Origin: a virus | Length of the DNA stretch: 38,506 nt | Direction: 5' to 3' (one strand) | Virus record (IMG/VR): IMGVR_UViG_3300049255_000549 | Location: 1-38,506 of that record | Shown here: one piece after another, positions 1 through 38,506 of the stretch | Layout: each line of letters starts with the position of its first letter | Position numbering within the stretch: position 1 is the first letter of the stretch | The notes under the pieces: model-generated | Told to the model about the DNA's origin: nothing | What the model saw: only the letters and a program-made list of their open reading frames with translations | Databases searched by the model: none | Translations under genes and position numbers: made by a program

Positions 1-828
1 TCATACCCCGCACACTCCCTCGCATTCGTGGCCGAAGAGATCGGGTCCGCTGGCCATCGCCGAAAGGTCGGCCTGGGCGAGCGGGACGCGGCTGTGATGC
101 AGGTAAACCTCGCCATGGAAGCGCGCGACCTGGGCGGGCTCTCTGAGCCATCCGTCCAGTTCGATGGTCTCTTGCCACTCGTCAGCGTTTTCCCTGAGCG
201 AGCGCCAACCCGCGTTGCCTTGGAAGGGACAGTATTTGCACCGCGACTTCGGCGGGATGCGGTACTGCCGATCCTCAAGCCAGGCGTAACAGCTCTGACG
301 GCTCATCCGGGCTTCGATCAGGATGTGCCGGTTCTGAATGAAGGCGCACCCGCTGGGCTTGATGCGGGTGATCTCGTCCATGGAAATGCCGATCCACGAC
401 TCGACCGAACCGGGCGCCACGTAACCGCGCGGCCCGACGCCAAGGAGGCCCCTGATCTTCTGACGGATCGGCCTGATCTTCCAATTCCTGGTGCAGTTGC
501 GCCCGCCCATGCCGCCCTTGCCGACGTGGAAGGGGATGCGCGCACCATCCTCGTCCCCGGCCCTCAGCGCCACCGCCAGAGGGCGCCTGCACTTGGTCGT
601 GTGGATCGGGAACGGCAGCACGCCCGATTGAAGCCACGCGAGGTGCTCATAGACGGCGGCGGGCTCGTCGCCCGTGTCGGCGAAGATGGCGCAATCGGGC
701 GCCTCGATCTCTCCCCGCGCCGCCATCAAAGCCAGGGTAGTGGACTGGACGCCTGCGCCGAGGCTGAGGACCCGCAGCTTGGGCGCGTCCAGCCGTCGCG
801 AAAGCCCGTCGCGGTGCAGGCTAATCAT
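1..828 (-). CDS. PAPS reductase-like PP-loop family protein
   Basis: A 275-residue protein of the phosphoadenosine phosphosulfate reductase / adenine nucleotide alpha-hydrolase group found in many phages and mobile elements. The PP-loop SLGAGVQST lies at residues 22-30 and is followed by a FADTGDEP strand-loop typical of the fold. Several cysteines (GRNCTRNW, CKYCPF and a C-terminal ECEGVC) could hold a metal or Fe-S site. The start at 828 is chosen because the upstream extension is unlike the family and the gene then overlaps the preceding small gene (ATGATTAG), implying coupled translation. The true substrate is unknown. Roles in sulfur transfer or nucleic-acid modification are possible, but nothing here decides. 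Its stop codon is at the window edge. Confidence 0.8.
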   Translation of the reverse strand: MISLHRDGLSRRLDAPKLRVLSLGAGVQSTTLALMAARGEIEAPDCAIFADTGDEPAAVYEHLAWLQSGVLPFPIHTTKCRRPLAVALRAGDEDGARIPFHVGKGGMGGRNCTRNWKIRPIRQKIRGLLGVGPRGYVAPGSVESWIGISMDEITRIKPSGCAFIQNRHILIEARMSRQSCYAWLEDRQYRIPPKSRCKYCPFQGNAGWRSLRENADEWQETIELDGWLREPAQVARFHGEVYLHHSRVPLAQADLSAMASGPDLFGHECEGVCGV

Positions 829-961
829 CACGGGCCTTCTCCAGCTTACGCTTGGCCCGCTTCCGCTTCTTCGCGGCGTCAGTGGTCGGCTTGGGCCTGT
901 AGCGCAGCACCACGTCCGCAACGGCGTCTAAGACCTTCGGCGGCTTCAGTTCTTCGGTCAT
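821..961 (-). CDS. Small basic hypothetical protein
   Basis: A 46-residue open frame rich in Lys and Arg in its second half (AAKKRKRAKRKLEKARDD). Its ATG overlaps the transposase stop as ATGA, and its own TAG overlaps the start of the PP-loop gene, so all three genes appear translationally coupled. The basic C-terminal half suggests nucleic-acid contact, but no family is recognised. The support is the precise double overlap and protein-like composition. Confidence 0.55.
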   Translation of the reverse strand: MTEELKPPKVLDAVADVVLRYRPKPTTDAAKKRKRAKRKLEKARDD

Positions 962-1875
962 GCCGTGAGCGCCTCATAGGTCAGGCGCTTGCCAGCCGTG
1001 CCTGCGATGAAGCTATCCAGCCGCGCCAGTGTGTGGCGCTTCACGTCGCCTTCGTTCAGCCGGAAGGCGAACTCATCGACGTAGCGGCCAAGGTGCTTGG
1101 GGCTGGCGTGGTGATAGACGCCGTGCAGGCCGCGCTTAAGGACCGCCCAGACGCTCTCAATGCTGTTCGTGGTCACTCCGTCGCGGACGTACTCGCCAGC
1201 GCCGTGGTTGATCGTCGCGTGGTCGAAGAACAGACCGCCCAGGCCGATGTAACCGCCATGCTCGTCGGTGTGCAGGGTCGCGCCCACTTCGACGCTGGCG
1301 TGAACCGCGCCGTGCAGGACATTGGCGCTGGCGTTGGGGATGACGCGGGCCTTGGTCCGGCCGCCGCGCTCCCGCATACCCAAGACCGCCGTCTTGCCGA
1401 CGCCGCCGCGACCGAGGCCCTTCTTGTCCTTCTCATGCCGGTTCTTTTCGAGGCCGCCGACGTAGGTTTCGTCGATCTCAACGATGCCTTGAAGCTTCGT
1501 CAGATCGGGACCGCACGCTTCGCGCAGCCGGTGAAGGACGAACCACGCCGACTTCTGCGTGATCCCGATCTCCTTGGCCAACTGCATGCTGGAAATGCCC
1601 TTCCGGGCCGTGACCAGCAGGTACATCGCGTACACCCATTTGTGCAGCGGGACGTGGCTGCGCTCGAAGATGGTTCCGGTCCTCACCGTGAAGTCTTCCT
1701 TGCATTGGTTGCAGCGGTAGAAGCCGCCCTTACGGGCCGTGATCCGCTCGCCCAAGCCGCAAACGGGGCACTTCACCCCATCGGGCCAGAGGCGCTTTTC
1801 GAGGTACACGCGGGCCGTCTCTTGGTCCGGGATCATCGCGAACAATTCGAACGTGGCAATGGTGGACTTGCTCAT
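958..1875 (-). CDS. IS1595 family (ISXO2-like) transposase
   Basis: A 305-residue transposase. An N-terminal zinc ribbon with Cys36, Cys39, Cys55 and Cys58 is followed by a helix-turn-helix-like segment (about 93-120) and the ISXO2-like DDE domain. Candidate catalytic residues are Asp135 (EIDETYVGG), Asp204 (HTDEHGGY) and Glu240 (TNSIESVWAVLKRG). The length is normal for the family and no frameshift is seen, so it may be active. An AGGGAA ribosome site lies about 8 bases before the ATG. The stop overlaps the start of the next gene as ATGA, which is unusual for a simple IS and suggests co-expressed passenger genes. Confidence 0.93.
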   Translation of the reverse strand: MSKSTIATFELFAMIPDQETARVYLEKRLWPDGVKCPVCGLGERITARKGGFYRCNQCKEDFTVRTGTIFERSHVPLHKWVYAMYLLVTARKGISSMQLAKEIGITQKSAWFVLHRLREACGPDLTKLQGIVEIDETYVGGLEKNRHEKDKKGLGRGGVGKTAVLGMRERGGRTKARVIPNASANVLHGAVHASVEVGATLHTDEHGGYIGLGGLFFDHATINHGAGEYVRDGVTTNSIESVWAVLKRGLHGVYHHASPKHLGRYVDEFAFRLNEGDVKRHTLARLDSFIAGTAGKRLTYEALTA

Positions 1876-1947
1876 GCCTTATTCCCTGATTTCTCGGCAC
1901 AAACTACCAATTTTCCGCGAGGGAGTAAAGTATATAAGTCCCCTTTT

Positions 1948-2499
1948 TTAGCCGGCTGGTCGAGCGCGGAGCGTGAAGTGGAGACCGCCGGACGAGGCGC
2001 GGAAATCGACGCCATTGACCACCGTGCTGGTGGTTGACCTGGTCGCCACCATGGCTGCCAGCGTCTGAGAGAGGACGTCCTTTTGATGCGGGTTGGAATT
2101 GGGAATCGTGGCGTCCACCAGCTCAGCAGCGTCTCCTAGGGTCCGGTCACCACTGCCCGAGTCAGTCAATACAATCGAGGAGATCTGGCCGTCGGCGTCG
2201 ACGTAGGCGCGAATGACATTCTCGCGGTCGGAAGGGTCGAACCAGATCGCCCTATAGCGACGATCCTTCTCAGAGATGACAGGACTCCACTCGGCATTCA
2301 TTGCCCGCAGATCGCCGTCATGAGCTTTGAGCCTGTTGGCCATCACTTGAATGTCGCTGGTCCATCCGGCGGCCTTGGCAGCGTCGTTTGGGCGATAAAC
2401 CTTCGAGCCTGAGCATGTCGTAAGCAGGAAACTGCCACCTAATATCGTGATGGCGGCAAGGGCTCCGATACCCTTCGCTACGTTCTGAGTATCAGCCAT
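1948..2499 (-). CDS. Possible lipoprotein or membrane-anchored protein of unknown function
   Basis: 183 residues directly downstream of the repressor on the same strand, so it may be expressed in the lysogen. Residues about 10-29 form a hydrophobic segment ending LLTTC, which resembles a lipoprotein signal; Thr before the Cys is not ideal, so a simple membrane anchor is also possible. The rest looks like a soluble extracytoplasmic domain with no family I recognise. Lysogen-expressed envelope proteins often block superinfection, but that role is inference from position only. The stop codon (1950-1948) is immediately followed by the candidate transposon end, so the original C-terminus may have been longer. 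Confidence 0.7.
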   Translation of the reverse strand: MADTQNVAKGIGALAAITILGGSFLLTTCSGSKVYRPNDAAKAAGWTSDIQVMANRLKAHDGDLRAMNAEWSPVISEKDRRYRAIWFDPSDRENVIRAYVDADGQISSIVLTDSGSGDRTLGDAAELVDATIPNSNPHQKDVLSQTLAAMVATRSTTSTVVNGVDFRASSGGLHFTLRARPAG

Positions 2500-2508
2500 T
2501 GCGTGCCC

Positions 2509-3225
2509 CTAAACAGCTTGCATCTTCATGGCCGCAATGACGCGACCGATAGTTAGGAGTTCGACCTGCTCACCGTCAGCAATCAGCGGCTCAATGGCGG
2601 GATTCTGCGCCGTCAGGGTGAGGCCACCGACCCCTAAGTTCGCTGTCCTAATGATCGGGCGTCCATCTATCAGGAAGACATAGACGCGCCTGTCCCGCAG
2701 AGGATCATCGGGGGGAGCGCAAATTATGAATTCGCCGGTCGGGGCAATCCCTGGCATCGCATCATTTGGCATCTCGGTGACCCAGAGGTCCTTAACCGTC
2801 CGGGCATTCGCGAGCAGCCAAGCGCGACTCACGGGGACGTCCTCCATTTTCTTAGGAGGGCGGACTCCTTCAAACGCGAACAAATCGTAGTGGGGAAGCC
2901 AAACCCACCCGTCCTCATCAACGACATATGGGTCCAGGTCGCGCGGTCCTTCGCCACGGATGAGCCAACGGGTGTGAATCCCTAGCGCGTCAGCCATGGA
3001 GAACGCAGTGTCAGCACCAGGGGTCTTTTGGCCATGATAATATTCATACACCCGCTGACGCCCAATTCCGGTCGCTCTGACTAAGTCCTGCTGACCCATG
3101 GACCGCGCCTCCATCGCTTCCCGCAACCTCAGGCCGAATCCTGCCGAAGAAATCTCCGGTTGACCGCCGCCGCTGCTGCCTTTAGCGTCCTCTTTTGCGG
3201 AAGATTGTCTAGCAGGAGAGGTCAT
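2509..3225 (-). CDS. Phage repressor, HTH plus LexA/S24-like domain
   Basis: A 238-residue repressor-type protein in the position and orientation of Mu c. A helix-turn-helix lies at about residues 30-85 (LREAMEARSMGQQDLVRATGIGRQRVYEYYHG). The C-terminal half (about 145-238) has the S24/LexA layout, ending in a TAQNPAIEP strand. At the usual SM nucleophile position it reads NDAM (Ala156), and the usual Lys position reads IIRTANL (Arg193), so the self-cleavage dyad seems absent. The ATG overlaps the Ner ATG by two bases. No better start keeps the first HTH helix, although an internal start cannot be excluded. It would hold the early operon silent in the lysogen. Confidence 0.88.
   Translation of the reverse strand: MTSPARQSSAKEDAKGSSGGGQPEISSAGFGLRLREAMEARSMGQQDLVRATGIGRQRVYEYYHGQKTPGADTAFSMADALGIHTRWLIRGEGPRDLDPYVVDEDGWVWLPHYDLFAFEGVRPPKKMEDVPVSRAWLLANARTVKDLWVTEMPNDAMPGIAPTGEFIICAPPDDPLRDRRVYVFLIDGRPIIRTANLGVGGLTLTAQNPAIEPLIADGEQVELLTIGRVIAAMKMQAV
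3160..3188 (+). promoter_or_regulatory. Candidate early promoter inside the repressor 5' coding region
   Basis: TTGACC at 3160-3165 is a good -35 match. A weak TAGCGT lies 17 bases further at 3183-3188. Transcription would begin shortly before the AGGAG ribosome site (3213-3217) of the ner gene. It lies inside the repressor coding sequence because there is no intergenic space. The -10 is poor, so this is tentative. Confidence 0.3.
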
Positions 3226-3496
3226 GCCTCGTCAAACTCCCATGCACAAGGAGCGGATCAAAGCCGAGATCCGCATCAAACACGGCTCGCTGAGGGAGTT
3301 TGAACGCAGCAGAGGTCTCCCTGCCCGGTCGGTTGAGGACGTGTTGCGGGGGCGCGCGGTCCGACGGACCGCCGACGCCATCGCCGAGTTCATGGGCACT
3401 TCGGTCACCGCTCTCTTTCCCGGTCGGTTCACGCGCAAGCCCTTAGCTACGTCCGCGAGTGCGGACTGTCATCGTCTAAATAATGGGGCTGCATAG
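3224..3496 (+). CDS. ner: Ner-like early DNA-binding regulator
   Basis: A 90-residue protein divergent from the repressor, as Ner is in Mu. Residues about 7-68 match the Ner/SfsB helix-turn-helix pattern: an initial helix (KERIKAEIRIKHG), a recognition region (LREFERSRGLPARSVEDVLRG) and the family ending TALFPGRF. Ner proteins are small repressors that turn down both the repressor promoter and the early promoter during lytic growth. AGGAGAGG sits 3-10 bases before the ATG at 3224, favouring this start over the Met at 3242. The roughly 22-residue tail after the Ner core is extra and has no obvious role. Confidence 0.8.
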   Translation: MPRQTPMHKERIKAEIRIKHGSLREFERSRGLPARSVEDVLRGRAVRRTADAIAEFMGTSVTALFPGRFTRKPLATSASADCHRLNNGAA

Positions 3497-3498
3497 AC

Positions 3499-4380
3499 AT
3501 GCCCACATTGCAGACCCTGATTGCTGTCCCAGTCGCGGAAATCACGCAGGCCGAAAAGCGGATGAGACCGCTTTATGACCATCACGTGGAGATGCTGGCC
3601 GGACTCCTCAAAACACACGGGCAGCTTCAGCCGATCATAGTCTGTCAGCTTCCTGGCCGGTCAGACTTCATGCTGCTCGACGGCGCCCATCGGCTGGCTG
3701 CCGCGCGCCGCCTCGGATGGACGGAAATCAGAGCCATAAAGGTTGGCAACAAGGCCGGCGAACAACGTGCGCACGAACTCTTCGCCAATTCGGCCCACCT
3801 CGCGCTCAACGCCCTGGACCGAATTGCCATGGTTGCGGTGCTTTATGCCGAGGCGGTGGCGCAGGCGACCGGTGAGCTTGGGCCCAATCTGTACAAGGCC
3901 ATCGCCGATGCTAGGTGGAAGCCTGGAAAGACCCCTGATGACCTGATTGCAGATGCGTCCGCCACCGTGGCGGACGCATTCGGATGGTCAGCCGCTGTCG
4001 CCGAAAGAGCTGGGATCAGCGAGCGCAGTGTCCAGCGGTATGCCGCAATCCACGAGCGCCTCTCGCCAACTGCGGTAGAGCTTATCCGCCAGACAAGTGT
4101 CGCCGACCACCTCAATCAACTCCAGGCGCTTTCTAAGCTGCCTGAGGCAAAACAGATTGAGGTGGCCACCAGCATCAGTGAGGGGGTGGAGTTTGCCGAC
4201 GCCATCGCTTCGGCCCCCGAGGGCAAGCCCAAACAGACAGCATCCCAGAAAGCGGTCAACGCCTTAGAGTCCTCGGTCCTCCGGATCAGCGGCGCCGAGC
4301 TTGAGGACGCGTTTCAACGCTTAGCCCGACAGGCCAAAACCCGAGGCTGGGTCATCACCTTCAAGAGGGCCGCGAAGTGA
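3499..4380 (+). CDS. ParB/Srx-fold DNA-binding protein
   Basis: 293 residues. The N-terminal ParB/sulfiredoxin-like fold has the motif DGAHRLAAARRLG at 61-73, which in ParB proteins binds nucleotide. A helix-turn-helix follows at about 168-186 (AERAGISERSVQRYAAI). The C-terminal third is unassigned. It starts two bases after ner stops and is co-oriented with the early operon. ParB-like proteins in Mu-type phages are usually taken to be regulators rather than partition proteins; no parA neighbour is seen. Base composition is less GC-rich than the genes from 4.6 kb on. A 27-bp palindrome inside its own coding sequence (3953-3979) could be a binding site. Confidence 0.8.
   Translation: MPTLQTLIAVPVAEITQAEKRMRPLYDHHVEMLAGLLKTHGQLQPIIVCQLPGRSDFMLLDGAHRLAAARRLGWTEIRAIKVGNKAGEQRAHELFANSAHLALNALDRIAMVAVLYAEAVAQATGELGPNLYKAIADARWKPGKTPDDLIADASATVADAFGWSAAVAERAGISERSVQRYAAIHERLSPTAVELIRQTSVADHLNQLQALSKLPEAKQIEVATSISEGVEFADAIASAPEGKPKQTASQKAVNALESSVLRISGAELEDAFQRLARQAKTRGWVITFKRAAK
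3953..3979. repeat. 27-bp near-perfect palindrome
   Basis: The arms are ATGCGTCCGCCAC (3953-3965) and its exact reverse complement GTGGCGGACGCAT (3967-3979), around a single central C. It lies within codons 152-160 of the ParB-like gene, just before the HTH. Thirteen matching pairs is far longer than expected by chance in a window of this size. An operator-like or ParB-binding site is possible; function is inference. Confidence 0.75.
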
Positions 4381-4625
4381 GCCGCCTTCCTGTGAAGTGG
4401 ATGCGGTTCACTGAACGCCAAATCGTAGCGTGGTACTGCCGTCGCTCAGAAGCCCTCGCGGTACTCTTGGCAACGGCGGCGTTGCGGGAGGCGGCATTTA
4501 GAATCCGCGATGTCGAGGCCCGCAGGGATCTCCTCAATCTAGCGGTTCGCGCCCACGAGGTGGCCTTCCCAGGCGTGATTCGCCCTCGCTACCGCGTCCC
4601 CGCGCGCCGTCGGGTGCAGCCATGA
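4377..4625 (+). CDS. Small hypothetical early protein
   Basis: 82 residues, GTG start overlapping the ParB-like stop as GTGA, so translation is probably coupled. It is basic and helix-rich (REAAFRIRDVEARRDLLNLAVRAHEVAF) with an arginine-rich end. No family is recognised. The coupled overlaps at both ends are the main evidence that it is real. Confidence 0.65.
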   Translation: MSRLPVKWMRFTERQIVAWYCRRSEALAVLLATAALREAAFRIRDVEARRDLLNLAVRAHEVAFPGVIRPRYRVPARRRVQP

Positions 4626-5065
4626 AGACCGGGCGCGCGGACTGGGATGCCTTTGTGAAGGTGGGGAGCATTCCGGCGGATGAGCCGGTTTTCCTTTTGA
4701 GGGCGCAGAACAGCTGGGCGGCCGAGACCGTGCGGGATTGGGCGGCTAACGGCCTCAGTAAGGGAATGCCGGCCGCCGTCGCCGAGCAAGCCCTGCGCCA
4801 AGCCGACGCCATGGACGCGTGGCCGGTCAAGAAGCCGGTCACCGCCGACCACCTCAGCGACGCCGAGCGCAAGCAGCTGGCCTACGCGCATGCCCGGCGG
4901 GTGTGGAACGTCGGGCGGATGAGCCAGGAGGCGCTGGTCGCCGCCCTGATGCTCGATCTCCTAGCCAATATCGCGGCGGCGCCGGAAGACCCGGCGCTGA
5001 TCAGCCTGAAGGCGCAGGCCGAGGCGATCAGTGAAGCGATCCGGGTGGGGCGCGAGCATGCGTAA
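4622..5065 (+). CDS. Hypothetical early protein
   Basis: 147 residues, ATG overlapping the preceding stop (ATGA). The composition is that of a soluble helical protein, with an N-terminal segment (DEPVFLLRAQNSWAAETVRDWA) followed by long Ala-rich helices to the end. The segment suggests a small regulatory protein, but I recognise no family. It begins the very GC-rich part of the early operon. Confidence 0.7.
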   Translation: MKTGRADWDAFVKVGSIPADEPVFLLRAQNSWAAETVRDWAANGLSKGMPAAVAEQALRQADAMDAWPVKKPVTADHLSDAERKQLAYAHARRVWNVGRMSQEALVAALMLDLLANIAAAPEDPALISLKAQAEAISEAIRVGREHA

Positions 5066-5201
5066 ACCCCGGTCAGAGGCCCAGCTCCGCGAGTGGCTTG
5101 AGTATGTGGCGGCGACCGCCATCGCCATGCTCGATGAACTCGATGCGGCGACCGAGGATCTCGAAGACGACGAGACCGAAGATGATCGGGAGGCCGCATG
5201 A
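5058..5201 (+). CDS. Very small acidic protein
   Basis: 47 residues. It starts inside the end of the previous gene (ATG at 5058) and ends with TGA overlapping the next ATG as ATGA. The first half is a helix (QLREWLEYVAATAIAMLDELD). The second half is strongly acidic (EDLEDDETEDD). Acidic small phage proteins sometimes act as DNA mimics or adaptors, but there is no direct evidence for that here. It is supported by its exact fit in the chain of overlapping genes. Confidence 0.55.
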   Translation: MRKPRSEAQLREWLEYVAATAIAMLDELDAATEDLEDDETEDDREAA

Positions 5202-5437
5202 CGCGTCGCCGGACCCGCGCCTGGAGCTATGGCGTCAAGACCGCCGTCTTAAAGGCCCGCGCCAAGCGCGAGATCGCCAAGATGCGCGCCGCCATCGAGC
5301 GCCTGTCCGCCGACTGGGGCGACGTTTTCGGGCCCGTGGTCTTCGACTGCGATGAGCTGGGCGACAAGATCACCACGCTTGAGGCCACAATCGACGAGGG
5401 CGCGGAATATCTGAAAGAGGCGGACGATGCCGAATAA
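5198..5437 (+). CDS. Small hypothetical protein, coiled-coil-like
   Basis: 79 residues with a basic N-terminus (TRRRTRAWSYGVKTAVLKARAKREIAKM), a short linker and an acidic helix at the end. Coupled by ATGA to the acidic gene before it and overlapping the next gene by 11 bases. No family recognised. The opposite charge of this protein and its 47-residue neighbour would be compatible with the two interacting, which is speculation. Confidence 0.6.
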   Translation: MTRRRTRAWSYGVKTAVLKARAKREIAKMRAAIERLSADWGDVFGPVVFDCDELGDKITTLEATIDEGAEYLKEADDAE

Positions 5438-5906
5438 GCGGCGCCCTGCCTTTTCGACCGACCAACTGGCCTTCAGCTTCGAGCCGGCCGCCACGTCGCG
5501 CGAGGAAGGTGGCTTGACCGGGATCGACCGCGCCGTCGCCTCGGCGGTGAGCGCGGTTCTGAAGGATGATCCCCGCAGCCGTTTCGAGATCGCCGGGGGC
5601 ATGTCGGCCTTGCTGGCCGATGAGGTCTCCAAGGCCATGCTGGACGCCTATTCGGCCGAGGCGCGCGAGAGCCACAACATCTCGCTCAGCCGTTTCCTGG
5701 CGCTCATCGCCGAGACCCAGCGCTACGACGTCCTGGACGCACTTTGCCGTCGAATCGGCTGTCGGACCGTGGTCGGCGAAGAGGTTCTCACCGTCGAGCT
5801 GGGCCACATCGCCAGCCAGATCGAGCGGCTGCGCCAGCGGGAGAAGGTGCTGCGCCGCGTCGCCCCCGAAATAGCCCGCGCGAGCGGTCAGGAGCGGCGC
5901 AAGTGA
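5427..5906 (+). CDS. Hypothetical protein, possible CII/CP76-like regulator
   Basis: 159 residues immediately upstream of muA. The centre (about 75-115: SHNISLSRFLALIAETQRYDVLDALCRRIG) recalls the second half of phage CII/CP76-type regulatory proteins, where a similar segment ends the family core. The N-terminal 30 residues are low complexity and the C-terminus is a basic helix with heptad-like spacing. The family call is weak and rests on one motif. Its stop overlaps the muA start as GTGA, placing it in the transposition operon. Confidence 0.65.
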   Translation: MPNKRRPAFSTDQLAFSFEPAATSREEGGLTGIDRAVASAVSAVLKDDPRSRFEIAGGMSALLADEVSKAMLDAYSAEARESHNISLSRFLALIAETQRYDVLDALCRRIGCRTVVGEEVLTVELGHIASQIERLRQREKVLRRVAPEIARASGQERRK

Positions 5907-7867
5907 GCGTCGAGGGGGGGCAAAAGCTCTGGTACACCGCCGCCGATCTGGCCGCACTGGCGCTGCCTGGCCTGCCGCGCGTCAAGCGCAAGATCAACGA
6001 GCTGGCGGCCGACAAGAAGTGGGCCTTTCGTAAGGCTTCTGACGGGTCAGACCTTTGCCGCCCCCGCGCGGGGCGGGGCGGTGGCCTGGAATATCACGTC
6101 GATCTCCTGCCACCCGCCGCCACGGCGGAAATGGCCCGGCGCGGGCTCCTCAGCGTCCGCGATATCGCCCCTAACGTCGTTCCTATTCGACCGACGCCCG
6201 CGCCGGATAGCCAGTGGGCCTGGTTTGAGCGCCAGAGCGACAAGGTCCGTGAGGAAGCGCGTCGCCGGATGAGGGCCCTCGATGTGGTCGCGGCTATCGA
6301 ACGCTCGGGCCAGACGCGCTCCGCCGCCGTCGCCCAGGTGGCCGCCACCCATTGCGTGTCGGCAGCGACAATCTGGGGCTGGATGAGCCTTTGCGCCGGC
6401 GCCAGCGCACTCGACCGGCTGCCACGGCTTGCCGCGCGGCGGGTCGGCGGCGGCGCCGAGGCGGAGATCGACGATCTGGCCTGGCAGGTGTTCAAAAGCG
6501 ACTATCTGCGGCCCGAGAAGCCGACCTACAGCAGCTGCTACCACCGCCTCAAAGCCTGGGCGGCGCCGCGCGGCATCGAGATCCCTCACGTCAAGACGCT
6601 GCAGAGGAAACTGGAGCGCGAGGTCGACGGCCGGGTAATCCTGTCGCAACGCGACGGGGCCGAGGCCCTGCGCCGCGCCCTGCCGCCCCAGCAACGCACC
6701 GTGGCCGATCTTGAGGCCTTGGAGCTGGTCAATATCGACGGCCACAAGTGGGACGTCTTCGTCCGCTGGCCGGACGGCCGCATCGGCCGCCCCATGATGG
6801 TGGCGATACAGGACGTCTACAGCCGCAAGGTCCTGGCCTGGCGCATCGGCGAATCCGAGAACGTCACCCTGACCCGGCTGGCCTTTGCCGACGTCTTCAA
6901 GACCTACGGCATCCCGGCCGGCTGCCTCCTCGACAACGGCCGGGCCTTTGCGTCCAAGGCCATCACCGGCGGCGCGAAGACCCGTTTTCGGTTCAAGATC
7001 CGCGACGAAGATCCGGCTGGCCTCCTCACCTCGCTTGGCGTCGAGATCCACTGGGCGACTCCCTATCGAGGCCAGTCCAAGCCCATCGAGCGGGGTTTCC
7101 GCGACCTCTGCGATCATGGCGCCAAGCACCCGGCTTTCGCCGGCGCCTATACCGGCAACAAGCCAGACGCCAAGCCTGAGAACTACGGGTCCAAGGCGGT
7201 CGATCTGGCCGACTTCATCGCCAACGCGGGCCAGGTTATCGCCGCCCACAATGCGCGCCTGGGTCGGCGCACCGAGACGTCACGCGGTGGGAGCTTTGAC
7301 CAGGCGTTCGAGCACTCCTACGCCCGCGCCACGGTCCGCAAGGCGACACCTGAGCACCTGCGGATGGCGCTTCTGGCCGCCGATCAGGTCACCGCGGACC
7401 GCCAGTCCGGGGCCATTCACCTCTATGAGAACCGCTACTGGTCGCCGGAACTCAGCGCCCATGCCGGGACCCGCGTGACGGTCCGGTTCGACCCCGATGA
7501 CCTCAGCCTGCCGGTCCATGTTTACGACCTGGAGGGCCGATTCCTGGTCACCGCCGAGGCCATTGAGGCGACCGGCTTCCTGGATGTGTCCGCCGCCAAG
7601 GCGCGCGCCAAGCTAGAGGCCAACTGGCGGGCCGCGACGCGGCGGGCCGCCGAGGCCGAGCAGCTGCTCTCACCCGGCCAAATCGCCGCGCTTCTCCCCA
7701 TCGACGACACAGCCCCGACCGTGCCGCCCGCCGCCGCCATCCGGCCGGTTCGCCATCGCGGCACGGCCGCCGCCGCCGTGGTGCGCGCGCCCCTGATTGA
7801 TCGCTTGAGTTTTGAGGATTTGGCCCCGGCGCCGGAGGCGAGAGCCCCCCTGCGCCTGGTCGAATGA
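5903..7867 (+). CDS. muA: MuA-like transposase (DDE recombinase)
   Basis: 654 residues, close to the 663 of MuA. Order: an N-terminal winged-HTH of the Mu I-beta type (LWYTAADLAALALPGLPRVKRKINELAADKKW), a helical end-binding region, the RNaseH-like DDE core and a MuA C-terminal region. Catalytic residues are Asp279 (NIDGHKWD), Asp344 (LLDNGRAF) and Glu396 (SKPIERGFRDL), with spacing nearly as in MuA (269, 336, 392). The GTG at 5903 overlaps the upstream stop and starts exactly at the first domain, so the longer frame from 5744 is rejected. It catalyses strand transfer during integration and replicative transposition, with MuB as target-DNA partner. It looks intact. Confidence 0.96.
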   Translation: MSVEGGQKLWYTAADLAALALPGLPRVKRKINELAADKKWAFRKASDGSDLCRPRAGRGGGLEYHVDLLPPAATAEMARRGLLSVRDIAPNVVPIRPTPAPDSQWAWFERQSDKVREEARRRMRALDVVAAIERSGQTRSAAVAQVAATHCVSAATIWGWMSLCAGASALDRLPRLAARRVGGGAEAEIDDLAWQVFKSDYLRPEKPTYSSCYHRLKAWAAPRGIEIPHVKTLQRKLEREVDGRVILSQRDGAEALRRALPPQQRTVADLEALELVNIDGHKWDVFVRWPDGRIGRPMMVAIQDVYSRKVLAWRIGESENVTLTRLAFADVFKTYGIPAGCLLDNGRAFASKAITGGAKTRFRFKIRDEDPAGLLTSLGVEIHWATPYRGQSKPIERGFRDLCDHGAKHPAFAGAYTGNKPDAKPENYGSKAVDLADFIANAGQVIAAHNARLGRRTETSRGGSFDQAFEHSYARATVRKATPEHLRMALLAADQVTADRQSGAIHLYENRYWSPELSAHAGTRVTVRFDPDDLSLPVHVYDLEGRFLVTAEAIEATGFLDVSAAKARAKLEANWRAATRRAAEAEQLLSPGQIAALLPIDDTAPTVPPAAAIRPVRHRGTAAAAVVRAPLIDRLSFEDLAPAPEARAPLRLVE

Positions 7868-7871
7868 AGGT

Positions 7872-7902
7872 GGCGGCGGAGGGCTGGAACCCCTCCGCCG
7901 CC
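7872..7902 (+). terminator. Strong hairpin between muA and muB (attenuator-like)
   Basis: GGCGGCGGAGGG (7872-7883) and CCCTCCGCCGCC (7891-7902) form a perfect 12-bp stem with a 7-base loop, five bases after the muA stop. No T-run follows, so it is not a classical intrinsic terminator. It could pause polymerase, protect the mRNA end or lower muB relative to muA. Structure is certain; effect is inference. Confidence 0.55.
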
Positions 7903-7936
7903 TGGACTGCAACACAGCAACGAAAGGACGCCTACC

Positions 7937-8893
7937 ATGAACGCCAATCTCGGCAAAACCGAGTTTACCCCCGAGGAGATCGACGATCTCCGCGACCGGC
8001 TGCGGGCCTATAAGGATTCGGCCGGCCTTTCCTGGGCTGACCTCGCCAAGGTCACGGGCGCCACGGCCGGAACCCTCTCTCAGTGGGTTCCCGGGACCTA
8101 TAACGGTGGCAGCATTTACGGCCACATGGACACCCCGGCGCGGGTCCATCGCTTCTTCCTCGGCCTTGAGGAGAAGGCCTCCCTCGAAGCCATCATGCCG
8201 ACGGAGCCGCACTTCCAGCAGACCCTGTCGTCGCGCCGGATGATGACCTGTCTCGCCATGGCGCATCTGGGCGACATGGCTCTGATCTCGACACCGCCCG
8301 GCGTCGGCAAGACCGCCTCGATCAAGCAATACGCCGCCACGCGCGGTCAGGTGACGGTGGTCACGGCCAGCCCCTCGAACCGGGGCGCCGCGACGCTCCT
8401 GATCGCGATCCTAGCGGCCATGGGAGAGAAGGAAGCCAAGGGGACGCCCCAGGTGCTCTCGGCGCGGGTTCGGGCGCGGGTGCGCGGGGCCGGCGCGCTG
8501 ATCATCATCGATGAGGCCCAGCACCTCTCGGCCCAGGCCCTCGACGAGATCCGCTCGATCCACGACGACACCGAGTGTGGGATCGCCCTGGTCGGCGATG
8601 AGACCCTGGTCGCCAACCTTAGGAAATACCCCCAGCTCTACAGCCGTCTCGGCATCCGCCACAGCCAGCCCCGGCCGCTCGCGGAAGACATCGGCGTGAT
8701 CGCCGAGGCCTGGGGTGTCACCAAGGGCCCGGCGCTGGCCTACCTGCATGAGATCGGCCGCAAGAGCGGCGGCATCCGCACCCTCACCAAGACCATGAAG
8801 CTGGCGGTCCGCGCCGCCCGCGCCAGCGGCGCGCCCCTGGATGTCACGGACCTGCGCGACGCCTGGGCCCAGCGCTTTGGGGAGACCGCCTAA
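7937..8893 (+). CDS. muB: MuB-like AAA+ ATPase, transposition target protein
   Basis: 318 residues (MuB is 312). An N-terminal helix-turn-helix at about 31-52 (LSWADLAKVTGATAGTLSQW) is followed by an AAA+ ATPase domain with Walker A TPPGVGKT at 119-126 and Walker B ALIIIDEAQ at 187-195, then a helical C-terminus. MuB binds DNA in an ATP-dependent way, delivers target sites to MuA and protects the element from self-integration. AAAGGA precedes the ATG at good spacing. Unlike most of its neighbours it is not overlapped with the gene before it, being separated by the hairpin at 7872-7902. Confidence 0.94.
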   Translation: MNANLGKTEFTPEEIDDLRDRLRAYKDSAGLSWADLAKVTGATAGTLSQWVPGTYNGGSIYGHMDTPARVHRFFLGLEEKASLEAIMPTEPHFQQTLSSRRMMTCLAMAHLGDMALISTPPGVGKTASIKQYAATRGQVTVVTASPSNRGAATLLIAILAAMGEKEAKGTPQVLSARVRARVRGAGALIIIDEAQHLSAQALDEIRSIHDDTECGIALVGDETLVANLRKYPQLYSRLGIRHSQPRPLAEDIGVIAEAWGVTKGPALAYLHEIGRKSGGIRTLTKTMKLAVRAARASGAPLDVTDLRDAWAQRFGETA

Positions 8894-8894
8894 G

Positions 8895-9137
8895 ATGGCC
8901 CTCCTCATCATCAACGACATGCGCCGAAACATCGGGGCTATCGAAACCCTGGCGAAGGCTGGGGTCCTGACGCCGGAAAAGCTCCACTACTTCCTGCTGG
9001 CGCTGGAGACGGGCGTGGAGTGCGTCGAGGCCTATCTCGACAGCGCCCGGGTCTCCAACCGCGACCTGGAGCCGCCCCCGCGCATTCCGGGGCGACCGTT
9101 CCTTGCCTGGTCCAACCCGGCGGGAGGCGCGGCATGA
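8895..9137 (+). CDS. Small hypothetical protein
   Basis: 80 residues beginning two bases after the muB stop. It is helix-rich at first (MRRNIGAIETLAKAGVLTPEKLHYFLLALETGVECVEAYLD), then proline-rich. The frame opens further upstream, but the ATG at 8895 gives the natural spacing. No family recognised. The next gene overlaps it as ATGA. Confidence 0.65.
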   Translation: MALLIINDMRRNIGAIETLAKAGVLTPEKLHYFLLALETGVECVEAYLDSARVSNRDLEPPPRIPGRPFLAWSNPAGGAA

Positions 9138-9298
9138 CCCGGCAAGGCCCCCTTTTCGTCGATATCGCCGCCCTCGGCGACCTGACGCGCTGGCGTCGGG
9201 TCTGGCGTCGCCGCCTGCGGCTGCGACACGTCCTGACCCCCGTCGCCCTCACAATACTCGCCCTAGAGGCTGCCGTCTGGCTGGCCCGTAACACTTGA
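9134..9298 (+). CDS. Small single-pass membrane protein
   Basis: 54 residues from the ATG overlapping the previous stop (ATGA). The N-terminal half is basic (LTRWRRVWRRRLRLRH), followed by one hydrophobic segment (VLTPVALTILALEAAVWLA), so the positive-inside rule puts the N-terminus in the cytoplasm. Small membrane proteins in phage early regions can affect host envelope or superinfection, but there is no family match to support a role. Confidence 0.6.
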   Translation: MTRQGPLFVDIAALGDLTRWRRVWRRRLRLRHVLTPVALTILALEAAVWLARNT

Positions 9299-9309
9299 AA
9301 GGACAAACC

Positions 9310-9963
9310 ATGAACGACCTCACGCCCACCGCCGTCGAGCTGGCCCCGGGCCATGTCTCGATCTCCGGCCGCCTCTACATGACCGACCCTAAGGGCGCTC
9401 TGGTTCCCGTCGACGCGGTGCCGGCCCAGCGCAAGCTGGAAGATGATCTGGTCCGCAAGATCGTGGGTTATGCCGAGCCCCTGGCCGCCGAGATCGCCCG
9501 CTTCCGCGCCCACACCTTCGATGACGTGGACAGCTTCGTCGCCCTCCTGGAACAGCAGTACAAGGCGCGCGGCGGGGCCAAGGGAAACCTCACCTTCACC
9601 AGCTTCGACGGCTTGCTGCGGGTCAAGGTCCAGGTCTCCGACCAGATCGTCTTCGGCCCGGAACTGCAGGTCGCCAAGGGCCTGGTGGACGAGTGCATCC
9701 AGGAATGGTCGGACGATATCCCCGACGAACTTCGGGTGCTGATCAATGGCGCCTTCGACGTCGATCACGCCAACCAGATCAATCGCGGACGCCTGCTGCA
9801 GCTGCTGACCTACGAGATCGAGAAGCCCAAGTGGGTCGAGGCGATGAAGGCCATCCGCGACTCGATCCGCGTCGTGGGCTCGAAGCGGTATGTGAACATG
9901 TACCGCCGCGCCGATCCTCAGGCGCCCTGGGTCCATGTCGCCCTGGACGCCGCCGCGTCATGA
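9310..9963 (+). CDS. DUF3164 family protein
   Basis: 217 residues matching the DUF3164 family common in the early region of Mu-like phages, which is sometimes mislabelled sulfate transporter. Recognisable parts are the mid-region LTFTSFDGLLRVKVQVSDQI and the C-terminal segment (about 155-195) with KWVEAMKAIRDSI and GSKRYVN. The ATG at 9310 has AAAGGA at good spacing and is chosen over an upstream TTG. The biochemical function is unknown. It follows muB and sits before small coupled genes, as in relatives. Confidence 0.88.
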   Translation: MNDLTPTAVELAPGHVSISGRLYMTDPKGALVPVDAVPAQRKLEDDLVRKIVGYAEPLAAEIARFRAHTFDDVDSFVALLEQQYKARGGAKGNLTFTSFDGLLRVKVQVSDQIVFGPELQVAKGLVDECIQEWSDDIPDELRVLINGAFDVDHANQINRGRLLQLLTYEIEKPKWVEAMKAIRDSIRVVGSKRYVNMYRRADPQAPWVHVALDAAAS

Positions 9964-10172
9964 GCACCCTCGATCTCATCCAGGAGGCCGAGGCGCTGAT
10001 CCAGCTCTACGGCGACGCCCTATCGGAGTTCGAATACGGGCTGGTCTGGGGCATCATCATCCGCGACCGTGGCTGTGGCCCGCGTGTCCTGACGGCGTCC
10101 GAAAGCCAGGTCTTCGTCGACTCCATTGACGCCATGCGGGCCGTGCGGGTGAAGGCCCTGCAAGCCCCATGA
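9960..10172 (+). CDS. Small hypothetical protein
   Basis: 70 residues, coupled at both ends (ATGA with the DUF3164 gene; overlap with the next ATG). It is a compact acidic protein with an N-terminal helix and a short central segment FEYGLVWGIIIRDRGCG. No family recognised. Confidence 0.62.
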   Translation: MSTLDLIQEAEALIQLYGDALSEFEYGLVWGIIIRDRGCGPRVLTASESQVFVDSIDAMRAVRVKALQAP

Positions 10173-10678
10173 GCCGCGCGAACTCTAAGACCCAGCCGGT
10201 CGCCTTCGAGCGCTTCTGGGCGGCCTATCCGGACCGGCCGGATAACCCCAAGGCCGCCGCGCGCCAGGTGTTCGAGCGCCGGGTCCGCGAGGGCGCGGAT
10301 CCGGAGGTCATCGTGGCCGCCGCCGGCCGCTATCGGGCCTTCGTGGCCGGCCGCAAGCTGGACTCGCTCTACATCCCCCACGCCCGCACCTGGCTCAGCC
10401 AGCGGCGCTGGGAGGATTATGCCGAGGCGCCGGTCGAGACAGCCGCGTGGGCGCCGGACCCAGGCCATCCGCTAGCCTTCCTGCTGGAGAAGACTGGCGA
10501 GGCCTATTGGCGGTCCTGGTGTGAGCCCGTCGCCCTGGATCCGGATTTCCCGACGCCCTGTCTCCGGTTCCGCACTCATCTGGCCCTTGACCGCGTGGGG
10601 CGAGACTGGGGCGCGGAGATCAACGCCCACTTTGGCGAGGCGGTCACTCTCGTTTTTGATCTGGTGGTGCGGTCATGA
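10169..10678 (+). CDS. Phage replication-type C-terminal domain protein
   Basis: 169 residues. Residues about 12-85 match the small helical domain often found at the C-terminus of phage replication and helix-turn-helix proteins: FERFWAAYPDRPDNPKAAARQVFERRV, then AAAGRYRAFVAGR and YIPHARTWLSQRRWEDY. Here it stands almost alone with an unassigned C-terminal half. In other phages the domain accompanies DNA replication or DnaT-like functions; in a transposing phage its job is unclear. The start overlaps the preceding stop (ATGA). Confidence 0.75.
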   Translation: MSRANSKTQPVAFERFWAAYPDRPDNPKAAARQVFERRVREGADPEVIVAAAGRYRAFVAGRKLDSLYIPHARTWLSQRRWEDYAEAPVETAAWAPDPGHPLAFLLEKTGEAYWRSWCEPVALDPDFPTPCLRFRTHLALDRVGRDWGAEINAHFGEAVTLVFDLVVRS

Positions 10679-11235
10679 ACATCGTCCCCGACAATCGCTG
10701 GACCGAAGATGCCAAGGTCTTGGTCTCCAACCTCTGGACCGAGGGCAAGTCCGCCACTGAGATCAGCGCGCTCTTGGCGCAGACCCTCGGGCTGAAGAAG
10801 TCCCGCAACGGCGTCATTGGCATCATCCATCGCCTGGGGCTGAGTGGGCCTCGGGCCCAGCGCTCCGCCCCCGTCACGCCGCGCCAAAAAGCCTCAAAGT
10901 CCCGCACGGTGATCCCCTCGCCGCCTGGGCCGGAGGCGGCGCCTGACCAGCTGATGGTGGTCCTGGCGCCCGGGCGAAAATCCCATGTGCCTGTCGTCGT
11001 CTGTGTCGGCCATCCGCCCTCCCGCGAGGCCGCCACGGTCCAGGCCAAGCGCCTGATCGAACTTGCAGCCAGGGACTGCAGATTCCCGGTCGGCGACGCC
11101 ACGGGGATCGACCAGCTCCACTGCGCTCGCCGTTCGCCCGAAGGGGACACCTATTGCGTCCACCATCGCCAGATCGCGGGCGGCCGGCGCGTCGCCGTGG
11201 CGGGTCCGGTCAAGGTCCCGAGGTATGCGCGATGA
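10675..11235 (+). CDS. GcrA-family cell-cycle regulator-like protein
   Basis: 186 residues with the two hallmarks of GcrA. The N-terminal DNA-binding HTH at about 8-58 has RWTEDAKVLVSNLWTEGKSATEI and SRNGVIGIIHRLGLSG. The C-terminal part at about 125-170 has LIELAARDCRFPVGDATG, CARRSPEGDTYCVHHRQIA, which in GcrA is the sigma70-contacting Cys/His region. GcrA works with sigma70 and CcrM-methylated GANTC sites to control S-phase genes in Alphaproteobacteria. A long Pro/Lys linker joins the parts. It is coupled by overlaps to genes on both sides, so it is a phage gene and not host DNA. Whether it acts on phage or host promoters is unknown. Confidence 0.88.
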   Translation: MNIVPDNRWTEDAKVLVSNLWTEGKSATEISALLAQTLGLKKSRNGVIGIIHRLGLSGPRAQRSAPVTPRQKASKSRTVIPSPPGPEAAPDQLMVVLAPGRKSHVPVVVCVGHPPSREAATVQAKRLIELAARDCRFPVGDATGIDQLHCARRSPEGDTYCVHHRQIAGGRRVAVAGPVKVPRYAR

Positions 11236-11534
11236 GGCCCCGCGTCCGCCTGATCCTCAATGTCGTGGCGACCAAGGCCGGCTTTGAGGCCGCCGATCTC
11301 CTGGCTCATCGCCGGGGCAAGGCCCTCGACCGCGCCCGGCGCCGGGCCCTTTGGGCCTCGAAGACTCTGAGGCCCGACATGTCCTTTCCCCAGATCGGCC
11401 GGATCGTCGAACGCCACCACGCCAGCGTCATCCATGCGCGCGTCGCCACCGAGGCGCTTCTGCGGGTCGATGAGCGGGAGCGGGCGGCCTGTGACGCCAT
11501 CGTCGCCGCCGTCATCGAGGGAGTCGGGATATGA
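11232..11534 (+). CDS. DnaA domain IV-like DNA-binding protein
   Basis: 100 residues comprising essentially only the C-terminal DNA-binding domain of DnaA. A basic helix (KALDRARRRALWASKTLRPDMSF) leads to the HTH PQIGRIVERHHASVIHARV, matching the DnaA signature around DHTTVLHA. The AAA+ domain is absent, so it cannot initiate like DnaA but could bind DnaA-box-type sequences or compete with the host DnaA. The ATG overlaps the GcrA-like stop (ATGA), so the two are probably made together. Confidence 0.82.
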   Translation: MRPRVRLILNVVATKAGFEAADLLAHRRGKALDRARRRALWASKTLRPDMSFPQIGRIVERHHASVIHARVATEALLRVDERERAACDAIVAAVIEGVGI

Positions 11535-11785
11535 GCGCCAAGCGCCGCCCGCTTAAGGTCTCGGTAGATTGGACGCCAGCCATCGCTGAGCTGTTTCAGA
11601 TCGTGCCCGGCGATTGGACCGCACCGGCGAAGGCACACCTCGTACAGACCGCTCAAGGCAATATCACGGTCTCCGCTCGTTACGTTATGCCAAACGGCGC
11701 CCCCACAATGGCCCGGGTGCGGCTACGTCGGGACCGAGACGGCGACTGGTTTAGCACCGAACAAAGTTTGGCGGTCCGGCTGTGA
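11531..11785 (+). CDS. Hypothetical protein
   Basis: 84 residues, probably a small beta-rich protein (HLVQTAQGNITVSARYVM, TMARVRLRRDRDGDW). No family recognised. Its codon use is visibly less GC-biased than its neighbours, hinting at a separate origin. It is nonetheless overlapped with genes on both sides (ATGA and GTGA). Confidence 0.62.
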   Translation: MSAKRRPLKVSVDWTPAIAELFQIVPGDWTAPAKAHLVQTAQGNITVSARYVMPNGAPTMARVRLRRDRDGDWFSTEQSLAVRL

Positions 11786-12270
11786 CCGCCCGGGCCGCCC
11801 TCGCCAAGGTCGCCATCGCGCGCAAGGAACTGGGTCTCGATGAGGAGACCTATCGCGCCGTTCTGACGCGGCTGACGGGGCAGGAGTCCGCCAAGGCCTG
11901 CACGGACCGGCAGCTCGGGCTCGTCCTCGATGAGTTCAAGGCCAAGGGGTGGAAGCCACACGCAAAGGTGTTGGCTCGCAACACGAAGCTCCGGCTGGTC
12001 GATCCCCCGGCAGTGCGGAAGGCGCGGGCGCTGTGGATCTCGCTCCACCAGCTCGGCGTCGTGCGAGATCGCACGGATGCGGCCCTGGACAGTTTCGCGG
12101 TCAAGCAGATCGGGAAGCCTCTACGTGAGGCCGACGCGGCGCGTCTCTACAAGCTGATCGAGGCGCTCAAGGCCATGGCGGAACGCGCCGGCTGGGATCA
12201 GTCGGGCGACCCCGACGAGATCAGAGCGCGACTGACAAAGCTCCTGGAGGCGCGCGGCGGCCGTGGCTGA
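11782..12270 (+). CDS. gemA: GemA family regulatory protein (Mu gp16-like)
   Basis: 162 residues of the GemA/DUF1018 family. The typical opening is present (KVAIARKELGLDEETYRAVLTRLTGQESAK), followed by QLGLVLDEFKAKGW and a C-terminal half with ALWISLHQLGVV and AARLYKLIEALKAM. In Mu, GemA affects host gene expression and DNA supercoiling. GTG start overlapping the previous stop. It sits two genes before the Mor-type activator, the usual arrangement. Confidence 0.92.
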   Translation: MTARAALAKVAIARKELGLDEETYRAVLTRLTGQESAKACTDRQLGLVLDEFKAKGWKPHAKVLARNTKLRLVDPPAVRKARALWISLHQLGVVRDRTDAALDSFAVKQIGKPLREADAARLYKLIEALKAMAERAGWDQSGDPDEIRARLTKLLEARGGRG

Positions 12271-12439
12271 GCCGGCGCCCCATCAGCCGGACCTTCTCGT
12301 GGCGGCGGCCGAGGCCGCGCGCCAGGAGGCGGCCAGGCGTTGGCGCAATGCGCCCTGGGGCTGTCGCACCGAGCGGTTCAAGGCCTTCCAGGAGGCCACT
12401 CAGAAGGCTCTCAGGGCCTCTTTAGAGGCGCGCAAATGA
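12263..12439 (+). CDS. Small hypothetical protein between gemA and mor
   Basis: 58 residues from a GTG at 12263 that overlaps the gemA stop. Its TGA overlaps the next ATG as ATGA. The sequence is a helical Ala/Arg-rich protein (AAEAARQEAARRWRNAPWGCRTERFKAFQEATQKALRAS). It is short and GTG-initiated. The exact fit between its two neighbours is the main support. Confidence 0.55.
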   Translation: MAEPAPHQPDLLVAAAEAARQEAARRWRNAPWGCRTERFKAFQEATQKALRASLEARK

Positions 12440-12819
12440 CCCGCGCGGACGAGCAGATCGAGGGGATGGAGGCCACCGCCGCCAACCTCGTCCGGCTGCT
12501 GGGCGAGGACGGCGCGCGGGCTCTGGCCCAGGCCTTTGGGGGTCGCCGGCTCTACGTCCCCCGCCAGCCAGGCGCTCACCATCCGATTACTGTCGCCGTG
12601 GGCCAGCAGGCCGCCGAGCGCCTGGCCGCCGCCTTCCATGGCGTAGGGATCGACGTTCCCGTCATGCCGGCCACCCGAACCGAGATCCGGCGCCTGGACG
12701 CCGAGGGCCTGACCCGTGCCGATATCGCCCGCAAGCTGGGGATCACCGAGCGATGGGTTTACAAAACCCTCGCCGAGGCACCATCCTTGCCAAGCCGTCA
12801 GGGCCGCCTCTTCGGCTGA
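12436..12819 (+). CDS. mor: Mor/C family transcription activator
   Basis: 127 residues of the Mor family. The N-terminal dimerisation part has LVRLLGEDGARALAQAFGGRRLYVPR and the C-terminal HTH has LDAEGLTRADIARKLGITERWVYKTLAE. In Mu, Mor activates the middle promoter and its relative C activates late promoters; only one family member is seen here, so it may do both. It is the last gene before a palindromic late-promoter candidate at 12828 and is presumably its activator. Start at 12436 by ATGA overlap. Confidence 0.92.
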   Translation: MTRADEQIEGMEATAANLVRLLGEDGARALAQAFGGRRLYVPRQPGAHHPITVAVGQQAAERLAAAFHGVGIDVPVMPATRTEIRRLDAEGLTRADIARKLGITERWVYKTLAEAPSLPSRQGRLFG

Positions 12820-12821
12820 CC

Positions 12822-12863
12822 CCTTCACCCTGAATTAATTCAGGGCGGATTGCCCGCCTTCGG
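12822..12863 (+). promoter_or_regulatory. Late promoter element, copy 1 (lysis operon)
   Basis: The 18-bp perfect palindrome CCCTGAATTAATTCAGGG (12828-12845), preceded by CCTTCA and followed 11 bases later by CCTTCGG (12857-12863). The same arrangement with identical spacing occurs at 23331-23372. It sits between mor and the endolysin gene, the place of Mu Plys, so a Mor/C binding site is the best guess. A CTAGCG a few bases further (12868-12873) may be part of the -10. Confidence 0.7.
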
Positions 12864-12880
12864 ACCTCTAGCGTCCGACC

Positions 12881-13276
12881 ATGGACACCCGTTCCGAAGC
12901 CAATCTGGAGAAGGTCCACCCGGACCTCGCCAAGATCATCCGCGCGGCGGCGCAAGCGCCCCAGCCGTTCGTGGTGACCTACGGGATCCGCACGGTCGAG
13001 GCCGAGGCGCAAGCCTGCGCCAGCGGCCACTCCATGACCATGCACTCCCGCCACCTGGCGAGCGACGACGGCCTCTGCCGCGCGGTCGATGTGACGCCTT
13101 TGGTGGCCGGCGAGATCAGCTTCGCCCCCGGCCGTGAGGCTCAGGTCTATGGCTGGGTCGCCCAGCAGATCAAAGGCGCGGCCCTGGCGCTCGACCTGCC
13201 GGTCGAGTGGGGCGGCGACTGGGAGACCTTCAAGGATTGGGGTCACTTTCAACTGCCCTGGAGCACCTATCCGTGA
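12881..13276 (+). CDS. M15 family peptidase, probable endolysin
   Basis: 131 residues of the L-alanyl-D-glutamate peptidase / VanY-like M15 group. The typical opening NLEKVHPDLAKIIRAAAQ is followed by zinc-site motifs: His58 (MHSRHL), Asp70 (CRAVDVTP) and His122 (DWGHFQLPW). It would cut peptide cross-links of murein for host lysis. There is no signal peptide, so export depends on a holin, and the adjacent gene is a candidate. No convincing Shine-Dalgarno precedes the ATG, and the start is very close to the expected transcription start, so it may be leaderless. Confidence 0.88.
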   Translation: MDTRSEANLEKVHPDLAKIIRAAAQAPQPFVVTYGIRTVEAEAQACASGHSMTMHSRHLASDDGLCRAVDVTPLVAGEISFAPGREAQVYGWVAQQIKGAALALDLPVEWGGDWETFKDWGHFQLPWSTYP

Positions 13277-13581
13277 GCGATACAAACGCCTCTCCGCCGG
13301 TCGCGGTCGTGCCGTCGTTCGTCGACAACCTGATCAAGACCTACGCCCAGAAGGCCCTGACGGCCGCCGCCGCCGGTATGGGCTTCACGGGCGTGCAACA
13401 GGGCCAGGTGGCGCAGATGGGCGTCGGCGTCGTCCTTGGCCTCGTCTCCATCGCCTGGGCCTACCTGGAAGAGCGCCTGGCGCATCAGCGCCTGATCGCC
13501 GCCGTGGTCAGTCCGGCCGCCACCCCGGTGACGCTCGGCATCCTCCAGAGCGTCAAACCCGCAATCCCGCCCGTCCGTTGA
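13273..13581 (+). CDS. Putative holin
   Basis: 102 residues, GTG overlapping the endolysin stop (GTGA). One clear membrane segment at about 48-64 (AQMGVGVVLGLVSIAWAYL), with a weakly hydrophobic Ala/Gly stretch before it (about 28-40). Small size, membrane segment and coupling to a signal-less endolysin suggest a holin of the Pam3 gp28-like sort. The call rests on context more than on sequence. Confidence 0.65.
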   Translation: MSDTNASPPVAVVPSFVDNLIKTYAQKALTAAAAGMGFTGVQQGQVAQMGVGVVLGLVSIAWAYLEERLAHQRLIAAVVSPAATPVTLGILQSVKPAIPPVR

Positions 13582-13596
13582 AAGGAAGTACCCCCG

Positions 13597-13971
13597 GTGT
13601 CCCTTCTCTCCAAATGGGTCTTCGACCCGATCAAGAAGCTCATCACCTCGGCCAAGATCGTGCCTGAGCTTCTGGACATGGCCACACAGGCCGAAGCCAT
13701 CTACGTCAAGAGTGGCCCGCAAGGCGTCACCACGGCCATCCTCGACAACCTCGAAGGCGGCCTGCAGGTCTTGGTGGATGACGCCGTCACCGCCGCGATG
13801 TCCAACCTAGGGCCCCTCGGCGTTGCTTTGGATCCCGAGGCCTTGAAGGGCGCCAATGACGCCCTGGCCTATATTGAGAACCACGTGAACGCGGTGGTCG
13901 GCAGCCTCTTCAGCCATGCGACCGCGACCGTCGCCGCCCAGGCTGCTCCGCCCGCCACGCCCGCCGCCTAA
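13597..13971 (+). CDS. Hypothetical protein in lysis region
   Basis: 124 residues from a GTG preceded by GAAAGGAAG. A helical amphipathic opening (LLSKWVFDPIKKLITSAKIVPELL) is followed by a soluble Ala/Val-rich body and a Pro/Ala tail. There is no signal peptide or strong membrane segment. It may assist lysis, given its place between holin and gp25-like genes, but no family is recognised. Confidence 0.65.
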   Translation: MSLLSKWVFDPIKKLITSAKIVPELLDMATQAEAIYVKSGPQGVTTAILDNLEGGLQVLVDDAVTAAMSNLGPLGVALDPEALKGANDALAYIENHVNAVVGSLFSHATATVAAQAAPPATPAA

Positions 13972-13981
13972 GTTCGCCGCC

Positions 13982-14380
13982 ATGGTCTTGCTGCCTCAGG
14001 CGGCGGAGACGGTCAGTACCGTCTGCGCGCTCATCGCCACGGCCAGCGCCGTGTTCGTCGCGTTCCGAGACACCATGTGGCGTCGGCGTGGCGTCGCCAA
14101 GGAGCTGAGCGACCGCATCACGGCCGCCGAGAAGAAGGCGGGCGATTGGCATACGAGTCACGAGGCGGTCGAGCTGAAGCGGAAGGTCGACGCTCAGGGC
14201 CGCGTTCTAGCTGGCCAGGGCACAACTCTTGCCGGGCTCGCCACCAAGGCCGACGTCCTGGACATCAAGGTGGAGGCGGCCAAACTCAAGGAACAGGTCC
14301 AGGGGGCGGCTGCCGGCATCGACCGCATCGAGGGCCTCCTCATCAAGCGCGCCATCGGCGGTGAAGGGATGAGCCGGTGA
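13982..14380 (+). CDS. DUF2730 family protein (Mu gp25-like)
   Basis: 132 residues. An N-terminal membrane segment (about 9-28: ETVSTVCALIATASAVFVAF) is followed by a basic patch and a long helical region with heptad-like spacing, the layout of Mu gp25/DUF2730 proteins. They sit between lysis and terminase genes and may be spanin-like or regulatory; function is not settled. The start at 13982 is chosen because the upstream extension is low-complexity Pro/Arg. Confidence 0.75.
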   Translation: MVLLPQAAETVSTVCALIATASAVFVAFRDTMWRRRGVAKELSDRITAAEKKAGDWHTSHEAVELKRKVDAQGRVLAGQGTTLAGLATKADVLDIKVEAAKLKEQVQGAAAGIDRIEGLLIKRAIGGEGMSR

Positions 14381-14667
14381 GCAACGTCCTCCAGGCGCAC
14401 CTTCGACTGACCTGCCTGCGGGCGCTCTCGGGCGCGCCGGGCTATCGCGCCAACTCCTCGATCATCCACACGGTCACGACCGAGTTCGGCATCATGGCGA
14501 CCCGCGACCAGATCAAGAGCGAGCTGGCGTGGCTCGCCGAGCAGGGTCTGGTCGAGACCTCGGACGTGGGGTCCATGACCATCGCCACGCTGACCGAGCG
14601 CGGCCTCGATGTCGCCGACGGCCGAGCCACCGTGCCAGGGATCCAGCGGCCCGCGCCGGGGGCCTAG
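14377..14667 (+). CDS. VpaChn25_0724-type phage protein (Mu gp26-like)
   Basis: 96 residues with a winged-helix look: LRLTCLRALSGAPGYRANSSIIHTV, then TRDQIKSELAWLAEQGLVE and a wing-like TIATLTERGLDVADG. This matches the small protein placed before the small terminase in Mu-like phages. GTG overlapping the previous stop. Likely a DNA-binding accessory of packaging or regulation, but not proven. Confidence 0.82.
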   Translation: MSNVLQAHLRLTCLRALSGAPGYRANSSIIHTVTTEFGIMATRDQIKSELAWLAEQGLVETSDVGSMTIATLTERGLDVADGRATVPGIQRPAPGA

Positions 14668-14672
14668 GGCCC

Positions 14673-15224
14673 ATGGCGAAGCAACCCAGCTCCATCGACC
14701 GCCTGCCGGAAGAGGTCCGCACCCTGATCGGGCGTCTCCGGGTTCAGGGCCGCACCATCGACGAGATCATGGCCCACCTAGGCTCGCTCGACGTCGAGAT
14801 CTCGCGCTCGGCGCTGGGGCGTCACGTCAAGGGTCTGGCCGCCCTCAAGGAGCGGATGCAGCACAGCCGGGACATGGCGCTCGCCCTCGTCGACCGGTTT
14901 GGCGACCAGAGCGACAACCGCCTTCAGCGCCTGAACCTTGAGCTGATGCACTCGGTGGTGATGCAGACGATCACCGCGACCGTCGACAACGAAGACGGCG
15001 AGCCGCAGCCGGTCACCTTTTCCCCTGAGGACGCCAAGTTCCTCAGCCAGGCGCTCGCCCAGCTCGCCAGCGCCGCCAAGATCGACAACGACCGGGCCAT
15101 CATCGCTCGGCGCGAGGCGCTGAAGGCGGCGGCCGGCGCGGTGAAAGACTCCGCCGCCGAGGCCGGCCTTTCCGCAAGCACCGCGGACTTCATCATGGCC
15201 AAGATTCTGGGGGTGGGGGCGTGA
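14673..15224 (+). CDS. Terminase small subunit, DUF3486 (Mu gp27-like)
   Basis: 183 residues of the DUF3486 family. The N-terminal HTH has SSIDRLPEEVRTLIGRLRVQGRTIDEI and ISRSALGRHVKGL. The rest is helical, with the typical KIDNDRAIIARREALKAA near the end. In Mu this is the DNA-recognition part of the packaging motor. The ATG at 14673 is chosen; the frame upstream is an Arg/Ala-rich overlap with the previous gene and not homologous in look. The next gene overlaps its stop (GTGA). Confidence 0.9.
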   Translation: MAKQPSSIDRLPEEVRTLIGRLRVQGRTIDEIMAHLGSLDVEISRSALGRHVKGLAALKERMQHSRDMALALVDRFGDQSDNRLQRLNLELMHSVVMQTITATVDNEDGEPQPVTFSPEDAKFLSQALAQLASAAKIDNDRAIIARREALKAAAGAVKDSAAEAGLSASTADFIMAKILGVGA

Positions 15225-15559
15225 CCACCGCGCAAGACGAGGCGCGAGCCATCATGTTCCCGTCGTCGGACCCCGCGCTCTATCGAGCCGTGATGGGTTC
15301 AGCCCGAGAGAGCCTCCCGACCTTGCGCGAGCGCGCCATCCAGGCGGCCCGCGCCTCGCTCTGCGTCCACCATTTCACGGATGGGTTCTGCGGCGGCGAA
15401 AAGGCTGATTGTCGCCATTGCCAACGCCTCGGGGCCCAAGTGGCCCTCGACGTGCTGCGCCGCATACGCCCAACCCTCAAGCGGCTGCTCACCGAGGCGG
15501 TGGCCACGAAGCCGCTTACCGTCGATGACGTGCTCATCCTCATCGATGAGGCGACCTAG
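15221..15559 (+). CDS. Cys/His-containing hypothetical protein between terminase genes
   Basis: 112 residues, GTG overlapping the small terminase stop. The central segment CVHHFTDGFCGGEKADCRHC contains four cysteines and three histidines that could bind zinc. The flanks are helical, and the C-terminus (LLTEAVATKPLTVDDVLILIDEA) looks like a small adaptor surface. Not present as such in Mu itself. Its place suggests a packaging accessory, by inference. Confidence 0.65.
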   Translation: MTTAQDEARAIMFPSSDPALYRAVMGSARESLPTLRERAIQAARASLCVHHFTDGFCGGEKADCRHCQRLGAQVALDVLRRIRPTLKRLLTEAVATKPLTVDDVLILIDEAT

Positions 15560-17050
15560 GTGACAGACGCCGCCCATGGTCCCTTCGAGAAGACGGACGC
15601 TAAGCTCCCAGAGGTGCTGGATGGCCGGCCCATCGACGGCGTGTTGCTCGCCTATCAGCGAAGGTCCGTCGAAGCCTTCATCGCCAATTCGCTCACCGTC
15701 ATCCCCAAGAGCCGGCGTATCGGCCTGACCTGGGGCGTGGCGTCCTACGCCGCTCTGGAAGCGTCCAAGGCCCGGGGCGGCCAGGATGCGTTCTATATTG
15801 GCTACAACCTCGATATGGCGCGGGAGTTCATCGAGACCTGCGGCATGTGGGCCAAGGCCTATGGCGTGGCCGCCGCCGAGGTCGGCGAGGAGGTCTTCGA
15901 GGATCAGAAGGGCGAGAAGGTCCAGGCCTTCCGGATATCCTTCGCCTCCGGACATAAGGTCCTCGCCCTGCCCAGCCGGCCGAGGTCGCTGCGCGGCATG
16001 CAAGGCATCGTGATACTGGACGAGGCGGCCTTCCACGACGCCCTGGCCGAGATGCTCAAGGCCGCCATGGCGCTCCTGATCTGGGGCGGCAAGGTGATCG
16101 TGATCTCCACCCACGACGGGATCGCCAACCCCTTCAACCAGCTCGTGGACGAGATCAAAGCCGGTCGCAGGCGCGGGAAGGTGCTGCAGATCACCTTCGC
16201 CGACGCCATGGCCGATGGGCTCTATGAGCGCGTCTGCCTCGTCAAACGCGAGACGCCGACGCCCGAAGGCAAGGTCGAATGGGAAGCGGATATCCGCTCC
16301 TTTTATGGCGACGACGCCGAGGAGGAACTGGATTGCGTCCCGACCCAAGGGGCCGGCTCTCTCATCAAGCCCGAGCACCTGGCCGCGTGTGAGCATGCCG
16401 ATGCGGGCAAGCCGGAGCTTTACGGCGGGGGTTTGGTCTATGGGGGCGAGGACGTGGCCCGCCGCCGGGACGGTCAGATACAGTGGGTATTCGAGCTGGT
16501 CGGCGACGTGCTGTGGCTGCGCGAGCGGATCGAGCTGGTCGGCCAAAAGTTCGCCGTCCTGACCCAGAACCGAGATCGGTGTTTCGTCCAGTATCGCGTC
16601 ACCCGTTGGTGGATCGATCAGACCGGCATGGGTGAGAAGGTGGTCGAGGACGCTCAGGTCGCCCACGGCGCCTACCGCGTGAACGGCGTCCTGCTGACCG
16701 GTCCAAACCGCCTCGACCTCGCCACCTCACTTGTGCAGCGCTTCGAGGACGGTCTCATTCGCATCCCGCCGGATCCGGTCATCCGCGCGGATCTCCGGGC
16801 GATCAAGAAGGCCAGCGGCGCCCAGGGCCAGGTGCGCCTGGTCAATGAGGGCGAAGTCCACGCCGACCGCTTCTGGGCGGCCGGCCTCGCCTGCCGGGCG
16901 GCGGACACGCCGATCAGTGAGTTCGACTACACCCCGGTCCCGCGCAGGACGGCCCTCGATTCCCGCAGCGACTTCGATCCGGATGACCGGAGCGCCCGCG
17001 CCGGCTCCAGCCTGAGGCGCGAGCTAGTGCGCCATAGAGGAGCTTGGTGA
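15560..17050 (+). CDS. Terminase large subunit (Mu gp28-like)
   Basis: 496 residues. ATPase part with Walker A-like KSRRIGLTW at 50-58 and Walker B VILDEA at 151-156, then the adenine/coupling region (VIVISTHDG). The C-terminal nuclease part has WWIDQTGMGEKVVEDA and HADRFWAAGLACRA carrying candidate metal-binding Asp residues. It packages DNA by headful from the inserted prophage. GTG start directly after the previous TAG; the stop overlaps the portal ATG (TGATG). Confidence 0.93.
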   Translation: MTDAAHGPFEKTDAKLPEVLDGRPIDGVLLAYQRRSVEAFIANSLTVIPKSRRIGLTWGVASYAALEASKARGGQDAFYIGYNLDMAREFIETCGMWAKAYGVAAAEVGEEVFEDQKGEKVQAFRISFASGHKVLALPSRPRSLRGMQGIVILDEAAFHDALAEMLKAAMALLIWGGKVIVISTHDGIANPFNQLVDEIKAGRRRGKVLQITFADAMADGLYERVCLVKRETPTPEGKVEWEADIRSFYGDDAEEELDCVPTQGAGSLIKPEHLAACEHADAGKPELYGGGLVYGGEDVARRRDGQIQWVFELVGDVLWLRERIELVGQKFAVLTQNRDRCFVQYRVTRWWIDQTGMGEKVVEDAQVAHGAYRVNGVLLTGPNRLDLATSLVQRFEDGLIRIPPDPVIRADLRAIKKASGAQGQVRLVNEGEVHADRFWAAGLACRAADTPISEFDYTPVPRRTALDSRSDFDPDDRSARAGSSLRRELVRHRGAW

Positions 17051-18723
17051 TGGCCGGCCTGGTAGGAAAACGGCCGCCGCCCTTGGTCGATCAGTACGGC
17101 AAACCCATCCAGTTCGCGGTCCTGCGCCAGGAGGTCGCCGCGCCCTCGGTAATGAGCGTGAGGAACATCTTCTCCACGCACCCGGCCCAACACCTGACGC
17201 CCCGACGCCTGGCGCAGATGCTGCTGGAGGCCGAGCAGTCCATCCCCATCAATTACCTCGATCTGGCCGAGGAGATGGAGGAGAAGGATCTCCACTATCT
17301 GGGCGTCCTCGGCACCCGCAAACGCGCCGTCGCCCAGCTTGAAATCACCGTCGAGGCGGCCGACGACAGCGCCCGCGCCGAGGCCGACGCCAAGCTGATC
17401 CGCGACTGGCTGAAGCGCGAGCAGCTCCAGATGGAGCTGTTTGATATCCTGGACGCCATCGGCAAGGGCTTCTCCGCCACCGAGATCATCTGGGAGATGA
17501 GCGAGACCCAGTGGATGCCTTGCGCCCTCAAGCGCCGGGATCCGCGCTGGTTCCGGTTCGACTGGGTGGATGGCGAGACCTTGCTCTTGCGCGACATCGG
17601 CGAAGACCTGCCGCTGCCGCCCTTCAAGTTCATCGACCATCGCCATCCGGCCAAGAGCGGCACGGCCATCCGTGGCGGCATGGCCAGGGCCGTGGCCTGG
17701 TCGTGGATGTTCAAGAACTACACGATAAAGGATTGGGTGGCCTTCGCCGAGGTCTTCGGCATGCCGCTGCGCCTCGGCAAGCACGAGGTCGGCGAGACCG
17801 AGGACAATATCCGCAAGCTCGCCCAGGCGGTCTCGAACATCGGTTCCGACGCGGCGGCCGTAATCTCCAAGTCGATGGAGATCGAATTCATCGACGGCAA
17901 GAAGGGGTCGGGCGGCGGAGATCCGAGCGCGCTCTATAAGGGCCTCGCCGACTACTGCGACCAGCAGGTCTCCAAGGTGGTCCTGGGCCAGACGGCCACC
18001 ACGGACGCCATCGCGGGCGGCCACGCCGTGGGCAAGATCCATAACGAGGTGCGCCGCGACATCCTGGCGGCCGACGCCGTGATGCTGGGGGCGACGCTCA
18101 ACCGCGACCTGGTGCGGCCCATGGTCGACCTGAACAATGGTCCACCCCCAAGCGGCGTCTATCCCAAGATGCGGATCGGCCTGCCCGAGGCGGTAGACAT
18201 CAAGCTGCTGACCGATAGCCTGGGGACCCTCGTGCCGATGGGCGTCAAGGTCCCGCTCAAGTGGGTTCGCGACAAGTTGGGCGCCCCTGAACCGGACGAG
18301 GGCGAGCCGGTTTTGACTCCCCCGCCGACCCCCATTCAGGCCCAACCCGAAAACGCGGCGGACAGGGCGGAGGTCTCCGATCTGGCCACTGACCCCGCCG
18401 AGGCGGCGGCGAGCGCCTTCTCACGCCTCTCAAAGCTTCTCAAAAGCCAATCGAAGGTCGGGGCGGCGGCCTCCGTGGTCGATCCCACGAACCCCGACTC
18501 CATCGACCTTGGAATTGACGCGGCGCTCGGTGACTGGCGGCCCCTCGCCGAGGCGCTGATCGGACCGGCCGAAGACCTGGTCGCCGGCTGCTCAAGTCTG
18601 GAGGAGGTTCGTGACCGCCTGGCCGGGGCCATCGACGCCATGAGCGTCGACAAGATCGCCCAATTGATCGCCGAGACGAGCTTCGCTTCGCGCTTGGCCG
18701 GCATCGTGGGGGAGAGGCTTTGA
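17050..18723 (+). CDS. Portal protein, DUF935 (Mu gp29-like)
   Basis: 557 residues of the DUF935 portal family. Features are the early HPAQHLTPRRLAQML, the DLAEEMEEKDLHYLGVLGTRK stretch, KRRDPRWFRFDW and the FGMPLRLGKH region, with a proline-rich then helical C-terminus. It forms the dodecameric ring through which DNA enters. A GGAG site (17039-17042) supports the ATG at 17050 over the TTG and GTG just upstream. In Mu the next gene would be gp30 (F); here three accessory genes intervene. Confidence 0.93.
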   Translation: MAGLVGKRPPPLVDQYGKPIQFAVLRQEVAAPSVMSVRNIFSTHPAQHLTPRRLAQMLLEAEQSIPINYLDLAEEMEEKDLHYLGVLGTRKRAVAQLEITVEAADDSARAEADAKLIRDWLKREQLQMELFDILDAIGKGFSATEIIWEMSETQWMPCALKRRDPRWFRFDWVDGETLLLRDIGEDLPLPPFKFIDHRHPAKSGTAIRGGMARAVAWSWMFKNYTIKDWVAFAEVFGMPLRLGKHEVGETEDNIRKLAQAVSNIGSDAAAVISKSMEIEFIDGKKGSGGGDPSALYKGLADYCDQQVSKVVLGQTATTDAIAGGHAVGKIHNEVRRDILAADAVMLGATLNRDLVRPMVDLNNGPPPSGVYPKMRIGLPEAVDIKLLTDSLGTLVPMGVKVPLKWVRDKLGAPEPDEGEPVLTPPPTPIQAQPENAADRAEVSDLATDPAEAAASAFSRLSKLLKSQSKVGAAASVVDPTNPDSIDLGIDAALGDWRPLAEALIGPAEDLVAGCSSLEEVRDRLAGAIDAMSVDKIAQLIAETSFASRLAGIVGERL

Positions 18724-19394
18724 CGCTCATCGTCATCGGCGGCGGCGGCTACGCCTCGGACGGCGCGGCCATCGTCGGCGCCGGCCAGGCGCCGGTGCTG
18801 TTGGTCGAGCTGACCCAGCCGGCGCCGCCGGGGCCCGACGTCCCCCAGGTGCTCACGGGCCGCACCTTCGTCCAGCGCGTCCTCACGGCGGGCGGCGCGG
18901 TGGCGCTCTCAGTCGGCGGCGTGATCCAGGTGGCGGCCGGCCAGCTTCTGTTCAGTCTGCCCGTCGCGGGCCTCGCGGCGCTTCTGCCGGGCGGCGTCGC
19001 CTCGGTGGCGCTGACCCATACCGTGGTCGAGATCGTGACGGGCGGCGAGGTGCAACTCCTGTCGCGTCCCTTCACGCTAGTCGCCGCCACGGTCGGTCCA
19101 GGCCAGCTCTATGACGGGGTCGTGTCTCCGAACCAGGACTACCTGATCGACACCTCGACCTCCCAGACCGTGACCCTTCCCTTGATCTCGGTCGCCGGGA
19201 TCGGCGCGAAGATCCGGTTCAAGGATATCCGCAACAAGGCGGGGATTCATCCCTGGACCTATGACGCATCCGGCTCGGACAAGATCCTGGATCACGACCA
19301 GGTCCTGACATCCTGGCCACAAAACATCTCAAACACCGTCGCCGAATTCACGGCGACCGCACTTGGCTGGAGGGTCATCGTCGATGGCGGCTAA
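18720..19394 (+). CDS. Beta-rich protein, possible fibre-type structural protein
   Basis: 224 residues, TTG start overlapping the portal stop (TTGA). The N-terminal two thirds are glycine/valine-rich beta-type sequence. The C-terminal third (SPNQDYLIDTSTSQTVTLPLISVAGIGAKIRFKDIRN and DKILDHDQ) resembles the beta-sandwich tip domains of phage tail fibres. No signal peptide. It is the first gene of a cassette that Mu lacks at this place. I could not assign a family; capsid fibre or tailspike tip is a guess. Confidence 0.65.
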   Translation: MTLIVIGGGGYASDGAAIVGAGQAPVLLVELTQPAPPGPDVPQVLTGRTFVQRVLTAGGAVALSVGGVIQVAAGQLLFSLPVAGLAALLPGGVASVALTHTVVEIVTGGEVQLLSRPFTLVAATVGPGQLYDGVVSPNQDYLIDTSTSQTVTLPLISVAGIGAKIRFKDIRNKAGIHPWTYDASGSDKILDHDQVLTSWPQNISNTVAEFTATALGWRVIVDGG

Positions 19395-21192
19395 ATCTAT
19401 TGTGCGGGCCATTCTCGCCCTGGGAATCGCGGCCATCGCGGGGTTGGCCCATGCTCAGACCGATGGACCCCCAACAACGCCGCTGGCCGGGACCGAACCG
19501 ATCCGCTGCCTTCAAGGTGGCTCCTACCGTGCATGCACACCCGCATCGCTAGCGGCCTTCGCTACGAACAGCATCAACCCGCTCGGCGCGGATCCATTGG
19601 GCGTCTCAGACAGCAGCCCGGCCTTCGTCGCCCTGGCGACTTCGGGCGCCCCGGCGACCTGCGAAGGTGAATTCAAAACGTCTACGGGGATCCTGATCAC
19701 CGAGCCCGCAGACAGCGGAGCGATTCTCAGCGGTTCCGGCCCCGAGGGTGACACTGGCCAGACGGCCGGGCGATGCACGATTTTCCCCGAGGCCGGCGTC
19801 ACAACCTCCGCCATCTATATCGACGGCTCTACCTTCACATCGGGCGGCGTCTATCAGACCAGCACCGCGATCCGGGATCTCGGTATCGATCTCTTCAACG
19901 ATCCGGGCGCCGCCGGGATCGAGTTCGGTCAATCCTTCGATGAGAGCGTAACCAACGTCCGCGTGTCGGATGGCGCCTGGAACGAGTGCTCCTTCAAGTT
20001 CGATGACGGCAACTATGTCACGTCGCTGAAGGATGTGCAGGGCCAGTATATTTGCTGGAATGGCGACGCGGCCGACGCGCCCACCACAGAGACGATCATC
20101 AACGCGGACGTCTATGGCATCAGCGGCAGCTATGCCGACGACGTGGCCTTTATCGGGGGCGCGATCCAGCCCGCCTACAACGCGTCAATGACGCTGGTCT
20201 ACCTGCCCCCGAATGACCCGCGAACCCCGTCCGCCTTGGTCAACACCACGGGACTCTACGCGATCCAGGCGCTGAACCTCACCAACTCCATCGGCGTGAG
20301 CTTCAAAGGAACCGACATCGAGGCGCGCTCGGGTTTTCCCTCGACCTGCACGGGAACACACGGGACCTTGTCCTGCTTTCCCGCCTTCGTCGTGGACAGC
20401 ACGGACAAGAACTTCCTCTTCGAGAACGGTCTCAGCGGCATGTATCTCGTGGACACGCGGACGCCCGGCGACAGCCAGGATTGCACCAACCAGTTCGGCT
20501 ACAATCTGGGCGGCGGCGCGCCGGCCGACCTCTTTCAATGCCCGGTCTATTTCCGCAACGCGGTCGTGCTCTCAGGCGGTCAAAGTTTCTTCTGCGAGAC
20601 CAATTGGGCGACCACGAACACCTGCGTGCTCAATGCGGCCAACGGGGACCTCAAGCTCTACCCGCAGGGATCCGCCTACGGTCTGGAGGTCTACGAGGCC
20701 GGCAGCACCACGAACCTCTCAGCATCAATCACGCGCAATAGCGTCAACGTGTTCAACTGCCTCTCGGGAAACGCAGAGAATGTCTTTTCGGACAACGGCG
20801 GCACGGTGGTGGCGACATTGGGCTGCTGGCAAAACGACGCCAATGCCGGCTCGCTTCAGCTTTACAATCCCAGCAACTCAAATCTGAACATCAGCATCAG
20901 CGCCATCAATGGCGTGATCCGCGCCCCCAGCTACTGGCTACAGATCGGCGGATCCGGCTACGGCGGCAACATCGTCTTCACGACGAGCCTGACCACGACA
21001 GCGGCGTCCAGCGACAGCGTGACCCTTGGGCCCGTGAGTTCGTCGTCGCATTGCCTGCTTTATCCGACCAATGCCAGCGCCGCGACGAACATCGCCACGA
21101 CCTATGTGAGCGCCAAGACCACAGGCGCGCTCACCGTCAATCACAACGCCACGGCAGGAATGACCCTCGACGTCGTGTGCTCCGCCTACTGA
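19384..21192 (+). CDS. Secreted pectate-lyase/tailspike-like beta-helix protein
   Basis: 602 residues from the ATG at 19384, which overlaps the previous gene by 11 bases. A typical Sec signal peptide (KSIVRAILALGIAAIAGLAHAQ) is followed by a tailspike/pectate lyase opening, INPLGADPLGVSDSSPAFVALA, and a long repetitive beta-rich body with many Asn, Gly and Thr. Unusually many cysteines are present, compatible with disulfides outside the cytoplasm. Phage tailspikes do not normally carry Sec signals, so this may be a lysogen-secreted surface or enzyme protein, or a spike with an unusual route. Catalytic residues were not identified. Confidence 0.72.
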   Translation: MAAKSIVRAILALGIAAIAGLAHAQTDGPPTTPLAGTEPIRCLQGGSYRACTPASLAAFATNSINPLGADPLGVSDSSPAFVALATSGAPATCEGEFKTSTGILITEPADSGAILSGSGPEGDTGQTAGRCTIFPEAGVTTSAIYIDGSTFTSGGVYQTSTAIRDLGIDLFNDPGAAGIEFGQSFDESVTNVRVSDGAWNECSFKFDDGNYVTSLKDVQGQYICWNGDAADAPTTETIINADVYGISGSYADDVAFIGGAIQPAYNASMTLVYLPPNDPRTPSALVNTTGLYAIQALNLTNSIGVSFKGTDIEARSGFPSTCTGTHGTLSCFPAFVVDSTDKNFLFENGLSGMYLVDTRTPGDSQDCTNQFGYNLGGGAPADLFQCPVYFRNAVVLSGGQSFFCETNWATTNTCVLNAANGDLKLYPQGSAYGLEVYEAGSTTNLSASITRNSVNVFNCLSGNAENVFSDNGGTVVATLGCWQNDANAGSLQLYNPSNSNLNISISAINGVIRAPSYWLQIGGSGYGGNIVFTTSLTTTAASSDSVTLGPVSSSSHCLLYPTNASAATNIATTYVSAKTTGALTVNHNATAGMTLDVVCSAY

Positions 21193-21223
21193 AACCTCTG
21201 ACGAGAAGAAGGACGAAACTCGC

Positions 21224-21553
21224 ATGAACTTTTCCCACCGCGCGCGCTTTGGATTTGCCATGGCCGGCGCGCTCGCCGCGATGCTTGCCACCGCAGCGGC
21301 GGCCGATCCCGCGCCGCCCAAACTCGCGCCGGCCCCAAAGGAGACGGGCTACACGGTCACACTCAGCCCGCGCGACCTTCAGGCCATCGGTTTCGCCGTC
21401 CAGCATATCGGCGAGAAGTGTTCCGTGCAGGCGGAGGATTACTGCCAGGCCCAGCTCGCACTCGATCAGACGGCCAAGGCGCTGACCGCGCAGATGAAGG
21501 CCCAGGCCGTGGCGCGGAGCGAGCCGCCTCCCGCCCCCTCGGCGCGCAAGTAG
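21224..21553 (+). CDS. Small secreted hypothetical protein
   Basis: 109 residues. A signal peptide (RFGFAMAGALAAMLATAAAADP) precedes a Pro-rich stretch and a helical core with two cysteines (EKCSVQAEDYCQAQ), ending Pro-rich. AGAAGAAGG lies before the ATG. Probably periplasmic; no family recognised. It follows the secreted beta-helix protein, so the two may be a functional pair. Confidence 0.68.
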   Translation: MNFSHRARFGFAMAGALAAMLATAAAADPAPPKLAPAPKETGYTVTLSPRDLQAIGFAVQHIGEKCSVQAEDYCQAQLALDQTAKALTAQMKAQAVARSEPPPAPSARK

Positions 21554-21575
21554 CGCGGACGCGCCACCGCTCTAG

Positions 21576-22748
21576 ATGGCCGTCACGCTCAAGCCCCTGC
21601 CGCCGGCCGAGGCGATCAAGTACTTCCAGGGGAAGGGCCTCGCCCACAGTTTTGCCTGGCAGGACATGTGGCAGGAGGAGCATGCCCGCGCCTTCACCGT
21701 CGCCAAGGCGATGAAGACGTCAGTGCTGCAAGACATCCGCGACCATGTGGGCGCCGCGATGAAGGACGGGACGACGTTTGAAGCCTTCCTGAAGGATCTG
21801 CGCCCCAAGCTTCAGGCTCAAGGGTGGTGGGGCAAGACTCAGGCGCAGGATCCGCAGACCGGCGAGACGCGCGAGGTCCAGCTCGGATCGCCCCGCCGCC
21901 TGCGGACCATCTTCGACGTTAACATGCGGACCGCCTACGCGGCCGGGCGGTGGGAGCGGATCCAGTCCACCAAGGAGGCGCTGCAATATCTGCGCTATCA
22001 AACGGCCGGGGATGAGCGCGTTCGGCCCGAGCACCAGGCGTGGGATGGCACGACGCTGCCGGTGGACGACGACTGGTGGGACAGCCACAACCCGCCTTGC
22101 GACTGGGGCTGTCGATGCACCGTGGTCCAGATCTCGGCGGCCGAGCTGGCGCGCGACGGCACGGAGGTGACGGATAAGCCGGTCACCTTTCCGTCCCGCA
22201 GCTGGACCAATCCGCGCACCGGCGAGGTTGTCAGGGTTGAGCAGGGCATCGGGCCGGGCTGGGGTTACAACGTCGGGAAGGCCTATCTGGAGCGCGATAC
22301 GCCGTCGCCCATGGGCGCGCCAGATGAAAAGGAAGAGGGCGCGTCGGCCGAGTTGCGGGCCCATGCGTCGACCGCGCATGACCGAGAGGCGTTCCTGGCG
22401 GGGTTTGGGGCCTCGGCGAAGAAGACGGTGATTTTCGCCGACAAGAGCGGCGAGGGCCTGGTGATCGGGCCGGCGCTCTTCAAGGATAGCGTCGGCCGGG
22501 CGGTTCGGGGACCCACCGCGGATCTTGAGCTGGTCGGCCAGTGCCTGCGCGAGCCCGACGAAATCTGGCGCGCCTGGCGCTTTGGTCCAGGCGGCGATTC
22601 TCTCCTCGTGCGGCGGTACATCGCGGCGATCGGCGCCTCGACCGTAGTGGTGGATTGGTGCGCCCAGGGGTGGTGGGCCTCGACCTCGATGGCCAAGGTG
22701 GACGTGGACAAGCTTCGGCGCCAGCCTGGAGCTGTGCGGGTAATCTGA
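21576..22748 (+). CDS. Head morphogenesis protein F (Mu gp30-like) with PBECR-type nuclease tail
   Basis: 390 residues. The N-terminal about 250 residues are the Mu F / SPP1 gp7 domain, with RTIFDVNMRTAYAAGRW, YLRYQTAGDERVRPEHQAWDG and the conserved NPPCDWGCRC. A disordered linker (about 245-275) leads to a C-terminal domain (about 280-390) with VIGPALFKDS, LREPDEIWRAW and a following basic strand, the pattern of PBECR2 nuclease-like toxins fused to phage F proteins. In such proteins the tail may be ejected with DNA. The toxin assignment is by pattern only; active residues are not proven. Confidence 0.85.
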   Translation: MAVTLKPLPPAEAIKYFQGKGLAHSFAWQDMWQEEHARAFTVAKAMKTSVLQDIRDHVGAAMKDGTTFEAFLKDLRPKLQAQGWWGKTQAQDPQTGETREVQLGSPRRLRTIFDVNMRTAYAAGRWERIQSTKEALQYLRYQTAGDERVRPEHQAWDGTTLPVDDDWWDSHNPPCDWGCRCTVVQISAAELARDGTEVTDKPVTFPSRSWTNPRTGEVVRVEQGIGPGWGYNVGKAYLERDTPSPMGAPDEKEEGASAELRAHASTAHDREAFLAGFGASAKKTVIFADKSGEGLVIGPALFKDSVGRAVRGPTADLELVGQCLREPDEIWRAWRFGPGGDSLLVRRYIAAIGASTVVVDWCAQGWWASTSMAKVDVDKLRRQPGAVRVI

Positions 22749-22776
22749 CTCGCGCGGGCGAATCGGAGAGAGGCAA

Positions 22777-23259
22777 ATGCAGGTCGGCGCACGGTGGTTA
22801 GGCGAGTTCGTCATGGAGGAAGACCTAAAGCCGGGTGATCTCTTTGTGACGGGCGCGGAGCCAATGTTGGCGCTTCGCATAAGTCCTGCGGTGGGATCAG
22901 CTAATACTCTGATCCTCGTCAACTTTGGCTCGGACGACGCCACACCCGTCCACAAACCAATCAAATTCAGAACTGGGGCTGAGCCCCCCGAACGGGTGCG
23001 GCGGCTTGGCGGAATGTTTCGCATTGAGCCAGTAGAGTTAAGCCTCAATGGTCTGACCGGGTTCGATGGCCGCAGGGATAAGGGCTTCGCGCTTTTGAAA
23101 GACGGGACCTTGGCGATCCACTTCCTTGAGCCCTCATTTCGGCACGTCTACCACCTTGGGACCGGGCAAATGGTCAACAGCGCCACGGCGGTGCTGCTTC
23201 CTCCCCAGCGGCTTCTCTGGGAACAAGGCGACGACGCTTTGGAGCTGTGCCGCTTCTAA
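22777..23259 (+). CDS. Orphan hypothetical protein after F
   Basis: 160 residues, composition less GC-rich than its neighbours, starting 28 bases after F and ending just before a terminator. Mainly beta-type sequence, soluble, no signal. No family recognised. Its place directly behind a toxin-tailed F protein and its distinct codon use would suit an immunity protein or an acquired moron gene; this is inference only. A later Met in the same frame could also be the start. Confidence 0.62.
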   Translation: MQVGARWLGEFVMEEDLKPGDLFVTGAEPMLALRISPAVGSANTLILVNFGSDDATPVHKPIKFRTGAEPPERVRRLGGMFRIEPVELSLNGLTGFDGRRDKGFALLKDGTLAIHFLEPSFRHVYHLGTGQMVNSATAVLLPPQRLLWEQGDDALELCRF

Positions 23260-23269
23260 CTCGCGCCTC

Positions 23270-23293
23270 AGAGGCTTCTCAGAACCTCTTTTT
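23270..23293 (+). terminator. Intrinsic terminator of the lysis/packaging operon
   Basis: AGAGG-C-TTC-TCA-GAA-CCTCT forms a hairpin (5 + 3 bp with one bulged C and a 3-base loop) followed by T bases to 23293. It lies 11 bases after the orphan gene and about 40 bases before the second late promoter element, cleanly dividing two operons. Confidence 0.7.
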
Positions 23294-23330
23294 CAGCCGA
23301 TAGTCCCTGACGTCGCCACGCTCCCGCGCG

Positions 23331-23372
23331 CCTTCACCCTGAATTAGTTCAGGGTGTTTGAGCCCCCTTCGG
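23331..23372 (+). promoter_or_regulatory. Late promoter element, copy 2 (head/tail operon)
   Basis: CCCTGAATTAGTTCAGGG (23337-23354) differs from copy 1 at one central base. It has the same CCTTCA before it and CCTTCGG (23366-23372) after the same 11-base gap. It precedes gene I, the place of Mu PI. CTAAGCG at 23373-23379 could belong to the -10. The gene behind it has a poor ribosome site, as with copy 1. Confidence 0.7.
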
Positions 23373-23392
23373 CTAAGCGAATGTCGGGGCTC

Positions 23393-24421
23393 ATGAAGAC
23401 CCGCCCCTCCACCGTTGTGACCGTGCCTGGTCTGGCCTTCTGCGCTCACGCCGCAGAGGCCGGCGGGGTCGATGGCGAGCCGAAGAAACGCATCCAGCTC
23501 TTCCCCATGGGGACCGTGACGGGTCGGGATGGACGCGGCCCTTATCGACTGGATGACCTCGCCCACGCCCAGGCCGTGGTGGCCGCGTCCCTCGCGACGG
23601 CCGGTTCTTCGCAGATTCCCATCGACTATGATCATCAGATCCCCTTCGGCGTGAAAGACGGCGTCGCGGGAAATGCGCCCGCCTCTGGCTGGATCACCGG
23701 GATGGAAGCGACGCCCGAGGGAATTTTCGCCGACGTCGAATGGACCGATGCCGCCTCCGCCAAGATCAAGGCGAAAGAGTATCGCTACATCAGCCCCTAC
23801 TTCGGTTTCGAGCAGAGCACGGGTCGCCTCAAGCGCATCCTGAACGCCGCGCTCCTGAACTTCGCCAACTTCACCGAGCTGGCGGCCGTCGCCAGCGCCG
23901 ACCCTCAAAGGAACGACATGGACCTCAAAGCTCTGGCCAAGGCTCTGGGCCTGGCCGAAGACTCGACGCTTGAGCAGATCACGGCCGCCGCCGCGATGCT
24001 GAAGGCCACGGCCGACACGGCGGCCGAGCGCATCGCCGCCGCCGCCGCCCAAGCCGTGGATCCCAAGGCCTTTGTGCCGATGGAGGTCTTCACCGAACTC
24101 CAGGGGAAGGTGAAGGCGCTGCAAGACAGCGGGGAAGAGGCCAAGGCCACCGCCGCCGTCGACGCCGCCGTGAAGGCCGGCAAGATCACTCCCGCGACCC
24201 GGGGCTACGCGCTCAGCCTCTTCAAGGCCGATGCCGAAGCCTTCGCCGCCTTCGTGGCCGGCGCGCCCGTCGTCCTCGATCCCAAGGTGGTCGACACGAC
24301 TGGCGCCCGGCAGAACCTCGACGGGCCGCTGACGCCCGAAGAGAGGGCCGCCGCCGCCGCCGTGGGCCTCACCGAGGAGGCGTTCCTCGCCTCCAAGAAA
24401 CAACTGGCAGGAAAGCTCTAG
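23393..24421 (+). CDS. Mu I-like protease with fused scaffold
   Basis: 342 residues from the ATG at 23393 (the ATG at 23381 is an alternative). The N-terminal part to about 175 is the Mu protease I type: IQLFPMGTVTGRDGRGPY, IPIDYDHQI, ASGWITGMEATPEGIFADVEWT and EYRYISPYFGF. The remaining part is an Ala-rich helical scaffold that can also be made alone from the start at 23918. It cleaves the scaffold during head maturation. It opens the head/tail operon behind late promoter copy 2. Confidence 0.9.
   Translation: MKTRPSTVVTVPGLAFCAHAAEAGGVDGEPKKRIQLFPMGTVTGRDGRGPYRLDDLAHAQAVVAASLATAGSSQIPIDYDHQIPFGVKDGVAGNAPASGWITGMEATPEGIFADVEWTDAASAKIKAKEYRYISPYFGFEQSTGRLKRILNAALLNFANFTELAAVASADPQRNDMDLKALAKALGLAEDSTLEQITAAAAMLKATADTAAERIAAAAAQAVDPKAFVPMEVFTELQGKVKALQDSGEEAKATAAVDAAVKAGKITPATRGYALSLFKADAEAFAAFVAGAPVVLDPKVVDTTGARQNLDGPLTPEERAAAAAVGLTEEAFLASKKQLAGKL
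23918..24421 (+). CDS. Nested scaffold protein (Mu Z-like)
   Basis: 167 residues in the same frame as the protease gene, from an internal ATG with AAAGGA (23907-23912) five bases upstream. The site lies exactly at the boundary between the protease and helical scaffold parts (NDMDLKALAKALG). In Mu, Z is made in this way from gene I. The product is a highly helical Ala/Glu/Lys protein ending KKQLAGKL, typical for scaffolds. Confidence 0.75.
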   Translation: MDLKALAKALGLAEDSTLEQITAAAAMLKATADTAAERIAAAAAQAVDPKAFVPMEVFTELQGKVKALQDSGEEAKATAAVDAAVKAGKITPATRGYALSLFKADAEAFAAFVAGAPVVLDPKVVDTTGARQNLDGPLTPEERAAAAAVGLTEEAFLASKKQLAGKL

Positions 24422-24847
24422 ATGGCCGCTCTCAGCGCTGATCGAAACACCAACCGCCGGGACGGCGACCGGGCGTCCCGCGCCGTCAAGGGCGGCGTCC
24501 TGATCTACGGGGGCGCGCTTGTGTGCCTGGACGCCGAAGGCCGCGCCGTCCCGGGCGCGACGTCGGCGACCCTCACCGCCGATGGCCGCGCCAATCGCCG
24601 CGCCGACAACAGCCTGGGCGCGGACGGCGCGATCACCGTCGAGGTCCAGGCGGGGATCTTCCGCTGGGACAATTCGGCGGGAGGCGACCTCATCGCCCAG
24701 GCCAATATCGGCGCGCCCGCCTATGTCGTGGATGACCACACGGTCGCCCTGACCAATGGCGGGGGCACCCGTTCGCTCGCCGGCAAGATCGTGGACGTGG
24801 ACGCCGAGGGCGTCTGGGTCGCGACCGGCATCAGCTTCATCGCTTAA
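24422..24847 (+). CDS. DUF2190-like head decoration protein
   Basis: 141 residues starting directly after the protease stop (TAG ATG). A beta-rich small protein with an internal RWDNSAGGDLIAQANIGAPAYVVDDHTVAL stretch that matches capsid cement/decoration proteins found between scaffold and major head protein. There is no second candidate for this role in the window. Family call by context and composition. Confidence 0.72.
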   Translation: MAALSADRNTNRRDGDRASRAVKGGVLIYGGALVCLDAEGRAVPGATSATLTADGRANRRADNSLGADGAITVEVQAGIFRWDNSAGGDLIAQANIGAPAYVVDDHTVALTNGGGTRSLAGKIVDVDAEGVWVATGISFIA

Positions 24848-24861
24848 GGACCGCACCCCAC

Positions 24862-25773
24862 ATGATCGTTAACGGCGCCAATCTCCGCACGCTCGGGATC
24901 AGCTACAACGCCCTCTATCAGCAGGGCCTGGGGCAAGCCCCCAGCTACTACAAGAAGGTGTCGACCCCCGTTTCGTCCACCACGGGATCAAACGAGTACG
25001 GCTGGCTGGGCAAGCTGCCCAATGTTCGCGAATGGCTGGGCGACCGTCAGGTGCAGAACATGAGCACCTACGGCTACACCATCAAGAACAGGGATTTCGA
25101 GCTGACCATCGGTGTCGACCGCAACGACATCGAGGACGACAACCTAGGCCTCTATGGGCCCCTGTTCCAGGAGATGGGCTATTCAGCCATGGCCCACAAT
25201 GACAGCCTGACTTTCGGGCTGCTGTCGGCTGGTTTCGCCACGCCCTGCTTCGATGGTCAGCCCTATTTCAGCCTGGAGCACCCGATCACCGATGCGAACG
25301 GCGAGCCCACGGTATATGCCAACTGCCCGGAGACGGCCGGCGGCGGCGGCAATCCGCCCTGGTTTTTGATGGCTTCCGGGCGACCGCTGAAGCCCCTCAT
25401 CTGGCAGGACCGCAAGTCCTTCGAATTCGTGGCCCGCGATCACCCGAACGACGACAATGTCTTCTCCCGAAAAGAGTTCGAGTACGGCATCGACGGCCGC
25501 CACAATGTAGGCTTCGGCTTCCCCCAGTTCTGCTGGGGATCTACGGACGCCCTGACGCCCGCCAATTACGGCCTGGCGCGCACTGCCATCATGGAGATGA
25601 AGGGCGACTATGGCCGCCCCCTCGGCCTGATCCCCGACCTCCTGGTCTATTCGCCCACGAACGAGAACGCTGCCCTGGCGATCTTGAACGCCGAGTTCCT
25701 GCCCGGCGGCGCCGGCGGCTCCAACATCTACTGGAAGACCGCGACGCCGCTGAACGTGCCGTGGCTCGGCTAG
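24862..25773 (+). CDS. Major head protein (Mu T-like)
   Basis: 303 residues (Mu T is about 305). Recognisable start IVNGANLRTLGISYNALYQQGLG, then WLGKLPNVREWLGDRQVQNM, FELTIGVDRNDIEDD and the capsid core to the end. It is the main subunit of the icosahedral head. Intact length. Preceded by the decoration gene and followed by a gp35-like gene. Confidence 0.95.
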   Translation: MIVNGANLRTLGISYNALYQQGLGQAPSYYKKVSTPVSSTTGSNEYGWLGKLPNVREWLGDRQVQNMSTYGYTIKNRDFELTIGVDRNDIEDDNLGLYGPLFQEMGYSAMAHNDSLTFGLLSAGFATPCFDGQPYFSLEHPITDANGEPTVYANCPETAGGGGNPPWFLMASGRPLKPLIWQDRKSFEFVARDHPNDDNVFSRKEFEYGIDGRHNVGFGFPQFCWGSTDALTPANYGLARTAIMEMKGDYGRPLGLIPDLLVYSPTNENAALAILNAEFLPGGAGGSNIYWKTATPLNVPWLG

Positions 25774-25781
25774 GCTGATCC

Positions 25782-26237
25782 ATGATCCGCGCCCACTCCA
25801 GCCGCTTTCCCTATCGCCGGGGAGGCCTCGTCTTCGACGCCTCCTGCGCGCGGGATGCGGCGGGACGGGCCGTCATCGAGATCGACTCGATCATCGCCCA
25901 CCGGATCGGCGAGGACGGCTTTCGCCAGCTCCTCACGGATCCGGTGATCGAGCTGCAGTTTCCGGTCGCGCCCGGCTGGCGCGGCAAGGTCGATGCGGCC
26001 GAGGCTCTAGACGATCAAAAGCCCTCCGAAGGGACGGCGCCGGCTCCAGAGCTGGCGTCGTCTGGGGCGGAAATACCCGAGGGCGGATCCGGCCAAGTCC
26101 CGGCGCCCACACAGGCCGAGGCGGATGCCAAGGCCACCCCCGCGCCTGAGACCCGTTCTCCGGCGCGGGGGACTCCTTCCAAGCCCTCCAAGGCGAAGAC
26201 CAAGACCAGGCCCGCGCGCCCCAACCCGGGGGCTTAG
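25782..26237 (+). CDS. Mu gp35-like (FluMu-type N-terminal domain) protein
   Basis: 151 residues. The first about 65 residues (SSRFPYRRGGLVFDA and IGEDGFRQLLTDPVIEL) resemble the short FluMu/HI1506-type protein next to major head genes. The rest is low-complexity Pro/Ala/Lys-rich (PAPTQAEADAKATPAPE), probably disordered. Such proteins are head-associated by position; function is unknown. Confidence 0.65.
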   Translation: MIRAHSSRFPYRRGGLVFDASCARDAAGRAVIEIDSIIAHRIGEDGFRQLLTDPVIELQFPVAPGWRGKVDAAEALDDQKPSEGTAPAPELASSGAEIPEGGSGQVPAPTQAEADAKATPAPETRSPARGTPSKPSKAKTKTRPARPNPGA

Positions 26238-26239
26238 GG

Positions 26240-26662
26240 ATGGATTACGCCCTCGTCGCCGATCTCGTGGCCCGCTTCGGCCAGACCGAGATCATCCAGC
26301 TCACTGATCGCTCCACGCCCCCGGCCGACGCCATCGACGACACGGTGGCCCAGCCGGCGCTGGACGCCGCCAGCGCCATGGTCGACGGCTATGTCTCGGC
26401 CAAGTACGCCCTGCCGCTGGCGAACTTCCCGCTGCTCCTGACCGAGGTCACCTGCGACATCGCCCGCTACCGGCTCTATGCCGACCAGGCGCCCGAGCAG
26501 GTGAAGGACCGCTACAAAGACGCCATCCGGACCCTGGAGGCGATCAGCGCCGGCCGGATCAAGATCGACGCCGCCGGCGTCGAGCCGCCGTCGCGCTCCG
26601 ACGTCATCGAGACCACCGGCCCGCGCCGCCGGTTCACCCGCGAATCCCTGGAGCGCATGTAA
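26240..26662 (+). CDS. DUF1320 protein (Mu gp36-like)
   Basis: 140 residues matching DUF1320: a start with LVARFGQTEIIQLTD, then VAQPALDAASAMVDGYVSAKYALPL and EVTCDIARYRLY, ending in a small basic tail. A head-tail joining protein by family and place. The stop and the next ATG overlap (TAATG). Confidence 0.92.
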   Translation: MDYALVADLVARFGQTEIIQLTDRSTPPADAIDDTVAQPALDAASAMVDGYVSAKYALPLANFPLLLTEVTCDIARYRLYADQAPEQVKDRYKDAIRTLEAISAGRIKIDAAGVEPPSRSDVIETTGPRRRFTRESLERM

Positions 26663-27183
26663 TGGCGCCAGACCAGAAAGGGGCGGGGAAGGGCGTCCAG
26701 ATGCAGATCCGCGCGCCGGAGCTGCGGGACATCGAACGCAAACTGGAAAAGGTGGTCTTCGGCCTCGCCAAGCCCGCGCCACTGATGAACATCATCGGCG
26801 CGGTCCTGGAATCGAGCACCCGCCAGCGCTTCCGTTCCGGCGTCGCGCCGGACGGCACTGCCTGGAAGCCGTCGATCCGCGCCACGCGCAAGGGCGGCAA
26901 GACCCTTCTCGACCACGGCCACCTGCGCGACTCGATCACCCACGACGCTGATGACCGCGCGGCCATCGTGGGCTCGAACCTGATCTATGCCGCCATCCAC
27001 CAGGTGGGCGGCATCATCCGCGCCAAGGCGGGCGGCATGCTCACCTTCAAGATCCCGGGGATCGGCTGGCGCCGGGTCGCCAAGGTCACCATTCCGGCGC
27101 GGCCTTACCTCGGCGTCTCCGACCGCGACCGCGTGGAGATCGTCGACCAGGTCGAACGCTATATCGCCAGGACCGCCGCATGA
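26662..27183 (+). CDS. Phage virion morphogenesis protein (Mu G-like)
   Basis: 173 residues with the tail-completion/virion morphogenesis features FRSGVAPDGTAWKPS, LLDHGHLRDSITHDADDRAAIVGSN and YAAIHQVGGII, ending ARPYLGVSDRDR. It likely acts in head completion or in tail terminus formation. In Mu the G gene follows F; here it follows gp36, an order seen in other Mu-like phages. Overlaps the next gene by 4 bases. Confidence 0.9.
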   Translation: MAPDQKGAGKGVQMQIRAPELRDIERKLEKVVFGLAKPAPLMNIIGAVLESSTRQRFRSGVAPDGTAWKPSIRATRKGGKTLLDHGHLRDSITHDADDRAAIVGSNLIYAAIHQVGGIIRAKAGGMLTFKIPGIGWRRVAKVTIPARPYLGVSDRDRVEIVDQVERYIARTAA

Positions 27184-27791
27184 TCGGCCAGGTGGAAAAC
27201 GCCATGCTGGCCCGGATCGCGGCGGCCTCGGAAGCCGGGGTGATCCCTTACGCCTATGTCACCCTGGAAACCTGGCCCAAGGCCTTCGACGAGTATCTCT
27301 CCAGTCGTCAGGTTCGCTACCCTGCCGCCTGGGCGGCCTATGCCGGCTCCCACAAGATCGAGCGCGTGGCCAGGGGCCGCAGCCGCGCGCATTGCGCCTT
27401 CGGGATCGTGGTCGCGGCCCAGAACCTGCGGAACGAGGCCGCCAGGCGTCTGGGCGGATCGGCCTCGGAAGTCGGGTCCTATCAGATGGCCGAGGACGTC
27501 GTCCGCCTTCTGCAAGACCAGACCCTGGGTCTCGACATCGACGCCCTGACAGCCGCCTCGATCCTCCCCGTCGAGACCAGCGACATCCCGAGCGTCAAGC
27601 AGATCAGCCTCTACGCCGTGACCTTTGAGACCGCGATCTACTACGACACTGCCGCCTTCCCCGGCGACCTCTCGCCCTTCGCCACCTTCCACGCCGACTG
27701 GGACCCCGCGCCCTATGGCCGCGTGAGCGAGCCGCTGCCCGACGACGCGGCCGCCAGCGCCGTCGATAACGTCACCCTGGAGACTGTCTGA
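27180..27791 (+). CDS. DUF1834 protein (Mu gp37-like)
   Basis: 203 residues of DUF1834: an opening VENAMLARIAAASEAG, a centre with RSRAHCAFGIVVAAQNLRNEAARR and LLQDQTLGLDIDAL, and a C-terminal strand region. Presumed tail terminator or connector protein by place. ATGA overlap with the previous gene and TGATG with the next. Confidence 0.88.
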   Translation: MIGQVENAMLARIAAASEAGVIPYAYVTLETWPKAFDEYLSSRQVRYPAAWAAYAGSHKIERVARGRSRAHCAFGIVVAAQNLRNEAARRLGGSASEVGSYQMAEDVVRLLQDQTLGLDIDALTAASILPVETSDIPSVKQISLYAVTFETAIYYDTAAFPGDLSPFATFHADWDPAPYGRVSEPLPDDAAASAVDNVTLETV

Positions 27792-28048
27792 TGCCCGAAA
27801 GCCCGGCCCTGGATCAACGGACCGTCTTGCCAGCCCAGGGCCGCCGCGTGCGCCATCCTGGCGTCGGCCTGCTCCTCGCCGCGTCGGGCGCCCTAGTGAC
27901 CTGGGGCAGCTATTGGGAGCGCCTGCTGAAAGCCGGGGACATCGTGGTCTCCGAGCCGGAAGCCGCCCCGGCCGCCGCCAAGCCCGCGCCTAAGTCTCTA
28001 TCACCCGTCGGCGCCGCCGACGCTCCCGCCGCCGTAAAGGACGCCTGA
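27791..28048 (+). CDS. DUF2635 protein (Mu gp38-like)
   Basis: 85 residues. The short core (VLPAQGRRVRHPGV, TWGSYWERLLKAGDIVV) matches DUF2635, followed by an Ala/Pro-rich tail. Always found just before the sheath gene in Mu-like phages; function is not established. Confidence 0.85.
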   Translation: MPESPALDQRTVLPAQGRRVRHPGVGLLLAASGALVTWGSYWERLLKAGDIVVSEPEAAPAAAKPAPKSLSPVGAADAPAAVKDA

Positions 28049-28052
28049 CCCC

Positions 28053-29516
28053 ATGGGCCTCAGTTTCTCGTTCACCATCCCCGGCAATACCCGGACCCCC
28101 GGCAGCTATGTTGGCTTCTCCTCGGAGCGGGCCGGCCAGGGTCTCGCGCCGTGGCCGACGCGGATCCTCGTGCTTGGGCAAGCCCTGGCCGCCGCGACCG
28201 TCGCCAACCTGGTCCCGACCCTGATCGGCTCTGCGGCCCAAGGCACGGCGGCCTTTGGTCGCGGCTCGATGCTGGATCAGATGATCAAGTCCCTGCTGGC
28301 CAATAACAGCGTGACAGAGCTGTGGGCGATGAGCGTGGCCGACCCGGTCGGCGGCGTGAAGGCCACTCAGACGGTGACCGTGACGGCCGCGCCCACTGCG
28401 GCGGGGTCGCTGCCGCTCTACATCGCCGGACAGAGCGTCCCGGTCGCCGTGCTTCCGACGATGGCGGTTGGCGACGTCGCGGCGGCCGTCGTCGCCGCAG
28501 TCAACGCCCTGCCGGACCTGCCAGTGGTGGCCGCCGCCGTCGCTGGCGTGGTGACCCTGACCTGCAAGTGGGCTGGCCTTTCCGGTAACGACATCGACGT
28601 GCGGCTGGCCTACCAGTCCAGCGACGTTATGCCGGCCGGTCTCGCCGTCGCGGTGGCCGCAGGCGTCGCGGGGGCAGGCGTTCCGGCTATCGCCGCCGCC
28701 ATCGCGGCCATGGGCGACACCCAGTACCACTTCATCGCCCTGCCGTGGTCGGACGCCGCGACCCTGCTGGCCATGACGGCCGAGCTGGCCAATCGCTGGG
28801 GCCCAATGGAAGAGATCGAGGGCTTCGCCTTCGCTAGCGCCAAGGGCTCGCAAGGGACGCTGGCAGCCCTGGGAACTTCGCAGAACAGCCAGTTTCTCTC
28901 GATCAGCGAATGCGTCGGGCCTGACGCGACTTGGGTGCGCGCCGCCGCCGAGACGGGCGTGATCGCCCTCTATGGCAGCATGGATCCGGCGCGGCCGTTT
29001 CAGACCCTGGCCCTGGCCGGATGTCTGCCGGGTAACGCGACGGAGCGCTTCACCCGAACCGAGCGCAACGTGCTCCTGATCGACGGGATCAGCACCCACA
29101 CCGTGAGCGGCGGCCAGGTGCTTTTGGAACGGCCGATAACGACCTATCAGCTGAACCCACAGGGACTGCCGGACGCCAGCTATCTGGACGTCAACACCAT
29201 GCTCACCCTGGCCTATCTGCGCTTCACCCTGCGCGCCATGATCGCCACCAAGTATCCCCGCCATAAGCTGGCCAATGACGGGATCGCCGTGGCGCCCGGC
29301 CAGGCCGTCGTGACGCCCAAGATCCTCAATGCGGAGATCGTGGCTTTGGCGGGGGACTGGGAAGCCGCCGCCCTTATCGAGGACCTGGCCACCTTCCAGT
29401 CGCTGATCGTCGTCCAGCGGAACGGAGGCGATCCCAGTCGCATCGACGCCCTGATCCCGCCCGACATCGTCAGCGGCCTGCGGATCTTCGCCGGCCAAAT
29501 CGACTTCGCGTTCTAG
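28053..29516 (+). CDS. Tail sheath protein (Mu L-like)
   Basis: 487 residues with the Mu sheath opening (SFTIPGNTRTPGSYVGFSSERAGQGLA, RILVLGQ), a variable mid-domain and the C-terminal sheath core (LERPITTYQLNPQGLPDASYLDVNTMLTL, YLRFTLRAMIATKYPRHKLANDG). It forms the contractile outer tube. Length is normal, no breaks. The tube gene follows. Confidence 0.95.
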   Translation: MGLSFSFTIPGNTRTPGSYVGFSSERAGQGLAPWPTRILVLGQALAAATVANLVPTLIGSAAQGTAAFGRGSMLDQMIKSLLANNSVTELWAMSVADPVGGVKATQTVTVTAAPTAAGSLPLYIAGQSVPVAVLPTMAVGDVAAAVVAAVNALPDLPVVAAAVAGVVTLTCKWAGLSGNDIDVRLAYQSSDVMPAGLAVAVAAGVAGAGVPAIAAAIAAMGDTQYHFIALPWSDAATLLAMTAELANRWGPMEEIEGFAFASAKGSQGTLAALGTSQNSQFLSISECVGPDATWVRAAAETGVIALYGSMDPARPFQTLALAGCLPGNATERFTRTERNVLLIDGISTHTVSGGQVLLERPITTYQLNPQGLPDASYLDVNTMLTLAYLRFTLRAMIATKYPRHKLANDGIAVAPGQAVVTPKILNAEIVALAGDWEAAALIEDLATFQSLIVVQRNGGDPSRIDALIPPDIVSGLRIFAGQIDFAF

Positions 29517-29531
29517 GAGGGCGCTGCAACC

Positions 29532-29891
29532 ATGGCTAAGATTCTCGGCCTTGCCGATATCGCCGTCGACGGCACAGTCGTGTTGAGCGGCGACGACTCC
29601 ACCCTCGAACCCGGTGGCGTCGAGCGCAAAGTGGTCAAGGGCAATAAGGTCCAGGGCTATTCAGAAGCGGCGATGGAGTCGACGCTGGAAGTGAACGTCG
29701 CCATCGACGACACCTTCAGCATCGACTTCTTCCGCAACATCACCAACTCCACGATCACCTTCACCGCCGACACCGGCCAGGTGTGGTCAATTGCCGGGGC
29801 CTGGTGCTCGAAGCCGCCGGGCATCGCCCAGAAGGATGGCCGGTCCAAGGTGACCTTCACCGGGCCTCCGGCGACGGAGATCCTGGCGTGA
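29532..29891 (+). CDS. Tail tube protein (Mu M-like)
   Basis: 119 residues (Mu M is 118). A compact beta protein: LADIAVDGTVVLSGDDSTLEPGGVERK, then YSEAAMESTLEVNVAI and the FTGPPATEI ending. It forms the inner tube. The stop overlaps the next GTG (GTGA). Confidence 0.93.
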   Translation: MAKILGLADIAVDGTVVLSGDDSTLEPGGVERKVVKGNKVQGYSEAAMESTLEVNVAIDDTFSIDFFRNITNSTITFTADTGQVWSIAGAWCSKPPGIAQKDGRSKVTFTGPPATEILA

Positions 29892-30193
29892 GCGGCGAGA
29901 CCTATCAGCTGGCCCACCCCGTGACCCGGCGCCTACGGGTGGTCGGGGGCGCGGAGACCGAAGACGTCATCTCGGAGGTCGAGATCCGGCGCTTGAACGG
30001 CTCCGACATCCGCTGGCTGGAAAACGCCGCTGGGAAACCCGGACAGTCCCTGGGCCTCATCGCCCGCGTGACCGGCCTTCCGGCCGTGACCATCGACCTC
30101 ATCGACGCCGAGGACATCGCCGGCATCGCCGAGGTGATCGAGGGTTTTTTGCCCGCTTCCCTGCGGAGTGGCGAAGCCTCCTCGGGGACCTAG
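29888..30193 (+). CDS. Tail assembly chaperone, short form (Mu gp41-like)
   Basis: 101 residues, GTG start overlapping the tube stop. It shows the tail assembly chaperone pattern SEVEIRRLNGSDIRWLE and LIARVTGLPAVTIDLIDAEDIAGIAEVIEGFL. It is the zero-frame product. The frameshifted form shares its first 87-88 residues. It would coat the tape measure protein before tube growth. Confidence 0.88.
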   Translation: MSGETYQLAHPVTRRLRVVGGAETEDVISEVEIRRLNGSDIRWLENAAGKPGQSLGLIARVTGLPAVTIDLIDAEDIAGIAEVIEGFLPASLRSGEASSGT

Positions 30194-30300
30194 CGGCGGC
30201 CTATCATTTCGGGGCGGCCGAACTCCTGGCGATGGACGACGAAGACATCCTGATGTGGCACCAGCAGGCGGCGCGTATCTATGAAGGACCTGAAACTTAG
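29888..30300 (+). CDS. Tail assembly chaperone, -1 frameshift form
   Basis: A fusion of about 137 residues made by slipping at GGGTTTTTTG (30142-30151). The added -1 segment reads FARFPAEWRSLLGDLAAAYHF, GAAELLAMDDEDILMWHQQAARIYEG, which resembles phage GpE-type chaperone tails, and ends at TAG 30298-30300 after the tape measure start. Both G GGT TTT and T TTT TTG are canonical slippery heptamers in the zero frame. The -1 frame has no useful start of its own. Confidence 0.8.
30142..30151 (+). promoter_or_regulatory. Programmed -1 frameshift slippery site
   Basis: GGGTTTTTTG within zero-frame codons GAG GGT TTT TTG. G GGT TTT and T TTT TTG both satisfy the X XXY YYZ rule. It sits between two chaperone-like frames, as in other tailed phages. 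Any stimulatory RNA structure downstream was not modelled. Confidence 0.78.
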
Positions 30301-32059
30301 TCTGATCGTCCAGGCCCTCGACCGGGCCACCGCGCCTCTGCGCTCCATCGGCGCGGGTCTGAAGGGCCTGGAAGAGCGGACCGAGCACCTGGGTCGCAGT
30401 TTCAAAAGACTGGAGCTGGCTGGGTTCCTGGGTGGCGGTCTCGTCATCGGCGCGGCGGCGGAAGCCGGGCGCGGGCTTTATGAGCTAACCAACAAAGTCG
30501 CTGAGCTGGGGGAAGGCTTCCTCCACGCCTCGATCAAGTCTGGTGCCACGGTTGAACAGATGCAGCGGCTAGGCTTCGCCGCCAAGCAGCTCGGCGTCGA
30601 TCAGGATGGCCTTAGCCAGGTGTTTTTCCGATTCCAAACCCACCTCGCCAACGGCCTGAAGGGCCAGAAGGACACCGTTGCTTCGCTGAGGCTTCTCGGC
30701 ATTTCCATGCAGGAGGCCAAGCGGCTCAGTAAGGATCCGCATGAGGCGTTCCTGCGCCTGGTCGACGGCTTCACAGCCATCAAGAACCCGACCGTAAGGG
30801 CGAAGCTGGCGATGGATCTGTTCAGCCGCTCTGGCTACCAGATCATGCCGATGCTCACCGCCGGGCGCGCGGCGATCAAAGGGTTCGAAGACCAGCTCGA
30901 CGCCGCTCATGGAGTAATGAGCAATGAGGCCGCCGAGGCGGCCGAAAAGCTCATTCAAAAGCTGCGAAACCTGTCCGTCACGCTCCAGGGTTTGCAGATG
31001 CAAATCGGCGTCGCGCTTTTGCCCGTCATGAGTCGCTTCGTCGACAAGGTCACAGATGTGATCGTCCACCTAAAACCGGCGGTGATTGCCAGGTTTACGG
31101 ACTCCCTTGGAAAGCTGATTGAGCAGCTCCCGGCACTAATCAATTTGACCAGCCAGCTCCTCGATTTCGTAGCCATGGCCGCGCCGAGGTTCCTGGCCTG
31201 GAGTGATAAAGTCGGCGGCGTCAAAAACGTTTTGATCGCTTTGGGCGCACTCATGGCGGGAGAGTTCGTTGTCAACGCCCTCACCGCCGTTGTCGCGCTC
31301 GGTAAGTTCATCGCGCTGTTGAGAATCATGAAGGGCCTTGAGATCGCGGGATCGGTGCTCTCGGCGGCCGTCGCTATACTCAAGATCGTCCCCGCCCTCG
31401 CGCTCGCCACGGACGCTATGTTCGCTTTTGACGTGGCGCTGAATGCCAACCCCATTGGCCTGATCGCTCTAGCCATCGGCATTGTGGTCGCGGCTGTCGG
31501 AACCCTGGCTTTCGGCGTCTATGAGCTGATCAAGCACTGGAGCGGCGTGACGGCCTTCTTCGGCGTCCTCTGGGGGTCAGTCACCAAGCTCTTCGCCCAG
31601 GCGGCAAAGGCCATCTCGATCTCGACGGCTCTGCCCCTGGCTATCCTGCGCCAGTCCTGGGCCGGCGTAACGGCGTGGTTCACGAATCTCCTGGCGGGCG
31701 TCGAGCGCGCGTTTGCCGGCGCGTGGAAGCGGATCAGCGCTGGAACGCCTGACTGGGTTGCGAACCTGCTTAAGGCCGGCGCCATCGGCCTCTCCGTCGC
31801 GGTCAATCCCGCCGCCGCCGCAACGCCGGCCAGGACTCCCGCACCTCACGTCGCCGCCCCAGCGCCGACGCCGGTCGGCCCTTCCAGACCCCTGTCCAAA
31901 CCCCCTGGCGCATCCACCGCGGCCCCTGCCCCATCGGCCCATGGACGGGTCGATGTGAACGTCCGCCTCGACCAGGACGGCCGCGTCAAGGACGCCAAGG
32001 TGCGCGCCAGCGGGGCCGGGGTTTCCGCCAGCGCCTCGCGCGGGGTGCTTCCCGGATGA
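30281..32059 (+). CDS. Tape measure protein (Mu gp42-like)
   Basis: 592 residues. A helical opening (LSLIVQALDRATAPLRSIGAGLKGLEERTEHL), a soluble helical part, then several hydrophobic stretches between about 330 and 440 (GALMAGEFVVNALTAVVALG and IGLIALAIGIVVAAVGTLAFG) and a Pro/Ala-rich C-terminus. It sets tail length and is ejected with DNA. The start overlaps the chaperone frameshift product by 20 bases. Shorter than many tape measures, which would predict a rather short tail. Confidence 0.9.
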   Translation: MKDLKLSLIVQALDRATAPLRSIGAGLKGLEERTEHLGRSFKRLELAGFLGGGLVIGAAAEAGRGLYELTNKVAELGEGFLHASIKSGATVEQMQRLGFAAKQLGVDQDGLSQVFFRFQTHLANGLKGQKDTVASLRLLGISMQEAKRLSKDPHEAFLRLVDGFTAIKNPTVRAKLAMDLFSRSGYQIMPMLTAGRAAIKGFEDQLDAAHGVMSNEAAEAAEKLIQKLRNLSVTLQGLQMQIGVALLPVMSRFVDKVTDVIVHLKPAVIARFTDSLGKLIEQLPALINLTSQLLDFVAMAAPRFLAWSDKVGGVKNVLIALGALMAGEFVVNALTAVVALGKFIALLRIMKGLEIAGSVLSAAVAILKIVPALALATDAMFAFDVALNANPIGLIALAIGIVVAAVGTLAFGVYELIKHWSGVTAFFGVLWGSVTKLFAQAAKAISISTALPLAILRQSWAGVTAWFTNLLAGVERAFAGAWKRISAGTPDWVANLLKAGAIGLSVAVNPAAAATPARTPAPHVAAPAPTPVGPSRPLSKPPGASTAAPAPSAHGRVDVNVRLDQDGRVKDAKVRASGAGVSASASRGVLPG

Positions 32060-33294
32060 CCTGGCGCGACCGCCTCCAGCAGGGCTCGTTTCGCGGGGTA
32101 AGTTTCCAGGTCCGCGAGTCTCACGCCACCTTCGGGCGTCGCAACGCCGTCCACGAATACCCCGGGCGCGATCAGCCCTGGGTCGAGGATCTGGGCCGGT
32201 CGGCAGACCGCTGGGTGATCGAGGCCTTCGTGGTCGGGCCTGACTACGACACGGCCCGCAACGCGCTCATCGCGGCGATCCGCGCCAAGGGCTCCGGCAC
32301 CCTCGTCCATCCCTATCTCGGCACCCTGACCGCCAGCGTCGAGACCGGCGCGGAGGTGACGGACTCCACCGAGGAAGGGGGCATGGCCCGCTTCTTCATT
32401 CCGTTCGTCGAAGCCGGCGCGGATATGACGCCGAACGCGACGCCGGACACCCAAGGCGCGGCGGTGCAGGCGGCGACCAACGCCCGCGCGGCGGCTGTCG
32501 CCAGCGGCGCCGCGCGCATTGTCGCGACCAATGTCGCGGGCTTTGTCCTGGGCGCCGCCCAGACCCTTCTGGGCGCGGCGGGATCCGCGATCAGCGCCGC
32601 CCTCAACGCGGTCGCCGACCCGATGCTGGCCTTCTCCTATCTCCAGCAGATCGAGGCCATGATCACAGCCCCCGCGCCGCTGCTCATCGACCCGGGAACC
32701 CTGGCCGGGACGATCTTCGATACCGTGGGCGCGGTGGGCGCGCTCGCGCTCTACGCGGACGACGCCCTGACCCAGCTCGTGGGGCCGACCGGCGTGGCGA
32801 GCGGCCAGCCTAACGGCCTTATCGGATTTGGAACCGACCTCGCGCCGGTCGCCATGACCACGCCTGACCGCATGACTCAGAGCGGCAATCAGGCGGCCCT
32901 CTCCCAGATCGTCCAGGCCGCCGCCGCCGCTTCGGCCGTGAGCGTCGTCTCGGATATCGTCTTCACGTCCTATGACGACGCGGTCAGCATCCGCGACCCC
33001 CTGGCCGACCAGATCGATATGCTGGCCGCCGCCATCGCCGACAGCGGCGACGACACCCTGGCCCAGTCCATGGACGCCCTGAGGCTGGCCCTGATCGCCG
33101 ACGTGACGGCCCGAGGCGCATCCCTGGCGCGGCTCTATGCTTACACGCCGCCTTCGACCCAATCGGCGCTTCTGATCGCCCAGCGTCTCTATGGCGACGC
33201 GACCATGGCGGATGACCTGATTGCGAGAAACGCGATCCCGCACCCGCTGTTTGTGGCCGGCGGCCAGGCCCTGGAGGTGCTCTCCAATGGCTAG
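32056..33294 (+). CDS. Mu N-like baseplate protein (DNA circularisation N-domain)
   Basis: 412 residues. The N-terminal about 95 residues are the so-called DNA_circ_N domain: WRDRLQQGSFRGVSFQV, RRNAVHEYPGRDQPWVEDLG, FVVGPDYDTARNALI and HPYLGTL. A long Ala-rich middle and a C-terminal LysM-like segment (TQSALLIAQRLYGD) follow. In Mu, N is a tail/baseplate component needed for infection. ATGA overlap with the tape measure gene and a short overlap with the next gene. Confidence 0.92.
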   Translation: MTWRDRLQQGSFRGVSFQVRESHATFGRRNAVHEYPGRDQPWVEDLGRSADRWVIEAFVVGPDYDTARNALIAAIRAKGSGTLVHPYLGTLTASVETGAEVTDSTEEGGMARFFIPFVEAGADMTPNATPDTQGAAVQAATNARAAAVASGAARIVATNVAGFVLGAAQTLLGAAGSAISAALNAVADPMLAFSYLQQIEAMITAPAPLLIDPGTLAGTIFDTVGAVGALALYADDALTQLVGPTGVASGQPNGLIGFGTDLAPVAMTTPDRMTQSGNQAALSQIVQAAAAASAVSVVSDIVFTSYDDAVSIRDPLADQIDMLAAAIADSGDDTLAQSMDALRLALIADVTARGASLARLYAYTPPSTQSALLIAQRLYGDATMADDLIARNAIPHPLFVAGGQALEVLSNG

Positions 33295-34441
33295 TTCCAC
33301 GGCCGGCGACGGGTCTGGCTATCAGCTGCTGGTCAATGGTCAGCGCTATGGCGGGTGGACCTCTATCGAGGTGACAAAAAGCCTCGACACCATGACCGGG
33401 GCTTTCGAGGTCGAAAGCACTGACCGCTGGCCCGGTCAGCCCTCGATCTGGCCGATACAGACCGGCGACGCCGTCAAGGTGTTGATCGACGGCGAGCTTC
33501 TATTCACCGGCTGGGTCGATGAGGTCAGTCCGGAGGAAGACAGCGCCAATCACAGCGTCAAGATCCACGGGCGTGGTCGCACCTGCGACCTGGTCGACTG
33601 TTCGGCGATGAACACCCCGGGGCGGTGGCGTAACCTCAAGCTGGAGGCCATCGTCGCCGACCTCTGCAAGCCGTTCAACATCGCGGTCACGGCCTCGGCC
33701 GACACCGGCGCGCCCATCGCGGCCTTCGCGCTTCAGCAGGGCGAGGTGGTAAAGGCCGCCATCGACCGCTTGGTCCAGCAACGTGGCGTCCTTCCCGTGG
33801 AGACGCCTAGTGGCGACCTCGTCATCGCCACGCCCAGCACCAACCGCGCGGCCGGGTCCCTCACCATCGGCCAGAACGTCGTCCACGGGCAGGCCAAACA
33901 TGACGCCAAGGATCGGTTCTCGACCTATGTGGTGAAAGGCCAGCGGCAGGGCCACGACGGCGACAATGGGGCTCAGGCGCTCCATGTCTCGGCCACCGCC
34001 AACGACCCTCTGGTGACGCGCTATCGGCCCTTGATGATCCTCGCCGAGGATCAGGCGACCGGCGCGTCGGCGGCCAGCCGCGCCAGCTTCGCGGCGACCG
34101 TTCGCGCGGGGCGCTCGCAAACTGGAAAGCTGACCGTGACGGGTGACCGCGACGCGTCCGGCGCGCTCTGGACCCCGAACACGCTGGTGACCGTGGCGGC
34201 GGCCGACCTTGGCCTGCAGGGCGACCTGCTGATCAACGAGATCCGCTTCAAGTCCAGCCAGGAAGGCACCCTCACCGAGGTATGGGTCACCCGGCCGGAG
34301 GCCTACAGCCTGGGCGAAGTGAAAGGGGGCGGCCTGTCGCGCCTGGACAGCCGCAACGCCGGGCGCGGCGCGAAGGCGCGCAAGGGGCGCAAGGGGCGCA
34401 CGTCGACCAACCTCGCCCTCGCCGATCTGCCAACCACATGA
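33287..34441 (+). CDS. Mu P-like baseplate hub protein
   Basis: 384 residues from the ATG at 33287, overlapping N by 8 bases. Mu P / gpD hub pattern: YGGWTSIEVTKSLDTMTGAFEVE, GDAVKVLIDGELLFTGWVDEV and later ADLGLQGDLLINEIRFKSSQEGTLTEVWVTRPEA. It forms the hub ring at the tube tip. The C-terminal tail is unusually basic with a short direct repeat (KARKGRKGRT), coded by a small tandem repeat at about 34373-34400. Confidence 0.9.
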   Translation: MASSTAGDGSGYQLLVNGQRYGGWTSIEVTKSLDTMTGAFEVESTDRWPGQPSIWPIQTGDAVKVLIDGELLFTGWVDEVSPEEDSANHSVKIHGRGRTCDLVDCSAMNTPGRWRNLKLEAIVADLCKPFNIAVTASADTGAPIAAFALQQGEVVKAAIDRLVQQRGVLPVETPSGDLVIATPSTNRAAGSLTIGQNVVHGQAKHDAKDRFSTYVVKGQRQGHDGDNGAQALHVSATANDPLVTRYRPLMILAEDQATGASAASRASFAATVRAGRSQTGKLTVTGDRDASGALWTPNTLVTVAAADLGLQGDLLINEIRFKSSQEGTLTEVWVTRPEAYSLGEVKGGGLSRLDSRNAGRGAKARKGRKGRTSTNLALADLPTT

Positions 34442-34917
34442 TGGAGGCGCTCAAACAGGCGATTCACGACGCTAGGCGACGGGCCGTGATGGCGGTCGCG
34501 CGCGGCATTCTGAGCGCCATCGACGACTCCAAGATGGCCCAGGAGGTGCAGATCCAGCTTCTGGACGGCGAGACCGCCGATCAGATCGAGCGCTTCCAGG
34601 AATATGGCTTTACCTCAGCCCCGTTCGCTCAAGCCGAGGCTGTCATGGTCTGTGTCGGCGGCCTGCGCAGCCACGGTATCGTCATCGCGGTGGAGGACCG
34701 CCGCTATCGGCTGAAAGGCCTCACGGCGGGCGAGGTCGCCCTCTACGACGATCAGGGCCAGGCCGTGCATCTGAAGCGCGGCGGCATCGTTCTCAGCAGC
34801 CCCGGAGTCGAGGCCAGCGAGAACCTATCGGTCGGCAATGGCGCGTCCGGCACCTTCACCAGCCCCACCGGCCTGACCATCACGGTCCAGGACGGCATCA
34901 TCACCAACATCGTTTAG
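34438..34917 (+). CDS. Baseplate spike protein (Mu gp45, V-like)
   Basis: 159 residues. An OB-fold-like core (VQIQLLDGETADQIERFQEYGFTSAPFAQAEAVMVCVGG) followed by a beta-helix-like end with GLTITVQDGIITNIV, as in Mu gp45. It is the membrane-piercing tip of the contractile tail. ATGA overlap with the hub gene; the first of two ATG codons is used. Confidence 0.93.
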   Translation: MMEALKQAIHDARRRAVMAVARGILSAIDDSKMAQEVQIQLLDGETADQIERFQEYGFTSAPFAQAEAVMVCVGGLRSHGIVIAVEDRRYRLKGLTAGEVALYDDQGQAVHLKRGGIVLSSPGVEASENLSVGNGASGTFTSPTGLTITVQDGIITNIV

Positions 34918-34930
34918 GGAGCGCCCGCCA

Positions 34931-35317
34931 GTGAACCCCCAAGGCTCAGCCACCCTGAATGTCGCGGCGCTCACCTCACTGCAGTCGCGCATCGAGCGGG
35001 CGGGATCCTGCGCGGAACTGGCCGCCCTGGTGACCGAACACTTCGCCTCCTTGAGCGCGGTCAAGGCGGCCATAGCCGCCGAGAGCGCCGCCATCGCGCC
35101 GATCCTGGCGCTGCTGGAGGCCCCCACCAATCCGGCCGCTCTGATCACCTGGGTCGAGAATTTCATCACCGGCTTCCTGACGCCCTATGTGAAGCCCTAC
35201 GTCACCCTGGCCCAACAGCTCGTCCAGCTCGAAGCCCAGGTGGTGACCCTGACGGCCGCCATCGAGGCGCGGGCCGCGCAGTTTGAATCCTGTGTCGTGG
35301 GGATCCCGGCCCTATGA
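34931..35317 (+). CDS. Hypothetical protein between gp45 and gp46
   Basis: 128 residues, GTG start with AGGGAG upstream. An Ala-rich helical protein (LQSRIERAGSCAELAALVTEHF, LAQQLVQLEAQVVTLTAAIEARAAQFE) with heptad-like spacing at the end. Not present in Mu at this position; the overlap with the next gene (ATGA) shows it is part of the tail operon. Perhaps a baseplate accessory; no family recognised. Confidence 0.65.
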   Translation: MNPQGSATLNVAALTSLQSRIERAGSCAELAALVTEHFASLSAVKAAIAAESAAIAPILALLEAPTNPAALITWVENFITGFLTPYVKPYVTLAQQLVQLEAQVVTLTAAIEARAAQFESCVVGIPAL

Positions 35318-35763
35318 CCGATATCGCCCTCATCCCGGTTCAAGGTGACTTCTCGGCCGACCTCGCGGTCCTGGGCGGCGATCTGCAGTCCGATCAAGGG
35401 ATGAACACCGCCATCATCATCAGCCTGTTCAGTGACGCCCGTGCCGGCGACGACGACGCCCTGCCTCAGGAAAACGCGGACCGGCGTGGATGGTGGGCCG
35501 ACGCCTATTCCCCGATCCCGGGCGACGTAACCGGCTCGAAGCTGTGGCTGCTCTACCGCGCCAAACAGACCGCCGATGTCCTCGTCTCGGCGCGCCAGTA
35601 TGCCCTGGACGCCCTGGGCTGGATGCTGACCGACGGCGTCGCGGCTTCCGTCGATGTGGTGGCCACCTTCCCACAGCGCGGCTGGCTGGCCCTCGGCGTC
35701 ACGGTGCAGCGCCCCTCCGGGCCCGGGCGACTCCACTACGATTACGTCTGGAAAAACGCATGA
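35314..35763 (+). CDS. Mu gp46-like baseplate wedge protein
   Basis: 149 residues of the GP46 family: GDFSADLAVLGGDLQSDQGMNTAIIISLFSDARA, RRGWWADAYSPIPGDVTGSKLWLLYR and YALDALGWMLTDGVA. Part of the baseplate together with gp47 and gp48. ATGA overlaps on both sides. Confidence 0.92.
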   Translation: MTDIALIPVQGDFSADLAVLGGDLQSDQGMNTAIIISLFSDARAGDDDALPQENADRRGWWADAYSPIPGDVTGSKLWLLYRAKQTADVLVSARQYALDALGWMLTDGVAASVDVVATFPQRGWLALGVTVQRPSGPGRLHYDYVWKNA

Positions 35764-36821
35764 GCGCCTTCAGCCGCCCCACGCGCTCGGCCCTGCTGGC
35801 CAACGCCTATAATGACCTGAACGGGCGGATTCCCGGAGCCGATTCCCGTCTGCGCCGGAACAGCCTCGCCGGCATAGCGGCCATGCATGCCGGCGGTCTC
35901 GATGGGGCTTATGGCTATCTCGACTATATCGCCGACCAGGTGCTCCCCGACACCGCCGATTTTGATCACCTGGTGCGCCACGCCAAGTTCTGGGGTGTCA
36001 CCCCGAAGCTGGCCTCGGCCGGTGTCGGTAACGCTGCCGGCGTCGCCGCCGTGGGCGCGCCGGACGGGACCGATATCCCCGCAGGCACCGTCCTCCAACG
36101 GGCGGACGGCTTCAACTATGCGACCACCGCCGACGCGACGGTGGAAGGCGGCGTCGTCAGCGTCGCCCTCGCCGCCCAGCAGCCGGGAACGGTCGGGAGC
36201 GCCCTGGCGGGCGTCATCCTGAACCTTGTCTCGCCGATCGACGGCGTGAATCCGCAGTTCACCGTCTCGGCCGACATCAACGGCGTCGACGCCGAGACCG
36301 CCCCACAACTCCTCGGCCGCCTTTTGGCGCGCATTCAGAACCCGCCCAAGGGTGGCGGCCCTGGCGACTATGTGGCCTGGGCGCTCAGCCAGGCCGGCGT
36401 CACAAGGGCCTGGGAATACCCGCTCTGGATGGGCCTCGGCACGGTGGGCGTCTTTTTCGTCTTCGACGGTCGGGCGGACATCTTTCCTCTGGCCGGTGAC
36501 GTGACGGCGATGCAGGCCTATCTCGACAGCGTCGCCCCGGTGACCGCGCTCCCACTCGCCCTCGCGCCGCAGATCCTCACCGTCGACTTCCAGATCCAGC
36601 TCACGCCGTCCACGGCGGCCGTCCAGGCGGCTGTCCAAGCCGAACTCGCCGATCTCTTCGCCCGGGAGGCGGCGCCCAGCGTCGAGATCCTGAAAAGCCA
36701 CTACGACCAGGCCATCAGCTTCGCGGCCGGCGAGAGCGATCACGTCACCGTCTCCCCGGCCGGAAACATCGTGCCGGGCGCAGGGTTCCTGCCGGTCCTG
36801 GGAGCCATCACGTGGCTCTGA
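35760..36821 (+). CDS. Mu gp47-like baseplate J protein
   Basis: 353 residues. Baseplate J-like order: an N-terminal helix region, HLVRHAKFWGVTPKLASAG, DGTDIPAGTVLQRADGFNYAT, a middle with PQLLGRLLARIQNPPKGGGPGDYVAWA and a C-terminal domain ending with AGNIVPGAGFLPVLGAITW. A wedge component linking the hub to the fibres. The ATG at 35760 overlaps the previous stop. The frame opens far upstream but that part shadows gp46. Confidence 0.93.
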   Translation: MSAFSRPTRSALLANAYNDLNGRIPGADSRLRRNSLAGIAAMHAGGLDGAYGYLDYIADQVLPDTADFDHLVRHAKFWGVTPKLASAGVGNAAGVAAVGAPDGTDIPAGTVLQRADGFNYATTADATVEGGVVSVALAAQQPGTVGSALAGVILNLVSPIDGVNPQFTVSADINGVDAETAPQLLGRLLARIQNPPKGGGPGDYVAWALSQAGVTRAWEYPLWMGLGTVGVFFVFDGRADIFPLAGDVTAMQAYLDSVAPVTALPLALAPQILTVDFQIQLTPSTAAVQAAVQAELADLFAREAAPSVEILKSHYDQAISFAAGESDHVTVSPAGNIVPGAGFLPVLGAITWL

Positions 36822-37375
36822 TCGGCCCGCACACCTCGCAAGAGTATCAAGCCCAGCTGCTCGATCTCTTGCCGCCCGGGCTCGCCTGGTCGCGGGACCC
36901 CGCTTCGAACATGGGGCTTCTGGCGCTGGCGCTTTCTGATGAGCTGGCGCGGCTAGATGGTCGCTGCCTCGACCTGATCAACGAGGCCGATCCCAGCACC
37001 ACCTCCGAGCTGCTCTCGGCCTGGGAGCGCAACGCCGGCCTTCCAGACCCGGCCATCCCCGCGCCCGTCACGATTCCCGACCGTCTCGCGGCCCTCGCGG
37101 TTCGCCTGACCGCTCAAGGACTCACTAAGCCGGCCGACTTCATCGCCATCGCCACAACACTCGGTTACGCGGCCACCATCGCCTACAACACGCCGCTCTG
37201 CGCCGACACCGGCCATGCCGATGACGAGGTCATCGATGGGCCCAGCGTCTTCTGGTGGATCATGACCGTGCATGTGCCGGCGGGGACGGTGACCCCGCTC
37301 GCCGTGCTGGAGCACGAGGTCCGCCGCTCGGCGCCCGACCACACCTATCCAACCTTCGTCTACGTCAGCCCCTGA
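36812..37375 (+). CDS. Mu gp48-like (DUF2313/YmfQ) tail protein
   Basis: 187 residues, GTG start within the end of gp47 (10-base overlap). DUF2313 features: YQAQLLDLLPPGLAWSRDPAS, LALSDELARLDGRCLDLINEADPSTTSELLSAWER and FWWIMTVHVP. It joins baseplate and fibre. The fibre gene follows after 12 bases. Confidence 0.92.
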   Translation: MALIGPHTSQEYQAQLLDLLPPGLAWSRDPASNMGLLALALSDELARLDGRCLDLINEADPSTTSELLSAWERNAGLPDPAIPAPVTIPDRLAALAVRLTAQGLTKPADFIAIATTLGYAATIAYNTPLCADTGHADDEVIDGPSVFWWIMTVHVPAGTVTPLAVLEHEVRRSAPDHTYPTFVYVSP

Positions 37376-37387
37376 GGAGCGACCCAA

Positions 37388-38506
37388 GTGCATCGCATCG
37401 ACACCCCCGGCAATGTGGGCGGCCTGTTCGTCCCGCCGAACCCGCTCACCGGCCAGCAACCGGTGGTGATCGGCTCAGCCTGGCTGAATGACCTCCAAGA
37501 GAACATCATGGCGGTGCTGGCGGCGGGCGCCATTGCGCCTGTGAAAGGGACCTATACCCAGCTCCGCGACGCCATCCTGGCTATGATCACGGGCGACTTT
37601 CCGGGCTTCGTCTCCAGCTTCAACACCCGCTCTGGCGCGGTGCTTCTTTTGGCCGCCGATGTCGAGGCCGCCCTGGGATTCACCCCGGTCAATAAGGCCG
37701 GCGACACGATCACCGGCGACGTCAACATCGAGGGCAAACTACAGGCCTTCACGGCCTCAGGGGACCACGGGATCCGGATCCTGGCGCCGGCCGACGAGAG
37801 CGCCGCCATCGTCCAATTCACCGACAACACCGGCGCGGTCCAATGGGGCGTCCTCTCGGCCACCGCCGCCGGACAGCCGCTAGAGATGAACGGCCACCCT
37901 CTGGCGACTTTGGATAGCCCGGCTTTCACCGGCGATCCCACAGCTCCCACGCCGTTACCCGGCACGTCCACGACGCAGATCGCCACCACTGCCTTTGTGG
38001 AAGCCGCTGTTCAGGTCGCGATGCCTTCCGGCGCGGTCATGCCCTTCGCCATGGCGGCGACGCCGGCCGGCTGGCTGGCCTGCGATGGCTCAGCGGTCTC
38101 CAGGGCGACCTATGCCGCGCTCTTCGCGGCGGTGGGGACTGTCTGGGGGGTTGGCGACGGCGTCACGACATTCAACCTTCCGGATCTACGCGGCGAGTTC
38201 GTGCGCGGCCTCGACAACGGCCGAGGCGTCGATGCCGGGCGCGCCCTCGGCACGACCCAAGCCGGTCAGGTCCAGGCGCACCACCACCTCGGCTACGGCG
38301 ATGGCAATGTGGGCGCGACTTGGGGAACGGCCGGCGGATCGAATGTCCTGGGCGCCAGCGGGTCGGACACCGATCAGACCGCCAGTCTCACCTCCGACGG
38401 CCAGAGCCCTGACGGAATCACTGGCGGTGCGGTCAATAATCCTGGCGTCGTGGGCGGTGAGACGCGCCCGACCAACGTCGCCCTGCACTACTGCATCAAG
38501 ACCTAA
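37388..38506 (+). CDS. Tail fibre protein with collar domain
   Basis: 372 residues, GTG start with GAGGAG upstream. Order: an N-terminal baseplate-attachment segment (LFVPPNPLTGQQPVVIGSAWLNDLQENIM), a middle fibre part with the frequent TTAFVEAAV motif, then a phage tail collar domain (GAVMPFAMAATPAGWLACDGSAV, VTTFNLPDLRGEFVRG) and the end TRPTNVALHYCIKT. It binds the host surface. It is full length; the TAA is the last codon of the window. No second fibre, assembly chaperone or invertase is visible, but these may lie beyond the edge. Confidence 0.92.
   Translation: MHRIDTPGNVGGLFVPPNPLTGQQPVVIGSAWLNDLQENIMAVLAAGAIAPVKGTYTQLRDAILAMITGDFPGFVSSFNTRSGAVLLLAADVEAALGFTPVNKAGDTITGDVNIEGKLQAFTASGDHGIRILAPADESAAIVQFTDNTGAVQWGVLSATAAGQPLEMNGHPLATLDSPAFTGDPTAPTPLPGTSTTQIATTAFVEAAVQVAMPSGAVMPFAMAATPAGWLACDGSAVSRATYAALFAAVGTVWGVGDGVTTFNLPDLRGEFVRGLDNGRGVDAGRALGTTQAGQVQAHHHLGYGDGNVGATWGTAGGSNVLGASGSDTDQTASLTSDGQSPDGITGGAVNNPGVVGGETRPTNVALHYCIKT

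Follow-up and report, generated by a model that had tools for sequence, protein, structure and literature searches.

Overlapping genes for a DnaA domain I-like Rep protein, a GcrA-family protein and a DnaA domain IV-only protein in the early operon of a Mu-like phage

The early operon of a Mu-like phage of alphaproteobacteria contains three consecutive, overlapping genes, which encode a Rep-like protein with a DnaA domain I-like C-terminal half, a GcrA-family protein and a protein that represents DnaA domain IV alone. The pairing of the last two genes recurs in other phages, and both genes evolve faster than the operon's core. The three proteins are tentatively interpreted as early-operon adaptors to the host machinery, and each would be built from the part with which a cell-cycle protein makes its contacts. 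The window analysed spans all 38,506 bases of a virus record in IMG/VR and contains no host sequence. The relevant genes are as follows.

5744 to 7867, plus strand: MuA transposase (PF02914; PHROG 310, 499 bits)
7937 to 8893, plus strand: MuB transposition ATPase (PF09077/PF13401)
9295 to 9963, plus strand: DUF3164 protein belonging to the Mu-like early operon (PF11363, 213 bits)
10169 to 10678, plus strand: Rep-like protein of 169 residues, with a C-terminal half (about 10463 to 10675) that is DnaA domain I-like (PHROG 270; PF11638 in relatives; AlphaFold2 fold)
10675 to 11235, plus strand: GcrA-family protein of 186 residues, with a DNA-binding domain, a linker and a Cys/Cys/Cys/His domain of the sigma70-contact type (PF07750)
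11232 to 11534, plus strand: DnaA domain IV-only protein of 100 residues from its ATG (PF08299; AlphaFold2; alignment)
11531 to 11785, plus strand: ATGA-linked gene for an 84-residue protein, without a Pfam match and with homologues in the relatives L005, L009 and L012
11782 to 12270, plus strand: GemA (PF06252, 105 bits)
12433 to 12819, plus strand: Mor-type transcription activator (PF08765; PHROG 836, late transcriptional activator)

The Mu-like early genes lie in the order MuA, MuB, DUF3164, GemA and Mor and are followed by Mu head and tail genes. The window is assigned to a Mu-like phage, as in the first-pass annotation, because MuA, MuB, GemA and Mor share one operon and Mu-type head and tail genes are present. 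The order of MuA, MuB, GemA and Mor is that of the phage Mu early operon (A-B-...-gemA-mor), but the window adds the genes for Rep/DnaA-I, GcrA and DnaA-IV between DUF3164 and GemA. The run of genes at 10169-10678, 10675-11235, 11232-11534 and 11531-11785 is joined by ATGA overlaps at the Rep/GcrA (TCATGAAC), GcrA/DnaA-IV (CGATGAGG) and DnaA-IV/next gene (ATATGAGC) junctions. The GcrA/DnaA-IV pair had been reported as ATGA-overlapped, and its coordinates, frames and junction agree with that report. Elsewhere in the window, the left end bears an IS1595/ISXO2-type transposase gene (958-1875, minus strand) in the orientation opposite to that of the early operon, and one protein carries a PBECR2 (phage-Barnase-EndoU-ColicinE5/D-RelE-like) nuclease domain.

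The 186-residue protein matches PF07750 (GcrA) in a Pfam profile search with a score of 82 bits (E 7.7e-23; cut-off 26.9), residues 8-168 being aligned to positions 2-144 of the 155 of the profile. It had been proposed to be a full GcrA-family protein that a profile search should recover, and this match over nearly its whole length bears out the proposal. The protein contains a GcrA-type HTH (WT...LW.eGkSA.EI...RN.VIG..HRLGLS) and a C-terminal Cys/Cys/Cys/His part, and a profile of its family matches the C. crescentus GcrA chains 7YE1, 5YIU and 5YIX in the DNA-binding and sigma-contact domains. At the orthologue level, its score against the NCBIfam equivalog NF050816 is 80.6 bits, below the cut-off of 280, and it is therefore a GcrA-like family member rather than a GcrA orthologue. 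It shares the full domain plan of C. crescentus GcrA, with the HTH (RN.VIG..HRLGLSG), the linker and the C-terminal part (C..P.G...C...YC..H), but differs from it in a 5-residue insertion before the recognition helix, which is present in the window and most relatives, and in being encoded by a phage, next to pieces of DnaA. GcrA makes contact with domain 2 of the sigma factor and promotes open complexes where promoters are methylated (PMC7403470). Proteins of the GcrA family are likewise encoded by phiCbK-like phages, which are large virulent siphophages and not transposable phages like that of the window (PMC3556154). In the passages considered, no DnaA parts are reported alongside their GcrA (PMC3556154). 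The window protein is 26% identical to phiCbK-like phage GcrA.

The 100-residue protein matches PF08299 (Bac_DnaA_C) with a score of 42.5 bits (E 6.6e-11; cut-off 31.5) at residues 7-69. This is its sole Pfam match, and AAA+ domain III is absent from it. The AlphaFold2 model (pLDDT 96) has DnaA domain IV structures as its best PDB matches (3PVP, 1J1V and 8BTG; TM 0.85-0.91 against 3PVP and 1J1V) and superposes on domain IV bound to DnaA-box DNA. The first-pass annotation described a DnaA stripped to its DNA-binding domain. This description is correct for 11232-11534 itself, which encodes domain IV alone according to both the PF08299 match and the fold, but is incomplete in that a domain I-like part is encoded two genes upstream. 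The phage resembles the chromosomal initiator DnaA in having the domain IV fold and, in the nearby Rep protein, a probable domain I, but differs from it in that these domains are on separate proteins and domain III is missing. The DnaA-box signature R432-D433-H434-T435-T436 of E. coli DnaA is replaced by RHHAS in the window protein (RHHASV instead of RDHTTV), so that in the alignment the equivalents of Asp433 and Thr435 are lost and two base-contact positions are changed. Most of the DnaA-IV relatives in the alignment retain RDHTT, and the motif differs even among close relatives, being RHHAS in the window, RDHTT in L003 and L012, and RHHTS in L009.

Candidate sites for the two proteins were counted in the phage DNA. 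The DnaA box TTATNCACA does not occur in the phage, which says little because only 0.08 is expected. GANTC occurs at 70 sites, as compared with 184 expected from dinucleotide shuffles and 83 expected from a maximal-order Markov model. Because the ratio shrinks to 0.84 under the latter model, neither avoidance nor enrichment is claimed. GANTC is not concentrated at the repressor/early region either (8 sites as compared with 7.2). Masking or mimicry of DnaA boxes, as proposed from the first reading of the sequence, therefore finds no support in the box count, which is uninformative alone, or in the change from RDHTT to RHHAS at the contact residues, and the proposed use of promoters with GANTC is unsupported by the number and distribution of these sites. 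These results also bear on the unlikely alternative that the two proteins override the host cycle, in such a way that the DnaA-IV protein blocks or retimes oriC by occupying host DnaA boxes, while sigma70 is steered by the GcrA-like protein towards host promoters with methylated GANTC. According to the first reading, the pair might let the phage time its replication or keep the host in one stage. Retention of RDHTT by most relatives agrees with this alternative, as do the fast evolution described below, which fits host-facing proteins, and the proposal that phiCbK-like phages alter the host state with their GcrA (PMC3556154). It is weakened by the loss of the Asp433 and Thr435 equivalents in the window and by the lack of DnaA boxes and of GANTC enrichment, in counts that cover the phage record, which contains no host DNA. 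It is also weakened by the precedent of GafY (HdaB), which was first read as a DnaA-cycle factor and later assigned to transcription of a GTA (PMC9632790). Adaptors to the host RNA polymerase and helicase seem better supported than DnaA-box masking or GANTC promoter use.

The gene at 10169-10678, which is ATGA-linked upstream of gcrA and is absent from the first-pass annotation, encodes a Rep-like protein whose C-terminal half is predicted to be DnaA domain I-like. Its N-terminal half contains a domain ('FWxxYPxRPxNPKAAAR') that in replication initiators of phages is found at the C-terminus, and is matched by PHROG 270, a replication initiation protein, at 65 bits. PF11638 (DnaA_N) is detected in five of the six members of this Rep family, in four of them above the cut-off of 24.6 (35.4 bits in L005, 31.7 in L007, 33.3 in L009 and 33.0 in L012; 18.1 in L003), and does not match the copy in the window. 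Domain I is assigned to the window copy because it aligns to the PF11638-positive relatives and because the best PDB matches of its AlphaFold2 model, with the fold H-H-E-E-H-E, are DnaA domain I (Foldseek: 4TPS, probability 1.00, E 0.028; 2WP0, 0.99; also 2E0G). With domain I on one flank and DnaA-IV on the other, gcrA would thus be enclosed by the two terminal domains of a DnaA from which the AAA+ motor is missing. In 45 records of Mu-like viruses, no DnaA_N domain is found outside the clade that bears GcrA. In E. coli DnaA, Phe46 of domain I binds DnaB, and a DciA domain that resembles DnaA domain I has been proposed to aid DnaB binding (PMC9825169). The position of this helicase-contact residue is occupied by Leu in the window Rep, and by Tyr or Ile in the DnaA of Caulobacteraceae itself.

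Among 50 records found through MuA, a DnaA-IV match is present in 20, in 17 of them above the cut-off. GcrA is present in 6 of these 20 records as compared with 1 of the other 30 (Fisher p 0.012, relatedness of the records being ignored), and the single GcrA in the latter group is at the far end of its record. DnaA-IV is the gene immediately after GcrA in the window and in four other lineages of its clade (L003, L007/L008, L009 and L012). L005 has a truncated GcrA-like protein and a DnaA-IV gene upstream of MuA. In less close relatives, DnaA-IV lies between MuB and GemA without GcrA, and many relatives retain DnaA-IV without GcrA or Rep. A family profile finds DnaA-IV relatives on at least 466 virus contigs. 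Among the best 80 of these loci, most DnaA-IV open reading frames have no Walker motif, a check that misses some full-length DnaA proteins such as that of L221, and a GcrA-like gene, confirmed by Pfam in those tested, is also present in 10, two pairs of which are near-duplicates. This gene is within 1 kb of DnaA-IV in 9 of the 10 and on the same strand in all of them. GcrA is the commonest Pfam family among the immediate neighbours of DnaA-IV (5 of 75). Conversely, a GcrA motif retrieves 70 contigs, and in 7 of them a DnaA-IV gene lies within about 2.1 kb in the same orientation. Close pairs are known from about 14 further phage contigs, mostly outside the clade of the window, in addition to the four other lineages, and the pair is not unique to this genome. 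The suggestion that the pairing is meaningful, for which a survey of adjacency had been proposed, is strengthened by this recurrence on one strand in the set tested and by a single fusion protein, that of L337, in which a GcrA-type HTH (PF07750, 32.4 bits) is joined to DnaA-IV (83 bits). Scans of viral contigs with the single GcrA or DnaA-IV protein of the window, and a phage tblastn search with DnaA-IV, do not find relatives. These null results reflect divergence rather than absence, because MuA-guided retrieval and the family profile recover relatives.

Several related arrangements were seen in the same searches. In L337 (3348-4627), a complete GcrA precedes the fusion protein. A fusion on virus contig L223 (2706-3788) joins sigma70 region 4 (39.8 bits) to DnaA domain IV (108 bits) and is possibly a sigma-like factor with a DnaA DNA-binding domain. 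In phage MW202785 (L142, 4999-5534), an unannotated GcrA-like gene (83 bits) ATGA-overlaps a replisome organizer gene. Tandem DnaA-IV domains in phage proteins, or several DnaA-IV genes per early region, are found in L014, L025 and L272, and DnaA-like HTH proteins are scattered through phage annotation. On virus contig L221 (2268-5232), a full-length DnaA with domains I, III and IV adjoins a Rep that has a DnaA domain I of its own at the C-terminus. This contig was considered as a non-Mu phage with all three parts and was rejected, because its supposed DnaA-IV gene encodes full-length DnaA; it is therefore excluded from the domain-IV-only cases.

Among genomes, the closest relatives of the MuA protein come from Sphingomonas, Asticcacaulis, a MAG of the Caulobacteraceae and a MAG without assignment. 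Rep, whole or as its N-terminal domain, is encoded in 8 of the 249 genomes of Caulobacteraceae, and 4 of these cases are Mu-like prophages. A second, small DnaA-IV protein is present in about half of the Caulobacteraceae genomes searched. The small proteins retrieved mostly belong to one clade, which has the motif RDRTT and is recognised as GafY-like by the gafZ-like neighbour that several of its members have. Caulobacter GafY/HdaB is, like the window protein, a small domain-IV-only relative of DnaA. It is encoded by a phage-derived element, binds promoters as an activator, and acts through sigma70 by contacting, with IHF, domains 3-4 of RpoD (PMC9632790, PMC11150451). Membership of the window protein in the GafY-like clade was rejected, since this clade (support 100/99) excludes it in a tree of 82 columns that resolves little else. 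Unlike the GafY-like proteins, the window protein has RHHAS and is not followed by a gafZ-like partner, the gene at 11531 being unlike the gafZ-like neighbours by inspection.

Prophages bear on another, improbable alternative, namely that the phage uses a split initiator. DnaA-IV would provide the sequence-specific DNA contact and Rep, with its YPxR and DnaA-I parts, the helicase contact, so that DnaB is loaded without ATP-dependent melting, and GcrA would only regulate the operon. Such a division is consistent with the Mu-like prophage L164, in which DnaA-IV with a canonical RDHTT directly follows Rep and gcrA is missing, and with non-Mu prophages in which DnaA-IV adjoins replication genes (L207 with HTH_36, L208 with DUF1376 and L169, where the Rep has no recognised N-terminal HTH). 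It is also consistent with the absence from the window Rep of the HTH_36 of full-size initiators (L167 and L168). However, iterons and clustered or origin-like repeats are not found at 1-13000 of the window, and many Mu-like relatives have DnaA-IV without a Rep that bears domain I. In addition, Mu-type replication starts at the transposition ends and does not need an origin.

In each of two closely related pairs, GcrA and DnaA-IV evolve at several times the rate of MuA. Between the window and L003, MuA, MuB, DUF3164, GemA and Mor are 90-94% identical with dN/dS of 0.06-0.11, whereas GcrA is 54% identical with dN/dS of 0.50 (bootstrap 0.34-0.69) and DnaA-IV is 45% identical with dN/dS of 0.47 (bootstrap 0.27-0.67). 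The N-terminal half of Rep is 88% identical in this pair, and its DnaA-I half 57%. Between L012 and L009, the values are 91% (dN/dS 0.15) for MuA, 91% (0.27) for Rep, 90% (0.27) for GemA and 88% (0.26) for MuB, as compared with 70% (0.60) for GcrA and 58% (0.50) for DnaA-IV, and the contrast with MuB and GemA is thus smaller. For this pair, dN/dS of Mor is 0.34, a weak value in that the aligned row begins in upstream sequence, and DUF3164 gives no usable alignment. The dS values of GcrA and DnaA-IV are similar to those of their neighbours or modestly higher, and gene replacement alone is therefore insufficient to explain the divergence. Two small early genes (5198-5437 and 8841-9137) have dN/dS of 0.44-0.51 against L003 and are as fast as GcrA and DnaA-IV, so that relaxed constraint is possible. 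That the genes are mobile accessories under relaxed selection, kept for local regulation and adjacent only through co-location in a hypervariable slot, would agree with dN/dS near 0.5, with the varying contents of the slot and with the presence of GcrA in only part of the clade, but is quite unlikely in view of the intact frames, the ATGA overlap that links GcrA with DnaA-IV in different lineages, the bootstrap limits below 1, the repeated occurrence of GcrA next to DnaA-IV, in the same orientation, in unrelated phages, and one fusion protein.

The adaptor interpretation is based on the precedents of GafY, GcrA and DnaA domain I, which make one of the three proteins a carrier of a helicase-contact type domain and the other two DNA-binding types linked to sigma70. 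It is also based on the confinement of DnaA_N to the GcrA-bearing clade and the location of DnaA-IV beside replication genes, as well as on the proximity of GcrA and DnaA-IV, the fusions in L337 and L223, the overlap with the replisome organizer gene in MW202785 and the high dN/dS. Gene order, overlaps, domain families and folds, the repeated pairing and the fast evolution are observations, whereas the binding partners given below, and any direction of effect on phage or host, are what we infer. Through its DnaA domain I, the Rep-like protein probably brings the DnaB helicase of the host onto phage DNA once transposition has taken place. In the GcrA-like protein, the HTH would bind DNA, and a contact with domain 2 of sigma70 is probable. 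The DnaA-IV protein would bind DNA sites of its own and is probably either a sigma70-dependent activator, by analogy with GafY, or the DNA anchor of Rep. None of them can be a full initiator, because none has the AAA+ motor of DnaA. Points against the adaptor interpretation are that candidate sites are not recognised in the phage (DnaA boxes, GANTC enrichment or iterons), that the window Rep has Leu where E. coli DnaA has Phe46, that many relatives have DnaA-IV but not GcrA or Rep, that the genes at 5198 and 8841 are equally fast, and that the contrast with MuB and GemA is smaller in L012/L009. A bolder and somewhat doubtful possibility is that the three overlapping genes work as one unit, in which a DnaA that is split up and independent of ATP (domain I carried by Rep, domain IV free) acts in concert with a phage sigma70 cofactor. 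This unit would couple the start of phage replication to phage or host transcription and evolve fast against the host, and versions of it would repeatedly have emerged among the phages of cell-cycle-regulated alphaproteobacteria.

GcrA in phages (PMC3556154) and a domain-IV-only DnaA (GafY) are each known alone. In contrast, the GcrA/DnaA-IV pairing, and the presence of DnaA-I and DnaA-IV in separate genes of a single phage operon, appear not to have been described in the open-licence literature. Reports of phage GcrA date back to 2012 and offer no mechanism, and GafY/HdaB, the one studied case of a domain-IV-only DnaA, has had its function reassigned. The recurrent phage GcrA and DnaA domains are defined, small, expressible proteins with which the engagement of the alphaproteobacterial cell-cycle network by phages can be probed. 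The cassette allows one to ask whether DnaA domains I and IV can act apart from the AAA+ motor, and bears on how a transposable phage recruits the helicase in hosts using DciA, not DnaC. Caulobacter is such a host.

Two further observations were made. In the Caulobacteraceae MAG that holds L111, a plasmid-type initiator, so named by inspection, has a C-terminal DnaA domain I (PF11638; L141, 319-1734), and DnaA-I as the C-terminal part of initiators may be a general feature of mobile elements. The observed/expected ratio of GANTC under the maximal-order Markov model is 0.74-0.88 in the GcrA-bearing clade (window, L003, L007, L009 and L012) and 0.04-0.20 in the other Mu-like phages L041, L049 and L143, one of which is from Sinorhizobium; this contrast may reflect the host or the use of the sites by GcrA.
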